Origin: Haloterrigena alkaliphila
GTDB taxonomy: Archaea > Halobacteriota > Halobacteria > Halobacteriales > Natrialbaceae
Assembly (NCBI RefSeq): GCF_017352155.2
Contig: NZ_CP084320.1
Span: 1-64,000, forward strand
DNA: 64,000 bases
Direction: 5' to 3'
Part shown: in pieces, positions 1 through 64,000 of the stretch
Layout: every line of letters starts with the position of its first letter
How positions within the stretch are numbered: the stretch's first letter is position 1
Notes under the pieces: model-generated
Told to the model about the DNA's origin: nothing
The model's database searches: none
Seen by the model: the letters and a program-made list of their open reading frames with translations, nothing else
Program-made: the position numbers and the translations under genes

Positions 1-26
1 TATTCGGTGAAAATCTCGAAGACTGT

Positions 27-447
27 TCACACGGTGTACCATCTCGTTCCCGGTGCACTGTCTGAACGGTGTGAAAAGTGTAGACGGTTTCCGCTACTGT
101 TAAGTCATTTTGGCTGGATGATAGCTGTGTCTCGCCGCGTCCGACACCACGGCGGACATTGCACAATGTCTCCACTGCTCACACCGTGTCGACGGTCGAA
201 ACCTCGAGAACGGTGTTCACCGTCGATCGCGTGCCTCACGTTTCGACCGTTGAAACGGTTCACACGGCACCAACCGTCTGCACATTGTAGGATGTCCGGA
301 ACGTGCAGACGTCCTCGAGTGGGCGATCGAGCCACCAACGGCCGCCATCAGGCCACAGCGCCGTCGATCGAGCCAGTTTTCACACAGTGTAAGAAGCCCA
401 GACGTTTTACACCGTGTAGAAGGTGTACACATTCTATACCGTGTAAG
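27..447. repeat. Palindromic iterons upstream of parA (putative centromere/operator)
   Basis: The region in front of the ParA gene holds repeated 9-bp palindromes ACAC-N-GTGT at 29-37, 181-189, 382-390 and 409-417, with a near copy at 436-444 (ATACCGTGT). Half sites or degenerate copies lie near 66-73, 209-217 and 262-268. The last three units start at 382, 409 and 436, exactly 27 bp apart. In several the arms extend towards TTACACNGTGTAA. Seen directly: repeats and spacing. Known: type I partition loci place centromere iterons beside parA. Inferred: this is the binding array for the small DNA-binding partner encoded at 1357-1809 or an autoregulatory operator. The array may begin left of the window. 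Confidence 0.6.
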
Positions 448-533
448 CAGTGCACACGTCTTCGACCTCGGAGACGGTCGACGAGGTCCGCACTGTCTCC
501 ACGGTCCCGGGCGCGGCGGAGGTGTTCCCACGA

Positions 534-1364
534 ATGACGACAACCCCACGTGCCGTCAGCGTCGCCCTCCAGAAGGGCGGCGTCGGCAAGACTACGATCG
601 CGATCAACCTCGCGGAACGACTCGCGAACCGCTCGAACGACGTCCTGCTCGTCGATCTGGACCAGCAGGGAAACGCCACCGAAGGCGTCGGACTGCACGA
701 CGCCTACACGAGCGACGTCCACATCGGGGACGTCCTCGAGGACGGCTCCGAGACGACCCTCGCGGACGTGATCCGCACGGTGGACGCGTTCGACGTGCTG
801 CCCGCCCACGAGGACCTGGACAGCGTCGAGAACAGCATCCGGAGCGCGACCTTCGGCGAACTCTGGATCAGAAACGAGATCGTCGATCCCGTGCTGGGCG
901 ATACCTACGACTACGTGGTCGTCGACTCGCCGCCGAACCTCGGCCCGCTGGCCGACGCGTCGCTGATCTCGACGCAGAACGTCATCGTCCCCCTGCGGAT
1001 GAGCGAACCCAGCGTCAGCGGCTTCGAGCGCATGTACACCCAGCAGATCGATCCGATCCGCAAGGAGATCGACCTGGACATCCTCGCGATCGTCCCGAAC
1101 TCGCTGGCCGGCGACAACGAGGAAAAGCGCATCATCAGCGATCTCGAGGAGTCCCAGTTCGGCGAGTATCTCCCGCAGTTCGCCCGCTCGACGCACTTCG
1201 ACGATCCCGACTCGCCCGGTCCGGGCCTGCGCGAACGCATCGCGTTCCGCCGCGCGTGGCGCGAGGGCGTCCCGCTCGCCGAGTACGATCCGGAGAGCGA
1301 CATGCTCGATCGACTGGACGAACTTGCCGCAGTCGTCGAGCGCGGAGGTGTCGCCGATGCCTGA
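534..1364 (+). CDS. ParA/MinD-family ATPase (partition protein)
   Basis: P-loop ATPase of the ParA family, 276 residues, expected to bind DNA non-specifically with ATP and move or position replicons. The deviant Walker A motif KGGVGKTT is at residues 14-21, the switch region DLDQQGNA at 41-48 and a Walker B segment VVVDSPPNLG near 127-136. The ATG at 534 is chosen because the family begins a few residues before the first strand (AVSVALQKGG). The frame is open back to a GTG at 450, but that extension overlaps iteron-like DNA and is serine/threonine-rich without family character. The stop overlaps the start of the next gene, so the two are probably translated together. Confidence 0.9.
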   Translation: MTTTPRAVSVALQKGGVGKTTIAINLAERLANRSNDVLLVDLDQQGNATEGVGLHDAYTSDVHIGDVLEDGSETTLADVIRTVDAFDVLPAHEDLDSVENSIRSATFGELWIRNEIVDPVLGDTYDYVVVDSPPNLGPLADASLISTQNVIVPLRMSEPSVSGFERMYTQQIDPIRKEIDLDILAIVPNSLAGDNEEKRIISDLEESQFGEYLPQFARSTHFDDPDSPGPGLRERIAFRRAWREGVPLAEYDPESDMLDRLDELAAVVERGGVADA

Positions 1365-1809
1365 GGACAACCGCTTCGCCGGGCTGAGCGAGGCGGTCGA
1401 CGAGGACGAACCCGACGAGTCCGCCGACGGAACCGGAACGGCCGCTACGGCCGATGAGAACTCGAGCAGGGGAGCGGCTTCGGGGGATAGCGAACCTCTG
1501 GCTTCCGATTCCGCCGGATACACTACCGCATCCGGTTCCGAATCGGGACCAGCCGGTTCGAGCGATTCGGACGAGTCAGACGATCCGGCCGCGTTCCCGT
1601 TCGACGCGACGGAGAAGAAAACCGTCTACGTTCGCCCCGAGACGCTCGACGAACTGGAGGACGCGCGGGCGCTGGTCGACGCGCAGTTGCGAACGGACCA
1701 CGACGTCCGCGATCTGACCGGGCGGGAGTTCTACGACGCCGTCTTCCGGTTCGCGGCGTCGGACACGGCGGGCCTGATCGACGAGATCCTCGAGGCCCGA
1801 GAAGAGTAG
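1357..1809 (+). CDS. Putative ParA partner, acidic protein with C-terminal RHH-like segment
   Basis: Small acidic protein of 150 residues starting inside the last codons of parA (ATG at 1357, parA stop at 1362-1364). The first ~80 residues are low-complexity, rich in Ser, Asp, Glu and Gly and probably disordered. The last ~70 are ordered: a strand KKTVYVRPETLDELED followed by two helices ending FYDAVFRFAASDTAGLIDEI. That resembles a ribbon-helix-helix or similar dimeric DNA-binding fold. By position it is the likely centromere-binding partner of ParA, contacting the iterons upstream. I did not recognise a named family; the function is inferred from context and the TVYVRPE strand. Confidence 0.75.
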   Translation: MPEDNRFAGLSEAVDEDEPDESADGTGTAATADENSSRGAASGDSEPLASDSAGYTTASGSESGPAGSSDSDESDDPAAFPFDATEKKTVYVRPETLDELEDARALVDAQLRTDHDVRDLTGREFYDAVFRFAASDTAGLIDEILEAREE

Positions 1810-1830
1810 CGGCGGGCCGACTCGAGGCGA

Positions 1831-3804
1831 CTATTCGGCGTTCTCGACCGAATCAGCGTTGTTGTTTCCCTCTCCGTTAGCGTCACCCTCCTCGCCGTCT
1901 TCGCTATCGCTATCAGCACCGGCTCGCTCGATGGTCTGCTCGCGGATCGTCATCCCCTTTCGGCCAAGGTGCTGGAGCTGTTTCCGGGCGAAGTCTTCCT
2001 CGCGCGTGCCCCGCGTCGCGAGCACGTACACCAGCGCGCCGCCAGCGGGGCGCATCGTCCGACCCGCTCGCTGGGTTCCCTGTCGCCGCGAGCCGCCGAG
2101 TCCGGACGCGACGATCGCCAGATCGGCCGTCGGGAGGTCGATACCCTCGTCGCCGACCCGCGAGACGATCAACAGGTCGCGTTCGTTCCGCCGGAACTCG
2201 TCGAGCAGCCGCCGGCGCTCGTGGTGGGGCGTCTCGCCGCTGAGGAAGGGAGTGTCGAGGGCGGCCGAGAGGTCCCGCCCCTGCTCGAGGTAGTCGACGA
2301 AGACCAGCGCTCTCGAGTCGGGGTGGGCCGACAGCAGGTAGCGGACCTCGTCGACCTTTCCGCGATTCTTCGCGGCGATCCGGTACTTCTCCTGGCCCTC
2401 GGCGGACGCGTAGGCGTTCGGCTGCTCGTCGTCGCCCCACGGGACGTACCGGATCTCGAGTTCCGGCTCGGCGACGAAGCCGGCCTCGAACAGCGCCTCC
2501 CAGTCGGTGCCGATCGGCGGGCCGACGAGGGTGAAGATCTCCGTCTGGCGGTCGTCCTCCCGGATGGGGCTGGCCGACAGTCCCAGTCGGTGGCGCGATT
2601 GCAGGTGCGTACTCCGGCGGTAGACGTCCGAGGGAACGTGCTGGCACTCGTCGAAGACCACCAGTCCCCACTCGCGGTCGTCGAACAGCGAGCGGTGGCG
2701 GTCCATTCCCGCGATCTGGTAGGTCGCGATCGTCACCGGGCGGACTTCCTTGCGGCCGCCGTGGTACTGCCCGATCTGGTCGGCCTCGAGCGAGGTGTAC
2801 TCGAGGATGGCGTCGGCCCACTGGCGAGCCAGATCGCGACTCGGAACCAGTATCAGGGTCTCGCCGCCGACGTGGGCCATCGCCCCCATCGCGGCGACGG
2901 TCTTTCCGCTGCCCGGCGGGCCGACGAAGACGCCCTCCCCGGCCTCCGCGAAGCGATCGACCCACGTTCGCTGGTAGTCGCGCAGGCGAACCGCGAGGTC
3001 GATGGGCAGGTCCTCGCCGGACTCGAGGTCGCGGTGGTCCTGGACCGGGTACCCCGCCTCGTAGAGGATGCGCTTGATCGCCGCCTCTGACCCCTCGCGA
3101 ACCCAGTCTTCGGTGTCCGATATCGGCGCGTGGACGTGTTCCTCGTCGAGTTTCTGGCGCGCGACGTTGCCCATGACTTCCGGACTCTTCGCCTCGAGGA
3201 CGGTGTACCCCTCCTCGTGGGTGGTCAGCCGGAACTGGTGAGCACGGTCCCACTGGCTGTGGACCCACTCCTCGAGCCCCTCGGAGCGCTGCCCGAGCGC
3301 CTGTCGCATCGTCCGGGCGAGTTTCTCGAAGGAGTCGTGGGGGGCCTGCCAGACGTCCTCGGGTCTGACGACGTACCGGTATCCCTGCTCGCCGTTGGCG
3401 TCCGCGAGGTGAGCGAACTGGGCGAGTTGGGCGCGCGTGAACTGATCCGGTCGGTCGACGACGATTTCGCGGCGCTTCGGGAAGACGACGACTCGCTCGC
3501 GGTCGGTGAGGTCCTCGAGTTCGCTGGGATACCAGACGACGGGATCCGTTTCGACGGCGAGTCGCTCGACGTCACCCCGTTCTGCGAGGCCCTCGAGTGC
3601 CTCGCGGGCCGTCTCGTGCGCGGTCTCGAGGGCGCGGGCGACGGCCGCCGCGGTGAGCACGGGTCGGCCGGCCTCCTGGCACGCGTCGTGGAACTCCGAG
3701 AGCGTCATCCGGTCGCCCCGGTGCTCGTCGTCGGGTCCGCCGGCCGATTCGTCGGTCGACCGCTCGCGCTGATCGGAATCGGACGAGGAACGTTCGTCGG
3801 TCAC
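1831..3804 (-). CDS. XPB/Rad25-like superfamily 2 DNA helicase
   Basis: SF2 helicase of 657 residues. Walker A GPPGSGKT lies near residue 290, motif II is DECQH near 385 (DECQ instead of DEAH), motif III is SAS near 410, and motif VI QRAGR is near 580. The ~60 residues at each end are acidic and low-complexity, as in many haloarchaeal proteins. The N-terminal ~230 residues contain a winged-helix-like segment and a region typical of archaeal XPB-like proteins. XPB homologues unwind DNA in repair, often with the nuclease Bax1, but no Bax1 gene adjoins it here. It is convergent with the partition pair, with 21 bp between the stops. Start is the first ATG; a later Met at codon 33 is possible. Confidence 0.88.
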   Translation of the reverse strand: MTDERSSSDSDQRERSTDESAGGPDDEHRGDRMTLSEFHDACQEAGRPVLTAAAVARALETAHETAREALEGLAERGDVERLAVETDPVVWYPSELEDLTDRERVVVFPKRREIVVDRPDQFTRAQLAQFAHLADANGEQGYRYVVRPEDVWQAPHDSFEKLARTMRQALGQRSEGLEEWVHSQWDRAHQFRLTTHEEGYTVLEAKSPEVMGNVARQKLDEEHVHAPISDTEDWVREGSEAAIKRILYEAGYPVQDHRDLESGEDLPIDLAVRLRDYQRTWVDRFAEAGEGVFVGPPGSGKTVAAMGAMAHVGGETLILVPSRDLARQWADAILEYTSLEADQIGQYHGGRKEVRPVTIATYQIAGMDRHRSLFDDREWGLVVFDECQHVPSDVYRRSTHLQSRHRLGLSASPIREDDRQTEIFTLVGPPIGTDWEALFEAGFVAEPELEIRYVPWGDDEQPNAYASAEGQEKYRIAAKNRGKVDEVRYLLSAHPDSRALVFVDYLEQGRDLSAALDTPFLSGETPHHERRRLLDEFRRNERDLLIVSRVGDEGIDLPTADLAIVASGLGGSRRQGTQRAGRTMRPAGGALVYVLATRGTREEDFARKQLQHLGRKGMTIREQTIERAGADSDSEDGEEGDANGEGNNNADSVENAE

Positions 3805-4574
3805 TGACCCCTCGTAGCGGCGGTGGGGGTAAACCGATTTCGCTCGTCACGATCCGGAATCGATGGGCAGCGTGCCGTCGGCTCCGGGTCACTGTAATAC
3901 GTCGCCACTGGCGACCCGTGAGTCACCGGAGCGGTCGACTCCAGCGGCGACGTTCAGCGTCGGCCGCCCTCGATCGGGGTCGGCGACGCGGTCGGCGTTC
4001 CCGTTGGGCGAGTGCCTCGGTGAGACCGATCGCGGTTATCGTCTTCCTACGGGGGCTTTCGCACCGGTGATAGCGATCATCGCGACACTGACGACTTCCG
4101 TGTACCCACAGTATAACTCGAGAATTCGATCGAGGAGAGTCCACTCGGGGTGGCGAACTCAGCGAGACGAGCACGACGGCCTCGTGCAGCGTGGTACCGT
4201 CCGATTCGACACCGAAACACCACTCGGCTGATCGGCGTCGAACGGCGGATCCGTTCTTCGTGGGCCGAAGCGGAAATGGGGGCGGGCGCTGCTTCGACGG
4301 CCGCAAACTGGGGGTCACAGTCGTCCGTCGGAGCAGGGGGACGTTCAGGGGGAGAGGGTGGGAGATGACCGGATCAGTGGGAGCCCCGTCGTCGTCCAGG
4401 GGTATTGTCCCCGATCGCTCCTTTCGGCCGTCACCTAATAGTGATACGACCGTGTTTTCTGGGTCGGAAAATCCCACCCTACACCGCTCGAACCGGTCCG
4501 GCCGAACGACGGATGGCTACGACCGTTCGCGGTCGCTCCCACAGGTTCTTTGTCGCTTCGCTCGAGGTGCCGAT
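3805..4574. other. 770-bp stretch without a convincing gene
   Basis: Open frames exist on both strands but all are arginine/serine-rich with no recognisable fold. The minus-strand frame at 3923-4477 and the plus-strand extension upstream of 4575 look like chance open frames of GC-rich DNA. No tRNA, repeat or clear palindrome was seen. It must contain the promoter of the helicase (minus) and of the Usp-like gene (plus). Confidence 0.5.
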
Positions 4575-4961
4575 ATGCAGTATCTCGCCGGGACCCGATC
4601 CGTCCACACGACGGCATCGATCTGTGACTATCTCGACGAGCGGACGACGCCCGACGACACCGTCACTGTCGTCGCAACCGCGTCGGCCGACGATCCCACG
4701 GCGCGACGGGATGCCAGGGAAGCGCTCAACGTCGCTTCCGTTCGGTTGACGACCGTCGGCGAGGTCACCACGACGCTCCGCGAGGACACCGAGTTGGCCG
4801 CGGCGCTCCTCGAGGCGGCGCCGGCGGTCGAGGCCGACGAGATCGTGATCACGACCTCGAGCGGTGACGCGGAGCCGTCGTCGACGTCCGAATCGGCCGT
4901 ACACGCCCTTCTCGAGTCGACCTCGATCCCGGTCGTCGTCGTTCCGGTCGCGGAATCGTGA
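4575..4961 (+). CDS. Usp-like (universal stress protein fold) domain protein
   Basis: 128-residue soluble protein beginning MQYLAGTRSV and ending in the strand IPVVVVPVAES, the usual end of Usp-family alpha/beta domains. The internal pattern (TVTVVATA strand, helix DAREAL, EIVITTSSG strand) fits that fold. The nucleotide-binding signature Gly-x2-Gly-x9-Gly-Ser/Thr is not visible; the equivalent stretch after ITTSSGD is acidic and serine-rich. It is therefore probably a non-ATP-binding member or a divergent relative. The frame continues upstream to 4191 with implausible arginine-rich sequence, so the ATG at 4575 is used. It stands alone between divergent neighbours. Confidence 0.6.
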   Translation: MQYLAGTRSVHTTASICDYLDERTTPDDTVTVVATASADDPTARRDAREALNVASVRLTTVGEVTTTLREDTELAAALLEAAPAVEADEIVITTSSGDAEPSSTSESAVHALLESTSIPVVVVPVAES

Positions 4962-5066
4962 GCGGTCTCCCCTCGCGGGTCCGTTCTCCCCCACCGGGAC
5001 GAAACTACCGCATTCCGCGGGGTAGATGACGGCTACTTAATTCGTTGTCACGTGAAATTCCCCTCG

Positions 5067-6242
5067 ATGAGTGACGAGATTCCGTTGTTCGAAATCCCGT
5101 GGGACGAAACCGACGTCTCGAACGCCGTCGAATCGATCACGCGGGGATCCTATTGGGCAAACGGGCCGTACGTCGAGGAGTTCGAGCGCGGACTCGAGGC
5201 GTACCTCGGCGTCGAGCACGCCGTTACCGTCAATTCGGGAACGTCGGCGCTGGTAGCCGCGCTGACGGCCCACGGTATCGGCGAGGGGGACGAGGTAATC
5301 GTTCCCTCGTTTACGTTCATCGCGACGGCCAACGCCGTCCGGCTCGTCGGTGCGCGCCCGGTGTTCGCGGACATCGAACGCGAGACGTACGGATTGGATC
5401 CCGAGAGCGTCAGCGAAACGGTCAGCGACGAGACGGGGGCCATTCTGCCCATTCACCCGTACGGGGCGCCGTGCGAGATCGACGCACTGGCCGAGATCGC
5501 CGACGACGCGGACGTCCCGCTGATCGAAGACGCCGCGGAAGCGTTCGGTGCCGATTACCGCGGTCAAACGCTCGGAACGATCGGTGATTCGGCGGCCCTG
5601 AGCTTCTGTCAGAACAAGATCCTGCCGACCGGCGAGGGCGGCGCCGTCGTCACCGACGACGACGAGGTCGCACGACGCCTCGAGGAGTTCCGCTCGCACG
5701 GCCGCTCCTCGTCGGCGTACTTCGATTCGACGGGCAGCGGAGAGTACGCCAGCGTCGGGACGAACGTCCGGATGTCGGATCTCGTTGCGGCCGTCGGCTG
5801 TGCCCAACTGGAGAAGGTCGAAGATCACATCGAGAATCGACGCCGCGTGGCGGCGCGGCTGTCCGAGGGACTCGGCGACGTCTCCGGCGTCGAACCGCAC
5901 ACTGCCGCCGGTCGCGGTCGCCACGTCTACCAGTTGTATACGGTTACCTTCGACGCAACTATCGACCGAAGCGCCGTTATCGACACCCTAGCCGAGCGGA
6001 ATATCGCGTCGAAAGTCTACTGGGAGCCGGGAGCGCATCTGACGCAGAGCTACCGCGACGAATACGGTTACGAGCCGGGACTGCTTCCCGTTACGGAGGA
6101 GATTACGGGGCGTGTGCTCTCCCTACCGATTCATCCGGATCTTCGAAGCGACGAAATCGACCGTATTACGGCCGGAGTCGAGGCAGGCATCGAACGGGGA
6201 CGATCGATGGAACCCTCGGCGTCGACCGAACCGACGGACTGA
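5067..6242 (+). CDS. DegT/DnrJ/EryC1/StrS-family PLP aminotransferase
   Basis: Sugar aminotransferase of 391 residues. It has the family N-terminus (RGSYWANGPYVEEFE), the PLP phosphate-binding NSGTSALVAAL loop near residue 57, the Asp of IEDAAEAFGA near 155 and the Schiff-base Lys in SFCQNKILPTGEGG near 185. These enzymes move an amino group from glutamate to a keto-sugar nucleotide for glycan or polysaccharide synthesis. The ATG at 5067 is preferred over a GTG at 5052: a TATA-like CTACTTAATT lies at 5033-5042, about 25-30 bp upstream, as for leaderless haloarchaeal genes. The epimerase gene at 6414 follows on the same strand, suggesting a sugar-nucleotide pair. Confidence 0.9.
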   Translation: MSDEIPLFEIPWDETDVSNAVESITRGSYWANGPYVEEFERGLEAYLGVEHAVTVNSGTSALVAALTAHGIGEGDEVIVPSFTFIATANAVRLVGARPVFADIERETYGLDPESVSETVSDETGAILPIHPYGAPCEIDALAEIADDADVPLIEDAAEAFGADYRGQTLGTIGDSAALSFCQNKILPTGEGGAVVTDDDEVARRLEEFRSHGRSSSAYFDSTGSGEYASVGTNVRMSDLVAAVGCAQLEKVEDHIENRRRVAARLSEGLGDVSGVEPHTAAGRGRHVYQLYTVTFDATIDRSAVIDTLAERNIASKVYWEPGAHLTQSYRDEYGYEPGLLPVTEEITGRVLSLPIHPDLRSDEIDRITAGVEAGIERGRSMEPSASTEPTD

Positions 6243-6318
6243 TTCTACGTCGATTGCCGACCGGGCGGGATCGGTACGGCCGTCTCAGGAAGGCACTGAC
6301 TGTCATACAAACCGACCC

Positions 6319-6327
6319 ATAACAAAG
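6319..6327 (+). promoter_or_regulatory. ATAACAAAG motif, copy 1
   Basis: The 9-mer ATAACAAAG preceded by a C run lies 95 bp upstream of the epimerase-fusion start. Identical copies precede the DUF1616 gene (52262) and the acetyltransferase operon (54547), all linked to surface glycans. Function is inferred only. Confidence 0.35.
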
Positions 6328-6413
6328 GGAGGCCATCCAGACTGAGCGAACAGGCCGCACTACCATCGGTGCGACGCCGGCGGTGCTGCGGCAGTTGGGG
6401 TCAAGACTTACCT

Positions 6414-7898
6414 ATGAGATGGCCAGTCACAGCCGACGCGAGGATGTCGATCCGCGACGCGATCATGCGGATCGAACGATCTGAATCCGGAGGCATCGTT
6501 GTCGTCGACGACGAGCGTCGACTCGTCGGAACCGCGACGACCGGACGACTCAGGCGCAAGCTCCGCGACGGAGTCACGCCGGACACTCCGGTATCGACCG
6601 TCGTCGACGAGGATCCGATCGTCGTCGACGCGAGCGGTTCCGTCCGAACGATCGACGGAACTCCGGACGACCAGAGGGATGCGGGACGCGACGCAGTCGT
6701 CGCACCCGTCGTCGACGAGGACGAAACCGTCGTCGACGTCACGACCGTCGAGTTGACCGACGGGGTCCCACGCGAAATCGATTCGGAATCCAACGGTGTC
6801 GAGACGGAATCAAACGGCGTCGAAACGGTACTCGTCGTCGGCGGGGCGGGCTATCTCGGCTCGGTACTGTGCCGGCAACTCCTCTCGGAGGGCTTCGCCG
6901 TCCGCGTTCTCGATCCGCTGATGTACGGTAACGCCGGAGTATCAGATCTCACTGACGACGACCGGTTTACCCTGCTTCGAGGCGACGCGCGATCCGTCGA
7001 GAACGTCGTCGAAGCCATCGACGGCGTCGACGCCGTCGTCCACCTCGGTGGGATCGTCGGTGATCCCGCCTCCGAGATCGATCCCGAGAAGACGCTCGAG
7101 TACAACCTTCACTCGACGCAGCTGCTGGCGACGATCTGTAAGTACCACGGGATCAATCGATTCGTCTTCGCCTCGACCTGTAGCGTCTACGGGCGATCCG
7201 AGGACGGTAGCGGACGGCTTTCGGAAGAGGATGCGCGCAATCCCGTCTCGCTGTACGCTCGCCTGAAGATCCAGTCCGAACGGGTTCTTCGCGACCTCGC
7301 CGACGACTGTTTCGCGCCGACGATCCTCCGAATGGCGACGGTCTACGGGCAGTCGCCGCGGATGCGGTTCGATCTCGTCGGGAACATTCTCCCGGCCAAG
7401 GCCCACGTGGAGGGCGTCGTTCCCGTCTTCGGCGGCGACCAGTACCGGCCGAACGTCCACGTCGCTGACGCCGCTCGCGCTTACGTCGAGTGTCTGACCG
7501 CGCCCATCGAGGACGTCGGAGACACCGTCTTCAACGTCGGTTCGAACCGGCAGAACTACCGGATCGACGAACTCGCGACCATCGTCGAGGACTGTTTCCC
7601 CGACGCCTCGATCGAGTATCACGAAGAGAAGACGGACGAGCGGAGCTACCGCGTCGAGTTCGAGAAGATCCAGTCCGTGCTTGGCTTCGAACCCCAGCGA
7701 ACGGTTCGAGACCACTGTCTCGAGCTGAAGGAGGCGTTCGAAGCGGGACGGTACAGCGACTACACCGCGACTCGCTACAACAACTACAAGACGCTCGATC
7801 GCGCCCCGAGCTACGAAGACACGACCGCCGTCCTCGAACCTCGCGATCAGGCGGTCGCCGTCCAGCCCCGCGAGAAACTCACCTCCAAAGAGGTCTAG
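6414..7898 (+). CDS. CBS-like domain fused to NAD-dependent sugar epimerase/dehydratase
   Basis: A 494-residue two-part protein. Residues ~1-125 form a tandem CBS-like module (SIRDAIMRIERSESGGIVVV, RRLVGTATTGRLRRKL, then a second shorter unit DAVVAPVVDEDE), of the kind usually attached to sugar nucleotidyltransferases. After a short acidic linker with repeated SNGVET, residues ~143-494 are an extended SDR epimerase: Rossmann motif GGAGYLG, SVYGR, the catalytic Tyr-x3-Lys as YARLK, and the downstream RMATVYG. The SDR half would act on a nucleotide sugar with NAD(P). The CBS part could sense a nucleotide or sugar nucleotide. ATG at 6414 is chosen over GTG 6369. It lies 171 bp after the DegT aminotransferase. 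Confidence 0.88.
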   Translation: MRWPVTADARMSIRDAIMRIERSESGGIVVVDDERRLVGTATTGRLRRKLRDGVTPDTPVSTVVDEDPIVVDASGSVRTIDGTPDDQRDAGRDAVVAPVVDEDETVVDVTTVELTDGVPREIDSESNGVETESNGVETVLVVGGAGYLGSVLCRQLLSEGFAVRVLDPLMYGNAGVSDLTDDDRFTLLRGDARSVENVVEAIDGVDAVVHLGGIVGDPASEIDPEKTLEYNLHSTQLLATICKYHGINRFVFASTCSVYGRSEDGSGRLSEEDARNPVSLYARLKIQSERVLRDLADDCFAPTILRMATVYGQSPRMRFDLVGNILPAKAHVEGVVPVFGGDQYRPNVHVADAARAYVECLTAPIEDVGDTVFNVGSNRQNYRIDELATIVEDCFPDASIEYHEEKTDERSYRVEFEKIQSVLGFEPQRTVRDHCLELKEAFEAGRYSDYTATRYNNYKTLDRAPSYEDTTAVLEPRDQAVAVQPREKLTSKEV

Positions 7899-8176
7899 CC
7901 GGAACGTTCGTGTGCGCTCGTCGATCCGACGGAGACCGTCGTATTCGTGACAGTACGTTCACCGTCGGCGCGTGATCTCCGATTCTTCGTCGCGACGTAG
8001 AGCAGCGTCGCTCGCGCAACTCGTAGTCGCGGTAATCGACACCGATCACTTTCTCAGTTACTTGCTCTGGTGGAACCGTCCTCCAGCGACGAGCCCCGTT
8101 TTGGGGTAGCGGACGCCGTATCTCCAGGTATCGTGGAAATAGCATTCAACTGTATCGAGACACAAGCGGTAGTCGA

Positions 8177-8899
8177 ATGCCTGGTACCCTGATGCAGGCG
8201 CTTTCCTACACGATGTTGGCGGTCGTCGCCGCGCTCGTCGGGGGGCTCGTGGCCGTCTACCGTACGCCGGGACCGCAAATGGAGAGTAACGTCCAGCACT
8301 TCGCGGCTGGCGTCGTGTTCGCCGCCGTCGCCGCCGAACTTCTCCCGGACGTCCACACGCGGGCTCCGGCCGTGGTCGTCGTCGGATTCGCGATCGGCGT
8401 CGTCACCATGCTCGGTATCCACCGACTCAGCAAGTACGTCGAAAAGCGGGGTATCGGCGGAAAGATGGCGGGTGCTGCTGGCCTGCTTATCACCGTGAGT
8501 ATCGACATGGTGATCGACGGCATCCTGATCGGCGTGGCGTTCCTGGCGGAGGCGGCCACGGGAGTTCTCATCGCAGTAGCGCTCGCGATCGAGGTCCTCT
8601 TTCTCGGCGTGACCGGCGTCATCGCGCTCCCCACGGAGACGAGCACGCCCAAAAAGCTGGCAGTCCCCGCTGGATTCGGGATTCTACTGCTGATCGGAGT
8701 GATCACTGGTGTCCTCGTGTTCGACGGCGTTACGGGCCCTCCGATCGCGCTCGTGCTCGCGTTCGGCTCTGCCGCCCTCCTCTATCTGGTGACCGAGGAA
8801 CTCCTCGTCAAAGCGCAGAGCGTCCCGGAAACGCCGACGTCGACGACGCTGTTCTTCGTCGGATTTCTCCTCATCTTCCTCCTGGACATGCTCCACTGA
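8177..8899 (+). CDS. ZIP-family divalent metal transporter
   Basis: Membrane protein of 240 residues with about eight hydrophobic segments. Transmembrane helices 4 and 5 of ZIP proteins carry the metal site; here the matching helix reads VSIDMVIDGILIGVAF, with the family's D-G pair but Asp in place of the usual first His. ELLPD near residue 55 matches the ZIP motif of an early helix. ZIP transporters import Zn2+ or related ions. The gene stands alone; its stop is 58 bp left of the oldest repeat of the toxin-antitoxin array, so it may mark the left edge of the ancestral neighbourhood of chorismate mutase. Confidence 0.82.
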   Translation: MPGTLMQALSYTMLAVVAALVGGLVAVYRTPGPQMESNVQHFAAGVVFAAVAAELLPDVHTRAPAVVVVGFAIGVVTMLGIHRLSKYVEKRGIGGKMAGAAGLLITVSIDMVIDGILIGVAFLAEAATGVLIAVALAIEVLFLGVTGVIALPTETSTPKKLAVPAGFGILLLIGVITGVLVFDGVTGPPIALVLAFGSAALLYLVTEELLVKAQSVPETPTSTTLFFVGFLLIFLLDMLH

Positions 8900-8957
8900 T
8901 GACTGCTGAGAGCTGAAAGACATGATCCCCGGTATCTAGGGCGCGAATCCCCGGTCT

Positions 8958-8987
8958 TCACCGAGACTCTCGCTGTTCGACCTTGTC
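8958..8987 (-). repeat. R1: decayed copy of chorismate mutase 3' end
   Basis: Read on the minus strand it encodes DKVEQRESR and a TGA stop, matching NKVEQRENR-stop of the resident gene at 12611. This is the most diverged copy: the residues before Asp no longer match (Ser-Gly instead of Glu-Leu). It sits between the ZIP gene and the first cassette. Confidence 0.75.
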
Positions 8988-9043
8988 ACCGCTACAACTC
9001 ACGTTACGCCGTTCTGTGTACGTCGTCGCTTTTTCGGTCCGCT

Positions 9044-9063
9044 GTTCATCGTCCGCGATGAAC
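9044..9063. promoter_or_regulatory. Inverted repeat upstream of the VapB promoter
   Basis: Perfect 8-bp arms GTTCATCG and CGATGAAC with a 4-bp loop, lying just upstream of the TATA-like TATTATTTTTA at 9077-9087. Could be a second regulator site for the vapBC module. Confidence 0.4.
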
Positions 9064-9096
9064 GCAGCGTGAGCGATATTATTTTTACGTGTGCAT

Positions 9097-9113
9097 GTAG
9101 TACTGTGTACTAC
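9097..9113. promoter_or_regulatory. Operator palindrome over the vapBC transcription start
   Basis: GTAGTAC-TGT-GTACTAC is a perfect palindrome ending one base before the VapB ATG (9115). The TATA-like element at 9077-9087 predicts a start near 9108-9115, so a protein bound here would block a leaderless transcript. Autoregulation by VapB or the VapBC complex is the usual arrangement and is inferred. Confidence 0.65.
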
Positions 9114-9114
9114 G

Positions 9115-9375
9115 ATGGCGACGAAAACGATTTCACTCGACGAAGAAGCCTATGAGCGGCTAAAGGCCCGAAAAAAAGAGGGAGAAAGCTTCAGTGAAAC
9201 CGTCAAGCGCCTTGCTGGAGAACGCTCGTGGAACGAGGTTGTAGGACTCCTCTCCGAGGACGAGGCGGCAGACCTCGAGGCCGCTATCGAGGAGGGACGA
9301 ACGACGTCCAGAGAGCGGAGTGATCGACTCACAGCGGCGTTAGACGAAGCCGTAGACGACGAGACGTCGGAATGA
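9115..9375 (+). CDS. vapB: VapB-type antitoxin (cassette 1)
   Basis: 86-residue antitoxin. The N-terminus MATKTISLDEEAYERLKARK is the dimerising DNA-binding strand-helix of archaeal VapB proteins, followed by SFSETVKRL. The acidic C-terminal half should wrap the toxin active site. The ATG at 9115 directly follows the palindromic operator and suits a leaderless transcript; an upstream in-frame GTG at 9091 would place coding sequence across the operator. The last codons overlap the toxin start (ATGA), a sign of coupled translation. The module lies between repeats R1 and R2. Confidence 0.87.
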   Translation: MATKTISLDEEAYERLKARKKEGESFSETVKRLAGERSWNEVVGLLSEDEAADLEAAIEEGRTTSRERSDRLTAALDEAVDDETSE

Positions 9376-9764
9376 TTCAGGACACGTCGTTCATTATCGA
9401 CTTATTACGTGGCGATGAAAATGCAAAGCGACTTCTCGATATCGTCGAAAAAGAAGCACGACCACAAAAAGTGTCCTCCGTGACGGTTTTGGAACTTTAC
9501 GAGGGCGTTGCTCGGTCTCAAACACCGGAGACGAAGCGAGAGCGAATTCTCGAGATACTAGAAACGAAGCACGTCGTGAGTGCCGACCACACCGTAATGC
9601 GAAAAGCCGGAAAGCTCTCCGGTGAGCTACTCAATGGCAGCGAACGGATTGAGCGAGAAGATTGTATTATCGCCGCAACTGCGCTTCTCAACGACGAACC
9701 GGTTATCACGAGAAATACCAAGCACTTCGGGCGTATCGACGGCCTCGAAGTACGGTCTTACTAA
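9372..9764 (+). CDS. vapC: VapC PIN-domain ribonuclease toxin (cassette 1)
   Basis: 130-residue PIN-domain protein. Acidic metal-binding residues expected of the fold are visible: Asp in MIQDTSFIIDLL, Glu in VTVLELYEG, Asp in REDCIIAATAL, and the terminal N/D region in VITRNTKHFGRI. VapC toxins cleave RNA, often tRNA or rRNA, when their antitoxin is lost. It overlaps vapB by four bases. Its stop is only 19 bp from repeat R2, so the cassette is compact on its right side. Confidence 0.9.
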   Translation: MIQDTSFIIDLLRGDENAKRLLDIVEKEARPQKVSSVTVLELYEGVARSQTPETKRERILEILETKHVVSADHTVMRKAGKLSGELLNGSERIEREDCIIAATALLNDEPVITRNTKHFGRIDGLEVRSY

Positions 9765-9783
9765 GGCTTGATTGCGTGAGAGA

Positions 9784-9834
9784 CTACCTACTTTCACGCT
9801 GCTCGACCTTGTTCAGATAGATAATATCCAATAT
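9784..9834 (-). repeat. R2: copy of chorismate mutase 3' end
   Basis: On the minus strand it reads IYLNKVEQRESR and TAG. The 18-mer GCTGCTCGACCTTGTTCA at 9798-9815 is identical in R2-R5. I count 31 of 39 bases matching R5. Beyond the shared codons it continues into a segment resembling the same position in R3 and R4 (GATAATATCCAATAT versus GATGAAATCCACCAT). Confidence 0.85.
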
Positions 9835-9849
9835 GCGAACTACTGAAAC

Positions 9850-9870
9850 ACTGATGGTAGTACCATCAGT
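9850..9870. promoter_or_regulatory. 21-bp palindromic operator of cassette 2
   Basis: ACTGATGGTA-G-TACCATCAGT is a perfect palindrome 49 bp upstream of the AbrB-type antitoxin start (9919). Only a half site (GGTACCATCAG, 10643-10653) remains at the equivalent place in cassette 3. Confidence 0.6.
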
Positions 9871-9918
9871 CTCCTGCTGGTGGTAAGATTCTTTGCCTAT
9901 GGCACTATAGTCATATCT

Positions 9919-10164
9919 ATGTCAGCAGAAACGGACGGACAGGGGAGGCTGTACATCCCCAAAGACGTACGAGAAAAGTACGGCGAAAAGTACCACATCG
10001 TCACGTACGAGGACAGAATTGAACTCGTTCCGGTTGCAGACGACCCGCTCGCTGCAGTCCGCGAAGCGGCAGGCGAGTTACGTGACGCGTCCGTCGATGA
10101 TATTCGCGCGGACATCGAAGCAGAAGCGAAAACTGAGGCCCGCGAGAACGGGGACGATAGATGA
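9919..10164 (+). CDS. AbrB/MazE-type antitoxin (cassette 2)
   Basis: 81-residue antitoxin with an N-terminal swapped-hairpin DNA-binding segment (GQGRLYIPKDVREKYG, then YHIVTYEDRIELVPV) and an acidic helical tail (EAAGELRDASVDDIRADIEA). This AbrB/SpoVT architecture neutralises PIN toxins in many archaea. ATG at 9919 gives the conserved N-terminus shared with the paralogue at 10703; the frame continues upstream to 9880 without similarity. It overlaps the toxin gene by four bases. The palindrome at 9850-9870 is the probable autoregulatory site. Confidence 0.85.
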   Translation: MSAETDGQGRLYIPKDVREKYGEKYHIVTYEDRIELVPVADDPLAAVREAAGELRDASVDDIRADIEAEAKTEARENGDDR

Positions 10165-10544
10165 CGGTCTACGTCGAAACCGACTTTCTACTCGCACTCG
10201 CCAAAGACTCGGACTGGTTGCAGCAATCAGCAGAGGAGGCACTCGACGAGTACGACGTAGAAACGTCGGCCTTCTCCTATCTCGAACTCCTTCTCGCCCG
10301 AGAACGGTACGAGTTCGATTACGTCCCACTCGTGGCAAACTTGCTCGAACTCGTCCCTGTCCGAGACGAGGAAGAACGACAAATCGTTCTGAAGGCCGTC
10401 AACTACTACGACGAGGGAATGACGGCGTTCGATGCGTTCCACGCAGCGACTGCGGAAACACGTACGCTGAACGTGCTCTCATCGGAGAAAGACTATGAGA
10501 ACATCGAGGTGGAACGAGTCCCGCTAGAACCGGCTGATGAATGA
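10161..10544 (+). CDS. PIN-domain toxin (cassette 2)
   Basis: 127-residue PIN-domain protein. It begins MTVYVETDFLLALAKD (first Asp), has Glu in SYLELLLARERYE, Asp in FDAFHAATAE and Asp in LSSEKDYENI, giving the acidic cluster of the family. Probably an endoribonuclease held in check by the preceding antitoxin, whose stop overlaps its start. By eye it is about 90% identical to the toxin of cassette 3 (10945-11331). It ends 23 bp before repeat R3. Confidence 0.87.
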   Translation: MTVYVETDFLLALAKDSDWLQQSAEEALDEYDVETSAFSYLELLLARERYEFDYVPLVANLLELVPVRDEEERQIVLKAVNYYDEGMTAFDAFHAATAETRTLNVLSSEKDYENIEVERVPLEPADE

Positions 10545-10567
10545 CGTAGCAATATCTCCGTCGCGTG

Positions 10568-10618
10568 CTACCGATTCTCGCGCTGCTCGACCTTGTTCAA
10601 ATAGATGAAATCCACCAT
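10568..10618 (-). repeat. R3: copy of chorismate mutase 3' end
   Basis: On the minus strand it reads IYLNKVEQRENR and TAG; 33 of 39 bases match R5. The 18-base core is at 10582-10599. It extends through GATGAAATCCACCAT, which is identical in R4 but absent from the resident gene. That extension makes a 16-residue frame starting with ATG, probably fortuitous. Confidence 0.85.
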
Positions 10619-10702
10619 ACACACTATTGAAACGTTTTGTTGGGTACCATCAGCCACACGCTAGTGGTAAGACTCTTTGTCCATGGTAACCTAGTCGAAT
10701 CT

Positions 10703-10948
10703 ATGTCAGCAGAGACGGATGGACAGGGACGGCTGTACATCCCAAAGGAGGTGCGCGAGAAGTACGGCCAGAAGTATCACATCGTCATGTACGAGGACAG
10801 AATCGAGTTGATTCCGGTCGCCGACGACCCACTCGCCGCTGTCCGCGAAGCGGCAGGCGAACTTCACGATGCATCAGTCGAGGAAATTCGAGAGGACATC
10901 GAGGCGGAGGCGAAAGACGAGGCTGAGGAAGCCGGCGGCGATAGATGA
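10703..10948 (+). CDS. AbrB/MazE-type antitoxin (cassette 3)
   Basis: Paralogue of the cassette 2 antitoxin, 81 residues, with the same swapped-hairpin start (MSAETDGQGRLYIPKEVREK) and acidic tail. About a dozen substitutions, several in the toxin-binding tail (RDASVDD versus HDASVEE), could separate its partner specificity from the first copy. The ATG at 10703 is fixed by alignment with the paralogue. Only half of the palindromic operator of cassette 2 is retained upstream (10643-10653), so its regulation may differ. It overlaps the toxin gene by four bases. Confidence 0.85.
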   Translation: MSAETDGQGRLYIPKEVREKYGQKYHIVMYEDRIELIPVADDPLAAVREAAGELHDASVEEIREDIEAEAKDEAEEAGGDR

Positions 10949-11331
10949 CGGTGTACGTCGAGACGGATTTCCTGCTCGCACTCGCCAAAGACACTGATTG
11001 GTTGCAGGGCTCCGCTGAGGACGCCCTCGGCGAGTACGACGTCGAAACGTCACCGTTCTCGTATCTCGAACTCCTCCTCGCCCGAGAACGCTACGAGTTC
11101 GACTACGTTCCGCTGGTGGCGAACCTGCTCGAACTCGTCCCTGTGCGGAACGAGGAAGAGAAACAAGTAGTTCTGAAAGCCGTCAACTACTACGACGAGG
11201 GAATGACGCCGTTCGACGCCTTCCACGCGGCGACTGCGGAAACGCGGGGAATGGACGTACTCTCCTCTGAGAAGGACTACGAAAATATCGAGGTAGAACG
11301 AGTCCCACTCGAACCGACCGACGAGGAATGA
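10945..11331 (+). CDS. PIN-domain toxin (cassette 3)
   Basis: 128-residue PIN-domain protein, close paralogue of 10161-10544, with the same acidic residues (VETDFLLALAKD, YLELLLARERYE, FDAFHAATAE, LSSEKDYE). Changes cluster around residues 17-37, 69-75 and 90-103. The codons differ at many third positions, so the two copies are not a recent duplication. Its stop is followed by 191 bp before repeat R4, and that gap holds a fragment of a plus-strand gene tail. Confidence 0.87.
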   Translation: MTVYVETDFLLALAKDTDWLQGSAEDALGEYDVETSPFSYLELLLARERYEFDYVPLVANLLELVPVRNEEEKQVVLKAVNYYDEGMTPFDAFHAATAETRGMDVLSSEKDYENIEVERVPLEPTDEE

Positions 11332-11399
11332 CTCCGGACGGAGGATATAGTCCCAGCAGAACGAAGCGTGGTACTCGTAGTGGTTGTCGTGGCGCGTGT

Positions 11400-11445
11400 G
11401 CAACAGACTTGCGTCGAATCTTCCGGCTGCTCATCAAGTCTGAGA
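11400..11445 (+). pseudogene. Fragment of a plus-strand gene tail, copy A
   Basis: Translated with one frame change it gives a segment like RRIFRLLIKSE, matching VFRVLIDSE at the end of the fragment at 12424-12534. The bases TCTTCCGG-TGCTCATC are shared at 11419-11435 and 12506-12522 (one mismatch). The two sit 104 and 105 bp before R4 and R5 respectively. This suggests both repeats carried the same flanking sequence. Short, so chance is possible. Confidence 0.4.
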
Positions 11446-11522
11446 TCTCGTATGGTGGCGTCGAGAATCGACCTCGCCTCACTAATACGTAGTTAGAAGA
11501 TCTGTAACAGCCGTCCGTACGC

Positions 11523-11573
11523 CTACCGACTCTCCCGCTGCTCGACCTTGTTCAGTTCGATGAAATCCACCAT
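11523..11573 (-). repeat. R4: copy of chorismate mutase 3' end
   Basis: On the minus strand it reads IELNKVEQRESR and TAG; 35 of 39 bases match R5, making it the closest copy to the resident gene. The 18-base core is at 11537-11554. It shares the extra GATGAAATCCACCAT with R3 and then diverges. Confidence 0.88.
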
Positions 11574-11650
11574 GGATTCTCGCGAAAACAACGTCTGATC
11601 ACAAAATCATCCTGTCGAATATAGGGTTTAGCGTCCTTCACTAGGCGACA

Positions 11651-11658
11651 TATATAAA
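11651..11658. promoter_or_regulatory. Strong TATA-like box behind the cassette 4 toxin
   Basis: TATATAAA lies 39-46 bp beyond the stop of the minus-strand PIN toxin. On the plus strand it could drive a transcript starting near 11680 that is antisense to the toxin. It could also work leftward. No gene start fits it. Confidence 0.3.
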
Positions 11659-11696
11659 CGAAACTGCCGAGGCCTATAATTGTTAGTATCGGTCGG

Positions 11697-12113
11697 TTAG
11701 CGCGTGTCGAACGAGTCGATCACGTCGGTCGTCGAATGGGTCTCGACGATATCTTGCTCATCGAAGTCGGTGTCGTCGCTCCAGATGTCCGCGTCACTGG
11801 CGAGGGCACACGCGACGTACAGCACATCGTCGGGATCAGTCTCACCGATCGCCGCGTTGGCCTCCTTGATATAGGGATAGAACTTGCTGGCGGGGACGAC
11901 CTCAATATACTGAAACAGGAGGTCAATGAACTGCGCGACTCGATCCGGGTGCATCCCAGATTTATCGACGATCAACTCCGTGTAGTTCTCGATTTCGTCG
12001 TGGACGAACTCGGGTGTCACGAGATCTGGTTCGAGCGTAACGATGAGTTCGCGGGTTTTCGAGTCGGCGATGAGCGCTGAGATGACGACATTGGCGTCGA
12101 TAACCAACTTCAT
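11697..12113 (-). CDS. PIN-domain toxin (cassette 4, inverted)
   Basis: 138-residue PIN-domain protein. Asp in LVIDANVVISALI, Glu in FVHDEIENYTEL, the Asp pair in GETDPDDVLYVACAL and Asp in ADIWSDDTDFD give the expected metal-binding set. It is of the single-domain type paired with ribbon-helix-helix antitoxins and is not similar to the toxins of cassettes 1-3. It lies 9 bp after the antitoxin gene on the minus strand, opposite to the other three modules, and is bounded by R4 and R5. Confidence 0.87.
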   Translation of the reverse strand: MKLVIDANVVISALIADSKTRELIVTLEPDLVTPEFVHDEIENYTELIVDKSGMHPDRVAQFIDLLFQYIEVVPASKFYPYIKEANAAIGETDPDDVLYVACALASDADIWSDDTDFDEQDIVETHSTTDVIDSFDTR

Positions 12114-12122
12114 TCGTCGGGA

Positions 12123-12353
12123 CTACTCCAAATCCTCTTCGACGCGGTCGCGTGCGCTCTCGTTGACCTTGTTGGCTATTTCTGCGACGTCGCTCTCGGT
12201 GAGTTCGCTTCCGGATGTGAGCTCGTCCATCACTTCGAGTGTCTCGATTTTCTCTTGGATCGCCTGGCGGGTGACCTCGCTCCAGTTGATTTCCGGATGT
12301 CTCTCCATCCGATCTTTGAGATCGTCGTCGACATTGACGGTGATACTGGGCAT
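12123..12353 (-). CDS. Ribbon-helix-helix antitoxin (cassette 4)
   Basis: 76-residue protein starting MPSITVNVDDDLKDRMERHP, a canonical ribbon-helix-helix strand and first helix, then INWSEVTRQAIQEKIETLE. The acidic C-terminus (ESDVAEIANKVNESARDRVEEDLE) should bind the toxin. The ATG at 12353 is used; the frame runs on to 12401, but this would cover the operator palindrome at 12368-12387. The downstream PIN toxin follows after 9 bp. Confidence 0.85.
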   Translation of the reverse strand: MPSITVNVDDDLKDRMERHPEINWSEVTRQAIQEKIETLEVMDELTSGSELTESDVAEIANKVNESARDRVEEDLE

Positions 12354-12367
12354 ACAGAAAACTATGT

Positions 12368-12387
12368 AGACACAGAATCTTGTGTCT
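12368..12387. promoter_or_regulatory. Operator palindrome of cassette 4
   Basis: AGACACA and TGTGTCT form perfect 7-bp arms around a 6-bp spacer, 15-34 bp upstream of the RHH antitoxin start. A further GAGACACAG occurs near 12395. This is the expected place for RHH autoregulation. Confidence 0.55.
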
Positions 12388-12423
12388 TTGGATGGAGACA
12401 CAGCAGCAAGAACTGACCGCTAG

Positions 12424-12534
12424 CTTCACGGTATTCCTCTCATCGAGACTGAGCAGGGTACCCGAGCGGTGTTGTTGGAACGTGTTCGACCGGACGAGTA
12501 TCCAGTCTTCCGGGTGCTCATCGACTCCGAGTAA
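12424..12534 (+). pseudogene. 3' remnant of a plus-strand gene, copy B
   Basis: An open frame of 36 codons directly after an in-frame TAG, ending LERVRPDEYPVFRVLIDSE and TAA. It has the composition of a real haloarchaeal coding tail but no start codon or upstream body. It runs towards chorismate mutase, so it may be the end of the gene that was once convergent with it. A related fragment lies at 11400-11445 at the same distance from R4. I do not recognise the parent protein. Confidence 0.45.
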
Positions 12535-12610
12535 ACGCGAAGAATCCCGCAGAACCGAATTTTATATTCCTATTTGGAGGATAGAACGCCGATAACGTAT
12601 GTTTTGAACC

Positions 12611-12649
12611 TTACCGGTTCTCTCGCTGCTCGACCTTGTTCAGTTCGAT
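12611..12649 (-). repeat. R5: resident chorismate mutase 3' end (putative attachment site)
   Basis: Codons IELNKVEQRENR and TAA of the intact gene. The 18-base core GCTGCTCGACCTTGTTCA is at 12625-12642 and recurs exactly in R2, R3 and R4. A functional gene end retained beside cassettes is typical of elements that insert into gene 3' ends and restore them. Confidence 0.8.
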
Positions 12650-12931
12650 CAACAGCCTGAAAATCGCCTTCACGAGGTTCGCGTCGACGTCGAACTGCTC
12701 CGCGTTGGCGCCGGCCCGATCCATCACCTGCTGTTCCTGCTTCTCGTCGGTCGTCGGGAGCCCCCGCTCTGCTTTGACCTGCGCGATCGTGTCGGCGACG
12801 TAGGTCCGCTGGGCGATCAGTTCGACGATCTCCTGGTCGATCGTCTCGATCTCCTCGCGCAGTTCGTCGAGGCTCATGTCGTCCGGCGTGCGGTCCCCTC
12901 CGTCCGTGGCTGTGTCGGATGTGCGAGTCAT
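12611..12931 (-). CDS. Chorismate mutase, AroQ type
   Basis: All-helical chorismate mutase of 106 residues, converting chorismate to prephenate for phenylalanine and tyrosine synthesis. Visible family features: SLDELREEIETIDQEIVELI, the Arg of AQRTYVADTIAQVK, ERGLPTTDEKQEQ and the C-terminal helix LVKAIFRLLIELNK. The first ~15 residues are an acidic haloarchaeal extension. Its start overlaps the shikimate kinase stop by four bases (ATGA), so the two aromatic-pathway genes form an operon. The final 13 codons (12611-12649) are the R5 sequence repeated at R1-R4, making this 3' end the apparent target of the cassette array. Confidence 0.92.
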   Translation of the reverse strand: MTRTSDTATDGGDRTPDDMSLDELREEIETIDQEIVELIAQRTYVADTIAQVKAERGLPTTDEKQEQQVMDRAGANAEQFDVDANLVKAIFRLLIELNKVEQRENR

Positions 12932-13800
12932 GTCACTTGTGTCCCGTCCGTTCGCGTCTGCAGTAATCGTGTCGTTCCGTCGCGTTCGTCCCAGCGCTCG
13001 CGGACCGCCTCGAGCGTCGATCGCTCGCCGACCGCGACGTAGCTCGGCCCCGTTCCCGACAGCGAGACGCCGGTGACGTCGGGCAGGACGTCGATCATCG
13101 GCCCCGTCGGAAACTCGAGGGCGCCGCAGAAGGCGAAGCCGTTGACGGTCATGGCTTCGCCGTAGCGGCCGTCGAGAGCCAGTTCCGCGACGAGATCCGC
13201 CATCGGCGCGATCCGCTCGCAGGCCGAGACGTCGGCGTCGGCGCTGAAGGACTGGTCGGGCGGCGTATAAACCAGCGCGTCCCAGTCGATCTCCTCGCGG
13301 GCGAGCAGGTCGTCGGTCGCGTTGTCGGTGACCGTCACGCCGCCGAGCATGCTCGCGCTCGCGTCGTCGAAGGCGCCGGTGACGGTGACGCCGGCGTCAC
13401 GAGCCGCGCGAACCCCCAGCCGACAGGCGTCGATCCGGTCGACCGCGTCGGCGATCTCGAGCGCGTCGAGCGTCGCGAGCACGGTCGCGTTCGCCGCGGC
13501 GCTGGAACTCTTCAGGCCCGAGGCCATCGGGACCTCGCTGTCGGTCCGGACGCGGGCGCCCACGGCCGACCGGTCCAGTCCGGCGTCCGCGGCGTGTTCG
13601 GCGATCGTCAGCGCGGTACAGCGCTCGACCAGCGTCGTATCGGCGTCGGGCCGGTCGGCGATCTCGGCTCCGATTTCGCCGTCGCTGGTGAGTTCGACGG
13701 TGGCTGTCGTCTCGAGGTCGATCGCGAACGCCGATCCGGTTCCGGTCGCGAGCGCGTTGAGAACCGTTCCGGCGGCGGGTGCGACGGCGCGGCCGTCCAT
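12928..13800 (-). CDS. Archaeal shikimate kinase (GHMP superfamily)
   Basis: GHMP-fold kinase of 290 residues that phosphorylates shikimate in the chorismate pathway. The ATP-binding GHMP signature appears as EVPMASGLKSSSAAANA near residue 91, and the C-terminal GVSLSGTGPSYVAVG matches the family's third motif. It is of the archaeal type, unrelated to bacterial AroK. The ATG at 13800 (MDGRAVAPAAGTV) is preferred to a GTG two codons upstream. The stop overlaps the chorismate mutase ATG. Genes for the other pathway steps are not in the window. Confidence 0.92.
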   Translation of the reverse strand: MDGRAVAPAAGTVLNALATGTGSAFAIDLETTATVELTSDGEIGAEIADRPDADTTLVERCTALTIAEHAADAGLDRSAVGARVRTDSEVPMASGLKSSSAAANATVLATLDALEIADAVDRIDACRLGVRAARDAGVTVTGAFDDASASMLGGVTVTDNATDDLLAREEIDWDALVYTPPDQSFSADADVSACERIAPMADLVAELALDGRYGEAMTVNGFAFCGALEFPTGPMIDVLPDVTGVSLSGTGPSYVAVGERSTLEAVRERWDERDGTTRLLQTRTDGTQVT

Positions 13801-13921
13801 GGTCACACTCTCTCAGACCGCGTACTTACGGCTGACGATCCGCGCAACGTGAGGGGGATAGCGGCGGGTTCAGACGCCGAGAACGCACTCTTTTTCCACG
13901 ATCCGCACGAACCGACGCCCA

Positions 13922-14428
13922 ATGAGCGCGCGCAACAACGTCGCACCCAGCACGATCGGCGTCGACTTCGTCGAGGGCGGCGTCGTCGTCGAGTACCTCG
14001 ACGGACGGGACGTCTTCTACCACGGCCCGCCGAAACCCGTCGAGGGGAGGATCACGACCCCACCGGGCAAGGAGGTCCACGTCCTCGTCACCGACCCCGA
14101 CGGCGTCGAGGGCGTCATGACCTACGTCAACGACCGCAACACCCACGACGACATCCTCGAGTCGACCGGCGTCGGTCGCGTGATGCTCGAGCGCGACGAC
14201 GAGGAGGAACTCTTTCCGGGCGTGACGGTGTCGACGGAGGCCTACTCGATCCGCGTCGAGGCCGACCTCGCGCTGGTCGACGGCCGCGTGTTCGTCTTCG
14301 CCGAAGACGAGATGAGCGAACACGCCTACGAACTCGTCGAGCGCGTCGACTCGAGCGACGGATCCGACCCCGCTACCGACGACGAGACGGCCGACACGGA
14401 CGACGATAGCGGAACGGACTGGGGATAA
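13922..14428 (+). CDS. Conserved haloarchaeal protein (DUF5796-like)
   Basis: 168-residue acidic soluble protein. It starts MSARNNVAPSTIGVDFVEGG and is rich in beta-strand stretches (VVVEYLDGRDVFY, GRITTPPGKEVHVLVTD, SIRVEADLALVDGRVFVF), ending in a ~30-residue Asp/Thr-rich disordered tail. I recall this as a haloarchaeal family of unknown function but cannot verify the number. It is divergent from shikimate kinase with a T-rich promoter element near 13889, and is followed four bases later by a small gene, so the two likely share a transcript. Confidence 0.8.
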   Translation: MSARNNVAPSTIGVDFVEGGVVVEYLDGRDVFYHGPPKPVEGRITTPPGKEVHVLVTDPDGVEGVMTYVNDRNTHDDILESTGVGRVMLERDDEEELFPGVTVSTEAYSIRVEADLALVDGRVFVFAEDEMSEHAYELVERVDSSDGSDPATDDETADTDDDSGTDWG

Positions 14429-14432
14429 CGCG

Positions 14433-14678
14433 ATGCCGCTACAGAAACCCTGGCGGGACCTCGACCGAGAGGCGGTCGCGAGCGCGCCCGATCGGCCCGG
14501 CGTCTACGAGTTCGGCGACGGTTCGGGGTCGGTCCGGGCGGTCGACCACGGCGTTCTCCGCGACGAACTCAAGACCGCGCTGGCCTACGGCGACGCCGAC
14601 CGCGTGCGGTGGACGGAGACCCACACGCTCGAGCAGGCCCGCGAACTCGCCGCAGAGCACCGCGAGCGACTCGAGTGA
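14433..14678 (+). CDS. Small conserved haloarchaeal protein, 81 residues
   Basis: Short acidic protein starting MPLQKPWRDLDREAV. The segment DRPGVYEFGDGSGSVRAVDHG looks like the first strand and turn of a GIY-YIG-type fold (compare PGVYxF in UvrC), followed by two helices (LRDELKTALAYGDADRVRW and LEQARELAAEHRERLE). The catalytic residues of GIY-YIG nucleases are not evident. It begins four bases after the preceding gene stop. Function unknown. Confidence 0.75.
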   Translation: MPLQKPWRDLDREAVASAPDRPGVYEFGDGSGSVRAVDHGVLRDELKTALAYGDADRVRWTETHTLEQARELAAEHRERLE

Positions 14679-14749
14679 GATAGTACGCGACTTGCGGCCT
14701 CGACGCCGACCGTCGACGGAGCCGATTTCGATCGGCGACGCGGTTTCTA

Positions 14750-14884
14750 TCACTGAATGTAGGACGGGTCGGAGTCGTCGCAGTGCTTCTCGTGCTCGCT
14801 CGCGTCCGACTTCTCGTCGAACAGGAGCCCGCACGTCTCGCACTCCCACCAGGTCGCGTCGTCGCGCTCGGTCTGGAGTACCAT
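14750..14884 (-). CDS. Very small zinc-finger protein
   Basis: 44-residue protein with one C2H2-like finger: WWECETCGLLFDEKSDASEHEKHC has Cys-x2-Cys and His-x3-His, with a final Cys. The ATG at 14884 is used; an ATG at 14932 would add 16 residues lacking similarity. Haloarchaea encode many single-finger proteins of this size, some needed for biofilm or motility in other species. The function here is unknown. It lies between convergent 14433-14678 and the SHOCT gene. Confidence 0.72.
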   Translation of the reverse strand: MVLQTERDDATWWECETCGLLFDEKSDASEHEKHCDDSDPSYIQ

Positions 14885-14974
14885 ACGGAATAATTCTCCG
14901 CGAACGGCAAAATGCGTTTCTCCGGTTTCCACCGTTTGATCCGCACTGCGTCCCTGATCGACGGAACGTCGGAG

Positions 14975-15490
14975 TCAGTCCTCGAGGTCGATGTTCGTGC
15001 GAGTCCGCGACCGTGTATCTGCGGAGTCATGTGCGTCCGCAGTGTCGTCGTCCAGAAGCCGCTGCATCTCGCGTTCGAACTCCGCCTCGCTGATGTCGCC
15101 CGCGACGTACTGCTCCTTGAGTCGCTGTTTGCGGTCTTCGGCCGTCGGCTCGACTTTCTCCGAGGCGTCGAACTGCCGCAGGATCGGGTACTCGCGCTCG
15201 AGGCGCTCGACGATCGAGGCGAGTCGATCGCTACGGGGGAGCGATTTGGTCCGGAGGACGGAGACGACCGTCGCGAGCAAAAACACCACTGCGAGCACGC
15301 CGAGGGCGATACCGGCCACGATCCACTCGGCGGCCGCGCCGAGCATCGCCAGCAGGACGAACTCCTCCCCGTAGTAGACGCCACCGGAGAGCACGGAGAG
15401 GGCGTCCAGTACCCCCAGTAGTCCGACGCCGACCAGCAGAATTCCGGTGACAACGAAGCCGCCGAAGTACCACCAGTGACGCGACGCCAT
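14975..15490 (-). CDS. SHOCT-domain membrane protein
   Basis: 171-residue protein. Two or three transmembrane helices occupy residues ~9-70 (WYFGGFVVTGILLVGVGLLG, FVLLAMLGAAAEWIVAG, LGVLAVVFLLATVVSVL). The cytoplasmic part contains a SHOCT motif (RKQRLKEQYVAGDISEAEFE) near residues 118-138, a short oligomerisation segment found at the C-termini of many membrane and PspC-like proteins. A charged, disordered tail follows. Role unknown. Confidence 0.82.
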   Translation of the reverse strand: MASRHWWYFGGFVVTGILLVGVGLLGVLDALSVLSGGVYYGEEFVLLAMLGAAAEWIVAGIALGVLAVVFLLATVVSVLRTKSLPRSDRLASIVERLEREYPILRQFDASEKVEPTAEDRKQRLKEQYVAGDISEAEFEREMQRLLDDDTADAHDSADTRSRTRTNIDLED

Positions 15491-15576
15491 AGGTGATAGT
15501 TAGCGCTGAACCGAATTAAGCGTAGGGATCGACCCCGTCGAAACGGCCCACGGGACGGCCGCCACTCCCGACAGTC

Positions 15577-16485
15577 CTACGCGTCGAGTTCGGTCAGTTC
15601 CTCGACGTCCGGGATCTTCTCGCTGGCGGTCGTGATCTGTTGCATGCGCTGTTCGTGCTTGGTGTAGGCGTACTCCGCGAGATCCGACGGGCTCGGGCCG
15701 GGCCCGTCTTCGGTGCTGGCCCCGCCGTCGCCGGCCAGACTGTTCTGGACGAGCGGCACCAGTTCGTCGACGGTGTCCCGGAGGACGTCGGGATCGACCT
15801 CGCCGTCGATCACGAGCGACTTGAGCTGGGCCATCCCGAAGCCGACGTGGCGCCCTTCGTCGCTGCGGACCAGCTTGAGCCCCTCGACCAGCCCCGGCAG
15901 GTCGGGAAGGTCGGGCTCCTGTTCGCCGTACGCGAGGGTCAGCCCGTAGTAGCCCGTCTGGGCCAGAATCCCCTCGATCGTCAGGTGGTAGTGACAGTGG
16001 GCCCGCGCTCGGTTCTCGGGCGTGTCGTCCTCGAGCAGTCGCGCCATCGCTTCCTCGTTGCGCTCGAACAGTTCGTCGTAGGCGTCGTTGAACCACTTCT
16101 CGTCGGTCGGCGAGGAGAGTTCCTGCCCGCGGCGTTCCTCCTCAGCGTGGATCACTTCCCGCCAGTAGCGGTCGAAGAAGTCGGTGTGCTTGGACTCCTC
16201 GTAGAGCTGGGTCGTGATGAACATCTGATCGCCGATATCCTCGAGAACGACCGCCAGCGGCGCGAGGTCTTCCGTCACCGACTCCTCGCCGGCGCCGAAC
16301 AGCGCCAGCGACTGCTTGAGCCCCTCGAACGCCGGATCGGAGAGTTCGGCGGCGCCCTCGCGGTCGGCCTCGAGGTCGATCTCGTGGGGGTCCCAGTGTT
16401 TCTCGACGGCGTTTCGGTAGTAGTTGTGCGAGCGAGTCGTCGTCTCGAGTTGCATCTCGGGCTGTGGTTGACTGTCAGTTGCCAT
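15577..16485 (-). CDS. R2-like ligand-binding oxidase (ribonucleotide reductase R2 superfamily)
   Basis: 302-residue ferritin-like di-metal carboxylate protein. Metal-ligand motifs are visible: E in VVLEDIGDQ, EESKHTDFF near residue 97, E in LTIEGILAQTGYYG, and DEGRHVGFG near 208. The EESKH-x-x-FF pattern resembles R2lox proteins more than class I NrdB, and no NrdA partner adjoins. R2lox proteins carry a Mn/Fe centre and bind a fatty-acid-like ligand; their physiological substrate is unclear. The gene is divergent from a bat-type HTH regulator at 16572 with an 86-bp shared promoter region. Confidence 0.82.
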   Translation of the reverse strand: MATDSQPQPEMQLETTTRSHNYYRNAVEKHWDPHEIDLEADREGAAELSDPAFEGLKQSLALFGAGEESVTEDLAPLAVVLEDIGDQMFITTQLYEESKHTDFFDRYWREVIHAEEERRGQELSSPTDEKWFNDAYDELFERNEEAMARLLEDDTPENRARAHCHYHLTIEGILAQTGYYGLTLAYGEQEPDLPDLPGLVEGLKLVRSDEGRHVGFGMAQLKSLVIDGEVDPDVLRDTVDELVPLVQNSLAGDGGASTEDGPGPSPSDLAEYAYTKHEQRMQQITTASEKIPDVEELTELDA

Positions 16486-16541
16486 CGTTGGACGAACGTA
16501 CCGGAAGAATCCCCCTGAACTTGTATCTCATACAGTAGGGT

Positions 16542-16550
16542 GTTTAAGTA
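16542..16550 (+). promoter_or_regulatory. TATA box of the HTH regulator gene
   Basis: TTTAAGTAG lies 22-30 bp upstream of the ATG at 16572, so the transcript should be leaderless. A nearly identical TTTTAGTAGTAG precedes glutamine synthetase at 62564. Confidence 0.55.
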
Positions 16551-16571
16551 GTAGAATCGAAATGCTCCGGT

Positions 16572-17207
16572 ATGGGACTCATCGCGGAGTTTCGCCTCGG
16601 CTCCCTCGACCTCCCGCTGACGGACGCGGTCGCGGCGGTCCCCGCAGTCACGGTCTACATCGAGCGGATCCTCGTCGTCGATCCCGATCGGCCCGTCGTA
16701 CTCTGTCGGGTCGTCGACGATCCCGACGACGAGTTTCGCGACGCGCTGACGGACGATCCTACGGTCGCGGGCGCCGTAGCGCTGGACGACGCCGGCGGGA
16801 GCGTGCTGTACCGGATCAAACTGCGCGACCCGCCGGTGCCGATCTATCGGAAGTACGTCGAACTGGGAACCACGCCGCTGGGCGGCATCGTGACCGTCGA
16901 CGGCTGGTGGGCCCGCGCCCGATTTCCCGACCGCGAGGCGCTCGCGGAGTACCGGGCGTTCTGCACGGACCGCGACGCGACCTTCCACCTCGAGCGGCTC
17001 ACCCGGGAATCGACGGCCGACGATCCGCCGTTCGGACTCACGCGGGAGCAGTACGAGGCGCTCGTCGCGGCCCGCGAGGCGGGCTACTTCGCGGTCCCGC
17101 GGGAAGCGTCGACGGAGGAAGTCGGCGACCGCCTGGGGATTTCGGGCCCGTCGGCCTCCGAACGCATTCGCCGAGGGATCGACCGATTGCTCGAGAACGC
17201 CCTCTGA
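16572..17207 (+). CDS. Bat-type HTH-10 transcriptional regulator
   Basis: 211-residue regulator. The C-terminal ~55 residues carry the bacterioopsin-activator type helix-turn-helix: GLTREQYEALVAAREAGYFAVPRE, STEEVGDRLGISGPSASERIRRG. The N-terminal ~150 residues resemble the sensory half of these haloarchaeal regulators (strands and helices, no metal motif). It is divergent from the R2lox gene and is the natural candidate to control it. The next gene, CDC48, begins 64 bp after its stop. Confidence 0.87.
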   Translation: MGLIAEFRLGSLDLPLTDAVAAVPAVTVYIERILVVDPDRPVVLCRVVDDPDDEFRDALTDDPTVAGAVALDDAGGSVLYRIKLRDPPVPIYRKYVELGTTPLGGIVTVDGWWARARFPDREALAEYRAFCTDRDATFHLERLTRESTADDPPFGLTREQYEALVAAREAGYFAVPREASTEEVGDRLGISGPSASERIRRGIDRLLENAL

Positions 17208-17271
17208 ACCGTCGAGTTCGACGTCAGCTGACAGGAAAATTCTCAAGGCGACGCGGCCGAAAGGTCGGGGC

Positions 17272-19503
17272 ATGAGCGAGTCGGATTCCGACGGGGTTTC
17301 GCTGACGGTCCGGGCCGCCGAAAAGCGCGACGCCGGACGCGGCGTCGCACGCATTCCGGAACTGGCGCGGCGCCAGCTCGGCGTCCTGAGCGGCGACACC
17401 GTCGTCATCGAGGGTGAGACGGCGACCGTCGCGAAGATGTGGCCGGCCGATCCGTCGGTTCCGGAGAACGCTATCCAGATCGACGCGGACACGCGCGCCA
17501 ACGCGGGCGCACACGTCGGCGATATGGTCGCCGTCCGGACGAAGGACACGTCGACGATCGCCGAGGCCGAGCGCGTGACGCTGTCGCCGCCGCCGACGCT
17601 CACCGACGACCAGTTGGCGGCCGCCGAACGCGAGGCGACCAAGACGCTCCGCAACCGACCCGTGCGAGCCGGCGAACAGATCCGGCTCGAAGGGGTCGAT
17701 CAGGAGCCGTTCCGGGTCACCGACACCGACCCCGCCGGCGACGTCCGCATCACGAGCACCACGACGGTCCGGATCGTCGGCAACGGGGCGGGAACGGCGG
17801 GGAGCAGCGGCAGTACTCCCTCGAGCGCGGGCCGATCCGGCGGGCAGAGCGCGGACGACGGAGGTGGCGGGTCGGCCGAGGGCGGAGGAGCCGCCACCGC
17901 GCCCGCGGAACCCACCTCCGGCGTCACCTACGAGGACATCGGCGGCCTCGACGAGGAACTCGAGCTCGTCCGGGAGATGATCGAACTCCCGCTCTCCGAA
18001 CCCGAACTGTTCCGGCGACTCGGCGTCGATCCGCCCTCGGGCGTCCTGCTGTACGGCCCGCCGGGCACCGGGAAGACGCTGATCGCCCGCGCGGTCGCCA
18101 ACGAGGTCGACGCCAACTTCGAGACGGTCTCCGGGCCGGAGATCATGTCGAAGTACAAGGGGGAAAGCGAGGAACGGCTCCGCGAGGTGTTCGAGCGCGC
18201 CGAAGAGAACGCACCGACCATCATCTTCTTCGACGAGATCGACTCCATCGCCGGCCAGCGCGACGACGAGGGCGACGCCGAGAACCGGATCGTCGGCCAG
18301 CTGCTGACCCTGATGGACGGCCTCGACGCCCGAGGCGAAGTGATCGTCATCGGCGCCACGAATCGAGTCGATACGATCGACCCCGCGCTCCGCCGGGGCG
18401 GCCGCTTCGACCGCGAGATCCAGATCGGCGTCCCCGACGCGGAGGGCCGAAAGGAGATCCTCGAGGTCCACACCCGCGGGATGCCCCTGGCCGACGACGT
18501 TAGCGTCGACGCCATCGCGCGTCGAACCCACGGCTTCGTCGGCGCCGACCTCGACTCCGTGGTGAGCGAGGCCGCGATGGCCGCGATCCGCGGCCGGCCG
18601 ACCGAACGCGACGAGCGCGAGGCGTGGAACCGCGAGCCCACCGTCACGAAGGCCCACTTCGACAGCGCGCTCGCCGCGGTCGAACCCTCCGCGATGCGCG
18701 AGTACGTCGCCGAATCGCCCAACACGGACTTCTCGGATGTCGGCGGTCTCGAGGAGGCCAAACAGCTGCTCCGGGAATCCGTCGAGTGGCCGCTGACCTA
18801 CGATCGGCTCTTCGAGGCGACCAACACCCAGCCGCCCTCGGGCGTTCTGCTGTACGGCCCGCCGGGCACCGGGAAGACCCTGCTCGCCCGCGCGCTCGCG
18901 GGCGAAACCGACGTCAACTTCGTCCGCGTCGACGGCCCCGAGATCGTCGACCGCTACGTCGGCGAGAGCGAGAAGGCGATCCGCGAGGTGTTCGAACGCG
19001 CCCGTCAGTCGGCCCCGTCGATCGTCTTCTTCGACGAGATCGACGCGATCACGACCGCTCGCGGCGACGGGAACGAGGTCACCGAACGCGTCGTCTCGCA
19101 GCTACTGACCGAACTCGACGGGATGCGGGAGAACCCCAATCTCGTCGTGCTGGCTGCGACGAACCGGAAGGACCAGATCGATCCCGCGCTGCTCCGCCCC
19201 GGACGACTCGACACCCACGTCCTCGTCGGCGAACCCGATCGCGAGGCCCGCGAGAAGATCCTCGAGGTCCACACCCGGGGCAAGCCGCTGGCCGACGACG
19301 TCGATATTTCGGCACTCGCCGCCGAACTCGAGGGCCACACCGGCGCGGACCTCGAAGCGCACGTCCGGACCGCCTCGATGCAGGCGATCAGGGAAGTCGC
19401 CGACGAATACGGTCCCGACGGGGCGAACGACCGGGCCGACGAGGTACTCATCGAGCGTCGGCACTTCGAGGCGGCTCGAGCGAACGGGACGCCGGCACAG
19501 TGA
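17272..19503 (+). CDS. CDC48/VAT-type AAA+ ATPase
   Basis: 743-residue double-AAA ATPase of the CDC48/p97 family, a hexameric unfoldase that feeds substrates to the proteasome. The N-domain (residues ~1-170: double-psi barrel with [19 protein letters not shown]) is followed by a Gly/Ser-rich linker of ~45 residues. D1 has GPPGTGKT near 261 and DEID near 320. D2 has GPPGTGKT near 528 and DEID near 588, with ATNR sensor motifs in each. The linker between N and D1 ([20 protein letters not shown] onwards) is longer and more flexible than in VAT. ATG at 17272. Confidence 0.93.
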
Positions 19504-19551
19504 GCGTCCCGGCGAGTCGTTGCTGGGGACACTGCTATCGGCGGATCGGAA

Positions 19552-20079
19552 TCAGAAGTCCGAGGCGACCCGGATCTCGGGATTCGGCTGTTCGTCGATG
19601 TAGTTGCTGTCCGACGGCGGGATCACCTCGAGTTCGAGCGTTCCGATGTCCTGATCGGCGCGGAGGCTCTGGTCACCGTCGAACTCGAGGAGCGCCTCGT
19701 GGTCTTCGAGACCCGATCCGTCGCCGGTCTTCGCTTCGACGACGCCGTCGAGTTGCGCCGAGCCAGCCGTCGCGATGACCCGCGCGTTCTCGACGTTGTT
19801 GCCGTTTTCGTCGATAACCGAGACTTTGACCTCGCCGTCGGACCCGGTCGCGTCCGCCTCGACGAGTTCGTCCTCGATCTCGACGGAGACCTCCGTATCA
19901 CCGACGTCGCCGATACCGCCGAGCATGTTCAACATCAGCGCGAGCGCCGCGACGCCGACGACCAGCGCGATCACCAGTCGAATCGGTAATCCTTCGATCG
20001 CCCGGTCGTCGCGACCGAGCGAGCGTCGTGAGTGAAACGTCCTGTCCGCGGGGTTCGGCGTCGAGGGTTTCGAAGGCAT
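19552..20079 (-). CDS. Single-pass membrane protein with Ig-like extracellular domain
   Basis: 175-residue protein. A positively charged N-terminus ends RAIEGLPIRLVIALVVGVAA, leading into one transmembrane helix (~31-55). The pattern is reminiscent of archaeal pilin-like or class III signal segments. The rest is extracellular, acidic and beta-rich (EVSVEIEDELVEAD, EVKVSVIDENGNNVENARVI), like carboxypeptidase-regulatory/Ig-like folds. Haloarchaea have several such surface proteins next to housekeeping genes. Function unknown. Confidence 0.72.
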   Translation of the reverse strand: MPSKPSTPNPADRTFHSRRSLGRDDRAIEGLPIRLVIALVVGVAALALMLNMLGGIGDVGDTEVSVEIEDELVEADATGSDGEVKVSVIDENGNNVENARVIATAGSAQLDGVVEAKTGDGSGLEDHEALLEFDGDQSLRADQDIGTLELEVIPPSDSNYIDEQPNPEIRVASDF

Positions 20080-20205
20080 GCTCCTTCTGGGCCGGGCTTC
20101 CGACTTAAACTCCAGACCGACAATTCATATGCGAAGCCGCTGCCGGCCGGCTGGGACCGCGTCGACCCACGCTCGTAATCGGGAGCGTCAACGTACTCGA
20201 GAGCG

Positions 20206-20517
20206 TCAGTGTCGTCCGTACAGCGAGTACATAATCGCGACCAGTCCGGCTAACCGACTGACATTCTCGAGAAATACCGTGAGGATCTGTCTCGCGCCGA
20301 ACGCCGTCGTCACCGTCACGTTGATCAGGAACGGACAGAGCGTGAGCAAGAGCAATCCGGCGGCGAGATAGAGCATCGACGGGGCGTCGTTGCGGCGATA
20401 GCCGCGATACGCCTGGTAGGCGATGACGGTCCCGAACAGCGCGACCAGAAAGAGACTCGCGACCGTCAGCAGTTCGAACAGCGGCGCCTCGTCGAGACGG
20501 ACGGGGCTCTGACTCAT
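20206..20517 (-). CDS. Small membrane protein (DUF7521-like) paired with HTH regulator
   Basis: 103-residue protein with three hydrophobic helices (LLTVASLFLVALFGTVIAYQ, SMLYLAAGLLLLTLCPFLI, ILTVFLENVSRLAGLVAIMY). Its start overlaps the stop of the upstream HTH gene by four bases, so the two are co-translated. This regulator/membrane-protein pair is widespread in haloarchaea, where the membrane protein is probably the sensing or anti-regulator half. That role is inferred from context. Confidence 0.75.
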   Translation of the reverse strand: MSQSPVRLDEAPLFELLTVASLFLVALFGTVIAYQAYRGYRRNDAPSMLYLAAGLLLLTLCPFLINVTVTTAFGARQILTVFLENVSRLAGLVAIMYSLYGRH

Positions 20518-20861
20518 CGCATCCCCTCCCAGAGGCGGGTGAACTTGTCGGCGACGTCTTCGTCCTGATACGTGAGTTCGAGTTCGAGCGATCCGTCCTC
20601 GAGGGAGAGCTCGAGTCGATCGAGGTTCGCGCTGTAGATGCTGTAGTGGTTACCGTCCGGCGCGAGTTCGGTTTCCTCGGTGACGAGCCGACACTCCTCG
20701 AGACGATCGAGACGTCGATAGATCGTGGGCAAGGACGCATCACAGCGGTCACTCAGGGTGCTAGCAGACATGGGTTCGACGCTCGTATGGGTGAGGATTT
20801 CACGCGCGTACTCGTCGTCGAGTACCGCGAGCACTGTCGAGAGGTCGGTATCCTCACTCAC
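20514..20861 (-). CDS. ArsR-like winged-helix regulator
   Basis: 115-residue DNA-binding protein. The segment VLAVLDDEYAREILTHT, MSASTLSDRCDASLPTIYRRLDRLEECRLV is a winged helix-turn-helix of the ArsR/MarR type. The remainder is a strand-rich wing with acidic residues. Start is a GTG at 20859-20861. It overlaps the membrane-protein gene downstream by four bases. It likely regulates its own operon; ligand unknown. Confidence 0.82.
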   Translation of the reverse strand: MSEDTDLSTVLAVLDDEYAREILTHTSVEPMSASTLSDRCDASLPTIYRRLDRLEECRLVTEETELAPDGNHYSIYSANLDRLELSLEDGSLELELTYQDEDVADKFTRLWEGMR

Positions 20862-20951
20862 TGGTACCTGATCGTTCAGCTATCGATATGAAAAACCATC
20901 CGTTTTTTCTAACAGAGAAAATCCGCTCCCGATGATATATCGTAATGAGGT

Positions 20952-21668
20952 TTACGACTGGGGCCGCCCCAGCCAGTGAAACGTCCGCTCGAGCAGTCGC
21001 TCCTCGGCGGCCGACGAAAACCGGTGTCCTTCCCCGGCGAACCGCTCGAGGAGAACGTCCGTCTCGAGCGCGGCCGCGGCCTCGAAACTGTCCGCGAGCG
21101 GGACGGACTCGTCGTCGGCGCCGTGGAAGATGGCGGCCGGAACCGAGAGCGACGACGCGACCGCGTCGAAGTCGTACGCGTCGAAATCGTCGAAGAACCG
21201 GTCGTCGATCCGAACGCCGGTGTCGAACTGACACGCGCCCTCGCGCTCGACGATCGAGCGATACGCCTCGAACGCGCGGTTGTACGTCACGGGCGCCCGC
21301 GTGACGACCCGCTCGACGCGGTCGTCCGTCGCGGCGGCATGGAACGCCACCTTGCCGCCGAAACTCGAGCCGAAGAGAGCGACCGACTGCGGATCGAAGT
21401 ACTCGAGGACGGCCCGCAGATCCGTGAGTTTCGCGCTGAGCGTCCCCTCGACGAACCGTCCGTCGGAGTCGCCACAGCCCCGAAAGTCGAACCGGACGGC
21501 GTCGTAGCCGCGCTCGACCGCGCGCCGGCAACGGTGTTCGTAGCTGCCGGTCTTGTCGCTCAGAAAGCCGTGACAGAACACGAGCCACTCGTCGCCGGTC
21601 GCCTCGTGGTGAACGGCGGCGACCCGTTCCCCGTCGGCGACCGGGATTCGGTGTTTCGTTTCGGTCAT
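20952..21668 (-). CDS. Alpha/beta hydrolase
   Basis: 238-residue alpha/beta hydrolase. The oxyanion region is LVFCHGFLSDKTGSYE. The nucleophile elbow GSSFGG is near residue 102, the acid is likely the Asp of FHGADDESVP near 196 and the His is in GEGHRFSS near 220. The substrate is probably a small ester or peptide; it cannot be read from sequence. ATG at 21668 is chosen since upstream sequence (open to 22016) covers the zinc-ribbon gene on the other strand and has no family similarity. Confidence 0.88.
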   Translation of the reverse strand: MTETKHRIPVADGERVAAVHHEATGDEWLVFCHGFLSDKTGSYEHRCRRAVERGYDAVRFDFRGCGDSDGRFVEGTLSAKLTDLRAVLEYFDPQSVALFGSSFGGKVAFHAAATDDRVERVVTRAPVTYNRAFEAYRSIVEREGACQFDTGVRIDDRFFDDFDAYDFDAVASSLSVPAAIFHGADDESVPLADSFEAAAALETDVLLERFAGEGHRFSSAAEERLLERTFHWLGRPQS

Positions 21669-21785
21669 AGCGGGACCGACGGCGTTCGGACCCGTAGGCG
21701 TTGCCGTCCGGCAACGATCCGCGCTCGTCGGCCCGGTATCAGCGCCGGCGTATCGTTTAACCGCCTCCGCTTCGACCTGTCGGGT

Positions 21786-21950
21786 ATGACCCGCACGACC
21801 TACACGTGCACCTGTGGCGCCCGCCTCGAGTACAGACAGGACCTCGAGAAGGAGTCGGGGCTCGCGGCGCCGACCTGGAAGTGCACGGACTGCGGGACGC
21901 CGGTGCCGGGCCAGATCGCCGAGAAGGTCAGCCACCAGCATCCGTCCTGA
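21786..21950 (+). CDS. Small zinc-ribbon protein
   Basis: 54-residue protein with two Cys pairs: TYTCTCGARLEY (Cys-x-Cys) and WKCTDCGTPVPG (Cys-x2-Cys), enough to bind one zinc. The gene is divergent from the hydrolase with 117 bp between starts. The upstream open frame to 20976 is the antisense of the hydrolase and is ignored. Function unknown; size and Cys spacing fit the many small haloarchaeal zinc-ribbon proteins. Confidence 0.72.
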   Translation: MTRTTYTCTCGARLEYRQDLEKESGLAAPTWKCTDCGTPVPGQIAEKVSHQHPS

Positions 21951-22018
21951 CTCGCCCCGGCGGCCGAAATTGCAAGCCGGACCGATATTCCGCCGAACGA
22001 ATAACTGAGCGCACACCG

Positions 22019-22324
22019 ATGGAACGCACCCGAAGACGGACGCTCGAACTGACCGGACTCGCAGCAGTCGGCTCGATGACTCTTCTCGCCGGCTGTGGCG
22101 ACAGCGGCCCCGGTGGCGGAGACGGCGACAACGAGAGCGAGAACGAGAGCGGCGACGAGCAGGCCGAGCACCCCGACGACGTCGAGAGCGACGGGCCCGG
22201 CGGCGCCGAGGACGAGCAGGATCCGACGGCGAGCACGGCCGACGACGAGAACGAGAGCGAGAACGAAAGCGACAACGAGAGCGAGGACGGCGCGGGAAGC
22301 GACGATGCAGCGACCGACGGCTGA
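22019..22324 (+). CDS. Tat-type lipoprotein, acidic low-complexity
   Basis: 101-residue protein. The N-terminus MERTRRRTLELTGLAAVGS has a twin-arginine signal and is followed by the lipobox LLAGC, so the mature protein would be lipid-anchored at Cys 25. The remainder is almost entirely Glu, Asp, Asn, Ser and Gly with repeats of ESENES and no domain. It may be a surface spacer or a stub of a larger lipoprotein. It ends 28 bp before a convergent membrane-protein gene. Confidence 0.65.
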   Translation: MERTRRRTLELTGLAAVGSMTLLAGCGDSGPGGGDGDNESENESGDEQAEHPDDVESDGPGGAEDEQDPTASTADDENESENESDNESEDGAGSDDAATDG

Positions 22325-22352
22325 CTCGGACGTCGAACGGGTCGCTCGGCGC

Positions 22353-22667
22353 TCACTGGGTCCGACCGCGTTCGAACGTTCGCTCGAGCGCCCGGCGACG
22401 GCGGCGCGCATATCGCCACTGCGTGTACCCATAGTAAGCGAGCGAGAGCATGGCGATCAGCCAGAGCACGATCGTCGACCCGGCCAGCGCGACCAGCGGT
22501 TCGATACCCGTCTCGGGGGCTCGGGCGAACCGTTCGGCTACGAGGCGGTGGTCTGACGAGGCCCCCACGACGAACGCGTAATAGGAGAAATACATGACGC
22601 TGACGCCCCAGAGCGCGAAACACGAGATCGAGACGAGCCGGGAGCGCCGAACCGTCGCGTCGGTCAT
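22353..22667 (-). CDS. Small two-helix membrane protein
   Basis: 104-residue protein with hydrophobic segments at ~12-33 (VSISCFALWGVSVMYFSYYAF) and ~60-80 (LAGSTIVLWLIAMLSLAYYG) and a very basic C-terminus (YARRRRRALERTFERGRTQ). No family recognised. Codon use is typical of the host, so it is probably real. Confidence 0.55.
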   Translation of the reverse strand: MTDATVRRSRLVSISCFALWGVSVMYFSYYAFVVGASSDHRLVAERFARAPETGIEPLVALAGSTIVLWLIAMLSLAYYGYTQWRYARRRRRALERTFERGRTQ

Positions 22668-22986
22668 CGCGCCACCTCGTCAGTCGAATCGGCGCACTCG
22701 CCGAGACGGCGGACTCCGTTCGCCGGGAGTAACGAGTTCGGAGCGGTCGTAGGTATCGTCACGAGCGTACTATCCACCGAATGCGACCCGAATCGGTTAG
22801 TTCCGGACCTGCATCTGGCCGTCGGTTATCAGGGGCCGACGCCGTCAGAACTTCTGTCGGGCTGCCTCAAGAGCTGGCGTTATTGAATGGGAGTACGCCG
22901 TCTAACCTCATGCTCGAGGCACCCTAGAGTAGCATCTCGAAGGGTTCACTCCGAGATACAATCTTCGATTCGTACTTAAAATAGGC
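22668..22986. other. 319-bp gene-free stretch, left edge of AT-richer island
   Basis: No convincing coding frame. From about 22850 the GC content falls and the haloarchaeally rare CTAG appears (22924-22927). A T-arm-like string GGGTTCACTCC at 22939-22949 does not fold into a tRNA. Likely flank of the integrated element carrying the recombinase at 23573. Confidence 0.4.
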
Positions 22987-23031
22987 GTGCTAATCAGTGT
23001 CACTTATCCCGTTCTGGTGTCCAGGGGTTGT

Positions 23032-23340
23032 ATGATCGCTATCGAAATCACCGTTTCAAGTGCCCTCAAGGAGGTTCTTGAAGCGGTCCCGAAGACACTG
23101 TTTTCAGAAGGACTGGCAGATGTGTTAAGCTACGACGTCTATGAATTCTCCGGGTTCGGTATCTGTGCAATCAGTCTCTTGTGTTACCTTTGGAACAGGG
23201 ATTGGGATCGAGTTTCCGTTACCGAGTACCGACGATTCGGATCACCTCGAGAAACGAGTGTTGTTGTAAACGGTGATGGGCTCCCAGTTGGCGGCGGGGT
23301 TGATACTCGTGGAGTCGGGGTTCGGATACAGCGGAGGTAG
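23032..23340 (+). CDS. Hypothetical protein in the integrase island
   Basis: 102 residues from the ATG at 23032 (the frame is open to 22987). It starts MIAIEITVSSALKEVLEAV and has one hydrophobic stretch (FGICAISLLCYLW) near residue 43. Base composition is less GC-rich than its neighbours, in keeping with imported DNA. No family recognised; it could be a remnant. Confidence 0.35.
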   Translation: MIAIEITVSSALKEVLEAVPKTLFSEGLADVLSYDVYEFSGFGICAISLLCYLWNRDWDRVSVTEYRRFGSPRETSVVVNGDGLPVGGGVDTRGVGVRIQRR

Positions 23341-23418
23341 AGCCAGCTTTGACTGTCCTCGATTGGGTCTAATCCAACCGGAAACGTAGCGTGTGAAGTT
23401 TAGGCCAGATATAGCAAC

Positions 23419-23459
23419 CTATACCAGCTAGAGGGTCGAAAATATTCTTCAAGGTATAG
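23419..23459. repeat. Inverted repeat CTATACC/GGTATAG
   Basis: 7-bp perfect arms at 23419-23425 and 23453-23459 in the AT-rich gap between the hypothetical gene and the recombinase stop. Possibly an arm-type recombinase site; short enough to be chance. Confidence 0.25.
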
Positions 23460-23572
23460 ACTCCGCGATGAGAGATCTCTCGGTTTCAGGCGGTGGTGAC
23501 AGTGATAAGGAGGAGATCGATCAAGAAACACTCTACAATGATCAAGAGCCTCCACTGTCCTAACTGGAACTC

Positions 23573-24802
23573 TTACTGTTCGAAAGCGTCAGCCAGCCGC
23601 TCGCGCATGAACTCGCGTCGGTACTTCCGTCGTTCGGCTTCCGAGAGATAGTTTTTCAGTACCACAGACGGGTCAGAACTCCCCTGGTCGCCGGCTATCA
23701 CGTCGAGATTATCCAGTAGGTCGTTCATCGCCTGATTGTACGTCGTATACCAGAACCGTCGACCCATTTTCGAGGTCGGCTGCTTGTCCCGCACACGGAT
23801 GTCCGCCCGGTCGGCCAGCCGCTTGAACCAGCGCTGGATAGTCTCGCCGGTGACGTGGCCGCTCTCGGACTGGCGCGACGGGAAGAGGTAGCCATTCCAC
23901 TGGCGATCGCGACCGCCGAGGGCATCAATCCGATCGGCGAGTTCGGGAACACCGTAGATCAGCGCGACCGTTCCCGGGCCGTTCTTTCGTTCTTCGAAGG
24001 CGATGTGTGGGTCATCGTCCTCGAGTACGAACTGGGAAACGTGCAACGACGCGACCTCATTCCGCCGGAGACCCCACGCGCACAACGCGAGGACGAGAAT
24101 CTGTTCGTCGGGGCTCCCGACGGCGTCGTACAGCGTGCTGACCTGCTCGCTCGAGAGCGCAGGATTGTCCTTTTCCGTGTCGCGGTGGTTTCGCCAAATT
24201 TCGCGGTGATCGACGTTCTCGGCCGGGTTGAACGCCGCTCCATGCCGGTTCTTGAGGTGGCGGTAGAACTCCCGAATGTCGCTCAGATACCGGAGTTTCG
24301 AGGCTGGACTCTCGAGTTCGTCGTCGAGTTCGTCGAGGACAGTTTCGACGCGCCGGAGTTCATCGTACTCGTTGGTCGCCTCGAGTACGCGGTCGACCAG
24401 CGCCGCCGTTCCGTGGACGGAGTCGTACAGCCGGACGTAGGTTGCGAGTCGATATCGCTTCGAGTCGACGGTGGTCGGGGCACGTTTGCGTTCGGCGCGT
24501 CGGAGGAGTGACTCGAGAGCCTCGATCGTGGTCTCGTCGTCGATCCCCCACTGGTAGGACTCCTCGGAACTGGGTTCTACGTAGCCGACCGTCTCGAGAA
24601 ACTCGGTCAGCGTCATGCCGTGATGCTCGCGTAACGCGTAGGCAATTCCCGAGTAGCCCGCCTCGGCGACCTCGTCGTAGGTCGGTCGGTCGTCGAGATC
24701 GAGACCGTCCCGTCGGAGGTCAGGTTCGATCCGTGTGTTCCAGAACGTCTGGAGTTCCTCGAGTGACTTGCGCGACCAGTTGATCGTTTCCTGTTGGGTC
24801 AT
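23573..24802 (-). CDS. Tyrosine recombinase/integrase
   Basis: 409-residue recombinase. The N-terminal ~70 residues (PTYDEVAEAGYSGIAYALREHHGMTL…) form a small domain common in haloarchaeal integrases, followed by a SAM-like core-binding part. Catalytic residues: Arg in GLRRNEVASLH near 246, Lys in FEERKNGPG, Arg in KMGRRFWYTTY near 345 (Lys instead of the usual His of HxxR) and the putative Tyr in LKNYLSEAERRKY near 383. It likely catalyses site-specific integration of the island. The ATG at 24802 is chosen over 24892. It is the only likely active recombinase in the window. Confidence 0.82.
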   Translation of the reverse strand: MTQQETINWSRKSLEELQTFWNTRIEPDLRRDGLDLDDRPTYDEVAEAGYSGIAYALREHHGMTLTEFLETVGYVEPSSEESYQWGIDDETTIEALESLLRRAERKRAPTTVDSKRYRLATYVRLYDSVHGTAALVDRVLEATNEYDELRRVETVLDELDDELESPASKLRYLSDIREFYRHLKNRHGAAFNPAENVDHREIWRNHRDTEKDNPALSSEQVSTLYDAVGSPDEQILVLALCAWGLRRNEVASLHVSQFVLEDDDPHIAFEERKNGPGTVALIYGVPELADRIDALGGRDRQWNGYLFPSRQSESGHVTGETIQRWFKRLADRADIRVRDKQPTSKMGRRFWYTTYNQAMNDLLDNLDVIAGDQGSSDPSVVLKNYLSEAERRKYRREFMRERLADAFEQ

Positions 24803-25215
24803 CGTCTCACCCGCTCGAGAAACCCGTTTCCTTCGGGTTGCGGTGATTCTAAGACCGTCATTTTCGTACGTCTCGCCACAACTGACAATCACATAAAACT
24901 ACCGCTAACGAGTGTGTCGTAGGGAGGACACACGAATTTAGCAATATAGCTGCGAGCAGATCCGAAAACTCGATAAATTGCATATTGCTATATAAAATTT
25001 TGACAATATCTCAACACTCGATTCGGGAGTACAGGTAACCGATCGGTCGTCGCGCCGACGTTGGTTGTACGAGCGACCACTTCACCGAACGACGGGCCCA
25101 TACGACATCGTTCCCAGGCGTCCACTGAGAGCTATTCGCACGGATATCTCCGCAGTCGAATACAAAGTGAAATTATAACGAGCTTTCCCTGACCGTCCAG
25201 TTCGCCGACGTACAG
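24803..25215. other. Gap with nested inverted repeats upstream of the integrase
   Basis: No gene. It contains GTGTGTC/GACACAC (24912-24918 and 24927-24933) and TAGCAATAT/ATATTGCTA (24939-24947 and 24982-24990), followed by TATAAAATTTT. The sequence from 24935 to 25020 is markedly AT-rich. These could be integrase operator, arm sites or an attachment site. The rightmost part carries the promoter of the GDPD gene. Confidence 0.45.
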
Positions 25216-26289
25216 ATGTCCGAGACGAACGACGAGACGAGACGTACCGGCCACCCAGACACGTCAGGCTCCGCGCTCCGCCGACGGGCGTTCATCGGCA
25301 CGGCGGGCACGGTGGCGACCGGTGTGGTCGGCGCTGCGAGCGCCGATACCGGTCGCGGAACAGGCGGCGGTTCGGGCGACGAGTCCGAACGAGATCCCGC
25401 TCAGTCGGCCGAACGCGGATCGGCCGATCGTAACGGCGATCCGGAACTGATCGCGCACCGGGGGTTCGCCGGACTGTACCCCGAAAACACCGTCGGCGCC
25501 GTCGAAGCGTCGGCCCGCGGCGGCCGGTCGTCGTATGCGCCGTCACGGGGCGCCGACATGATCGAAATCGACGTCGTCCCCACGGCCGAGGGCGACGTCG
25601 TCGTCTTCCACGACGACCGACTTGCCGAGCGCGACGACGGCGAGCGCGGACTCACCGACACCGAGGGCGTCGTCTGGGAGACGGACACCGCGACCGTCAC
25701 GAGCGCCGAGGTCCTCGAGAGCGGCGAGACCGTTCCCCGATTGCGGGAGACGCTCGAGGCGATTCCCCCGAGCGTCGGCGTCAACGTCGAACTGAAGAAC
25801 CCGGGTTCGTTCGACGTCCGGTTCGCCGAATCGCTGCCCAGCGATGAGCTCGAGGGACAGAAAGAGCTCTGGCGACCGTTCGTCACGGCGGTGCTCGACG
25901 TCGTCGACGACTTCGGCCACGAGTTCCTCTTCTCGTCGTTCTACGAGGCGGCGCTGGCGACGACCCGCGAAGCCGCCGAGTATCCGATCGCACCGTTGCT
26001 GTGGAACGCCGTGGCGGACGGCGTCGAAATCGCCCGCCGCTACGAAGCCGAGGCGGTCCACCCGCCCTACCACATGATCCGCGGGACGCCGTTCTACGCC
26101 GACCAGCACTACGAGGCGGACGCCGGCTGGGAGGAGCTCGATCTCCTCGCGGTCGCCCACGAGGAAGGCCGGGACGTGAACGTCTTCACCCTCGAGACGT
26201 GGTACCAGGCCGAACGGCTCGCGGCCGCCGGCGTGGACGGACTCATCAGCGATCACGCCGACGTGCTCCGGTTCGGCGCGATGCGCTGA
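25216..26289 (+). CDS. Glycerophosphodiester phosphodiesterase family, Tat-exported
   Basis: 357-residue secreted enzyme. The N-terminus has a twin-arginine signal (LRRRAFIGTAGTVATGVVG, cleavage near AASA, residue ~43). The catalytic domain shows LIAHRGFAGLYPENTVGAVE (His of HRG), IEIDVVPTAEGDVVVFHDD (Glu, Asp and second His), and VNVELKN. GDPD enzymes split glycerophosphodiesters, here perhaps lipid head-group products outside the cell. An insertion GRSSYAPSRGAD sits where the first helix normally ends. It is followed by a T-run terminator near 26338. Confidence 0.9.
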   Translation: MSETNDETRRTGHPDTSGSALRRRAFIGTAGTVATGVVGAASADTGRGTGGGSGDESERDPAQSAERGSADRNGDPELIAHRGFAGLYPENTVGAVEASARGGRSSYAPSRGADMIEIDVVPTAEGDVVVFHDDRLAERDDGERGLTDTEGVVWETDTATVTSAEVLESGETVPRLRETLEAIPPSVGVNVELKNPGSFDVRFAESLPSDELEGQKELWRPFVTAVLDVVDDFGHEFLFSSFYEAALATTREAAEYPIAPLLWNAVADGVEIARRYEAEAVHPPYHMIRGTPFYADQHYEADAGWEELDLLAVAHEEGRDVNVFTLETWYQAERLAAAGVDGLISDHADVLRFGAMR

Positions 26290-26334
26290 CCGCGCCGCGT
26301 CGACCCGATCCCTCGAGCCGACCGAGCGAATCGG

Positions 26335-26348
26335 AGCGATTTTTTCGC
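26335..26348 (+). terminator. T-run terminator after GDPD gene
   Basis: GCGATTTTTTCGC about 50 bp after the GDPD stop; an oligo-T tract of the type that ends archaeal transcripts. Confidence 0.45.
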
Positions 26349-26402
26349 AACTGTGGGACCGAAACACAGATTTAGGATGGGAGAGCAGTATTGGACGAGT
26401 AG

Positions 26403-26543
26403 ATGATCCGCGGCGTCGATTCCACTGCGCGTTCTCGTCTCGGCAGCCGCGACCGACCAGCAGGTGACGATAGCCGGCCCGCCGGGCCCGCTCGTGACGC
26501 CGGTTCCGGGGTCGACGGCCACGGCCGGGTGATCGAGCCGTGA
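26403..26543 (+). CDS. Short upstream reading frame coupled to integrase-like gene
   Basis: 46-codon frame starting MIRGVDSTARSRL whose TGA stop overlaps the GTG start at 26540. A TATA-like TTTAGGATG at 26371-26379 lies ~25-30 bp before its ATG, as expected for a leaderless start. If used, it would deliver ribosomes to the integrase-like gene. The composition (Arg, Gly, Asp, Ser) gives no clear fold; coding status is uncertain. Confidence 0.3.
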   Translation: MIRGVDSTARSRLGSRDRPAGDDSRPAGPARDAGSGVDGHGRVIEP

Positions 26544-27679
26544 GCGACGCCGACGTCGCCGTCGTCGACGCGGTCGACGCCTACCTCCACCGGAAAGCCG
26601 TCGGCGACCCCGACGGGCCGGGCGCGGGCACGTACGCCTCGAACGCCGAATCGATCCTGCGACGGTGGGCCGACTGGCTCGAGGCCGAACACGGCATCCG
26701 ATCGCTGTTCGCACTCGAGGTCGCCCACATGCGAGCCTACGCCGACGAGTTGCGCGCCCGGGCCGACCGCGGCGAGTACACCGCCTCGACCGCGGGGACC
26801 TACTACGCGGTCGTACGGGCCTTTCTCTCGTGGTGCGTCCACGGCGGCATCCTGGAGTCGAACCCGGCCGCGACCGACGAGGCCGAGGGCGCGCTTCCGA
26901 GCGCGGAGGACCGTCCGGACAGCGAGTACTGGACGGCCGACCAGCGGTGCCGTCTCGAGACGTACGTCCGCGAGAACGCCGTCGACGCCGCGACGGGGAC
27001 GGCTAGCCGCGACGAGCGACGCAACCGGTTGCGCGAGTACGCGATGGTCGCGCTGCTGGCCCACTCCGGCGTCCGGGGGGCCGAACTGTTCAGCGTGCCC
27101 GACGACGAGCGCCGGACGGGCGCGACGTGGGAGGACGTCGACTTCTACACGGGGACGATCCGGGTGCTGGGGAAGTCCCAGCGCCTGGAGGACGTGCCGC
27201 TGCCGGCGCCGGCCCGGACGCCGCTGCGCCGCTACCGGGTCGCCCTCGATCCCCCCTCGAACGACTGGCCGCTGTTCCCGACCCGCCACGCCCCCTCGAT
27301 CGCTCGCCGGGTCAGGGAGGTGCTGGCCGAACGCGGCCACGACGAGGCCCGAATCGAGTCGCTCCTCGAGGACCACACGGCGAGCGAACTCGCCCGCGAG
27401 CGGGCGATCGCCCCGCCGGCGATCACGACCGAAGGCGCTCGTTCGGTGCTCAAACGGCTCTGCAGGGAGGCCGACGTCGACGTCGACGGCGACTACCTGA
27501 CGCCCAGAGGCGTCCGCGGCGACGGCGACGAGAGAGACGGCTACCGCCGCGAGGCGACGGACGCCAAGCCCGCGCTGCGCGCGTCCGTGCTCGAGCAGGC
27601 CATCGCCGTGCCGGAAGACCGGCCGGTCGTGATCGACGTCGACTCGAGCGGCCCCGACGAGCGGTCGGAGGACGACTGA
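26540..27679 (+). CDS. Integrase-like protein with degraded catalytic site
   Basis: 379-residue tyrosine-recombinase homologue of XerA-like architecture: SAM-like N-domain (YASNAESILRRWADWLEAEH) and catalytic domain with Arg in SGVRGAELF near 177 and Lys in LGKSQRLEDVPL near 211. The C-terminal catalytic block is altered: LTPRGVRGDGDERDGYRRE stands where related proteins have PHGGRRGLG, the second His position reads ALRASVLEQ, and no nucleophilic Tyr follows. Start is GTG. The frame is intact and GC-rich, so the protein is likely kept for a non-recombinase role, perhaps DNA binding. Confidence 0.75.
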   Translation: MSDADVAVVDAVDAYLHRKAVGDPDGPGAGTYASNAESILRRWADWLEAEHGIRSLFALEVAHMRAYADELRARADRGEYTASTAGTYYAVVRAFLSWCVHGGILESNPAATDEAEGALPSAEDRPDSEYWTADQRCRLETYVRENAVDAATGTASRDERRNRLREYAMVALLAHSGVRGAELFSVPDDERRTGATWEDVDFYTGTIRVLGKSQRLEDVPLPAPARTPLRRYRVALDPPSNDWPLFPTRHAPSIARRVREVLAERGHDEARIESLLEDHTASELARERAIAPPAITTEGARSVLKRLCREADVDVDGDYLTPRGVRGDGDERDGYRREATDAKPALRASVLEQAIAVPEDRPVVIDVDSSGPDERSEDD

Positions 27680-27695
27680 CGAGCGGGCCCCGGCG

Positions 27696-29552
27696 TCAGC
27701 CGAGGAGTAACCAGAGGATCACCGTGAGCACGATCGTGAGCAACAGGACGGTGGTGCCGATGCCCGTCCGGAGGTGGATCGTCGACGGGCGACCGCCGTC
27801 CGCGGGGCGTCGGTCCTCGACGTCGACCATGGGAAGCCGGCGAGCGGCCGCGTCGACGGCCAGCACGGGATTGTTGCCGATCCAGTAGCAGCGCGTGACC
27901 AGACCGACCGCGGCCGCGTCGACGAGCCGGTAGAGTTCGGTCGTCGCGAGCATCGACCACCGACCCAGGTAGTAGCCCGCCGGGAAGACGACCCGCGCCG
28001 GATCGCCCAGATCGAGCTTCGAGAGCGGTTTGCGGACGACGGCGAAGGTGACGACGCCGACCGCCGTCAGGATCCCCGCCGTCTCGAGGTGGCTCCGGCT
28101 GTAGGGGTGGAGTTCGCTCTCCCCGCCGCCGGGGTAGGCGAACTCGAAGTGGCCGCCGTTGTTGGCGACCGTCGGCGCGAGGTCGGCCAGCCCCTGCCAC
28201 CAGACCCCGAAGAGGAGACAGGCTCCGCCCAGTCCGAGCATCGCGACCGTCTGACCGGGTCTGGCGTCAGGGACCGAAATGTCGCTCTCGCCGTGGAGGA
28301 AGACGTAGTAGCCGAGTTTGATAAAGGAGAGCAGGGTGCCGATCGCACCGAGCCAGAGCAGGTAGTACAGCGCCTGGTACTCCGGCTGGCCGTAGTAGTG
28401 GGGGTTAGCCGCGTCGAAGACCATCCCCTTGCTGATGTAGCCGTTGAAGGGCGGGATCGCGGTGATCGAGAGCGCGCCGAGCGCGAATCCGATCGCCGTC
28501 AGGGGCATCTCGCGCCAGAGCCCGCCCAGCTTGTAGAGGTCCTCCTCGCCCGTCCGGAAGATGACGACGCCGACGGCCATGAACAGCAGGCTCTTGAACA
28601 GGATGTTGTTGAACAGGTGCCCCATCGCGCCGGCGGTCGCGATCTCGGAGGTCGCCGCGCTCGCGCCGATTCCGATTCCGGCGACGATGTACCCCAGCTG
28701 GGCCTGGATGTGGTAGGAGAGCAGCGCCCGCATGTCGTGTTGCAACAGGGCGAACGTCGCGCCGTAGACGGCCATCACGCCGCCCATGTAGGCGATGTAG
28801 ATCGCGAGGTCGCTCTGCGCGTCGATGGGGAACGCCCGGTAGAGGACGAACGCGCTCGTCTTCGTCGTGTAGACCGAGAGGAACACCGACGCCGCGAAGT
28901 GCGGGCGGGGGTAGGTGTCGGGCAGCCACGTGTGGAGTCCGACGAAACCGACGTTGACACCCATCCCCAGCACCGCGAGCATCGCGGGGAGTCCGGCGGC
29001 GATCCCGCTCCCGTCGTAGACGAACGTCCCGGCCTCGACGTAGTGGGCGGCGACGGCCAGCAGCACGATCACGCCGCCGGTGCCGTGGAAGAGCGCGTAG
29101 CGGAAGCCGGCCCGGACGGCGTCGCCGCCGTAGTGCCAGACGACCAGGGTGCTCGTGATCGCCATCAGCTCCCACATGAAGACGAGGACGAGCCAGTCGC
29201 CCGCGAAGGCCGCCCCCAGCGAGGAGGCGACGTAGGTCAGCGCGATGGCGACCAGTTCGCGGCTCGCCCCGCTCGAGTAGGCGTAAATCACGGAACAGAT
29301 CCCGAGGAAGCCGAGGCCGACGCCGATCATCTGCGAGAAGCCGTCGACGTAGAAGGGGACGACCTCGAACCCGAGGAAGGTGCCGGCGAGGTACTGCCCC
29401 TCCGGCGCGACCAGCGAGAGCGCCAGCACGGCCGCTAGGCTCAGCGCGCCGACAGTGAAGCCGACGATCCGCGGGAGCACGAGCACGAGCAGCCCCGCCG
29501 CGAAGACCAGAAGCGGCGGGTAGGCCCCCGTCAAGAGGTCGGACGAGATCAT
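27696..29552 (-). CDS. Mrp antiporter, MrpD/NuoL-like proton-conducting subunit (third)
   Basis: 618-residue membrane protein with ~14 transmembrane helices and the NuoL/M/N-type core (VFMWELMAITSTLVVWHY, HDMRALLSYHIQAQLGYI, AMGHLFNNILFKSLLFM). The first block contains the Glu of MWEL and the later one the Lys/His residues used in proton transfer. It ends with an extra C-terminal helix after a cytoplasmic loop. ATG at 29552 overlaps the upstream gene stop (ATGA). It is the last gene of the antiporter operon. Confidence 0.9.
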   Translation of the reverse strand: MISSDLLTGAYPPLLVFAAGLLVLVLPRIVGFTVGALSLAAVLALSLVAPEGQYLAGTFLGFEVVPFYVDGFSQMIGVGLGFLGICSVIYAYSSGASRELVAIALTYVASSLGAAFAGDWLVLVFMWELMAITSTLVVWHYGGDAVRAGFRYALFHGTGGVIVLLAVAAHYVEAGTFVYDGSGIAAGLPAMLAVLGMGVNVGFVGLHTWLPDTYPRPHFAASVFLSVYTTKTSAFVLYRAFPIDAQSDLAIYIAYMGGVMAVYGATFALLQHDMRALLSYHIQAQLGYIVAGIGIGASAATSEIATAGAMGHLFNNILFKSLLFMAVGVVIFRTGEEDLYKLGGLWREMPLTAIGFALGALSITAIPPFNGYISKGMVFDAANPHYYGQPEYQALYYLLWLGAIGTLLSFIKLGYYVFLHGESDISVPDARPGQTVAMLGLGGACLLFGVWWQGLADLAPTVANNGGHFEFAYPGGGESELHPYSRSHLETAGILTAVGVVTFAVVRKPLSKLDLGDPARVVFPAGYYLGRWSMLATTELYRLVDAAAVGLVTRCYWIGNNPVLAVDAAARRLPMVDVEDRRPADGGRPSTIHLRTGIGTTVLLLTIVLTVILWLLLG

Positions 29553-31522
29553 TCGCCGACCACCTCCAGGGCCTCCTCGAGGGAGAGTCCCCGCAGTTGC
29601 TCGAACGACTCGACGCCGAAGACGCCCTCGACGATGCGGGTCGCGAGCTCGAGGAAGACGGCGTAGTCGGGGCCGACGCCGAGGACGACGGCGCCGGTCG
29701 CGATGACGGCGATCGGCGCCAGCATGAGCCACGTGCTCTCGCCGAACGGCGAGTGACGCTCCCAGCCGTCGGCCGGCGGCCCGCCGGTGAGGTGGTCGTC
29801 GTGGTCGCCGTGGTGGTCGACGGCGCTGACGTGGTCGTCCTGCGGGACATCGGCGTCGCTCGGGTACTGGTCGACGGCGTACTCGTAGTCCTCGTTGGCT
29901 TCGTCGCCGCCGTCCGCGTCCACGTCACTCGTCTCCGCCGGAGCCGAGTTCGATTCCGCGGGGTCCGATTCCGACTCGGATTCCGATCCAGAGCGATCGG
30001 CCGAAGAGGAGCCGCCGTCCGTGGCCGCGCGTTCCCGCTGGCTCTGGGCGGTCGTGCCGTAGGACTCGAAGATCCCGCCGCGGGGGAACTCGAGGACCGG
30101 TTTCGCGCCGTGACGGTTCTCGCTCTCGAAGAAGGCGGTGTAGACGACCGGCCAGAAGTAGGCGATGTTGAGCACGCCCGAAAGGAGCAGCGCCCCGGCG
30201 AAGATCCAGTACTCGCCGCCCATGTAGCCGGAGCCGATCAGCATGTAGAACTTGCTGACGAAGCCGGCGATCGGCGGCAGCCCGGCCATCCCGGCCGCGC
30301 CGATCGTGAACGCGGACAGCGTCAGCGGCATCCGCTTCCCGATGCCGGCCATGTCGCTGATGTAGTCGGTGTGGGTCTCGACGTGGATCGCCCCCGCGCA
30401 GAAGAACAGGGTGAGCTTCGCGAACGCGTGGGCGGGGATGTGAAAGAGCGCGCCGAGCATCGCGTAGGGGTGGAGCATCGAGAGCCCGAGCACGATGTAC
30501 GACAGCTGTGCCGTCGTCGAGTACGCGAGGCGGCGCTTGAGGTGGTCCTTGCGCATCGCGATGATGCTCGCCGCGGTCAGCGTGAACGCCGCGACGATGG
30601 CGACGGGAATGTTGAGGCCGACCTCGCCGATTCCGGGCACCTCGAGAGGGAGGTCGCGGATCAGGCCGGGGCCGTAGACGTCGAGGATGACCCGCGCGAC
30701 GCCGAACGCGCCGGACTTGACGACCGCGACGGCGTGGAGCAGTCCGGAGACGGGCGTCGGCGCGACCATCGCGTCCGCGAGCCACGAGTGCAGGGGCATC
30801 AGCGCGGCCTTGACGCCGAAGCCGGCGATCAGCAGGAAGAAGGCCGCCTGCGCGAAGCCGGGTTCGGCCTGCGCGGCCGTCGCGAGCGCCTCCATCCCGC
30901 CCGTCTCGAAGGCCACCGTCGCGCCGCCCTCGACGGACGCGGTGAGCCAGTAGACCATGACGGTGCCCGCGAGCAGGAAGACCCCGCCGCCGAAGAACGT
31001 GTAGGTGAGGTACTTCCGGCCCGCGATACGCGCCTCGCTGTCCTCGTTGTGCGCGACCAGCGGGTAGGTGACCAGCGACAGCAACTCGTAGAAGATGAAG
31101 ATCGTCACCAGGTTCGCGGCGAAGGCGATTCCCACGGCGGCCGAGAGGCTCGCCGCGAACGAGGCGAAGAATCGCGTCTGGGCGTGCTCGTCGAGGCCGC
31201 GCATGTAGCCGGCCGCGTAGAAGGACGTGAAGATCCAGAGGAAACTCGCCAGCAGCGCGAAGAAGATCCCCAGCGGATCGGCCCGCAGGGCGAAGTCGAC
31301 GCCCGGGAGGAACTGAACGCCGAGGGCTTCCTCTAAGCTCCACGTGTAGACGGTGCCCGACAGCACCGCGGGGAGCATGCTGGCGACGATGCCGAACTTC
31401 CCGAGGGCGGCCAGCACGGACCATCCCTCGCGGACGTTCGGCCGGCGATGCGACGCGATAATCAGGACGATCGCGACCGCCGAGACCAACACGGCGGCGA
31501 GCGGTCGTACGTCTGCAACCAT
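29549..31522 (-). CDS. Mrp antiporter, MrpA/MrpD-like subunit (second)
   Basis: 657-residue proton-conducting subunit. Core signatures: IFIFYELLSLVTYPLVAH (Glu in the first half-channel), FGVKAALMPLHSWLADAM and LAYSTTAQLSYIVLGL. An acidic, disordered cytoplasmic loop of ~120 residues (Ser/Glu/Asp-rich, with a His/Asp run HHGDHDDH) sits between the last core helices and the terminal helix. The stop overlaps the start of the next subunit, and the ATG overlaps the stop of the preceding one by one base (TGATG). Confidence 0.9.
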   Translation of the reverse strand: MVADVRPLAAVLVSAVAIVLIIASHRRPNVREGWSVLAALGKFGIVASMLPAVLSGTVYTWSLEEALGVQFLPGVDFALRADPLGIFFALLASFLWIFTSFYAAGYMRGLDEHAQTRFFASFAASLSAAVGIAFAANLVTIFIFYELLSLVTYPLVAHNEDSEARIAGRKYLTYTFFGGGVFLLAGTVMVYWLTASVEGGATVAFETGGMEALATAAQAEPGFAQAAFFLLIAGFGVKAALMPLHSWLADAMVAPTPVSGLLHAVAVVKSGAFGVARVILDVYGPGLIRDLPLEVPGIGEVGLNIPVAIVAAFTLTAASIIAMRKDHLKRRLAYSTTAQLSYIVLGLSMLHPYAMLGALFHIPAHAFAKLTLFFCAGAIHVETHTDYISDMAGIGKRMPLTLSAFTIGAAGMAGLPPIAGFVSKFYMLIGSGYMGGEYWIFAGALLLSGVLNIAYFWPVVYTAFFESENRHGAKPVLEFPRGGIFESYGTTAQSQRERAATDGGSSSADRSGSESESESDPAESNSAPAETSDVDADGGDEANEDYEYAVDQYPSDADVPQDDHVSAVDHHGDHDDHLTGGPPADGWERHSPFGESTWLMLAPIAVIATGAVVLGVGPDYAVFLELATRIVEGVFGVESFEQLRGLSLEEALEVVGE

Positions 31523-33195
31523 CAGTTGAACACCTCCGTGAGGAACGGCTCGAGAACGTCGGCGAACGCGCCGCCCGCGAAGCCGAGCGCGACGGCGATC
31601 ACGGCCGCGAGAACGACCGTCGCGACCATGCCGAACGAGACCGGATCGGACGACCGCCCCCCGGTGCCGTCGCGACCGGGACCGCCGGAGGGGTCGTACG
31701 AGACGCCGGCTGCGAGCGGGGTCTCGATCGCGCCGTCGTCGGGTTCGTCGTCGGCCGCCGCGTCGACGGAATCGTCCCCGTCTGCGTCTGCGTCACCGTT
31801 ACCGTCACCGCCGTCGGTCGCGACCGCTCCCGGCCCGTGTCCGTGACCCGTCTCGAGTTCCGGGGCGGGCGTGAAGTACATCTTCTCGAGCAGGCGGGCG
31901 GTGTAGGCGAGGGTGAGCATCGTACTGAGGAAGATCACTGCTGCGACGGGCCACAGTTGCGCTTCGACGGCGCCGAGGGCGATGTACCACTTGCCGACGA
32001 AGCCGACGCCCGGCGGGACGCCGACCAGCACGAGGAGCAGGACGGCCATCGACGCGGCGAGGACAGGGCGGCGCTTCGCGAGGCCGGCGTACTCGTCGAC
32101 CGTGCGAGCCCCGTAGCCGACGGCGATGGCGCCGACCGCGAGGAAGAGTCCGGCCTTGAGCAGGCCGTGGCCGACGAGGTGGACGGCGGCGCCGACCAGC
32201 GCCGTCTCCGTGGCGTCGTGAATGACGACGCCGTAGGCGGCGACGATCAGCCCGAACTGGGAGACCGACGAGTACGCGAGCATCCGCTTGACGTCGCGCT
32301 GGACGACCGCGAGCGTGGTTCCGGCGAGCACGCTCACGCAGCCGACGGCGACGACGATTTCCGAGGCGTAGGGCATCGAGACGAGGTAGTCGACGCCGAA
32401 GACGGTGACCAGGATCCGGCCGAACGCGTAGGCCGAGGCGGACGAGACCAGCGCCGCGATCAGCGGCGTGGCGCCGTCGGGCGCCTGCTGGTAGGCGTCG
32501 GGCTGCCAGGTGTGGAGGGGCCACTGGGCAACCTTGAGCGCGAAGCCGACGAAGACGAAGGCGAACGCAGCCCGGATCAGGGGCTGGGCCTCGGCCTCCG
32601 GAATCGCCGCGGCGAGTTCGATCATGTTGAGCGTCCCCGTCGCCATGAAGAGGAAGCCGACGCCGATCAGGTACATCGAGGCGGCGACGGTCCCAAGAAT
32701 GAGGTACTTCAGGCCGGCGACCGCCGACTCGGGGCCGTCGCCGCTCGAGACCAGCGCGTAGGTGGCGAGACTCGAGATCTCGAGGAAGACGAACAGGTTG
32801 AAGACGTCGCCGGTCAGCGAGATGCCGATCAGGCCGCCGGTCAGCAGCAGGTAGGCGCTGTAGAACGTGTTCCCGCGCGGGCCCGCGAGGCGCGTGTACG
32901 CGAGGACGCCCGCGGCGACGGCGGTCACGAGGACGACGATCGGCACCGAGAACCCGTCGGCGACGAGTTCGATCCCGTACTCGCGGGGGTAGTTCCCGAG
33001 CCGGTGAATTACCGGTCCGCCCTCGGTGAAGACGGCGCTCGCGAGGGAGACGGCCCCGGCGAAGATGCCGGTGGTCGTGATCGCGGCGACGGGCCAGCCC
33101 GCGCGCTCGTAGCGCAGGCCGAGCGCGACCGGGAGCACCGAGGCGAGGATGGGCGCGACGATCAACAGGGGGAGGAGCAGGTCGACGCTACTCAT
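31522..33195 (-). CDS. mnhD: Mrp antiporter, MrpD-like subunit (first)
   Basis: 557-residue proton-conducting subunit with ~14 helices. Core motifs: FNLFVFLEISSLATYALVS, ALKVAQWPLHTWQPDAY, MLAYSSVSQFGLIVAAYG. A long Asp/Gly-rich loop precedes the last helix (AVIAVALGFAGGAFADVL). ATG at 33195 (MSSVDLLLPLL) is used; a GTG two codons upstream is possible. The ATG overlaps the mnhC stop (ATGAGTAG). Confidence 0.9.
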   Translation of the reverse strand: MSSVDLLLPLLIVAPILASVLPVALGLRYERAGWPVAAITTTGIFAGAVSLASAVFTEGGPVIHRLGNYPREYGIELVADGFSVPIVVLVTAVAAGVLAYTRLAGPRGNTFYSAYLLLTGGLIGISLTGDVFNLFVFLEISSLATYALVSSGDGPESAVAGLKYLILGTVAASMYLIGVGFLFMATGTLNMIELAAAIPEAEAQPLIRAAFAFVFVGFALKVAQWPLHTWQPDAYQQAPDGATPLIAALVSSASAYAFGRILVTVFGVDYLVSMPYASEIVVAVGCVSVLAGTTLAVVQRDVKRMLAYSSVSQFGLIVAAYGVVIHDATETALVGAAVHLVGHGLLKAGLFLAVGAIAVGYGARTVDEYAGLAKRRPVLAASMAVLLLVLVGVPPGVGFVGKWYIALGAVEAQLWPVAAVIFLSTMLTLAYTARLLEKMYFTPAPELETGHGHGPGAVATDGGDGNGDADADGDDSVDAAADDEPDDGAIETPLAAGVSYDPSGGPGRDGTGGRSSDPVSFGMVATVVLAAVIAVALGFAGGAFADVLEPFLTEVFN

Positions 33196-33547
33196 CGGCA
33201 CGCACCTCCCGCAGGGTGTCCTCGCGGAGCGTCCCGTACTCCGAGTAGATGCGAATGATCAGCGAGAGGCCGACCGCCGTCATGGCGATCCCGACGACGA
33301 TGGCGGTCAGCACGATGACCTGGGGCAGCGGACTCGCGACCTCGCTCCCCTCGTTGGGGACGATCGGCGCGGCCCCGCCCTCGACGTAGGCCATCGCGAT
33401 GAAGAACAGGAAGATCGCGGTCTGAAAGAGGTTGACGCCGATCAGCTTCTTCACGAGGTTCTCGTTGGCGATGATCATGTAGATCCCGATCCCCAGCAGC
33501 ACGAACAGCAGCAGGTAGGCGTAGCGGTTCGCGAGGAGTTCAATCAT
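33188..33547 (-). CDS. mnhC: Mrp antiporter subunit C (NuoK-like)
   Basis: 119-residue NuoK-like protein with three helices: RYAYLLLFVLLGIGIYMII, LIGVNLFQTAIFLFFIAM and VIVLTAIVVGIAMTAVGLSL. Glu/Lys residues typical of this subunit lie near helix ends (ENLVKKLIGVN). It overlaps mnhB by eight bases and mnhD by eight. It forms part of the membrane core of the Na+/H+ antiporter. Confidence 0.93.
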   Translation of the reverse strand: MIELLANRYAYLLLFVLLGIGIYMIIANENLVKKLIGVNLFQTAIFLFFIAMAYVEGGAAPIVPNEGSEVASPLPQVIVLTAIVVGIAMTAVGLSLIIRIYSEYGTLREDTLREVRADE

Positions 33548-34076
33548 CGTCGCTCACCTCCGCGTCGGTACCGTCGAGCGCGCCCGCTCGCGTCCGCGTC
33601 GCCTCGAGCGACTCGCCGCCGCTCCGGCGCTCGGGCGTGAAGCCGGCGGCCATCGCGAAGAAGAGGGTGATGACGACCCCCGAGACGATCAGCGCGATGC
33701 CGCCGATCTCGATGGCCTCCATCCCCCACTTGCCCTTGATCCCGAGCACGTCGTAGAACCGGTCGTACTCGAGGAAGTTGCCGCCCATCAGCATCGTCGC
33801 CAGCCCGATGCTCGCGAAGATGGCGACCCCGCCGGTGACGAGACCGACGAGGAACGAGTTGCGGAGCCACTCGCGGGTCGGATCGATCCCGAACGCGAAG
33901 GCGAGCATGAGGACGGTGACGCCGACGATGGCGCCGCCCTGGAAGCTCCCGCCGGGGGTATCGGCTCCGTGGAGCACCATGAACATGCCGTAGGTGAGCG
34001 TGAACGGGGCGATGACCTTCACGGTCGTCATGATGACCTGACTCTCGGTGTAGGTGTCGTCGAAGGAGTCGGACAT
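33540..34076 (-). CDS. mnhB: Mrp antiporter subunit B
   Basis: 178-residue MnhB-domain protein with four helices. Family signatures: VKVIAPFTLTYGMFMVLHGADTPGGSFQGG and DVLGIKGKWGMEAIEIGGIAL. The HGxxxPGGxFQGG motif is diagnostic. An Asp/Glu-rich tail follows. Its ATG directly follows the stop of the preceding gene, with no space between them. Confidence 0.94.
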   Translation of the reverse strand: MSDSFDDTYTESQVIMTTVKVIAPFTLTYGMFMVLHGADTPGGSFQGGAIVGVTVLMLAFAFGIDPTREWLRNSFLVGLVTGGVAIFASIGLATMLMGGNFLEYDRFYDVLGIKGKWGMEAIEIGGIALIVSGVVITLFFAMAAGFTPERRSGGESLEATRTRAGALDGTDAEVSDDD

Positions 34077-34616
34077 TCAGGCGAACACCTCGCGTTTCAG
34101 GACGAGCAGCGTGGAGACGCCGGCGGCGAAGACGACGACCGCCTCGCCGAAGGTGTCGAAGCCGCGGTAGGCGGCGAGGACGGCGGTGACGGCGTTGTGG
34201 ACGCCGGTCTGTTCGTACGCCTCCTCGATGTAGTGCTGGGTGACCGCCTCGTTCGACCAGACGGGCGCCGTCGGGTCGCCGACGGCGTACATCTCCGGCA
34301 ACACGAGCGTCGCGAGAACGATCACGAACGCGCCCACGACGGCGACCGCCGGGACGTCGATTTGCTCGACCAGACGGTCGGTCGTCGGCCGACTCGTCCG
34401 CGCGATCGTGAGCAACAGCAGGATCGTCGTCACGCCGGCGCCGATGGCGGCCTCGGTCATGGCCACGTCGGGCGCCAGCAGGAACGTGTAGAGGATGGCC
34501 ATCCCGAGGCTGTAGGCCCCGAAAACGATGATCGCCGACAGCACGTCCCGGAACAGCGCCGTCGTCACCGCCGTCGCGAGAATGAAGACGGCCAGCACGT
34601 AGGCGAAGGCGCTCAT
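34077..34616 (-). CDS. Mrp antiporter DUF4040/MbhD-like subunit (MrpA C-terminal part as separate gene)
   Basis: 179-residue membrane protein matching the segment that is fused to the end of MrpA in bacteria. The first half (SAIIVFGAYSLGMAILYTFLLAPDVAMTEAAIGAGVTTILLLLTI) is the DUF4040/MbhD core with its conserved Asp and Glu. The second half has two more helices (VVGAFVIVLATLVLPEM, EAVVVFAAGVSTLLVLK). In this operon it is a stand-alone gene between mnhG and mnhB, as is usual for haloarchaea. Confidence 0.9.
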   Translation of the reverse strand: MSAFAYVLAVFILATAVTTALFRDVLSAIIVFGAYSLGMAILYTFLLAPDVAMTEAAIGAGVTTILLLLTIARTSRPTTDRLVEQIDVPAVAVVGAFVIVLATLVLPEMYAVGDPTAPVWSNEAVTQHYIEEAYEQTGVHNAVTAVLAAYRGFDTFGEAVVVFAAGVSTLLVLKREVFA

Positions 34617-35053
34617 CGGCGCTCACCCCCGTCGGCCGCCGCGTCCGCGTCTCCGTCGGGCATCGTGTCCGCGTCCCCGTCGGCCACCGTGTCCGCGGCG
34701 GCCGTTTCGTCGCCGGGTTCCTCCCCGAGGATCGGCTCGACGCCCGTCTCGGCGGCCGAGCGGGCGATCGCGTGGGCCGCGGTCGGGTTCGTGACGAACA
34801 CGAAGAACAGCAAGAGGACGGTGTAGACCGTCGCGTGCTGCCAGCCCAGCGCGAGCGCGACGCCCGCGAGGGCGAACCCGGCCCCGAGCGTGTCGGTCTG
34901 GGAGGCCGTGTGAGCCCGCGCGTAGATGTCCGGCAGGCGGACGATCCCCACGGCGGAGACCAACGTGAAGAGCACGCCGAGTCCGAGGAGGACGACGACC
35001 CCCCAGAAGCGGGCCGTCTCGAGCGTCGACTGGAGCGCGACCGGTTCGATCAC
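34613..35053 (-). CDS. mnhG: Mrp antiporter subunit G
   Basis: 146-residue MnhG/PhaG protein. Three helices: ARFWGVVVLLGLGVLFTLVSAVGIVRLPD, QTDTLGAGFALAGVAL and ATVYTVLLLFFVFVTNPTAAHAIARSA. The VRLPDIYARAHTAS motif is typical. The last ~50 residues are an Asp/Ala repeat (DGDADTMPDGDADAAADGG). Start is GTG at 35051-35053, overlapping the mnhF stop (GTGA). Confidence 0.92.
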   Translation of the reverse strand: MIEPVALQSTLETARFWGVVVLLGLGVLFTLVSAVGIVRLPDIYARAHTASQTDTLGAGFALAGVALALGWQHATVYTVLLLFFVFVTNPTAAHAIARSAAETGVEPILGEEPGDETAAADTVADGDADTMPDGDADAAADGGERR

Positions 35054-35343
35054 AGCACACCACCCCGATCGACGGTGAACTTCGAGATGGCGATCGACAT
35101 CAGGAAGTTCAGCAGGGCGTAGATCAGCGCCACGTCGAGGAACCACGGCTCGTCGAGCGCCGCCGCCAGCAGGGCCAGAACGACGACCGTGTTCGTCCCG
35201 AGGACGTTGACCGCCAGCAGGCGGTCCTGGGTCGTCGGCCCGACGACCGCGCGGTAGAACATCACGATCGCGAGGACGACGAACAGCGCCGCCGTCGCGA
35301 GGAAGACGTCCTCGAGGCCGAACCCGAGCGACTCGGGCGTCAC
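35050..35343 (-). CDS. mnhF: Mrp antiporter subunit F
   Basis: 97-residue MnhF protein with three helices: DVFLATAALFVVLAIVMFYRAVVGPTTQDR, LGTNTVVVLALLAAALDEP and FLDVALIYALLNFLMSIAI. The RxxxGPTxxDR loop is the family signature. It overlaps neighbours by four bases on each side, so the operon is translationally coupled. Confidence 0.94.
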   Translation of the reverse strand: MTPESLGFGLEDVFLATAALFVVLAIVMFYRAVVGPTTQDRLLAVNVLGTNTVVVLALLAAALDEPWFLDVALIYALLNFLMSIAISKFTVDRGGVL

Positions 35344-36374
35344 AGCTCGTCACCCCCGACGATCTCGGCGTCGTCGCGCTCGCGCGGCGAGGGGATCGCG
35401 GCCGACTCGCGGCCGTAGAAGACGAACCGAATGGCGCGCTCCAAGCCGCCGTCGAAGAGGTCCTCGCGCGCGGCGGGAATCAGCGTGTGGACGAGCAACT
35501 GCTGGTCGTTGGCCCGGACCGTCAGCGTCCCCGGCGTGAGCGTGATGCTGTTGGCCAGCGCGAGCAGCGGAATACCGCTGCGGACCCGCGTGTTGACTCT
35601 GGTCAACGACGGCTCGATCGGCATCGACGGCCGGAGGATCACGGCCGAGACGGCGAGGTTCGCCTTGATGATCTCCCAGATGAGATACGGGATGTAGAAA
35701 ACGAATCTGATCGCTCGCAGCGGAGACTGGACGCGATCCAGCGGCACCGAGAACGTGACGTGGGCGAGCGAGACGGCGACGATGCCGGCGACGGCCGCCC
35801 CGGTGACGAGATCGAACCAGTAGGTCGGATCCCCGAGCAGGAGGAAGAAGCCGTACGAGATGCAGAACGTCGCGAACAGCCGGTCGAAGCTCTCGGTCCG
35901 GGAGCGCAGGCGGCCGTGTCTGGCCGCCCGTTCGACCGGCGCCTCGTCGTAGGCGACGCCGACCGACTCGAGTTCGCGCTCGAGGGGCTGGAGCATCGGC
36001 GCGGTGACGCCGGGGCTGTACTCCGGATCGAGCACGAGGCGATCGATCCCGTGGTCGTCGACGTACGTCCGAAAGATCTCGGCGTAATCCCGAGGGCCGA
36101 AGAGGTACTCGTCGGTCCCGAGGACGGCCGTCTCGACCGTCACGTCGGCCCCGCTGGCGTCCTCCTCGACCCAGTTTTCCGCCCGCGCGAGCAGATCCTC
36201 GGCCTCGTCGTTCAGCCGCTGCCCTTCGGGCAGGTCGACGTCGTAGGGGAGTGCGATCACCAGATGACACTCGAGGGAGTCGGCGCGCTCGAGCCCCGAC
36301 CGGACCGCGTAGCTCACCGTCTGCCGGACGGTCACCGTGTCCGACAGCGGTACGAGCACTCGTTCACCCGCCAC
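35340..36374 (-). CDS. mnhE: Usp-like domain fused to Mrp antiporter subunit E
   Basis: 344-residue first gene of the operon. Residues ~1-150 are a Usp-like alpha/beta domain (RVLVPLSDTVTVRQTVSYAV, LECHLVIALPYDV, IDRLVLDPEYSPG). Residues ~165-330 are MnhE: helices FCISYGFFLLLGDPTYWFDL and VSLAHVTFSV, then IPYLIWEIIKANLAVSAVILRP and the conserved LALANSITLTPGTLTVR. The N-terminal domain could let a nucleotide or stress signal act on the antiporter, but no clear ATP motif is visible. Start is GTG (36372-36374). Confidence 0.9.
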   Translation of the reverse strand: MAGERVLVPLSDTVTVRQTVSYAVRSGLERADSLECHLVIALPYDVDLPEGQRLNDEAEDLLARAENWVEEDASGADVTVETAVLGTDEYLFGPRDYAEIFRTYVDDHGIDRLVLDPEYSPGVTAPMLQPLERELESVGVAYDEAPVERAARHGRLRSRTESFDRLFATFCISYGFFLLLGDPTYWFDLVTGAAVAGIVAVSLAHVTFSVPLDRVQSPLRAIRFVFYIPYLIWEIIKANLAVSAVILRPSMPIEPSLTRVNTRVRSGIPLLALANSITLTPGTLTVRANDQQLLVHTLIPAAREDLFDGGLERAIRFVFYGRESAAIPSPRERDDAEIVGGDEL

Positions 36375-36579
36375 GGCGAACCCCTCCGGGTGACCGTCGG
36401 TAGATACTCATGACACTCGTCGTTAGTCGAGTCAAGCGGAACCCGGAGGAAAACGATTTCGTTATCCGGCGGAAGCGGCGCCCGAATCGGCAACCGGTTC
36501 CGCGATATCCGTGACGATCCGAGTCGTTTTCCGCCGCGCCGGGAACGCGAGTCAACCGCCGGCGCGGACGGCGGATCGA

Positions 36580-36612
36580 TACTTTTACAACCGCATTTGG
36601 TCTATCACAAAT
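36580..36612 (+). promoter_or_regulatory. Promoter and short inverted repeat before cbtB
   Basis: A TATA-like ACTTTTACAAC (36580-36590) lies ~31-41 bp before the ATG at 36621. ATTTG…CAAAT arms (36595-36599 and 36608-36612) flank the likely start of transcription and may bind a cobalt or cobalamin regulator. Weak evidence. Confidence 0.35.
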
Positions 36613-36620
36613 AGAGTTTC

Positions 36621-36809
36621 ATGACGGCACCGAACGAGACCGTTCACGATCGCATCGCCACAGTGGGGACCGAACTGACGCCGACCCAGCTCGCGGCCGG
36701 CGTCCTGTTCCTCGCGGCCGTCGGCTTCACGCTGCTGTTCCTGCAGGATCCGATCGCGCACGATTCGATGCACAACTTCCGGCACGCGGCCGGTATCACC
36801 TGTCACTGA
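36621..36809 (+). CDS. cbtB: CbtB-type cobalt transporter subunit
   Basis: 62-residue protein with one transmembrane helix (LAAGVLFLAAVGFTLLFLQ) and the CbtB C-terminal signature HDSMHNFRHAAGITCH, whose His and Cys residues can bind metal. CbtA/CbtB are predicted cobalt transporters usually found in cobalamin regulons. The stop overlaps the cbtA start. The Mrp operon is divergent with ~245 bp between starts. Confidence 0.92.
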   Translation: MTAPNETVHDRIATVGTELTPTQLAAGVLFLAAVGFTLLFLQDPIAHDSMHNFRHAAGITCH

Positions 36810-37579
36810 TGCTTCGAGCCTACCTCGAGCGAGGGATCCTCGCCGGTGCGATCGCCGGGATCGCCTACGGGCTCTACGTGGCGCTGGTCGCGAACCCGCT
36901 GGTCGCGTACGTAGAGGGGGTCGGCCACGACGGCGGTGGACACGGCCACGAAGCCGGACACGCGCACGAACACGCCCACGAGGCCGGCGAACACGCACAC
37001 GCCGTCACCGAGACGACGACCGCCCTCGTCAGCGTCGGGAGCGGCGTCCTCTGGGGGATCCTCCTCGGAGGACTGTTCGCCGTCGCCTTCTACCTGCTCG
37101 AACCGGCGCTGCCCGGCCCTCGAGCGATACAGGCAGCCGTCCTCGCCGGTGCGGGCTACCTCACGGTCTCGGTCGCGCCGTGGCTCGTCCTCCCGCCGGC
37201 GGCGCCGGGCGCCGAGCAGAGCCTCGATCCCGAACCCCGCCTCGCGATCTACGCGGGGATGATGGTCGTCGGCGCGCTCGTCGCCGCCGCGTCCGTCTTC
37301 GGGTACGACAGGACGGCGACCCGGAACCGACTCGTCGCCGTCGCCGTCGGAGCCGCACCGATCGTCGCGCTCGTAATCGTCGTCCCGGCCGCGGCGCCGA
37401 CGATCACCAGCCACGCCGGCCTGCCCGCCGACCTCGTGCTGGCGTACCAGGGACTGGCCGTCCTGAGTCAGGCCGCGCTCTGGCTGCTCGTGGCGGGCAG
37501 TTTCAGCTGGCTGCTCGGCTACGTCGAGGCGGGCACCGACGCCACGCGCCTCGAGGACGAACTGGTCGCCGACTCATGA
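36809..37579 (+). CDS. cbtA: CbtA-type cobalt transporter subunit
   Basis: 256-residue membrane protein with five or six helices. A His-rich extracellular loop at residues ~45-70 (GHGHEAGHAHEHAHEAGEH) is the likely metal-binding site, as in other CbtA proteins. It follows cbtB immediately and overlaps the 2Fe-2S protein gene by four bases, so the three form one operon. Confidence 0.9.
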   Translation: MLRAYLERGILAGAIAGIAYGLYVALVANPLVAYVEGVGHDGGGHGHEAGHAHEHAHEAGEHAHAVTETTTALVSVGSGVLWGILLGGLFAVAFYLLEPALPGPRAIQAAVLAGAGYLTVSVAPWLVLPPAAPGAEQSLDPEPRLAIYAGMMVVGALVAAASVFGYDRTATRNRLVAVAVGAAPIVALVIVVPAAAPTITSHAGLPADLVLAYQGLAVLSQAALWLLVAGSFSWLLGYVEAGTDATRLEDELVADS

Positions 37580-37947
37580 AGCGCCGTACCGACGAACAGC
37601 GCGACCGCCTCGCCGCGCAGGTGTTCGTCTGCACGAACGAGCGCGATTCCGACTACGCCTGCTGTGCCGACGTCGGCGGACGGGAAACGCTCGAGGCGGT
37701 CAAATCGTGGCTGCGCGAGCGCAACGCCTTCTGGCAGCCCATTTCGGTGACGGAGACGAACTGTCTCGGCCTCTGCAGCGAGGACGGCACCGCGATCGCG
37801 ATTCAGCCGCGCGACGAGTGGTACTCCGACGTGCGACCCGCGGACGTCCCCGAACTGCTCGAGTCGGAGTTCGGCCCCGACGCCGAACGGGTCGGCGACG
37901 CGTACGACGGGCGGCCCGTCGAGGGCGACCCTCCTGCCGACGATTGA
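37576..37947 (+). CDS. Thioredoxin-like 2Fe-2S ferredoxin domain protein
   Basis: 123-residue protein. Four Cys could ligate a [2Fe-2S] cluster: VFVCTNERDSDYACC near residues 16-28 and TETNCLGLCSEDG near 57-64, the pattern of thioredoxin-like ferredoxins. Such a gene is the common third partner of cbtBA in haloarchaea and may be linked to cobalamin synthesis or cobalt reduction. The ATG at 37576 overlaps the cbtA stop. Confidence 0.82.
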   Translation: MKRRTDEQRDRLAAQVFVCTNERDSDYACCADVGGRETLEAVKSWLRERNAFWQPISVTETNCLGLCSEDGTAIAIQPRDEWYSDVRPADVPELLESEFGPDAERVGDAYDGRPVEGDPPADD

Positions 37948-38031
37948 GGGACGGGCATCGTCGTGGGGGTGAGAGACGGTCACGCGTCACAACGATTTTA
38001 TCGACGGCTTCCGACTGAGAGCGTACGATCG

Positions 38032-39765
38032 ATGCTCACGTGGCCCGACGAGACCATCTACGAGGGAGTCGCGACGGTAGCGGCGGCACAGCCGGATCGG
38101 CCGGCCGTCGTCTTCGAGGACCGAACGTGGCGCTACGAGGAACTGCTCGCCGAGAGCCGGGCGCTCGCCCGCGGACTGGCCGATCTCGGCGTCGCCGAGG
38201 GCGACGTCGTCGCCGTCTGGCTCGGCAACCGCCCCGAGTGGATCGCCTGCCAGCTCGCGACGTCGTTCCTCGGCGCCGCGGCGGTCGCCGTCAACACCCG
38301 CTACCGGCGCCACGAACTCGAGTACATGCTCCGCGATTCCGGCGCGAGCGTCCTCGTCACCGAGGCGGCGCTGCTCGGCCGGGACTACCACGGGATGCTC
38401 GCCGAGACCGTTCCCGAGGTCGAGATGCAGTCGGCGGCCGATTTCGATCCCGACTCGATCCCGTCGCTCGAGGCGGTCGTGAGCCTCGAGCCCGGTGACG
38501 GCGACGACCTGCCGGCGCTGCGAGGGTACGACGCGGTGCTCGAGACGGGACGGCGGTTGCGAGGTCGCGACGATGGCGACGGGGACCGCCTCGAGCCCGC
38601 GAGCGACCCCGCGGCGCCGGCGGCGATCTTCTACACGAGCGGGACGACGAGCGATCCGAAGGGCTGTCTCCAGTCGAGTCGGTCGCTGCTGAACCACTCG
38701 GCCCACGTCGCGGACCACCTCGGCGTCACCGAGGCGGACGTCGGCGTCGCGACGCTGCCCTTCTGTGGCATCTGGGGCTATAACACGCTGTTCAGCCACC
38801 TCGCGACGGGGGCGACGCTCGTGACCCAGACCCACTTCGATCCCGCCGAGACGATTCGACTCGTCGACGAGCACGACGCGACGTACCTGACGGGGCTGGG
38901 CGTGATGTTCGAACGGATGCTCGAGCGCGACACCTCCGCGCGCCCGCGCGTAGAAACTATCGAACGTGGCGTCGTCGGCTTCATCAGCAAGGGGTTCGAC
39001 GAGGGCCTGTTCGAGCGCGTCGAGGAGACGTTCGGTTTTCCGGTGGTCCAGCCCTACGGCCTCTCGGAGGCCAACAGCCAGATCTTCGTCGGCGATCCCG
39101 ACGATCCGATGACCCGGCGCAAACGCGTCGGCGGCCCGCCGATCCACCCCGAAATCGACGCGAAGATCGTCGATCCCGACAGCCGCGAGGAACTGCCGAC
39201 CGGCGAGGAGGGCGAACTCGCGCTGCGGGGATACCTGCTGGCCGACGGCTACCTCGGCAAGCCCGAGGCGACTGCGGACGCCTTCGATGAAGAGGTCCCC
39301 GAGAGCGAAGCGATCGGGGAGTCGGAAGACTCGTCTTCCGAAAGATGGTTCTACACCGGCGACCTCTGCGTGAAAGACGGGGACGGCTACGTCTACTACC
39401 GCTCGAGGCTCGACGACGCCCTGCGGACGCGGGGCTTTCTCGTCGCGCCCCGCGAGATCGGAGCGACCGTCGAGGACCACCCCGATGTGGCGGCCTGCGA
39501 GGTCGTCGGCGCCCCGCACCCGCGTCACGGCGAGGTGCCGGTCGCGTTCGTCGTCCCGAACGAGGCTGGCGACGCCGGCGAACCGGCCGCCGTCGAACCG
39601 TCCGTCGGGGACCTCGAGGCGTTCCTCGAGGATCGCGTGGCCGACTACAAGGTGCCCGCGGCGTTCGAGTTCGTCGACGCGTTCCCGATGACCGAGGGAC
39701 CGAACGGCGAGAAGGTCCAGAAGACGGCGTTGCGCGATCGGGTGCGAGACCGGTTTCGCGAGTGA
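38032..39765 (+). CDS. AMP-forming acyl-CoA synthetase/ligase
   Basis: 577-residue member of the ANL superfamily, activating a carboxylic acid with ATP and CoA. The P-loop reads AIFYTSGTTSDPKGCLQSS near residue 200. YGLSEANSQ and WFYTGDL (the Asp binds ribose) are near 345 and 440. The C-terminal domain has the catalytic Lys region GPNGEKVQKTALRD near 560. An acidic insertion (PESEAIGESEDSSSER) interrupts the sequence before WFYTGD. Substrate cannot be read. ATG at 38032; upstream open frame lacks similarity. Confidence 0.9.
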   Translation: MLTWPDETIYEGVATVAAAQPDRPAVVFEDRTWRYEELLAESRALARGLADLGVAEGDVVAVWLGNRPEWIACQLATSFLGAAAVAVNTRYRRHELEYMLRDSGASVLVTEAALLGRDYHGMLAETVPEVEMQSAADFDPDSIPSLEAVVSLEPGDGDDLPALRGYDAVLETGRRLRGRDDGDGDRLEPASDPAAPAAIFYTSGTTSDPKGCLQSSRSLLNHSAHVADHLGVTEADVGVATLPFCGIWGYNTLFSHLATGATLVTQTHFDPAETIRLVDEHDATYLTGLGVMFERMLERDTSARPRVETIERGVVGFISKGFDEGLFERVEETFGFPVVQPYGLSEANSQIFVGDPDDPMTRRKRVGGPPIHPEIDAKIVDPDSREELPTGEEGELALRGYLLADGYLGKPEATADAFDEEVPESEAIGESEDSSSERWFYTGDLCVKDGDGYVYYRSRLDDALRTRGFLVAPREIGATVEDHPDVAACEVVGAPHPRHGEVPVAFVVPNEAGDAGEPAAVEPSVGDLEAFLEDRVADYKVPAAFEFVDAFPMTEGPNGEKVQKTALRDRVRDRFRE

Positions 39766-39819
39766 CTCGTCCCGACCAGGCGTGCCGAACTACCGGCGAC
39801 GGGGCCGCCGGGCCGATGC

Positions 39820-41025
39820 TCACCCGTCCTCGGAGAAGGCGAGCGCTTCGTCGGTCCGATCGCCGTCGCTCTCGTCGCGGCCGCGGGCCGGACCGCCTGC
39901 CGACCGCCGGCTGAGCTGTCGTTGCGGGTACGGGATCACGATCCCCTCGCGGTCGTACGCGGTCTTGATCGCGTGGATGACCGCCCGCTTGGCCTGCCAC
40001 TTCGCGCGGACGTTCGGCGGCTTGATCCAGAACCGACACTCGAGGGTGACCGCCGAGTCGCCGAACGCCGTCGGGACGACCTCCGGTTTCGGCGCCGGCG
40101 CCACGTGCTCGACGGCCTCGATCGCCTCGAGCGCGATCGACTCCGCTCGCTCGAGGTCGGTCTCGTAGTCGACGCCGACCTCCTGGCGGAGCCGCAGCCG
40201 GTTGCGCTTCGTGCGGTTGATCACCGTGTGACTCGAGACGCGGTCGTTGGGCAGCACCACGGTCTCGCCGTCGAAGCTCCGCAGCCGCGTGTTGATGACC
40301 GTGATGTCGACGACGATTCCGTCGTGGCCGTCGATGTGGACCCAGTCGCCGATCTCGAACGGCTGCGAGAACATCAACACGAAGCCGGCGATCAGCGATC
40401 CCAGCGTCTGGCGCGCCGCCAGACCGATGACGATACCCAGAAAGCCCGCCCCCACGAGCAGCCCGCCGAGATCGACGTTCCACAGCGAGAGCGCGGCCAG
40501 CCCGGCGGCGATGAAGAGACAGAGCTGCAGGATCCGGAAGACTACCCCCTCCTGATGAGCCGTGACGTAGTTGGCGTCGGCGAGCCACGAGTCGAGTCGC
40601 TGCTCGAGATATCTGGTTCCGGCGACGGCACCGAGGAGGAGCCCCACGGTGACGAGGAGACGGACGAACGTGGGGATCGCGGCGACGAGCACCGAAACCG
40701 CCGTCGACGAGAGCCACGCGTACCCCCAGACGACGAGCAGGATCAGCGCCGTCCCTCCGAAGACCAGCAGTTGAAGCGTTCGGATGACCGCGTGGGCCGG
40801 GAACGGCACGTCGACCAGTTCGTCGACCGCCTTGAGTTTGCCCTCGACGTCGCGCTCGCGAAGCGCTCGGCGGACGACCCCGGCGCTCCGGCGAACGACG
40901 GTCGGTGCGAGCACGAAGCCGAACGCGAACGCGAGAAGCAGAACGCCGACGCTGACCGCCATACGCCCTTCCGTAGTCGCGATCGCCTCGAGGGAAGATC
41001 GCAGCGCTTCGGTACGCCGGAACAC
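39820..41025 (-). CDS. MscS-family mechanosensitive channel
   Basis: 401-residue membrane protein. About five helices precede the pore helix and MscS beta domain: NVDLGGLLVGAGFLGIVIGLAARQTLGSLIAGF (pore, Gly/Ala-rich), then FEIGDWVHIDGHDGIVVDITVINTRLRSFDGE and VVLPNDRVSSHTVINRT. The C-terminal alpha/beta vestibule and an acidic tail follow. Such channels release solutes on sudden dilution, important for halophiles. Start at the ATG 41025. Confidence 0.93.
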   Translation of the reverse strand: MFRRTEALRSSLEAIATTEGRMAVSVGVLLLAFAFGFVLAPTVVRRSAGVVRRALRERDVEGKLKAVDELVDVPFPAHAVIRTLQLLVFGGTALILLVVWGYAWLSSTAVSVLVAAIPTFVRLLVTVGLLLGAVAGTRYLEQRLDSWLADANYVTAHQEGVVFRILQLCLFIAAGLAALSLWNVDLGGLLVGAGFLGIVIGLAARQTLGSLIAGFVLMFSQPFEIGDWVHIDGHDGIVVDITVINTRLRSFDGETVVLPNDRVSSHTVINRTKRNRLRLRQEVGVDYETDLERAESIALEAIEAVEHVAPAPKPEVVPTAFGDSAVTLECRFWIKPPNVRAKWQAKRAVIHAIKTAYDREGIVIPYPQRQLSRRSAGGPARGRDESDGDRTDEALAFSEDG

Positions 41026-41120
41026 GGTTCGTACTCGACTCTCCCGGTCTCGACAAAGAAGCTGCCGGCCGATCGGGGCCGACTCCGCCGTTCATCCGGG
41101 GTCGCGATGTAAGGGGACTG

Positions 41121-41201
41121 ATGTCAGCTGCTGAATCGAGCGGCGACGTCGTCCTCATCGGCGGCGGTGGCGCGATCATAGGGCTACTCGAGGCGTACTG
41201 A
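41121..41201 (+). CDS. Possible 26-residue hydrophobic peptide
   Basis: Short frame MSAAESSGDVVLIGGGGAII…LEAY in the gap between the divergent mscS and pyrD genes, with one hydrophobic stretch. Coding is plausible but the evidence is composition only. Confidence 0.25.
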   Translation: MSAAESSGDVVLIGGGGAIIGLLEAY

Positions 41202-41281
41202 TCGGGCCGCCCTCGCACTCGAGCCAGTCCCTGCACCCGTCTTCGAGACGTTTACTTACCGTCCGTTCGGACTAGCAGCAA

Positions 41282-42352
41282 ATGACGCTGTACTCGCGGG
41301 TCCGGCCCCTCGCGTTCAAGTTGCCGGCCGAGACGGCCCACGATCTCGGCAAGCGAACGCTCCGGGCGGCCCAGTCGACGCGGCCGACGCGGGCGGCCCT
41401 CGCCGCCGCCTACCGGTACGACCACCCCGCCCTCGAGGTCGACCTGTTCGGCTCGACGTTCCCGAACCCGGTCGGGATCGCGGCCGGCTTCGACAAGAAC
41501 GCCGAGGTGACCCACGCCCTCGAGGCGCTGGGCTTCGGCTTCGTCGAGATCGGCACCGTCACGCCCTACCCGCAAGCGGGTAACGACCGCCCCCGGCTGT
41601 TCCGCCTGCGGGAGGACGAGGGGATGATCAACCGGATGGGCTTCAACGGGCAGGGAATGGAGCGCGTGAAGTCGCGACTCGAGGCCGACGGCACGCCAGA
41701 GTTCCCGCTGGGCGTCAACGTCGGGAAGATGAACTCCTCGACCGAGGAAGAAGCGATCGAAGACTACCGCCGCGTCTTCGATCGGCTCTCGCCGTTCGCC
41801 GACTACGTCGTCGTCAACGTCTCCTGCCCCAACACGCCCGACGAGTTCGACGAGGCCTCGCCCGACCACCTCCGGGCGATCTTCGAGACCCTCGAGGCCG
41901 AAAACGAGGGGGACGTCCCCCTGCTCGTGAAGATCGGTCCCGACGAACCCGAGGAGTCGGTCCTCGAGCTGGTCGATATCGTCCGGGAGTTCGACCTCGA
42001 CGGCATCGTGGCGACGAACACGTCGACGACCCGCGAGAGACTCGAGTCGCCGAACCGCGAGGAGTGGGGCGGCCTCAGCGGGACGCCCATCGAAGACCGA
42101 TCGACCGACGTGATCCGAACGATCGCCGACTACACCGACTGCGACCTCCCGATCGTCGGCGTCGGCGGCGTCGACTCGGCCGAAAGCGCCTACGAGAAGA
42201 TCCGCGCCGGCGCCTCGCTCGTGCAACTCTACACCGGGTTCGTCTACGAGGGGCCGTCGACGGCAAAGCGAATCAACGAGGGGCTGGTCGCGTTGCTCGA
42301 GCGCGACGGCTTCGCGTCGGTCGAAGACGCTGTCGGGGCGGACCTCGCGTAG
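41282..42352 (+). CDS. pyrD: Dihydroorotate dehydrogenase, class 2 (quinone)
   Basis: 356-residue FMN enzyme oxidising dihydroorotate to orotate with quinone in pyrimidine synthesis. Visible motifs: VGIAAGFDKNAEV, EIGTVTPYPQAGN, INRMGFNGQG, NVSCPNTPDE (Ser is the class 2 catalytic base), IVATNTSTTRE and GGLSGTP, with IVGVGGVDSAESAYEKI at the end. The N-terminal helices suit membrane association. A pyrC-like gene lies 390 bp downstream on the other strand. Confidence 0.95.
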   Translation: MTLYSRVRPLAFKLPAETAHDLGKRTLRAAQSTRPTRAALAAAYRYDHPALEVDLFGSTFPNPVGIAAGFDKNAEVTHALEALGFGFVEIGTVTPYPQAGNDRPRLFRLREDEGMINRMGFNGQGMERVKSRLEADGTPEFPLGVNVGKMNSSTEEEAIEDYRRVFDRLSPFADYVVVNVSCPNTPDEFDEASPDHLRAIFETLEAENEGDVPLLVKIGPDEPEESVLELVDIVREFDLDGIVATNTSTTRERLESPNREEWGGLSGTPIEDRSTDVIRTIADYTDCDLPIVGVGGVDSAESAYEKIRAGASLVQLYTGFVYEGPSTAKRINEGLVALLERDGFASVEDAVGADLA

Positions 42353-42391
42353 GACGCGCCGCCCTCGAGTAGCGGGGACCGGGACCGACGT

Positions 42392-42631
42392 TCAGTCGGC
42401 GGGCTCGGCGTCGTCGATCGCGTCGTCGAGCCCGTGCAGTTCCGCGGGGCCGACGGCCTCGTCGGCGCGTTCCGCCCGGATCTCCCGGCTCGTCGAGTCC
42501 TCCTCTTGAGACTCGACGACGGGGTCGGTGTCACCGTCGGTCACGGAGAGGTACACCGACCGAAGCTCCGCGGTCTTGTCCGCTCGGTCCGTCTCGCGAT
42601 CCTCGTCCGCATCGGATTCGGATTCCGTCAT
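42392..42631 (-). CDS. Small acidic conserved protein
   Basis: 79-residue, very acidic protein (MTESESDADEDRETDRADKT…). A central stretch AELRSVYLSVTDGDTDPVVESQEED appears structured. It resembles small haloarchaeal proteins of unknown role found beside pyrD. It is convergent with pyrD. Confidence 0.6.
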   Translation of the reverse strand: MTESESDADEDRETDRADKTAELRSVYLSVTDGDTDPVVESQEEDSTSREIRAERADEAVGPAELHGLDDAIDDAEPAD

Positions 42632-42741
42632 GGATGGCGACCGTCATCGAATCCGATCGAACGGACGAGGAATATAAACCGACTGCCGCTTTCACGGAGT
42701 GAGAATTACCAAGTGTAACGACACCCGTTTTCGCGGGGACG

Positions 42742-44115
42742 TTACGACCCGTCGACGTCGACTCGAGTCCCGTACCCCGACTCGCCGACGACCGCGCCGT
42801 CTTCGTAAACGACCTCGCCGCGGACGACGGTCGCCACTGCCTTCCCGGTGAACGACTCCCCGACGAACGGCGTCACGCAGTTCTTCGAGTGGAGTTCGTC
42901 GCTCTCCTCGAGCGTCCACTCGCGGTCCGGGTCGACGATCGTGAAGTCGGCGTCGGTGCCGACCTGCAGCGATCCCTTCCGGGGATACATCCCCCAGACC
43001 TGGGCTGGACGGGCCGAATGGCGGCGGACCCACTCCTCGAGCGTGAGTCGACCCTCGTTCACGAACGTCAGCATGACCGGAATCTCGGTCTCGAGGCCGA
43101 CGAAGCCCGAGATGGCGTCCCACGTGTTGCCGAAGGGATCGTCCACCTTCTTCTCCTCGGGGGTGTGGGGCGCGTGATCGGTCGCGATGCAGTCGATCGC
43201 GCCGTCGTCGATGCCGACGCGCCAGAGTCGCTCTCGCTCCTCGGCGTTCCGAATCGGCGGCTGGATGCGGGCCGGGTTCCCTTTCTCACGCATGACCTCC
43301 TCGGTGAACCAGAGGTAGTGGGGCGTCGTCTCGGCGGTGACGTCGACTCCCCGCTCTTTACCGCGGGTGACGGCCTCGGCGGCCGATCCCGAGGAGACGT
43401 GAAACATGTGAACCTTGGCGCCGGTCTCCTCGGCGAAGGTGACCATTCGCTCGACCGCTTCCCGCTCGGCGATCACGGGCCGGGAGTGGGAGTGATCGAT
43501 GGGCTCGTTCCGCCCTTCGGCCCTGAACTTCTCCGTGTAGTGGTCGATGATTTCGCCGTTCTCCTCGTGGAATCCCAGCCGTTTGCCCGTCTCGCGGATT
43601 TGCTCCATCGCCTCGAGGATCTCGCCGTCGTTCGGCGGGAGAACGTCACCCACCGTCGAGCCGAGGAAGATCTTGAATCCGAGCGCGCCCGCCTCGTCGA
43701 TGTCGGGGATCAGGTCGAGATTTTCGGAGGTGACGACGGCGTAGCTCTGGAAATCGACGTGGGCCGACGCCTCGCCGCGCTCGAATTTGAGTTCGAGGTG
43801 GTCGGGCCGGTCGATAACCGGGTCCGTGTTGGGCATCCCGACGACGGTCGTCACGCCGCCGGCCGCGGCGGCCCGCGTCGCGGACTCCCAGTCTTCCTTG
43901 TACTCGAGGCCGGGCTCTCGGTTGTGAATGTGGCAGTCGACGATACCCGGCACCAGCACGTTCCCCTCGCCGTCGACGACGCGGACCGCGTCGGGAAGCC
44001 GGTCGCTGCGGCCGACGGCGACGATCTCACCGTCCTCGACGGCGACGCCCGAATCGGGCGAGCGGCCGGCGGGCGTGACGACGGTGCAGTTTCGCACGAC
44101 CAGATCGACGGTCAT
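42742..44115 (-). CDS. pyrC: Dihydroorotase (amidohydrolase family)
   Basis: 457-residue cyclic amidohydrolase closing carbamoyl-aspartate to dihydroorotate. Metal ligands: DCHIHNREPG (the usual sequence is HLREPG; here Asn replaces Leu) near residue 60, carboxylated Lys in LGFKIFLGST near 145, His in LGFHEENGE and KVHMFHVSS, and Asp/His in ATDHAPHTPEEK near 315. Neighbouring pyrD supports a pyrimidine role over allantoinase, though the families are close. ATG at 44115. Confidence 0.87.
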   Translation of the reverse strand: MTVDLVVRNCTVVTPAGRSPDSGVAVEDGEIVAVGRSDRLPDAVRVVDGEGNVLVPGIVDCHIHNREPGLEYKEDWESATRAAAAGGVTTVVGMPNTDPVIDRPDHLELKFERGEASAHVDFQSYAVVTSENLDLIPDIDEAGALGFKIFLGSTVGDVLPPNDGEILEAMEQIRETGKRLGFHEENGEIIDHYTEKFRAEGRNEPIDHSHSRPVIAEREAVERMVTFAEETGAKVHMFHVSSGSAAEAVTRGKERGVDVTAETTPHYLWFTEEVMREKGNPARIQPPIRNAEERERLWRVGIDDGAIDCIATDHAPHTPEEKKVDDPFGNTWDAISGFVGLETEIPVMLTFVNEGRLTLEEWVRRHSARPAQVWGMYPRKGSLQVGTDADFTIVDPDREWTLEESDELHSKNCVTPFVGESFTGKAVATVVRGEVVYEDGAVVGESGYGTRVDVDGS

Positions 44116-44239
44116 TGCCGTGAGGTTGCCGAGGGCGGCGCATATAGCTTCCCCAACCGAGTCACGTCGCTTCGCCCGGACGGTCGTCCCAGTTCTGGGT
44201 GGAGAACGCCGATCCGGTGCCGTAATCAGTGGTTTACGG

Positions 44240-44272
44240 GATTCGTCCCGCGGAAACGCGGGGGTACGAATC
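44240..44272. repeat. Hairpin with GAAA loop between pyrC and epimerase genes
   Basis: CCCGCG-GAAA-CGCGGG (44247-44262) is a perfect 6-bp hairpin with a GNRA-type loop on the plus strand, enclosed by GATTCGT (44240-44246) and ACGAATC (44266-44272), leaving a 3-base bulge. The total is 13 pairs. It lies just before a TATA-like GATACTAAAC (44273-44282) of the epimerase gene. Confidence 0.5.
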
Positions 44273-44308
44273 GGATACTAAACAGCGGGCGACTGGTGGG
44301 AGGACACA

Positions 44309-45292
44309 ATGGATTCAGCCGCGATTCGCGACAGGACGGTGCTCGTCACCGGTGGGGCGGGCTTTATCGGGAGTCATCTCGTCGAGGCACTGACGCCGCA
44401 CAACGACGTGCGGGTCCTCGACAACTTCTCGTCGGGCGACCGAGCGTACCTGCCCGAGGACGTGACGGTCGTCGAGGGGGATATCGGCGATCCGATCGCC
44501 CTCCAGCAGGCGGCCCGCGGCGTCGATATCATCTTCCACCACGCCGCGATGGTCAGCGTCTCTCGCAGCGTCGACGCCCCCCGGCAGAGCAACGAGACGA
44601 ACCTCGACGCGAGCCTGCTCGTCCTCGAGCAGGCACGCCAGGAGGACGCCCGGGTCGTCGCCGCCTCGAGCGCCGCGGTCTACGGCCACCCCGACGAGCT
44701 GCCGGTCTCCGAGTCGGCGGCGACCGAACCGACGTCGCCGTACGGCATCCAGAAACTCGCGCTCGACCAGTACGCCCGGCGCTACGCGGAGCTGTACGAT
44801 CTGGAGACGGTCGCGCTGCGGTACTTCAACGCCTACGGCCCGCGTCAGCAGGGCCCCTACAGCGGCGTCATCTCGACGTTTCTCGAGCAGGCGCGCGCGG
44901 GCGAGCCGATCACCATCGAGGGCGACGGCCAGCAGACCCGGGACTTCGTCCACGTCAGCGACATCGTCCAGGCGAACCTCCAGGCGGCGACGACGGACGC
45001 GGTCGGCGAGGCGTACAACATCGGCACGGGCACCCGGACGTCGATCGAAGAACTGGCGGAGACGATCAAGGCCGCCACCGACTCCTCGTCGCCGATCGTC
45101 CACCACGATCCCCGACCCGGCGACATCAGACATAGCGGTGCGGACATCTCCAAGGCGAAACGGACGCTCGGATTCGAGCCGCGCGTTGGCCTCGAAAACG
45201 GGATTCAATCGCTCGTCGAGGGGACGCGGCTGCCGCCGGCTGATACCGACGCCACCGTCGAATCGATCGGAGAGGGGAGTACGTTCAGCTGA
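44309..45292 (+). CDS. NAD-dependent UDP-sugar 4-epimerase
   Basis: 327-residue extended SDR. VTGGAGFIGSHLVEAL is the NAD site (residues ~12-27). SSAAVYGHPDELP carries the catalytic Ser/Thr region, and Tyr-x3-Lys is seen as YGIQKLALDQYA. RYFNAYGPRQ and DFVHVSDIVQA are typical of GalE/WbpP-like epimerases. A likely substrate is UDP-glucose or UDP-GlcNAc for surface glycans. It is divergent from the dihydroorotase gene. Confidence 0.92.
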   Translation: MDSAAIRDRTVLVTGGAGFIGSHLVEALTPHNDVRVLDNFSSGDRAYLPEDVTVVEGDIGDPIALQQAARGVDIIFHHAAMVSVSRSVDAPRQSNETNLDASLLVLEQARQEDARVVAASSAAVYGHPDELPVSESAATEPTSPYGIQKLALDQYARRYAELYDLETVALRYFNAYGPRQQGPYSGVISTFLEQARAGEPITIEGDGQQTRDFVHVSDIVQANLQAATTDAVGEAYNIGTGTRTSIEELAETIKAATDSSSPIVHHDPRPGDIRHSGADISKAKRTLGFEPRVGLENGIQSLVEGTRLPPADTDATVESIGEGSTFS

Positions 45293-45396
45293 TTCGGCGG
45301 TCCCGGCAGCGTCGTCGCCGAACCCGGACGGAGAGCAACTGTTCGAGTGAGTGTAGGTGAGAGATAACTAACGGTATCCGTAGCTTCACGACGGGT

Positions 45397-45783
45397 ATGA
45401 TCGACACACCGATCGTCGCCGCCGTGAGCCCCGGCCAGAGCCTCATCGTATTCGTCGTGAGCCTGCTGATCGGCGCCGTCGGCATCTACCTCGGCGCGAA
45501 GGTCATCGTCGACACCGAGGACTACACGTACGCGATCATCACTGCCTTGCTCGGGGCGATCGTCTGGGGCCTCGTCGGGTTCTTCCTCGGCTGGATTCCG
45601 CTGCTCGGGCCGCTACTGGTGTTCGTCGCCTATCTGGCCGTGGTCAACGCGCGGTATCCCGGCGGCTGGGTCGACGCCGCTGCGATCACGATCATCGCCT
45701 GGCTGTCGGTCCTGGTGGTCCTCTACGTCCTCGCGCTCATCGGCGTCACCGGGTTCGATGCCGTCGGCGTCCCGGGCGTCTAA
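45397..45783 (+). CDS. Four-helix membrane protein, unknown function
   Basis: 128-residue protein composed of four hydrophobic helices: SLIVFVVSLLIGAVGIYLGAK, YAIITALLGAIVWGLVGFFLGWIP, LLGPLLVFVAYLAVVNARYP and AITIIAWLSVLVVLYVLALIG. The family is common in haloarchaea but unnamed to my knowledge. It follows the epimerase by 104 bp. Confidence 0.78.
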   Translation: MIDTPIVAAVSPGQSLIVFVVSLLIGAVGIYLGAKVIVDTEDYTYAIITALLGAIVWGLVGFFLGWIPLLGPLLVFVAYLAVVNARYPGGWVDAAAITIIAWLSVLVVLYVLALIGVTGFDAVGVPGV

Positions 45784-46636
45784 CGGCACCGAGCAGTTTC
45801 TCACGCGGCAGTTGGGTCTCTCACTCACACACCAATCACCTGCTGACGACCCACGCGATCCGACTGGTGAGTACTGCTCCCTAGTCGAGCTCGACGGCGC
45901 GCTCCGAGCGACGGGAGGTGTGGTCGTCGCTCGAGAGGTTACCTCGTTTCGTCCCCGCTGTCAGTCGCCAGTCGAGCGGGATTGCCGGCCGTGGTGTCCC
46001 CGCCACGCGGACTCTCGAGCGCCGCTCGTCGCGCCGCCACCGAGCCGACCATACGACCGGGCACCCACGGACTGGAACGCCGCGACAGCCGATCGCCAGT
46101 TCGGTGGACTGTCGACGAATCGTCCGCGCCCGAGAAGGTCCGTATCGACTCGATACCACGGCGGAGCACCGCCCAACGTCGGCGTCCGAGATGGTATCAG
46201 GCCCGCGACTATCGGGAGACGGACTGTTTCGACTTCCGGGACACTCACCGAAGTGATTAATTACCGACTGAATCTGGGGGAATCCGCGCTAGTCGTTGCG
46301 AACGTCCGACCGAGTTTATTCGAGCACTCGGTCTACGGTTCTCCGAAGCGGTACCGTGCGCTCGCTCGGTGGCGATCGGTCAGTGAGAAGGGCGAACGTA
46401 CCACCCCCCGAGACCGTTCGCAAGGCCAAGAGTATCGGTCGGCGGGAGTGAGACGATACTGTAGGGATCGGCTGATCGTCACGAAAACCCGTCTCCGAAC
46501 GACCGAACGAACGGAACGAAGTGTCACAAATGGTGAAATAAGATTCGGCAACAATAAATGATCGATAAAAAACATTTTGAGAAGCGGTCACGACGGTACA
46601 GCACAACGTGAGCGAACCCACTCCCAGCCAGTCCAC
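45784..46636. other. 853-bp stretch without a convincing gene
   Basis: Overlapping open frames on both strands (for example 45918-46256 and 45961-46248) are Arg/Ser-rich and lack folds. From ~46250 to 46600 the sequence is AT-richer and ends in an AT-rich element (AATAAATGATCGATAAAAAA, 46551-46570) that likely drives the next gene. No RNA gene or repeat seen. Confidence 0.45.
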
Positions 46637-47143
46637 ATGAGCATCCACTTTCGAGCCTGCACAACGATGGTCGTTGCTCCCGATTCGATCGGCGTCATCC
46701 CGCGGCTTCCGACCGAGCGCATCGAGCCATTCATCGCGGTCATTTCGCCTCGCCACGTCCGACCGATCCAGATGGAATGGAGTCCGCATCTCGCAGCCCT
46801 GGTCGGTATTTTGGCACTCGTGCTCCTCGGTAGCGTCCTCGTCGCTCGCAACCGACTCGACGAACAGAACGCGTTCGTCGCCGATCCGGAACCGCGACAC
46901 CAGGAGTTTCTGACCGATCGGGAGCGAGTCGAACAGCTCATCCGCGAGAACGGCGGGCGGATGAAACAGTCGGAGATCGTCGACGCGGTCGATTGGTCGA
47001 AAGCGAAGGTCAGCCGACTGCTCGCCGAACTCGAGGACGACGACCAGGTGACGAAACTCCGACTCGGTCGAGAGAACCTGGTCTGTCTACCGGGCAACGA
47101 ACCGACGGCGTCACAATCGCCCGAACACCCGCGAAACGAGTGA
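46637..47143 (+). CDS. Membrane-anchored winged-helix regulator (DUF7343-like)
   Basis: 168 residues from the ATG at 46637; an ATG at 46577 and an internal ATG before MEWSPHLAAL are alternatives. One transmembrane helix (LAALVGILALVLLGSVLVARN) precedes a C-terminal winged helix (DRERVEQLIRENGGRMKQSEIVDAVDWSKAKVSRLLAELEDDD). The arrangement is a membrane-tethered MarR-like regulator found in haloarchaea. The AT-rich promoter near 46560 favours one of the first two starts. Confidence 0.78.
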   Translation: MSIHFRACTTMVVAPDSIGVIPRLPTERIEPFIAVISPRHVRPIQMEWSPHLAALVGILALVLLGSVLVARNRLDEQNAFVADPEPRHQEFLTDRERVEQLIRENGGRMKQSEIVDAVDWSKAKVSRLLAELEDDDQVTKLRLGRENLVCLPGNEPTASQSPEHPRNE

Positions 47144-47163
47144 GCCGTCGGACGCGAAGCTAT

Positions 47164-47179
47164 CAACAATCGTTGTTTT
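47164..47179 (+). terminator. Possible terminator after the regulator gene
   Basis: CAACAATCGTTGTTTTC: AACAA/TTGTT arms around TCG followed by T residues, 21 bp after the stop at 47143. Confidence 0.35.
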
Positions 47180-47300
47180 CCAGCACCGAACGGTCACGGG
47201 CGTAGCGGCGCACTCGACGTAGTATCCAGTTTCGGGATGTAATGGTTGTGGCCGTTTATGCGGCGAACCCGCGATTAGCCGGTGCCTTCACGGCACAGAC

Positions 47301-49502
47301 ATGAATGCACGCAATCAGCTATTCGTAGTACTCATGGCGTTGATGATGGTGTGCTCGAGCGGGGCGATGGTCGCCAGCGCAGCGGTCGCTGGGTCCGTCG
47401 ACGAGCACGACCAGACCGACGGTGAGTACGCTATTCAGGACAACGAGACAGCTCCAGCGGAGGAGCCTGTAGACACGGGTGAGAACGTATCGGATAACGA
47501 GACGGGAGCCGAAGAACCCGTCGACGAACCGAACGACACGATCGAGGAAGACGGCGGGGCTGCCAGTCAGGGCGCCTACGTGAACTTCTCCGCTCAGACG
47601 ACCGCGGGCGAGACGGTCGTCGTCAACAACGTCACGACGGCGAGCGGCGGCTTCGTCACGATCCACGACAGTAGCCTGCTCGTCGGAAACGTCTTCGAGA
47701 GCGTCATCGGCACCTCCGAGTATCTCGAGCCGGGCACCCACGACAACGTCACGGTGACCCTCGACGAACCGCTCGAGGAAGACGAGACGCTCATCGCGAT
47801 GCCACATCGCGACACGAACGACAACGAGACGTACGACTTCGTCGATAGCGAGGGTGCGGACGATCCGCCGTACCTGACGGCTGACGACGAACCGGTGACT
47901 GACGACGCCGTCGTCAGTATCAGTGGGGCCGACGAAGCGCCGGTCGAGGAAGAACCGGTCAACGAGACGCCGACTGAAGAGGAGCCGGTCGAGGAAGAAC
48001 CGGTCAACGAGACGCCGACTGAGGAAGAACCGGTCGAGGAAGAGCCGGTCAACGAGACGCCGACTGAAGAAGAGCCGGTCGAGGAAGAACCGGTCGAGGA
48101 AGAGCCGGCTGAGGAAGAACCAGTCAACGAGACGCCGACCGAAGAAGAGCCAGTCGAGGAAGAGCCGGCTGAGGAAGAACCGGCTGAAGAAGAGCCAGTC
48201 GAGGAAGAACCGCCAGCTGATGAAGAGCCACCGGCTGAGGAAGCACCGACCGAGGATGGAGACGGAGAAATCAACGTCGTCATCGAACAGGCGACGATCT
48301 TCGTGTTCATCAGCGAACTTCCTGACAACGTCTCGGCCAGCGAGAACATGTCCGGCGTCGAAATGGACGGTATTACGGTCGATGCCGGCAACCATACCGC
48401 AGTCGACTCGAACGACACCGCTGCCCACGCTAACGTGACCAGCGACCTCGAGATCACGCTCGACGAGGTGTCAGTCGCTTCGTCCAACGGGGATCACACT
48501 GCGATGGGCCAAGCAAGCGATCAGACTGACCAACGGTCAGCAGCGAGTTTCCAAGGGTCAGTCGAGGTAGTCATTGAACAGGCGACGATCTACGTGTTCG
48601 TCGGAGATATCGGAGCCGAACAGCCTGTCAATGAAACGCCGACCGAAGAACCGCCGGCTGCGGAAGAGCCGCCGGTTGAGGAACCACCGGCTGAAGAAGA
48701 ACCGGTCAATGAGACGCCGGTCGATGAAGAGCCTGCCGAGGAAGAACCGGTCAACGAGACGCCAACTGAAGAAGAGCCGGTTAACGAGACGCCGGTCAAT
48801 GAAGAGCCTGCCGAGGAAGAACCGACCAACGAGACACCGACTGAAGAAGAACCGGTTAACGAGACGCCGGTCGACGAAGAACCGGCCAACGAGACACCGA
48901 CTGAAGAAGAACCGGTCAATGACACGCCAGTCGAAGAGGAACCGGTCAACGAGACACCGACTGAAGAAGAACCGGTCAATGACACGCCAGTCGAAGAGGA
49001 ACCGGTCAACGACACACCGGCTGAAGAAGAGCCGGTCAACGACACACCGGCTGAAGAAGAGCCGGTCAACGACACGCCGGTCGAAGAACCGCCGGCTGAA
49101 GAAGAACCCGCAGATTCGTTCACGGTCGAGAACTTGGACGCACCTGCAACCGCCGAAGCGGGTGAGACGTTCACCGTCTCGGCGACGATTTCGAACCCGA
49201 CCGAGGAGGAACGAACCGAATCCGTTCAGTTCCGTCTCGACGGCGACCTGATCACCACCGAAGAGGTCACGCTCGCACCGGGTGAAACGGCCCAGGTCGA
49301 GTTCGAAGTCAACACCGCCGACCTCGGTCTCGAGGCCGGCCAGTACGTCCACATGGTCCTCTCGGACTTCTCCGGTGAGGTCGCGACTCTCGAGCTGACC
49401 ACCGCGACGGACGACGGCGGTCTCGAGGGCGATCTCGAGAACGACACCGAGACCAACGCAACCAACGGAACCGGCGCGGACAACGCGACTGCCGCCAGCT
49501 AA
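47301..49502 (+). CDS. Secreted DUF7282-type surface protein with acidic Pro/NxT repeats
   Basis: 733-residue exported protein with a Sec signal (LFVVLMALMMVCSSGAMVASAA). Residues ~93-210 form a DUF7282-like beta domain (VNNVTTASGGFVTIHDS, LIAMPHRDTNDNETYDF). Two long repeat tracts follow (about 214-325 and 440-610) made of units such as EEPVNETPTEEEPVEEE, separated by short domains with EQATIFVFISEL and EQATIYVFVGDI. The C-terminal ~110 residues hold a CARDB-like domain (FTVSATISNPTEEERTESV). The repeats contain about 17 N-x-T sequons, so it is probably a heavily glycosylated, stalk-like surface protein. A small GTGCC/GGCAC hairpin (47282-47296) precedes the ATG. Confidence 0.87.
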   Translation: MNARNQLFVVLMALMMVCSSGAMVASAAVAGSVDEHDQTDGEYAIQDNETAPAEEPVDTGENVSDNETGAEEPVDEPNDTIEEDGGAASQGAYVNFSAQTTAGETVVVNNVTTASGGFVTIHDSSLLVGNVFESVIGTSEYLEPGTHDNVTVTLDEPLEEDETLIAMPHRDTNDNETYDFVDSEGADDPPYLTADDEPVTDDAVVSISGADEAPVEEEPVNETPTEEEPVEEEPVNETPTEEEPVEEEPVNETPTEEEPVEEEPVEEEPAEEEPVNETPTEEEPVEEEPAEEEPAEEEPVEEEPPADEEPPAEEAPTEDGDGEINVVIEQATIFVFISELPDNVSASENMSGVEMDGITVDAGNHTAVDSNDTAAHANVTSDLEITLDEVSVASSNGDHTAMGQASDQTDQRSAASFQGSVEVVIEQATIYVFVGDIGAEQPVNETPTEEPPAAEEPPVEEPPAEEEPVNETPVDEEPAEEEPVNETPTEEEPVNETPVNEEPAEEEPTNETPTEEEPVNETPVDEEPANETPTEEEPVNDTPVEEEPVNETPTEEEPVNDTPVEEEPVNDTPAEEEPVNDTPAEEEPVNDTPVEEPPAEEEPADSFTVENLDAPATAEAGETFTVSATISNPTEEERTESVQFRLDGDLITTEEVTLAPGETAQVEFEVNTADLGLEAGQYVHMVLSDFSGEVATLELTTATDDGGLEGDLENDTETNATNGTGADNATAAS
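47940..49110 (+). repeat. Coding repeats of the surface protein
   Basis: Two arrays (about 47940-48245 and 48620-49110) of degenerate units based on gaagagccggtcaacgagac. Unit number is likely to vary between strains by slippage or recombination. All three frames and the antisense stay open through them, explaining several false reading frames here. Confidence 0.7.
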
Positions 49503-49599
49503 GCGTCGGCGCCGTCGCGGTCGACTCGCGTTCGCACGACCCGCTGGCGCATCTTTTTCTGGCCGCGGTCGATCACGTCCGGAGTGGAGTGAGCAGCCG

Positions 49600-50103
49600 T
49601 CAGGCGAGCAACCGGTAAAGGCTGCTCGCGGCGACGAGCAGTAGCACGACGACGCTCGTGAGAACGAGATTGAAACTCGAGAGCAACGGAATGCCGAGGC
49701 CCGCGAGGGCGATGATTCCGAGACCGACGACGCACAGCCCCAGGTGAAGTTGCAGGATCCACGATCGGGCGCCGCCGTGGCCGTCGATGTACTGTAACAC
49801 CTCGTCGAAGTGTGCCCCCGGCTGGATCGTTTTCGCCTCGGAATCGTACTCGATCACGGCGTCTTCCTGCAACTGCGGCAGATGCGTCTGCTGTAACGAG
49901 ACGTAGACGCTCTTGTAGAGGTTGTTCGGAACGGGCGTCGTATCGGTCTCGGTGGCCGCGATCTCGGAGGCGATATCCGAGACGTCGACCTGCCCGGATT
50001 CCTCGGCGAGCAACTGCACGATCGCTCGCCGACGATCGTTACCGAGGATGTGAAACACCTCGCTTTCCTCGAGCGACTCGGTGCGGTTTGTCTGGACAGA
50101 CAT
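49600..50103 (-). CDS. DUF7344-type HTH membrane protein
   Basis: 167-residue protein. The N-terminal winged helix (VFHILGNDRRRAIVQLLAEES, SDIASEIAATET, YVSLQQTHLPQLQEDAVIEYD) is the ArsR-like DUF7344 type. Two transmembrane helices follow (LHLGLCVVGLGIIALAGLG, NLVLTSVVVLLLVAASSLY). A paralogue lies at 53733. Such proteins are abundant in haloarchaea near surface or motility genes. Targets unknown. Confidence 0.85.
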   Translation of the reverse strand: MSVQTNRTESLEESEVFHILGNDRRRAIVQLLAEESGQVDVSDIASEIAATETDTTPVPNNLYKSVYVSLQQTHLPQLQEDAVIEYDSEAKTIQPGAHFDEVLQYIDGHGGARSWILQLHLGLCVVGLGIIALAGLGIPLLSSFNLVLTSVVVLLLVAASSLYRLLA

Positions 50104-50535
50104 CGATCAAGAAGAAACGGGATTATCGACGAGCAGTCCACCACCAGCTACCATGCACGAGGGCCTTCGCAGACCACTGACTTTAACTTTTGCAGGCTAG
50201 ATCGTCGCTCTGGAACGTCGAACGCGAGCAGCAAACGGCGGTCTTGAGTAGGGCTCGGATAAAGCTGACGGCGAGGGACGGCACTCAGGGCGACCGCGCG
50301 TCCCAGGACCGCTCACGGGGAAGATCCGCAGTCCTCGGAGAACACCGGCCCGTGACTGGAGCGATGGCGTCGTCGCTGGCCGCTGGTCTCGACGCTGGCT
50401 GCCGGTCTCGATAGCGCGGCCGCTCTTACCGTTCGACCGCCGGACGAGCCACAGCGTCGCTCGAGACGTGTGATAGCCGGAAAACGAAGCGATCAGTGCC
50501 GATCGGCGACTCGAAACGGTCCGCGAACGTGTCGG
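50104..50535. other. 432-bp gap, no gene seen
   Basis: The short frames here are Arg/Ser-rich and unconvincing. No palindrome, RNA gene or repeat noticed. Confidence 0.4.
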
Positions 50536-50727
50536 TTATTCACCGGGCAGATGACCGCCGGACTGCATTTCACGGTAGGTCGTACAGGCCGGACAGCCGT
50601 GGACGATGTCACCGTTGTCGCCGAAAACGCGCGCAAACTGTTGGGTTACGTGCGTGCCGCAGTTTCGACAGCGGGCGCCTGCTGTCGACGATTCCATGGG
50701 CTTCCAGTCTTGTTGCGTGGATTTCAT
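50536..50727 (-). CDS. Small zinc-binding protein (DUF7563-like)
   Basis: 63-residue protein with Cys-x2-Cys pairs in ARCRNCGTHVTQQF and HGCPACTTYREM, a single zinc ribbon. ATG at 50727 (MKSTQQDWKPMESS…) is used; a second Met at codon 11 is possible. It resembles a small haloarchaeal family known to me as DUF7563, recalled without verification. Divergent from the HTH gene at 51325, with a long regulatory gap. Confidence 0.75.
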   Translation of the reverse strand: MKSTQQDWKPMESSTAGARCRNCGTHVTQQFARVFGDNGDIVHGCPACTTYREMQSGGHLPGE

Positions 50728-50944
50728 GGTTGTGTTGGGGGTGAAACACGAACGAGCGATGGGAGTCGAGCGATCGACCGCGACCGGCTCGGCCAGCACG
50801 TCTCGGCGCCACCCCCGCGATCGGGCAGCGACGCCGAATCCGGCTGTAACACCTCCACACTCGTCCGGGCGTCATCGTATCGAGGGGAGTAGATGCGAAT
50901 AAAGGACGGAGACCGTTCACCGAGGAACACGATACGAGAACCGC

Positions 50945-51109
50945 GAAATACGCAGTTTCCGGCCTGTAGTGTCCGATATGCCCAGTGAGACGAGGGGAAC
51001 GGCGAACCGCGACCTGTGAACACGGCGACGAATTCAGGTGGCTTTGCTTGCATTCGACTGCCAAACGTGTCATTGACCGGCTCGAACGCGAATCTAAACT
51101 GCGTATTTC
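50945..51109. repeat. 14-bp inverted repeat with 137-bp loop
   Basis: GAAATACGCAGTTT and its exact reverse complement. Both arms are followed or preceded by TTCCGG(G)CC strings. Suits a two-site operator with DNA looping, or a relic element end. Confidence 0.55.
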
Positions 51110-51171
51110 CGGGCCGAAACACGCCGTTTCTCCGCCGAATTGTCGTGTTTCCGATCCGTAAGGTACATCGT

Positions 51172-51180
51172 TATAAAATA
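51172..51180 (+). promoter_or_regulatory. TATA box for the 51325 regulator
   Basis: TATAAAATA; a start near 51200-51210 would give a ~115-125-base leader before the ATG at 51325, unusual in a genome where most transcripts look leaderless. Confidence 0.5.
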
Positions 51181-51324
51181 CCACTATCGCTTACCGATCG
51201 TCGTGCTGGAATGTACTGGTGGTGTTCGTGATACGGGTGGTCCGGCCGCCCGGTCGATCCGTATCGGCCCCTCTCTCGAGAGAGCGAACGGAGACAACCT
51301 GCCCAAATTCGGGTGACTACGACG

Positions 51325-51657
51325 ATGTCAATGCAAGCGAGTAACAAACGATCGGAATCGACGACTGACCCGGCCGCCCAGCTCGACGTCCTCGGCGACG
51401 AATGCGCTCGAATGATCCTGGTCGCGACGAGCGACGGACCGAAGACGGCGAAAGAATTGACGAAGCGAACGGACAGTTCGTCGGCGACGGTGTATCGCCG
51501 AATCAACAACCTCCTCGAAAGCGGCCTCCTCTCGGAGTGCGTCCGGTTCGACGACGACGGCTCGCACACGACGGCCTACGAGGCGACGATCGAGACGCTC
51601 CAGGTGCAGATTCAGTCCGACGGGATCGACGTCTCGATGTCGACGGCCGACGACTGA
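51325..51657 (+). CDS. ArsR-like winged-helix regulator
   Basis: 110-residue DNA-binding protein. LDVLGDECARMILVATSDGPKTAKELTKRTDSSSATVYRRINNL is a winged helix-turn-helix, and the tail (TLQVQIQSDGIDVSMS) is strand-rich. It is the same general type as 20514-20861 but without a membrane partner. Start choices are ATG 51325, ATG 51331 or GTG 51313. Confidence 0.82.
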   Translation: MSMQASNKRSESTTDPAAQLDVLGDECARMILVATSDGPKTAKELTKRTDSSSATVYRRINNLLESGLLSECVRFDDDGSHTTAYEATIETLQVQIQSDGIDVSMSTADD

Positions 51658-51881
51658 GACCGGCCAGCAGCGCGTTCGCCGAGGAAGCACCGGGGTCGCT
51701 CCACCGTCACGCCGCCGCGTAATCTCCGGCTGACGTTACGACCGTCGATCTTCTGCTAGCAGAGAGAATCGGCTGAATGTGCACTTTAGTTCCGCGAACA
51801 TGTGTTGAAAGGAGTTCTAACGCCGCTGTATGATACGGATAACAAATATCTACTCAGGGGAATGGTCACTGTGATTGAGCA

Positions 51882-52157
51882 ATGCACGATCTGACCGGCT
51901 TTCAACGAGACCTGCTGTACGTGATCGCAGGTGCCGATCAACCGTCGGGGCAGACCGTCAAGGACGAAGTCGAGAAGTACTATAGCTCCGAGATCAATCA
52001 CGGTCGTCTGTATCCGAATCTCGACACCCTCGTCAACAAGGAGCTGGTCGAGAAAGGACAGCTTGATAGACGGACGAACTACTACGCGATCACCGAGACC
52101 GGTCGGGAACGAATCGACGAGCGTCGCAGGTGGGAAGAGCAGTACGTCGATTTCTGA
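51882..52157 (+). CDS. PadR-family transcriptional regulator
   Basis: 91-residue PadR-type winged helix: LTGFQRDLLYVIAGADQPSGQTVKDEVEKYY, INHGRLYPNLDTLVNKELVEKG, RTNYYAITETGRERIDER. It lacks the C-terminal dimerisation coiled coil of longer PadR proteins, as is usual in haloarchaea. It likely controls a nearby surface or glycan gene, inferred from location upstream of the DUF1616 gene. Confidence 0.9.
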   Translation: MHDLTGFQRDLLYVIAGADQPSGQTVKDEVEKYYSSEINHGRLYPNLDTLVNKELVEKGQLDRRTNYYAITETGRERIDERRRWEEQYVDF

Positions 52158-52261
52158 TCCGGTGTATACGACGTCGACGCACCGATCAACCGGGTAGTCC
52201 GGCGACAGGGGTGGGATAGCGACGTCGCCGGACGCGTAGCCTACGGGACGGTAACCCGGGC

Positions 52262-52270
52262 ATAACAAAG
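52262..52270 (+). promoter_or_regulatory. ATAACAAAG motif, copy 2
   Basis: Preceded by GGGC, 104 bp upstream of the DUF1616 start. See copies at 6319 and 54547. Confidence 0.35.
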
Positions 52271-52365
52271 CGATAGAGGGTACACCCAGCCAACGAGTCG
52301 AGAATGTCATATGTGTCGTCTTCAGCCATGTCGGGCCCTGACTACCAACGTCCGGTGTCAAAGCG

Positions 52366-53349
52366 ATGAGTCACGGAACGAGTACCCAGACGAGACTCGG
52401 CGTCGTTCGGCAGTATCCGTTCGACCTCGCCGTCGTCTCGGCCGCCGCAATACTGGCCTACGCGATCACGACGTCCTTGCAGGCGGGGAGCGTTCTGCGG
52501 CTCCTCGCGACCTTCCCGGTGGTGCTGTTCCTTCCGGGGTACGCGCTCGTCTCCGTCCTGTTTCCGGCGAGCGAACGGACGCCGCAGAAACCGGCCGCGT
52601 GGATCGATGCACACTCCCGCGGAATCGACGTCGTCGAACGGCTCGGACTCTCCGTCGCGCTCTCGCTGACGCTCGTCCCGATAGTCGGGATCGCGCTGCC
52701 GTTTACGCAGTGGGGGTTGACGACCGGGTCGATTGCAGCGACGCTCTGCGTCGTCACCGTCGTACTCGCGCAGTTCGGCGCCGTTAGACGCCTCCGGACG
52801 CCGATATCCGAGCGATTCATCGTCTCGCCGCTCGAGTCGGTGACGCAACTGCGGCAGGGGACCGACGACGTTGCGACGGCCTCCTCGATCGTCCTCGTCC
52901 TCGCGATCGGACTGGCTGCCAGCGCGCTCCTCCTCGGATTTCTCGTCCCGCCCTCGACCGGCGGCTACTCCGAGCTGGCGCTGTACAGCGAGACCGACGG
53001 CGGCGAACTCGTCACCGGCAACATCACTGACGAAGTCGCACCGGGCGAGTCCGTCCCGGTCACCGTCTCGATCAAAAACGAAGAGGGGACGGAAACCGAC
53101 TACACGGTCGTCGTCCAGGAGCAAGTCGTCGAGGACGGAACCATCGTCGAGCGGACCCGACTCGACACGCTCGAGACGACCCTCGCCGACGACACGACCG
53201 GAACCGGCGAACTCGAGATAACCCCGACGGCCGGGGACGACGAGACCGTCCGGATCGCCGTGCTCCTGTTCAAGGGCGACGTGCCGGACGAACCGACGAC
53301 CGAGGCCGCCGAAGAAGACACGTACTTCTGGGTGACCATCGAGGACTGA
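52366..53349 (+). CDS. DUF1616 family membrane protein
   Basis: 327-residue protein. Four N-terminal helices (FDLAVVSAAAILAYAITTSL, RLLATFPVVLFLPGYALVSVLFP, LGLSVALSLTLVPIVGIALP, AATLCVVTVVLAQFG), the LPGYALV…LFP signature of DUF1616, then a further helix (ASSIVLVLAIGLAASALLLG) and an extracellular Ig-like region (ESVPVTVSIKNEEGTETDYTVVVQEQ). These proteins commonly lie in archaeal glycan or envelope clusters. The exact role is unknown. Confidence 0.88.
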   Translation: MSHGTSTQTRLGVVRQYPFDLAVVSAAAILAYAITTSLQAGSVLRLLATFPVVLFLPGYALVSVLFPASERTPQKPAAWIDAHSRGIDVVERLGLSVALSLTLVPIVGIALPFTQWGLTTGSIAATLCVVTVVLAQFGAVRRLRTPISERFIVSPLESVTQLRQGTDDVATASSIVLVLAIGLAASALLLGFLVPPSTGGYSELALYSETDGGELVTGNITDEVAPGESVPVTVSIKNEEGTETDYTVVVQEQVVEDGTIVERTRLDTLETTLADDTTGTGELEITPTAGDDETVRIAVLLFKGDVPDEPTTEAAEEDTYFWVTIED

Positions 53350-53732
53350 CGGTCGTCCGCAGCGTCGGTCGGGGCCGTCGACGCTTCGTCTCGACACCAG
53401 TTTCGATCGTCGCCTCGAATTCCCGGTGACGACGACGACTCCCGTTTTCCAGGCGGTCGACCAGCGGGTTCGGTGCCGACCGATCACGGGCGAGTGATCG
53501 AGCGCCGTCTCGCTGAATCCGATCGGCCCCGCGGACCGCGTCTCTCGGCGCGACCGCCGGCTCGAGAACCGACAGCGACGGCGTCGCGTCGATCGCGACG
53601 GTGGGAGTAGGAGACCGAACAACCGGAAGAAGACCGCTGGCCGACCGCTCGGCGGGCTACGCGGCGGTCGGGACGACGAACGGATCGGGAACGGGAGGAC
53701 TCGTTCGAGTTGTGAGGACCCGGGACGGCGGA
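53350..53732. other. 383-bp gap, no gene seen
   Basis: The plus-strand frame beginning at 53601 is the antisense of the DUF7344 gene and has no family character. Nothing else noticed. Confidence 0.4.
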
Positions 53733-54266
53733 TTACCCCGTAATACCGAAGGGAAGCTCGAGATCGGGGCGCCGCGAGACGTGCTGGACGACCGAGACGG
53801 CCAGGACGAGGAGACAGAGGACCAGGGCGACGACCGGGGCGACGGTCGTCGTCAGGGGACCGACCGACAGCCACGAGACGCCGAGTGCGAGGACCCCCAG
53901 CGCCGTCACCGCCATGTAGAGGTGGTGCCACGAGCGCTGATTCTCGAGTCGGTGATCGAGGTACGGCTCGAAGACCTCCTCGTGGGGGATGAGTTCGATG
54001 GTGTGGTCGTCCGGGTCCCAGTCGACGATCTCGTGCTCTTCGAGCATCGGCAGGTGGGTCTGGTACAGGGAGATGTACACCCGCCGGCGCTGCGTGCGCG
54101 TTACCTCGTCGGGGTCGATGTCGTTCTCCCAGGCGGCGACCTGCTCGACGAGGGGTGCGAGATCGCAGGCGCCGCCCTGGTGGGTGAGATACTGGACGGT
54201 TCGTCTTCTACGGGCGTTACTGAAAACGTCGAACAGTTTGGCCTGGGTCAGATTGTGTTCAGACAT
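53733..54266 (-). CDS. DUF7344-type HTH membrane protein (second copy)
   Basis: 177-residue paralogue of 49600-50103: winged helix KLFDVFSNARRRRTVQYLTHQ, VYISLYQTHLPMLEEHEIVDWD, then two helices (LYMAVTALGVLALGVSWLS, VVALVLCLLVLAVSVVQHV). The pair brackets the DUF1616 gene and sits before the glycan operon at 54679, so one may govern that cluster. Inferred from position only. Confidence 0.87.
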   Translation of the reverse strand: MSEHNLTQAKLFDVFSNARRRRTVQYLTHQGGACDLAPLVEQVAAWENDIDPDEVTRTQRRRVYISLYQTHLPMLEEHEIVDWDPDDHTIELIPHEEVFEPYLDHRLENQRSWHHLYMAVTALGVLALGVSWLSVGPLTTTVAPVVALVLCLLVLAVSVVQHVSRRPDLELPFGITG

Positions 54267-54678
54267 GGGCGTCCTCGGGGTCCCGAATCAACTCCCGTGT
54301 GGTCGGTGTGTTCGGATACCTCACGGCAATGAATGCCAGAGATCGGAACTTTACTATCACTCGGCTACCCGATCGAAAGGGATTTATACCAGTTTGGCCC
54401 GATGACTGACTTCTAATCCGATATTTCTCCCCGAATGACTGACGAAAACCCCGGAGCACGGGAGCGAGCGGCTGTGACGCGACAATTCTCCGTGGAGCAC
54501 GACTGTCCATCCTCTAGTTCCCCACTACAGGGCCGACAGGCCGGGGATAACAAAGCCGTGTTACCGGCTGTATCAGCACGATTGCCCACGCGGGTATCGA
54601 GTTACCTATGATGTATCAACGATCACGACGCTCTCGGTTCCAGGATACGGACGCGAGTAGCTACGGAGGTGGGACGCG
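54267..54678. other. 412-bp divergent gap before the glycan operon
   Basis: No gene. It contains a TATA-like GGATTTATACC (54381-54391), readable on either strand, the ATAACAAAG motif at 54547 and a CCGTGTTACCGG near-palindrome at 54556-54567. Confidence 0.4.
54547..54555 (+). promoter_or_regulatory. ATAACAAAG motif, copy 3
   Basis: Preceded by GGGG, 132 bp upstream of the acetyltransferase start that heads the sugar operon. Confidence 0.35.
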
Positions 54679-55257
54679 GTGAGCGAGTTCGTCTCCGGCG
54701 CCGACTGCACGGTCGACGAGGGAGCCACCGTCGGCTACGGCGAGTTCGACGAGCCGACACGAGTCGGCGACGGCGCGACGATCAGAGCCGGATCGATCGT
54801 CTACGGCGACGTGACGATCGGCGACGAGCTGACGACGGGCCACGACGTCCTGATCCGGGAAGGGACGACGATGGGTGACGACGTCCTCGTCGGAACCAAG
54901 ACCGTCATCGACGGCCAGACGACGATCGGTTCGCACGTCAGTCTCCAGACGAACGTCTACATTCCGACCGAGACGACGATCGGGGATAACGTCTTCATCG
55001 GGCCGAGCGCGGCGTTGACCAACGACGAGTACCCGATCAGGACGGACACCGGCCTCGAGGGGCCGACGATCGAGGACGGCGCCTCCGTCGGCGCGAACGC
55101 GACGCTGCTGCCCGGCGTCACCGTCGGCGAGAACGCCTTCGTCGCGGCCGGTGCGGTCGTGACGGAGGACGTCCCGCCGGACACGCTCGCCGTCGGCACG
55201 CCGGCGACGGTCCAGACGCTTCCGAAACCGCTCGAGGGTGCAAATCAGATCGCATGA
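54679..55257 (+). CDS. Left-handed beta-helix N-acetyltransferase (WbpD-like)
   Basis: 192-residue hexapeptide-repeat protein (repeats such as VGDGATIRAG, IGDELTTGHDV, IGDNVFIGPSA) ending VVTEDVPPDTLAVGTPATVQT, as in UDP-2-acetamido-3-amino-glucuronate N-acetyltransferases. It would acetylate the 3-amino group made by the next gene product. Start is GTG at 54679. First gene of an operon whose five genes overlap by 4-8 bases. Confidence 0.87.
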   Translation: MSEFVSGADCTVDEGATVGYGEFDEPTRVGDGATIRAGSIVYGDVTIGDELTTGHDVLIREGTTMGDDVLVGTKTVIDGQTTIGSHVSLQTNVYIPTETTIGDNVFIGPSAALTNDEYPIRTDTGLEGPTIEDGASVGANATLLPGVTVGENAFVAAGAVVTEDVPPDTLAVGTPATVQTLPKPLEGANQIA

Positions 55258-56480
55258 CGGACCCGAATCCCGATACCGAGCGGAGTAGCGACGCCGAACC
55301 GGTCGCCGAACCCGACGGCGGGGTCGCCGAGGCCGATCAGTCGGGCGACGGGGCCACCGACGAACCGGCGAGTGGCGGCGTCTCGATCGCCGATCCCGAA
55401 CTCAGCGACGACGCGACGGATCGCGTTCAGTCGGTCCTCGAGAGCGGGATGCTCGCCGACGGTCCCGAGGTACGGGAATTCGAGGCGGCGTTCGCCGCCT
55501 ACTGCGGGACCGAGCGGGCCGTCGCGACGTCCAACGGGACGACCGCCCTCCACGCCGCACTCGAGGCGCTGGGTCTCGAGGAGGGCGACGCGGTCGTGAC
55601 GTCGCCGTTCTCGTTCGTCGCGAGCGCCAACGCCATCAGGCTCGCCGGCGGCAAACCCGTCTTCGCCGACGTCGATCCGGAGACGTACACGATCGATCCG
55701 GACGCGGTCGAACGCGTCCTCGAGGAACGCGACGACGTCGTCGGCCTGCTCCCGGTCCACCTCTACGGACTGCCGGCGGAGATGGACCGCCTCTCGACGA
55801 TCGCCGACGAGCACGACCTGTTCGTCCTCGAGGACGCCTGTCAGGCCCACGGCGCGGCGATCGACGGCGATCGGGTCGGCGGCTTCGGCGACGCCGCCTG
55901 CTTCTCGTTCTACCCGACGAAGAACATGACGACCGGCGAGGGCGGGATCGTCACCACCGACCGCGACGACGTCGCCGATCGGGTTGCGAGTTTCATCAAC
56001 CACGGTCGGGACGTCGGCGAGGGCGGCACGTACGAGCACGTCGCGCTCGGGCACAACTACCGGATGACGAGCATGGCCGCCGCCATCGGCCGGGCCCAAC
56101 TCGAGCGCCTGCCCGATTTCAACCGGGCGCGCCGGGAGAACGCGGCCTACTACGACGAGGAACTCGCGGACCTGCCGGTGGAGACGCCGACGGAACCCGA
56201 GGGCTACCGCCACGTCTACCACCAGTACACGATCCGGACCGACGACCGGGAGGCGCTGGCGGCGACGCTCGAGGACCGCGGCGTCGACACCGGCGTCTAC
56301 TACGAGACGCCGATTCACCGCCAGCCGGCATACGAGACGGTGAGTACGGCGGCGGCGTCGCTGCCGAACGCGGAACGGGCGGCCGAGACGGTCCTCTCGC
56401 TGCCCGTCCACCCGAACCTCACGGAGCGGGACCGACGAACCGTCGTCGAAGCAGTGCAGGACCACTTCAACTCCACATGA
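55254..56480 (+). CDS. DegT/DnrJ/EryC1/StrS aminotransferase (WbpE-like)
   Basis: 408-residue PLP enzyme. After a ~45-residue acidic tail comes the domain: MLADGPEVREFEAAFAAYCG, SNGTTALHAALEAL, LEDACQAHGA and the Schiff-base Lys in SFYPTKNMTTGEGG near residue 223. Expected to place an amino group at C3 of a UDP-3-keto-GlcNAcA. It starts within the stop of the acetyltransferase and overlaps the oxidoreductase by four bases. Confidence 0.9.
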   Translation: MTDPNPDTERSSDAEPVAEPDGGVAEADQSGDGATDEPASGGVSIADPELSDDATDRVQSVLESGMLADGPEVREFEAAFAAYCGTERAVATSNGTTALHAALEALGLEEGDAVVTSPFSFVASANAIRLAGGKPVFADVDPETYTIDPDAVERVLEERDDVVGLLPVHLYGLPAEMDRLSTIADEHDLFVLEDACQAHGAAIDGDRVGGFGDAACFSFYPTKNMTTGEGGIVTTDRDDVADRVASFINHGRDVGEGGTYEHVALGHNYRMTSMAAAIGRAQLERLPDFNRARRENAAYYDEELADLPVETPTEPEGYRHVYHQYTIRTDDREALAATLEDRGVDTGVYYETPIHRQPAYETVSTAAASLPNAERAAETVLSLPVHPNLTERDRRTVVEAVQDHFNST

Positions 56481-57454
56481 CCCAGACACAACGGATCCGG
56501 GCCGGCGTCATCGGCGTCGGTTCCATGGGCGAGAACCACGCGCGCGTGTACAGTGAATTACGAGATGTCGAACTCGCGGGCATCAGCGACCGCGACGAGA
56601 CGGTCGCACGGCGAGTCGCCGACGAGTACGAAACCGAACCCGTCGAGTTCGATCGGCTCCTCGATCGGTGCGACGTCGTCACCGTCGCCGTGCCGACGCC
56701 GGTACACGAGGACGTGGTAACGGACTGCCTCGATGCGGGCGTCCACGTCCTCGTCGAGAAGCCGATCGCCGAGACGGTCGAGCAGGGACGGGCGATGGCC
56801 GAGCGAGCGCGGGCGAACGATCTCGTCTTGCAGGTCGGCCACATCGAGCGGTTCAACCCGGCCGTGCGAACGGTCACCGACCTGATCGACGACCTGGACG
56901 TCATCAGCGTCGAGGCCGAACGGCTGGGCCCGCCGATCGACCGATCGACTGGCGACGTCGTCTCGGACCTGATGGTCCACGACATCGACATCGTCGGCTC
57001 GATGCTCGACGCCCAGCCCGACACCGTGACCGCGATGGGCACCGAGAACGGCCAGTACGCGACGGCGACGATGAAGTACGGCGACGTCGTCGCGTCGTTG
57101 ACCGCGAGCCGGGTCACCCAGAAGAAGGTCCGGAAGCTGACCGTCACGGCCCGGGAGTGTCTCGTCGAGGTCGACTACCTCGAGCAGTCCGTGCTGATCC
57201 ACCGCGACTCCTACCCGGAGTACCTCACGGACGACGGCCAGAACCGGTACCGCCACGAGAGCGTCGTCGAACGGCCCCGCGTCGACAACGGGGAGCCGCT
57301 GCGCCACGAACTCGAGGCGTTCGTCGAGGCCGCCCGTACCGGGTCGGAGCCGGTCGTCACCGCCGAGGACGGCATCGAGGCCCTCGAGACGGTGCAGACG
57401 ATCGGTGCGCTGATCGACGACGAAAATCGAAAACGGGAGGTGGAGGCCCGATGA
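56477..57454 (+). CDS. Gfo/Idh/MocA-family sugar-nucleotide dehydrogenase (WbpB-like)
   Basis: 325-residue NAD(P)-dependent oxidoreductase. Rossmann motif GVIGVGSMGENHARVYSEL near residue 10, the EKP motif in VLVEKPIAET near 96 and the catalytic His/Asp region DLMVHDIDIVGSML near 165. In the pathway it would oxidise UDP-GlcNAcA at C3. Four-base overlaps with both neighbours. Confidence 0.9.
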   Translation: MTQTQRIRAGVIGVGSMGENHARVYSELRDVELAGISDRDETVARRVADEYETEPVEFDRLLDRCDVVTVAVPTPVHEDVVTDCLDAGVHVLVEKPIAETVEQGRAMAERARANDLVLQVGHIERFNPAVRTVTDLIDDLDVISVEAERLGPPIDRSTGDVVSDLMVHDIDIVGSMLDAQPDTVTAMGTENGQYATATMKYGDVVASLTASRVTQKKVRKLTVTARECLVEVDYLEQSVLIHRDSYPEYLTDDGQNRYRHESVVERPRVDNGEPLRHELEAFVEAARTGSEPVVTAEDGIEALETVQTIGALIDDENRKREVEAR

Positions 57455-58974
57455 GCGGCGATTCTACATCTAGCGGCGGCCTCTACGGCTCGAGCGAGTC
57501 GCCGGCGCGCCAGCGCGAACGGCTCACCGGCGGCGAGATTCCGGTCGCCGTCTACGGCCTCGGGAAGATGGGGCTGCCGCTGGCGAGCGTCTACGCGGAG
57601 ACGACCGGCAACGTCACCGGCGTCGACATCGATCCCGACGTGGTCGACGGGATCAACGCCGGCGAGAACCACGTCGTCGGCGAACCGGGACTCGACGACC
57701 TCGTCGCCGAGCAGGTCGATCAGGGTCGCCTCGAGGCGACGACCGACGGCGCCGAGGCGGCCGGGAACGCCCGCGTCCACGTCGTCATCGTACCGACGCT
57801 GCTGGACGAGGAGAACCAGCCGGATCTGACGACGGTCGAGTCGGTGATCGACGATATCGCGGCCGGGCTCGAGCCCGGCGATCTGGTCATCGCCGAGTCG
57901 ACGCTCCCGCCGACGAGCTGTCGGGACGTCATCCAGCCCCATCTGGAGCAGGAGAGCGGACTCGAGGCCGACGAGTTCGGCCTCGCCTTCTGTCCGGAAC
58001 GGACGTCCAGCGGCCGCGCGCTGCAGGACATCCGCGGCGCGTATCCGAAGGTCGTCGGCGGCGTCGACGACGAGAGCACGCGGGCCGCGTCGATCGTCTA
58101 CGACGAGATTTCCGACAACGATGTCCACCCGGTCTCGGACGCCACGACCGCAGAGGCGGTCAAGGTGTTCGAGGGCGTCTACCGGGACGTCAACATCGGG
58201 CTGGCGAACGAACTGGGGCGACTCGCGGACGAACTCGACATCTCGGTCCGCGAGGCGATGGACACGGCCAACGACCTGCCGATGTGTCAGCTCCACGACC
58301 CCGGTCCGGGCGTCGGCGGCCACTGCATCCCCTACTACCCGCACTTCCTGCTCTCGCAGAACGAGGAGCCGATGGACCTGACCCGGACCGCCCGGCGGGT
58401 CAACGACGAGATGCCGACGGTCGTCGTCGAGCGCCTCGAGCGGGAGCTGGCGGCGACCGAGGACGACCCCACGATCGACGCCGCCACCGACCTCGCCGAC
58501 GCCTCGGTGGTCGTCCTCGGGATCACCTACCGGCCCGGCGTCGAGGAGACGCGGGCCTCGCCCGCGCTCGGCGTCATCGACGAGTTGAACGACCGCGGTG
58601 CCGACGTCGCGGGCGTCGACCCGCTCGTCGACCCGGCCGAGTACGGCGCTCGAGCGGTCGAGATGGGCGAGCTCACCGACGAGTCGTTCGACGCCGCGGT
58701 GATCGTCACGCCCCACGAGCAGTTCGACGAGATTCCGTGGACCGACCTCGAGCCGATGGTCGTCGTCGACGGCCGGGACGCGGTCGATCTCTCGGCGACC
58801 GCCCACCGGCAGTACACGCTCGCGGGGTCGGCGAGCGGTCGACCGCCGACCGGCGAGAGCGCAGGTGACGCGGTCACGGCGGACGAACAGTCGCTGACCG
58901 CAGATGGCGGGGTCGACGACGGCCCGCCGACGGCCGGAGCCGACCCCACGACCGGCGGGGGTGACGATGTATAA
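57451..58974 (+). CDS. UDP-N-acetyl-hexosamine 6-dehydrogenase (WbpA/WecC-like)
   Basis: 507-residue nucleotide-sugar dehydrogenase. NAD site VAVYGLGKMGLPLASVYAE near residue 32; substrate domain with AEAVKVFEGVYRDVNIGLANEL; the catalytic Cys in GVGGHCIPYYPHF near 291; C-terminal UDP-binding domain with GITYRPGVEETRASPA. Oxidises the C6 hydroxyl to a carboxylate, giving UDP-GlcNAcA or ManNAcA. A ~45-residue acidic Gly/Asp tail is added. It overlaps the next gene by eight bases. Confidence 0.92.
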   Translation: MSGDSTSSGGLYGSSESPARQRERLTGGEIPVAVYGLGKMGLPLASVYAETTGNVTGVDIDPDVVDGINAGENHVVGEPGLDDLVAEQVDQGRLEATTDGAEAAGNARVHVVIVPTLLDEENQPDLTTVESVIDDIAAGLEPGDLVIAESTLPPTSCRDVIQPHLEQESGLEADEFGLAFCPERTSSGRALQDIRGAYPKVVGGVDDESTRAASIVYDEISDNDVHPVSDATTAEAVKVFEGVYRDVNIGLANELGRLADELDISVREAMDTANDLPMCQLHDPGPGVGGHCIPYYPHFLLSQNEEPMDLTRTARRVNDEMPTVVVERLERELAATEDDPTIDAATDLADASVVVLGITYRPGVEETRASPALGVIDELNDRGADVAGVDPLVDPAEYGARAVEMGELTDESFDAAVIVTPHEQFDEIPWTDLEPMVVVDGRDAVDLSATAHRQYTLAGSASGRPPTGESAGDAVTADEQSLTADGGVDDGPPTAGADPTTGGGDDV

Positions 58975-60034
58975 GGGCCACCGGATCGGCGTCGTCGTCA
59001 CCGCCTACGACGAGGCGGACTTCGTCGGCACCGTCATCGAGACCGTACCGGACTTCGTCGACCGGATCTACGCCGTCGACGACAGGTCGCCCGACGATAG
59101 CTGGGCGGTCATCCAGGACGTCGCCGCCCGGATCAACGCGGACGCCGACTCCGAACCCGCACTCGCGCTGGCCGACGGCGGCGATAGCCGTCGCGTCGTC
59201 CCGATCCGCCACGAGGAAAACCGCGGGTACGGTGCGGCGGTCAAGACGGGCTACAGACGCGCCGCGGCCGACGGGATGGACGTCGTCGCCGTGATGAACG
59301 GCGACGGACAGATGGATCCCGACATCCTCGATCGGATCATCGATCCGGTCGTCGAGGGCGAGGCCGACTACGCGAAGGGGAACCGACTCCTCCACCCCGA
59401 GGACCGGGAGGGGATGTCGACGTTCCGGTTCGTCGGGAACGCCATGCTGACCGGCCTCTCGAAGTTCGCCTCGGGGTACTGGACGATCGGCGACCCCCAG
59501 AACGGTTACACCGCGATCTCGCGGGAGACGATCGAGCAACTCGAACTCGACGAGATCACCGACCGGTACGGCTTCCTCAACCACATCCTCACCCACCTCA
59601 ACGTCTACGAGCGCCGCGTCGCGGACGTCTCGATGCCGGCCGTCTACGGCGACGAGGAGAGCAGCATTCGCTACGTCCCGTTCGTGCGGTTCGTGTCGCT
59701 GCTGTTGCTCCGGAGTTTTCTCTGGCGGGTGAAGACGCGGTACGTGGTCCAGCGGTTCCACCCCGCGACCGTCTTCTACGGCGCCGGTACCGCCGGACTG
59801 GCCGGCGGGACCGCCGGTTTCGGCGGCTCGCTGGTCCGCTCGCTGCGCGGAAAAGACGGGTTCACCGGCGTGATCGCGTCGTTCGTGGCCATCGTTCTCG
59901 GGCTGATCGCGCTCGGGACGGCGATCTGGCTCGACGCCGACGAGAACGAAGACCTCGAGGTGACCAGATACGACTACCGCAGACGCGAGGGCGACGTCGA
60001 CGAGGCGCCGACGCCGGATCAGTCGATGGAGTAA
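58967..60034 (+). CDS. Family 2 glycosyltransferase with C-terminal membrane helices
   Basis: 355-residue GT-A enzyme. VVVTAYDEADFVG and VDDRSPDDSW start the nucleotide-binding half, HEENRGYGAAVKTGYRRA and VAVMNGDGQMDPD (metal-binding) follow. Two hydrophobic stretches near residues 270-330 (FYGAGTAGLAGGTAGFGG and GVIASFVAIVLGLIALGTAIW) suggest anchoring at the membrane, as for dolichol-phosphate glycosyltransferases. It would transfer the sugar made by the four preceding enzymes to a lipid carrier. Confidence 0.9.
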   Translation: MYKGHRIGVVVTAYDEADFVGTVIETVPDFVDRIYAVDDRSPDDSWAVIQDVAARINADADSEPALALADGGDSRRVVPIRHEENRGYGAAVKTGYRRAAADGMDVVAVMNGDGQMDPDILDRIIDPVVEGEADYAKGNRLLHPEDREGMSTFRFVGNAMLTGLSKFASGYWTIGDPQNGYTAISRETIEQLELDEITDRYGFLNHILTHLNVYERRVADVSMPAVYGDEESSIRYVPFVRFVSLLLLRSFLWRVKTRYVVQRFHPATVFYGAGTAGLAGGTAGFGGSLVRSLRGKDGFTGVIASFVAIVLGLIALGTAIWLDADENEDLEVTRYDYRRREGDVDEAPTPDQSME

Positions 60035-60225
60035 CGAACGATATCCTCGCCGTCACACGCCGGACAGCGGGTCGTATCGGCCGAGACGTTCGTCCCACAG
60101 TTTCGACACTCGTGGATGACCGTCGGGGAGCGAGCGCTCTCGCCGCAGTCCTGTGTCGTCGCTGGTGACTCGGTATCCGGCTCCGATCCCGGAAGGAGAT
60201 CGGAAAGTAGACTAGAGAGTGTCAT
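60019..60225 (-). CDS. Small zinc-ribbon protein
   Basis: 68-residue protein with Cys-x2-Cys pairs in HECRNCGTNV and TRCPACDGEDI. The first 30 residues are Ser/Thr/Asp-rich. Its 3' end overlaps that of the convergent glycosyltransferase gene by 16 bases. Function unknown. Confidence 0.72.
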   Translation of the reverse strand: MTLSSLLSDLLPGSEPDTESPATTQDCGESARSPTVIHECRNCGTNVSADTTRCPACDGEDIVRYSID

Positions 60226-60458
60226 AGAATCCAGTTACTGGGCCTTCTTGAGAGGGAGCTATAAGTGTTTCGTGATCGGGGATTCGCGATTCGGATCCGG
60301 CCGACTCCCCGCTCGTATCCCCGATTCTCCGTCTTCAGAGACGGATCCAAATCGTTCGAGAAACAGGCGATAACGGCATCGGAAGGATATATTTCATCAA
60401 ATCTTACTGTTGGTTCAGTAGCAACGTTTATATTTGTATACTTAGCACAGGTCAGTAT

Positions 60459-60884
60459 ATGGAACGCAAGCGCGTGACTACTAGGTCCGAATCGACTGGT
60501 CCCGACGAGCAATCGGCCACGGTCGAGTCGACCAAACGGACGGAGCTGGACGCGACCACGACGCCGCCGCCGGTGACGATCGCGGCGACGCGGAACGACG
60601 TCGACGATCCGGCCGCGAACACCCTGACGATCATCGGCCGGGGTACGCCCTCGAGTTTCGAGATCACCGTCGACGGCGACGTCGAACTGCTCGAGGAAGA
60701 GCGGGCCACCGAGACGTCGATCGTCTCGGGATCGACCGTCGAAGGGACGATCGAAACCGGAACGCTCCGATACCGGTTCACCGGCGACCTCGCCGACGTC
60801 ACGTTCGTCGACCGCCGCATCACGGGCGTATCGCCGGGGGCCGCACCCAACGTCCACGTGGACTACGCCGCCCCCGAACAGTAG
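60459..60884 (+). CDS. Conserved haloarchaeal protein, unknown function
   Basis: 141-residue soluble acidic protein; the second half is beta-rich (NTLTIIGRGTPSSFEITVDG, TLRYRFTGDLADVTFVDRRI). Its N-terminal ~35 residues are disordered. An AT-rich promoter with TTTATATTT (60428-60436) lies 23-31 bp upstream of the ATG, so it is probably well transcribed and leaderless. No known family recalled. Confidence 0.72.
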   Translation: MERKRVTTRSESTGPDEQSATVESTKRTELDATTTPPPVTIAATRNDVDDPAANTLTIIGRGTPSSFEITVDGDVELLEEERATETSIVSGSTVEGTIETGTLRYRFTGDLADVTFVDRRITGVSPGAAPNVHVDYAAPEQ

Positions 60885-60997
60885 CGGTCGACCGCCCGAC
60901 GGATTCCGGCAGCGCGGCGGCGACTGGCGATGCAACAGTATCATGTAGCCTGACGGCCACCGTCCGGACGAGCGACCGTCCGAACGGAGGAGACAGT

Positions 60998-61288
60998 ATG
61001 GAAGACCCAAATCCGACCGACGGCACCGACGAACCCGACGGCGACGGCTGGATGGCCCCCCCGGACGACGACATTCTCGAGGCGATGTGCGACGACGACG
61101 TGTTCGCGCCCGACGACATCGACGAGCGCGGCATCTGCCGCGGGCCGCACGCGGCTACCCGCTGTCGGGAACTCGCCGCGTACGGACTCCTCGAGAGACG
61201 GATGCCCGGCGTCTACGACATCACGGACCTCGGCGAGCGGTACCTCGCGGGGGAGGTCGACCCGAGCGACCTCGAGCCAGCGGAGTAG
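60998..61288 (+). CDS. Winged-helix protein of the phiH1-repressor-like type
   Basis: 96-residue protein: acidic N-terminus, then MAPPDDDILEAMCDDDVFAPDDIDE and HAATRCRELAAYGLLERRMPGVYDITDLGERYLAG, a short winged helix seen in many haloarchaeal phage-repressor-like regulators. The chromosomal copies are numerous and their targets unknown. The stop is two bases from the convergent thioredoxin gene. Confidence 0.82.
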   Translation: MEDPNPTDGTDEPDGDGWMAPPDDDILEAMCDDDVFAPDDIDERGICRGPHAATRCRELAAYGLLERRMPGVYDITDLGERYLAGEVDPSDLEPAE

Positions 61289-61290
61289 CC

Positions 61291-61641
61291 TCAGTCGGCG
61301 TCCACGGCGCCCGGAACGTGGTTCTCGAGGAAGTCGACGACCTCGTCGGCACCGACGAACCCCTCGGCGCGCCGCGCGATTTCTTCGCCGTCCTCGAAGA
61401 CGATCAGCGTCGGCACCGACGAGATGTCGAAGCGCTCGACGAGTCCGATGTCGTCGCCGGGGTTGATCGTACCGACGGGGACGCCGGTCGCCCGAGCGAC
61501 GTTCCCCAGCACCGGTTCCATCGCCTGACACATCGAGCAGCCGGCGGTGTAGAACTCCACGAGCGCGACGTCGTGGCGCTCGAGGAAGTCGTCGAGCGCC
61601 CGACCGTCCGCGAGTTGCGTCGGTCTGGCTGTCCGTTCCAT
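61291..61641 (-). CDS. Thioredoxin-like protein
   Basis: 116-residue thioredoxin fold. Active site Cys-Ser-Met-Cys in VEFYTAGCSMCQAMEPVL near residues 34-37 (classic is WCGPC). The cis-Pro is in SSVPTLIVFEDGEEIAR. Probably a disulfide reductase or a member of a specialised redox pair. ATG at 61641; the open frame further upstream is not conserved in character. Confidence 0.9.
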   Translation of the reverse strand: MERTARPTQLADGRALDDFLERHDVALVEFYTAGCSMCQAMEPVLGNVARATGVPVGTINPGDDIGLVERFDISSVPTLIVFEDGEEIARRAEGFVGADEVVDFLENHVPGAVDAD

Positions 61642-62029
61642 ACCGCGGCTAGTGGATCCAGGCTGAAACAGGTAGTGCACGCTCGAGCGACCGGCGGCAA
61701 GGGAACGAGACGGCACCGTTGACGGCAACGGAGCGAGACGGCACCGTCGGCGACGAGCGGTCCCCCGCGTCGGCACCGAACGGGATCGATCCCCGTCGAT
61801 AAACGGAATCACCGCAGAACCACTCGCGTGAACTCACCTGAATCGTGCCGGCGATCGATCCCAGTTACCGGTCGTCGGTCGGATCCATCGAACCCGACAG
61901 CGACCCCTCACGCCGGCCGATTCCGATCCGAAGGGGAGCGCCGTTTCGATCGAAATCGTTCGTATACTCGAGCGGACGAGCGACAACCGTAGCCGGTGGC
62001 TTTGTACCCGTGCGCCGTAGTCGGGAGCG
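61642..62029. other. 388-bp gap, no gene seen
   Basis: Short frames on both strands are Arg/Ser-rich. No repeat or RNA gene noticed. It holds the promoters of the divergent thioredoxin and zinc-ribbon genes. Confidence 0.4.
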
Positions 62030-62371
62030 ATGACTCGTCCCGCAACCGCCACCGACGAACGGACGCCAGCGCGCCGAAAGTCGACCCTGTTCTGCTGGGA
62101 GTGCGATCACACCAGCCCCATCGACGGCGACTGGGTGCGTCAACTGCGGGATCGACACGTCGAATACACCTGTCCGGACTGCGAGACGACGCTCGCGAAA
62201 CGGCCACTGCCCGACGCCCCGACGGGTGACCGGGCGGCGGATCGCGTTTCGGTCTCGTGGCAGCGAACGCTCCGGACGACCGTTCAGATCTGGCGCGTGA
62301 GCGTCGACGTCGGCCTCGCCGGACTGGCGGCGATGACCCGCTCGCGACCGACCGCCGGCCGACGTCGATAA
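62030..62371 (+). CDS. Zinc-ribbon protein, unknown function
   Basis: 113-residue protein with TLFCWECDHTSPIDGDW and YTCPDCETTLAKR (two Cys-x2-Cys pairs), followed by an amphipathic helix region (TVQIWRVSVDVGLAGLAAM) and an Arg-rich end. Common in haloarchaea; role unknown. Confidence 0.78.
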   Translation: MTRPATATDERTPARRKSTLFCWECDHTSPIDGDWVRQLRDRHVEYTCPDCETTLAKRPLPDAPTGDRAADRVSVSWQRTLRTTVQIWRVSVDVGLAGLAAMTRSRPTAGRRR

Positions 62372-62458
62372 CCGTCCACGCGACGCCGTACGCGGTCGCG
62401 GATCCGAGCGATCGAACCGGTTACTCCCGACTGGTCACACGCGTATTCAATTTCGCTC

Positions 62459-62470
62459 GCGATTTTTTGG
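62459..62470 (+). terminator. T-run terminator
   Basis: GCGATTTTTTGG 88-99 bp after the zinc-ribbon gene stop; oligo-T tract of archaeal type. Confidence 0.4.
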
Positions 62471-62563
62471 CTCTTGTTCTCCGTACTCCCTCATACGACC
62501 TATGTTAATTTACATTCGTCCATCTTTTTCTCGATCTAGAGATATTCGCACACAACAGCAGAA

Positions 62564-62572
62564 TTTTAGTAG
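62564..62572 (+). promoter_or_regulatory. TATA box of glutamine synthetase gene
   Basis: TTTTAGTAG lies 30-38 bp before the ATG at 62602, predicting a leader of about 5-12 bases. Preceded by an AT-rich stretch. Confidence 0.55.
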
Positions 62573-62601
62573 TAGAATCCAATGGCCTAAGCGAGCAATA
62601 A

Positions 62602-63957
62602 ATGACAAGTAGAAATCTCACGTCCGCAGAAGAGGACGTATTGGACGAAATCGAAGACGGAGAGATCGACTTCCTCCGGCTCCAGTTTACGGACATTCTG
62701 GGAACGGTGAAGAACGTCTCCGTTCCGGCCCGGCAGGCCGAGAAGGCGTTCACCGAGGGAATCTATTTCGACGGGTCTTCGATCGAGGGGTTCGTCCGCA
62801 TTCAGGAATCGGACATGCGTCTGGTTCCCGATCCGGACACGTTCGCCGTCCTCCCCTGGAGACAGCGCGAGGACGGGGCGTCCGCCCGGATGATCTGTGA
62901 CGTCTACAACACCTCGACGGGCGAACCCTTCGAGGGCGACCCGCGCAACGTCCTCAAAGGGGCCATCGAGCGCGCCAACGAGATGGGCTACGAGGTCAAC
63001 TTCGCGCCCGAACCGGAGTTCTTCATGTTCGAGGAGGACGAGGAGGGTCGCGCGACGACCGACACCGCCGACCACGGCGGCTACTTCGACCTCGCGCCGA
63101 AAGACCTCGCGAGCGACGTCCGACGGGACATCATCTACGGCCTCGAGGACATGGGCTTCGAGATCGAGGCCAGCCATCACGAGGTCGCCCGCGGCCAGTA
63201 CGAGATCAACTTCGAGTACGACGACGCGCTGTCGACGGCCGACAACGTCGCGACCTTCCGGACCGTCGTCCGCGCCATCGCCGCCGAACACGACCTCCAC
63301 GCGACGTTCATGCCCAAACCGATCCCGAAGATCAACGGCTCGGGTATGCACACGCACATGTCGCTGCTGACCGAGGACGGCGAGAACGCGTTCCACGACG
63401 AGGACGACGAGTTCAACCTCTCCGAGACGGCCCACTCCTACCTCGCGGGGATCCTCGAGCACGCGCCGGCGATCACGGCGGTCGCCAACCCCACCGTGAA
63501 CAGCTACAAGCGGCTGGTGCCCGGCTACGAGGCGCCGGTCTACGTCGCCTGGTCGGACCGCAACCGCTCGGCGCTGGTGCGCAAGCCGGCCGCTCGCGTC
63601 CCGGCGGCCTCGCGCATCGAACTGCGCTCGCCGGACCCCTCGTGTAACCCCTACCTCGCGTTCGCCGTCATGATCCACGCCGGTCTCGACGGGATCGAAC
63701 GGGACCTCGAGTGTCCCGACCCGGTTCGGGAAAACATCTACGAGTTCGACGAGCAGAAACGCGACGAGTACGGTATCGAGACGCTCCCGTCGAACCTCGG
63801 CGAGGCCGTCGACGCCCTCGAGGAAGACGAGGTCATCTACGAGGCGCTGGGCGAACACGTCGCGCCGAAGTTCGTCGAAGCGAAGAGCCAGGAGTTCGAG
63901 GAGTACCTCGTCGACGTCTCCGAGTGGGAGATCGACCGCTACCTCGAGCACTACTGA
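62602..63957 (+). CDS. glnA: Glutamine synthetase type I
   Basis: 451-residue GS-I enzyme making glutamine from glutamate, ammonia and ATP. Visible: [46 protein letters not shown] (metal-binding Glu), [35 protein letters not shown] (ATP/His), [28 protein letters not shown] (Arg substrate binding) and [18 protein letters not shown]. The adenylylation-site tyrosine region of bacterial type I-beta enzymes is not evident near the C-terminus, as expected for the archaeal type I-alpha form. The gene is single and followed by the window end. Confidence 0.96.
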
Positions 63958-64000
63958 CGACCGAGTCCACCTGACTACCCGCGGTGTTCGTTCCGCTTGT

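What the first reader, a model, noticed from the sequence alone, without database searches (positions are those of the whole stretch)
6414..7898. CBS-like sensor module fused to a sugar epimerase
The first ~125 residues look like the CBS pair normally attached to sugar nucleotidyltransferases, but the catalytic part is an SDR epimerase (GGAGYLG, YARLK). The linker is a repeated SNGVET. A regulatory domain on an epimerase would give feedback control in the sugar pathway started by the DegT aminotransferase upstream.
Basis: partly seen in the sequence, partly recalled or inferred. Interest (0 to 1): 0.5.

Follow-up and report, generated by a model that had tools for sequence, protein, structure and literature searches.

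The report
Sugar dehydrogenase with eroded CBS sensor
A salt-loving archaeon carries a sugar-modifying enzyme with a sensor-type domain fused to its front; relatives with an intact sensor occur mostly in genomes that make sialic-acid-like sugars, while in this lineage that pathway is missing and the sensor has decayed.

Summary
The fusion is real. ORF 6414-7898 encodes a CBS-type N-terminal domain and an extended SDR; it recurs in 27 relatives from the window's family and in 23 of the 80 best loci of a genome-contig scan. Two points change. (1) The SDR's nearest solved relative is Cj1427, a GDP-heptose C4-dehydrogenase, and a DegT gene lies within 1 kb in 62 of 80 loci: C4 oxidation followed by amination fits better than epimerisation. 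(2) In 26 of 26 rows of the window's clade the ribose-binding Asp of CBS1 is Arg or Gln, and CBS2 is near-neutral, so adenine-nucleotide control is unlikely. Intact modules track nonulosonic-acid synthesis: of 20 haloarchaeal genomes found with the fusion, 8 of 8 with the intact motif have NeuB 1.2-17.2 kb away, 0 of 12 with the eroded motif have NeuB. Best reading: the module is a sensor from nonulosonate pathways, perhaps for the CMP-sugar end product, and largely a relic here. Ligand and substrate are unproven; the association is not significant after phylogenetic correction.

The parts
6414..7898 (+). CBS-SDR fusion gene (494 aa plus stop)
6414..6578 (+). CBS1 (residues 1-55), predicted beta-alpha-beta-beta-alpha (E6-8 H13-23 E27-31 E36-42 H43-51)
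   Evidence: pN/pS about 0.5 over residues 1-72
6528..6548 (+). eroded ligand motif GTATTGR (residues 39-45); the 8 haloarchaeal relatives with NeuB have GxxTDGD
6609..6776 (+). degenerate CBS2 (about residues 66-121); no helices in the model; partly deleted in 9 of 26 rows
6786..6827 (+). tandem 21-bp duplication encoding ESNGVET-ESNGVET in the linker
6825..7751 (+). extended SDR domain (residues 138-446), Cj1427-like
6840..6860 (+). NAD-binding GGAGYLG (residues 143-149)
7173..7193 (+). active-site STCSVYG (residues 254-260); S257 stands where 4,6-dehydratases carry Glu (dehydratase motif recalled)
   Evidence: invariant in the 23 rows of A3 except T255; Cj1427 has TNSGYG there
7254..7268 (+). 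catalytic YARLK (residues 281-285)
5052..6242 (+). DegT/DnrJ/EryC1 sugar aminotransferase, conserved partner directly upstream

Best explanation
The gene encodes a NAD-dependent sugar-nucleotide C4-oxidising SDR (Cj1427-like) that hands a 4-keto sugar to the DegT aminotransferase upstream, giving a 4-amino sugar nucleotide. Its N-terminal CBS module comes from an older, widespread fusion found in genomes and clusters for nonulosonic-acid (sialic-acid-like) synthesis, where it probably senses a pathway metabolite, most simply the CMP-nonulosonate end product, and throttles an early step. In the window's lineage no NeuB was found; the DegT-SDR pair is kept, while the module has lost its ribose-binding Asp and most of CBS2. 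It is probably no longer a nucleotide sensor, and CBS1 survives as a structural or oligomerisation element. Shown by computation: the fusion, its spread, the motif loss, relaxed constraint on CBS2, DegT linkage and the co-occurrence with NeuB. Inferred: the reaction, substrate, ligand, direction of regulation and order of losses.
For: SDR: best solved match Cj1427 by profile (E 3.7e-75, next best 1.1e-47) and by fold (target TM 0.91-0.95); Cj1427 oxidises GDP-heptose at C4 and holds NADH tightly (PMC10680097, passages). The dehydratase Glu position is Ser in 23 of 23 rows of A3. DegT within 1 kb in 62 of 80 loci and beside the fusion in 19 of 20 family regions. CBS module: 12 of 26 CBS-containing loci have NeuB in the fetched flanks against 0 of 54 others (BLAST over 60 bits; Fisher 1.6e-7, uncorrected). 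Strong NeuB at genome or locus level in 22 of 24 CBS cases outside the eroded clade against 2 of 16 non-CBS genomes tested (Fisher 5e-7). Sample of 392 haloarchaeal genomes: 8 of 8 genomes with the TDGD motif have NeuB on the same contig, 1.2-17.2 kb away; 0 of 12 with the eroded motif have NeuB (Fisher 8e-6); NeuB overall in 72 of 392. In the L077 genome a second CBS module sits on a nucleotidyltransferase in another cluster with NeuB and NeuA-, NeuD- and DegT-like genes (L219). Decay: Asp/Asn kept in 0 of 26; pN/pS CBS1 0.52, CBS2 with linker 0.89, SDR 0.30 over 325 pairs; 0.49, 0.90, 0.18 over 28 close pairs.
Against: The association is not independent of descent: the SDR tree gives 1-2 independent pairs on starred branches (4-5 on all branches), too few for significance, and the eroded proteins form one clade, so their 0 of 12 is about one event. 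The genome-level contrast depends on a bit-score cut of about 150 chosen after seeing the scores: at E 0.001, 13 of 16 non-CBS and 13 of 14 CBS genomes have a match. L050 and L071 have CBS fusions but no strong NeuB. The three membrane-CBS-SDR proteins come from NeuB genomes, yet the motif scan did not find the standard motif in them, and L071 and L077 lack its T/S. NeuD-like genes are commoner beside membrane-SDR loci (8 of 51) than beside CBS-only loci (1 of 23). CBS1 is still under some constraint (pN/pS about 0.5), against a pure relic. Profile A5 does not single out the isomerase CBS pairs: MJ0922, ST2348 and MJ1225 rank above them. No ligand, substrate or activity was measured.
Confidence: 0.5

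Rival explanations
1. The CBS module of the window protein is still a sensor, with a changed ligand: R45 replaces the ribose-binding Asp and two CBS1 domains pair across a homodimer.
For: CBS1 is folded in the model (mean pLDDT 82-93 in the blocks of residues 11-60) and constrained (pN/pS about 0.5); the replacement is Arg in 24 of 26 rows and Gln in 2, which random decay would hardly give.
Against: CBS2 with linker is near-neutral and CBS2 is partly deleted in 9 of 26 rows (17-26 of 49 positions filled); no ligand data.
Confidence: 0.2
2. The N-domain never sensed a nucleotide: it is an oligomerisation or localisation module, the soluble counterpart of the membrane domain that many relatives carry in the same place.
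For: 51 of the 80 loci carry a hydrophobic, membrane-type N-domain instead and 3 carry membrane + CBS + SDR (hydropathy and profile); these 3 lack the standard motif in the scan.
Against: In the 12 rows of A5, chosen for clear CBS pairs, D44, G45, I47 and R48 are invariant and G40, T43, D46 at 90% or more, which points to ligand binding; the last motif position is D or N in 21 of 21 CBS-only loci outside Natronococcus, though L071 and L077 lack the T/S.
Confidence: 0.2
3. The SDR is a plain UDP-sugar 4-epimerase, and DegT linkage reflects general sugar clustering.
For: Epimerase family match and fold similarity to UDP-GlcNAc C4-epimerases (6wjb rank 5); GalE is the top NCBIfam match (121 bits).
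Against: GalE score is far under its cut-off of 262; Cj1427 is clearly closer; DegT is the neighbour across many phyla and in family regions where 5 of 5 other neighbours scanned are not recognised sugar genes.
Confidence: 0.2
4. The SDR is a LegB-type 4,6-dehydratase in a legionaminic-acid pathway.
For: LegC, LegB and the other Leg genes are reported for Halorubrum sp. PV6, LegC and LegB with successive locus numbers (PMC6137143, passages); CBS-SDR clusters carry NeuB, NeuC and NeuA-like genes.
Against: LegB model 70 bits against a cut-off of 475 for the window and 99 for L042; the Glu of dehydratases (recalled) is Ser; no NeuB in the window's genome.
Confidence: 0.1

Closest known systems
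Cj1427, GDP-D-glycero-D-manno-heptose C4-dehydrogenase (6vo6/6vo8)
   Same: SDR core: best profile and fold match; shared SPRMR-DL-VN and S-x-YG stretches
   Different: No CBS module on the solved chain of 321 aa; substrate of the window enzyme unknown
CBS-sugar nucleotidyltransferases (L184/L219; PtmE recalled)
   Same: Same kind of CBS pair at the N-terminus (85 bits with A5), in a cluster with NeuB and NeuA-, NeuD- and DegT-like genes
   Different: Catalytic domain is NTP_transferase, not an SDR
KdsD/KpsF/GutQ arabinose-5-phosphate isomerases (SIS + CBS pair)
   Same: CBS pair on an early enzyme of an ulosonic-acid pathway; L042 residues 7-115 match kpsF, E 3e-14. That their CBS pairs were solved with CMP-Kdo is recalled, not seen here
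   Different: CBS is C-terminal and the catalytic domain unrelated
LegB/LegC of Halorubrum sp. PV6 (PMC6137143, passages seen)
   Same: SDR and aminotransferase genes in a haloarchaeal nonulosonate pathway
   Different: The passages found mention no CBS module; annotated there as a 4,6-dehydratase

Membership tests
CBS domain (PF00571) | profile match over the curated cut-off | tested here: inconclusive
   27.1 bits in the genome search, 21.2 bits on the ORF from 6414 (cut-off 24); homology to intact CBS modules E 1.3e-16
CBS domain (PF00571) | beta1-alpha1-beta2-beta3-alpha2 fold | tested here: met
   secondary structure of the model, residues 6-51, against the order given in PMC6429129 (passages); no structural superposition was made
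Bateman module (CBS pair) | two complete CBS repeats | tested here: not met
   CBS2 has no helices in the window model; the L042 relative has CBS2 helices 78-86 and 88-91
Adenosyl-binding CBS site | G h h' T/S X X D/N motif | tested here: not met
   GTATTGR in the window; D/N in 0 of 26 rows of its clade; motif from PMC6429129 (passages); tested for CBS1 only
Extended SDR | glycine-rich NAD motif and YxxxK | tested here: met
   GGAGYLG and YARLK
GalE UDP-glucose 4-epimerase | NCBIfam equivalog cut-off | tested here: not met
   121 bits against 262
LegB 4,6-dehydratase | NCBIfam cut-off | tested here: not met
   70 bits against 475
Cj1427-type C4-dehydrogenase | C4 oxidation with recycling of bound NADH by alpha-ketoglutarate | not testable with these tools
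   only sequence and fold similarity
Nonulosonic-acid pathway enzyme | NeuB-family synthase in the genome | tested here: not met
   no PF03102 match in the window's genome and NeuC model under its cut-off (54.8 of 235.9 bits); NeuB present in 8 of 8 sampled haloarchaeal genomes with the intact motif

The most novel reading that the evidence does not exclude
CBS modules on early enzymes of ulosonic-acid pathways (here CBS-SDR and CBS-nucleotidyltransferase; KdsD by recall) form one functional class: end-product sensors for CMP-nonulosonates. Because the SDR lacks the dehydratase Glu, the intact pathways would make a 5,7-diamino nonulosonic acid that keeps its 9-hydroxyl, and the window's lineage is a natural loss-of-sensor experiment: pathway gone, sensor eroded, enzyme pair kept.
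Probability: 0.25. Interest if true: 0.65.

Novelty: new variant of a known kind. Interest (0 to 1): 0.48.

Why it matters
What the CBS pairs on sugar-activating enzymes sense could not be found in the papers searched here. The link between intact modules and sialic-acid-like sugar synthesis names a ligand class to test (CMP-nonulosonates against adenine nucleotides), and the window's lineage offers an eroded protein as a natural control.

Tried and rejected
Rejected: a frameshift or two-gene artefact (28 of 28 rows lie in one open frame); the GTG start at 6369 (ATG 6414 is the conserved start); CBS-nucleotidyltransferases as neighbours of CBS-SDR genes (profile A5 found no other CBS protein among the ORFs in the fetched flanks of the 80 loci). 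Five neighbours scanned from three family regions are a GTPase, a glyoxalase-like protein, a Na/H antiporter, an integrase and a 674-aa protein without a match.

Led nowhere: Foldseek on the full window model showed only SDRs among the 50 rows listed, so the N-domain was not compared with CBS structures by fold. Independent-pairs test underpowered. In 34 genomes only 2 listed matches to the CBS-nucleotidyltransferase covered its CBS part (L184/L227 and L228), and the contig of L228 held no NeuB match. Paper searches without hits: CBS domain with epimerase, fused and haloarchaea (11); with nucleotidyltransferase and legionaminic acid (20); with sugar nucleotidyltransferase and archaea (25); with nonulosonic (71); with sialic acid and feedback inhibition (82). 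PtmE, CBS domain, guanylyltransferase gave 4 listings, none on this topic by title (26). CMP-Kdo with CBS domain gave no paper holding both (64); passages of PMC10448790 name the CBS domains of KdsD but no ligand (73).

Corrected on checking: the ORF map hid the DegT gene of G015 (L137) and the fusion of L120 behind rival ORFs; tblastn shows DegT in 19 of 20 regions, missing only in L138, whose fusion gene is itself truncated.

Rows dropped: A1 holds 25 of 28 rows (L013, L016, L025 left out). A3/A4 leave out L046 (X residues). A5 uses 12 of the 23 CBS-only loci, chosen for clear CBS pairs. pN/pS leaves out L020 (unknown bases) and L036 (intact outlier) and uses Nei-Gojobori proportions only. 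Genome-level NeuB was read as present above about 150 bits, a cut chosen after seeing the scores; weaker hits, mostly over profile positions 53-239, were taken as related synthases. Of the 22 positive CBS cases 8 rest on locus evidence alone, and 16 of 54 non-CBS genomes were tested. The haloarchaeal search used the L041 CBS domain at E 1e-8, which misses eroded fusions such as those of G025 and G027.

Full report
Observation. The N-terminal domain is CBS-related: Pfam is borderline (21.2 or 27.1 bits against a cut-off of 24), but a profile of 12 intact N-domains from distant fusions finds it at E 1.3e-16, and that profile in turn finds 45 distinct solved sequences, many named as CBS proteins. 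In the AlphaFold model (23 sequences, mean pLDDT 85) CBS1 has the beta-alpha-beta-beta-alpha order, while CBS2 has strands only and a stretch below pLDDT 50; the Thermoplasmata relative L042 keeps CBS2 helices.

Distribution. In the family sample of 125 genomes, 27 relatives align over the CBS part within one open frame; one more (L037) is truncated to part of the SDR. The clade is called Natrialbaceae here because two named Natronococcus loci fall in it; the window's own name is not given. A scan of genome contigs kept the best 80 of 582 relatives: by hydropathy and profile 51 have a membrane-type N-domain, 23 a CBS N-domain, 3 both, 3 neither. CBS fusions come from Thermoplasmata, Woesearchaeota, Desulfurococcales, Helarchaeota, Diapherotrites and others, and from several bacterial groups. 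On the SDR tree (92 rows, quick method, many forks open) the labels are strongly clustered (8 changes against 33.8 shuffled); CBS-type proteins fall mostly in one 41-row group that is only weakly supported, L077 lies outside it on a long branch, and the haloarchaeal fusions form a starred clade of 14 with the eroded proteins a starred clade of 12 inside it.

Catalytic part. The nearest solved protein is Cj1427 by sequence profile and fold. It is a C4-dehydrogenase with tightly bound NADH recycled by alpha-ketoglutarate (PMC10680097, passages). GalE and LegB models stay far under their cut-offs. The position of the dehydratase Glu (recalled) is Ser. A DegT gene lies within 1 kb in 62 of 80 loci (16 of 23 CBS-only, 46 of 57 others; either strand) and beside the fusion in 19 of 20 family regions. 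C4 oxidation followed by amination is an inference from this.

What the module goes with. Several intact fusions sit among nonulosonate genes: L042 has NeuB and NeuC over their NCBIfam cut-offs (442 and 424 bits) and L046 a NeuD over its cut-off, while the NeuA-like proteins of L044 and L052 match PseF under its cut-off. NeuB lies in the fetched flanks of 12 of 26 CBS-containing loci and 0 of 54 others; NeuC-like genes in 9 of 23 CBS-only and 2 of 51 membrane loci; NeuD-like genes go the other way, 1 of 23 and 8 of 51. At genome or locus level strong NeuB is present in 22 of 24 CBS cases outside the eroded clade (12 of 14; L041 and L042; 8 by locus) and in 2 of 16 non-CBS genomes tested; without the bit-score cut the figures are 13 of 14 and 13 of 16. 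In 392 haloarchaeal genomes, 20 match the L041 CBS domain at E 1e-8; the 8 with TDGD have NeuB on the same contig in 8 of 8, the 12 eroded ones in 0 of 12 (background 72 of 392). Eighteen genomes of the eroded clade, the window's included, have no NeuB match. Six haloarchaeal regions read closely (L220-L225) each hold NeuB, and five of them a DegT directly beside the fusion, 56-66% identical to the window's. In the L077 genome a CBS-nucleotidyltransferase sits in a second cluster with NeuB (Pfam) and NeuA-, NeuD- and DegT-like genes (BLAST). So the module seems to follow the pathway rather than one catalytic domain; for the second enzyme this rests on one genome.

Erosion here. The published ribose-binding motif is G h h' T/S X X D/N (PMC6429129, passages). 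Its last position is D or N in 21 of 21 CBS-only loci outside Natronococcus (20 D, 1 N; T/S missing in L071 and L077), was not found in the 3 membrane-CBS proteins, and is D/N in 0 of 26 rows of the window's clade (24 Arg, 2 Gln). Constraint falls from SDR (pN/pS 0.30) to CBS1 (0.52) to CBS2 with linker (0.89), and likewise in 28 close pairs (0.18, 0.49, 0.90).

Limits. The co-occurrence is confounded by descent. The ligand idea draws on recalled CMP-Kdo structures of isomerase CBS pairs that no call confirmed; the solved isomerase CBS chains appear by name only. No paper on CBS-SDR fusions turned up in the searches listed under Tried and rejected, which cover only open-licence papers.

Noticed in passing
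window 54679-60031 (+): A second sugar cluster: hexapeptide acyltransferase, a DegT aminotransferase (42% identical to the first) and a family 2 glycosyltransferase.
   Followed up: partly
L092, L109, L117: Triple architecture membrane domain + CBS + SDR in Zixibacteria/FCB genomes; the motif scan found no standard CBS1 motif in them.
   Followed up: partly
L185:814-2850: Nucleotidyltransferase + CBS + GHMP kinase in one protein in a Pacearchaeote, about 17 kb from a CBS-SDR gene on the same contig.
   Followed up: partly
L138 (G055): A truncated relative without CBS part and without a DegT match in the 16-kb region, perhaps a decaying copy.
   Followed up: partly
window 9091-12401: Several small two-gene pairs, two of them near-duplicates, that read like toxin-antitoxin (PIN-type) pairs; judged by eye only.
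   Followed up: no
window 4191-4961 (+): An ORF with a weak Usp match (16 bits, under the cut-off of 24) stands upstream of the DegT gene, and related ORFs do so in most of the 20 family regions.
   Followed up: partly
window 1-64000: The window is part of a 161.7-kb contig beside a 3.8-Mb one; it has a ParA-like ORF near its start (by eye) and a GHMP kinase-like gene at 12928-13806, so it may be a secondary replicon.
   Followed up: no
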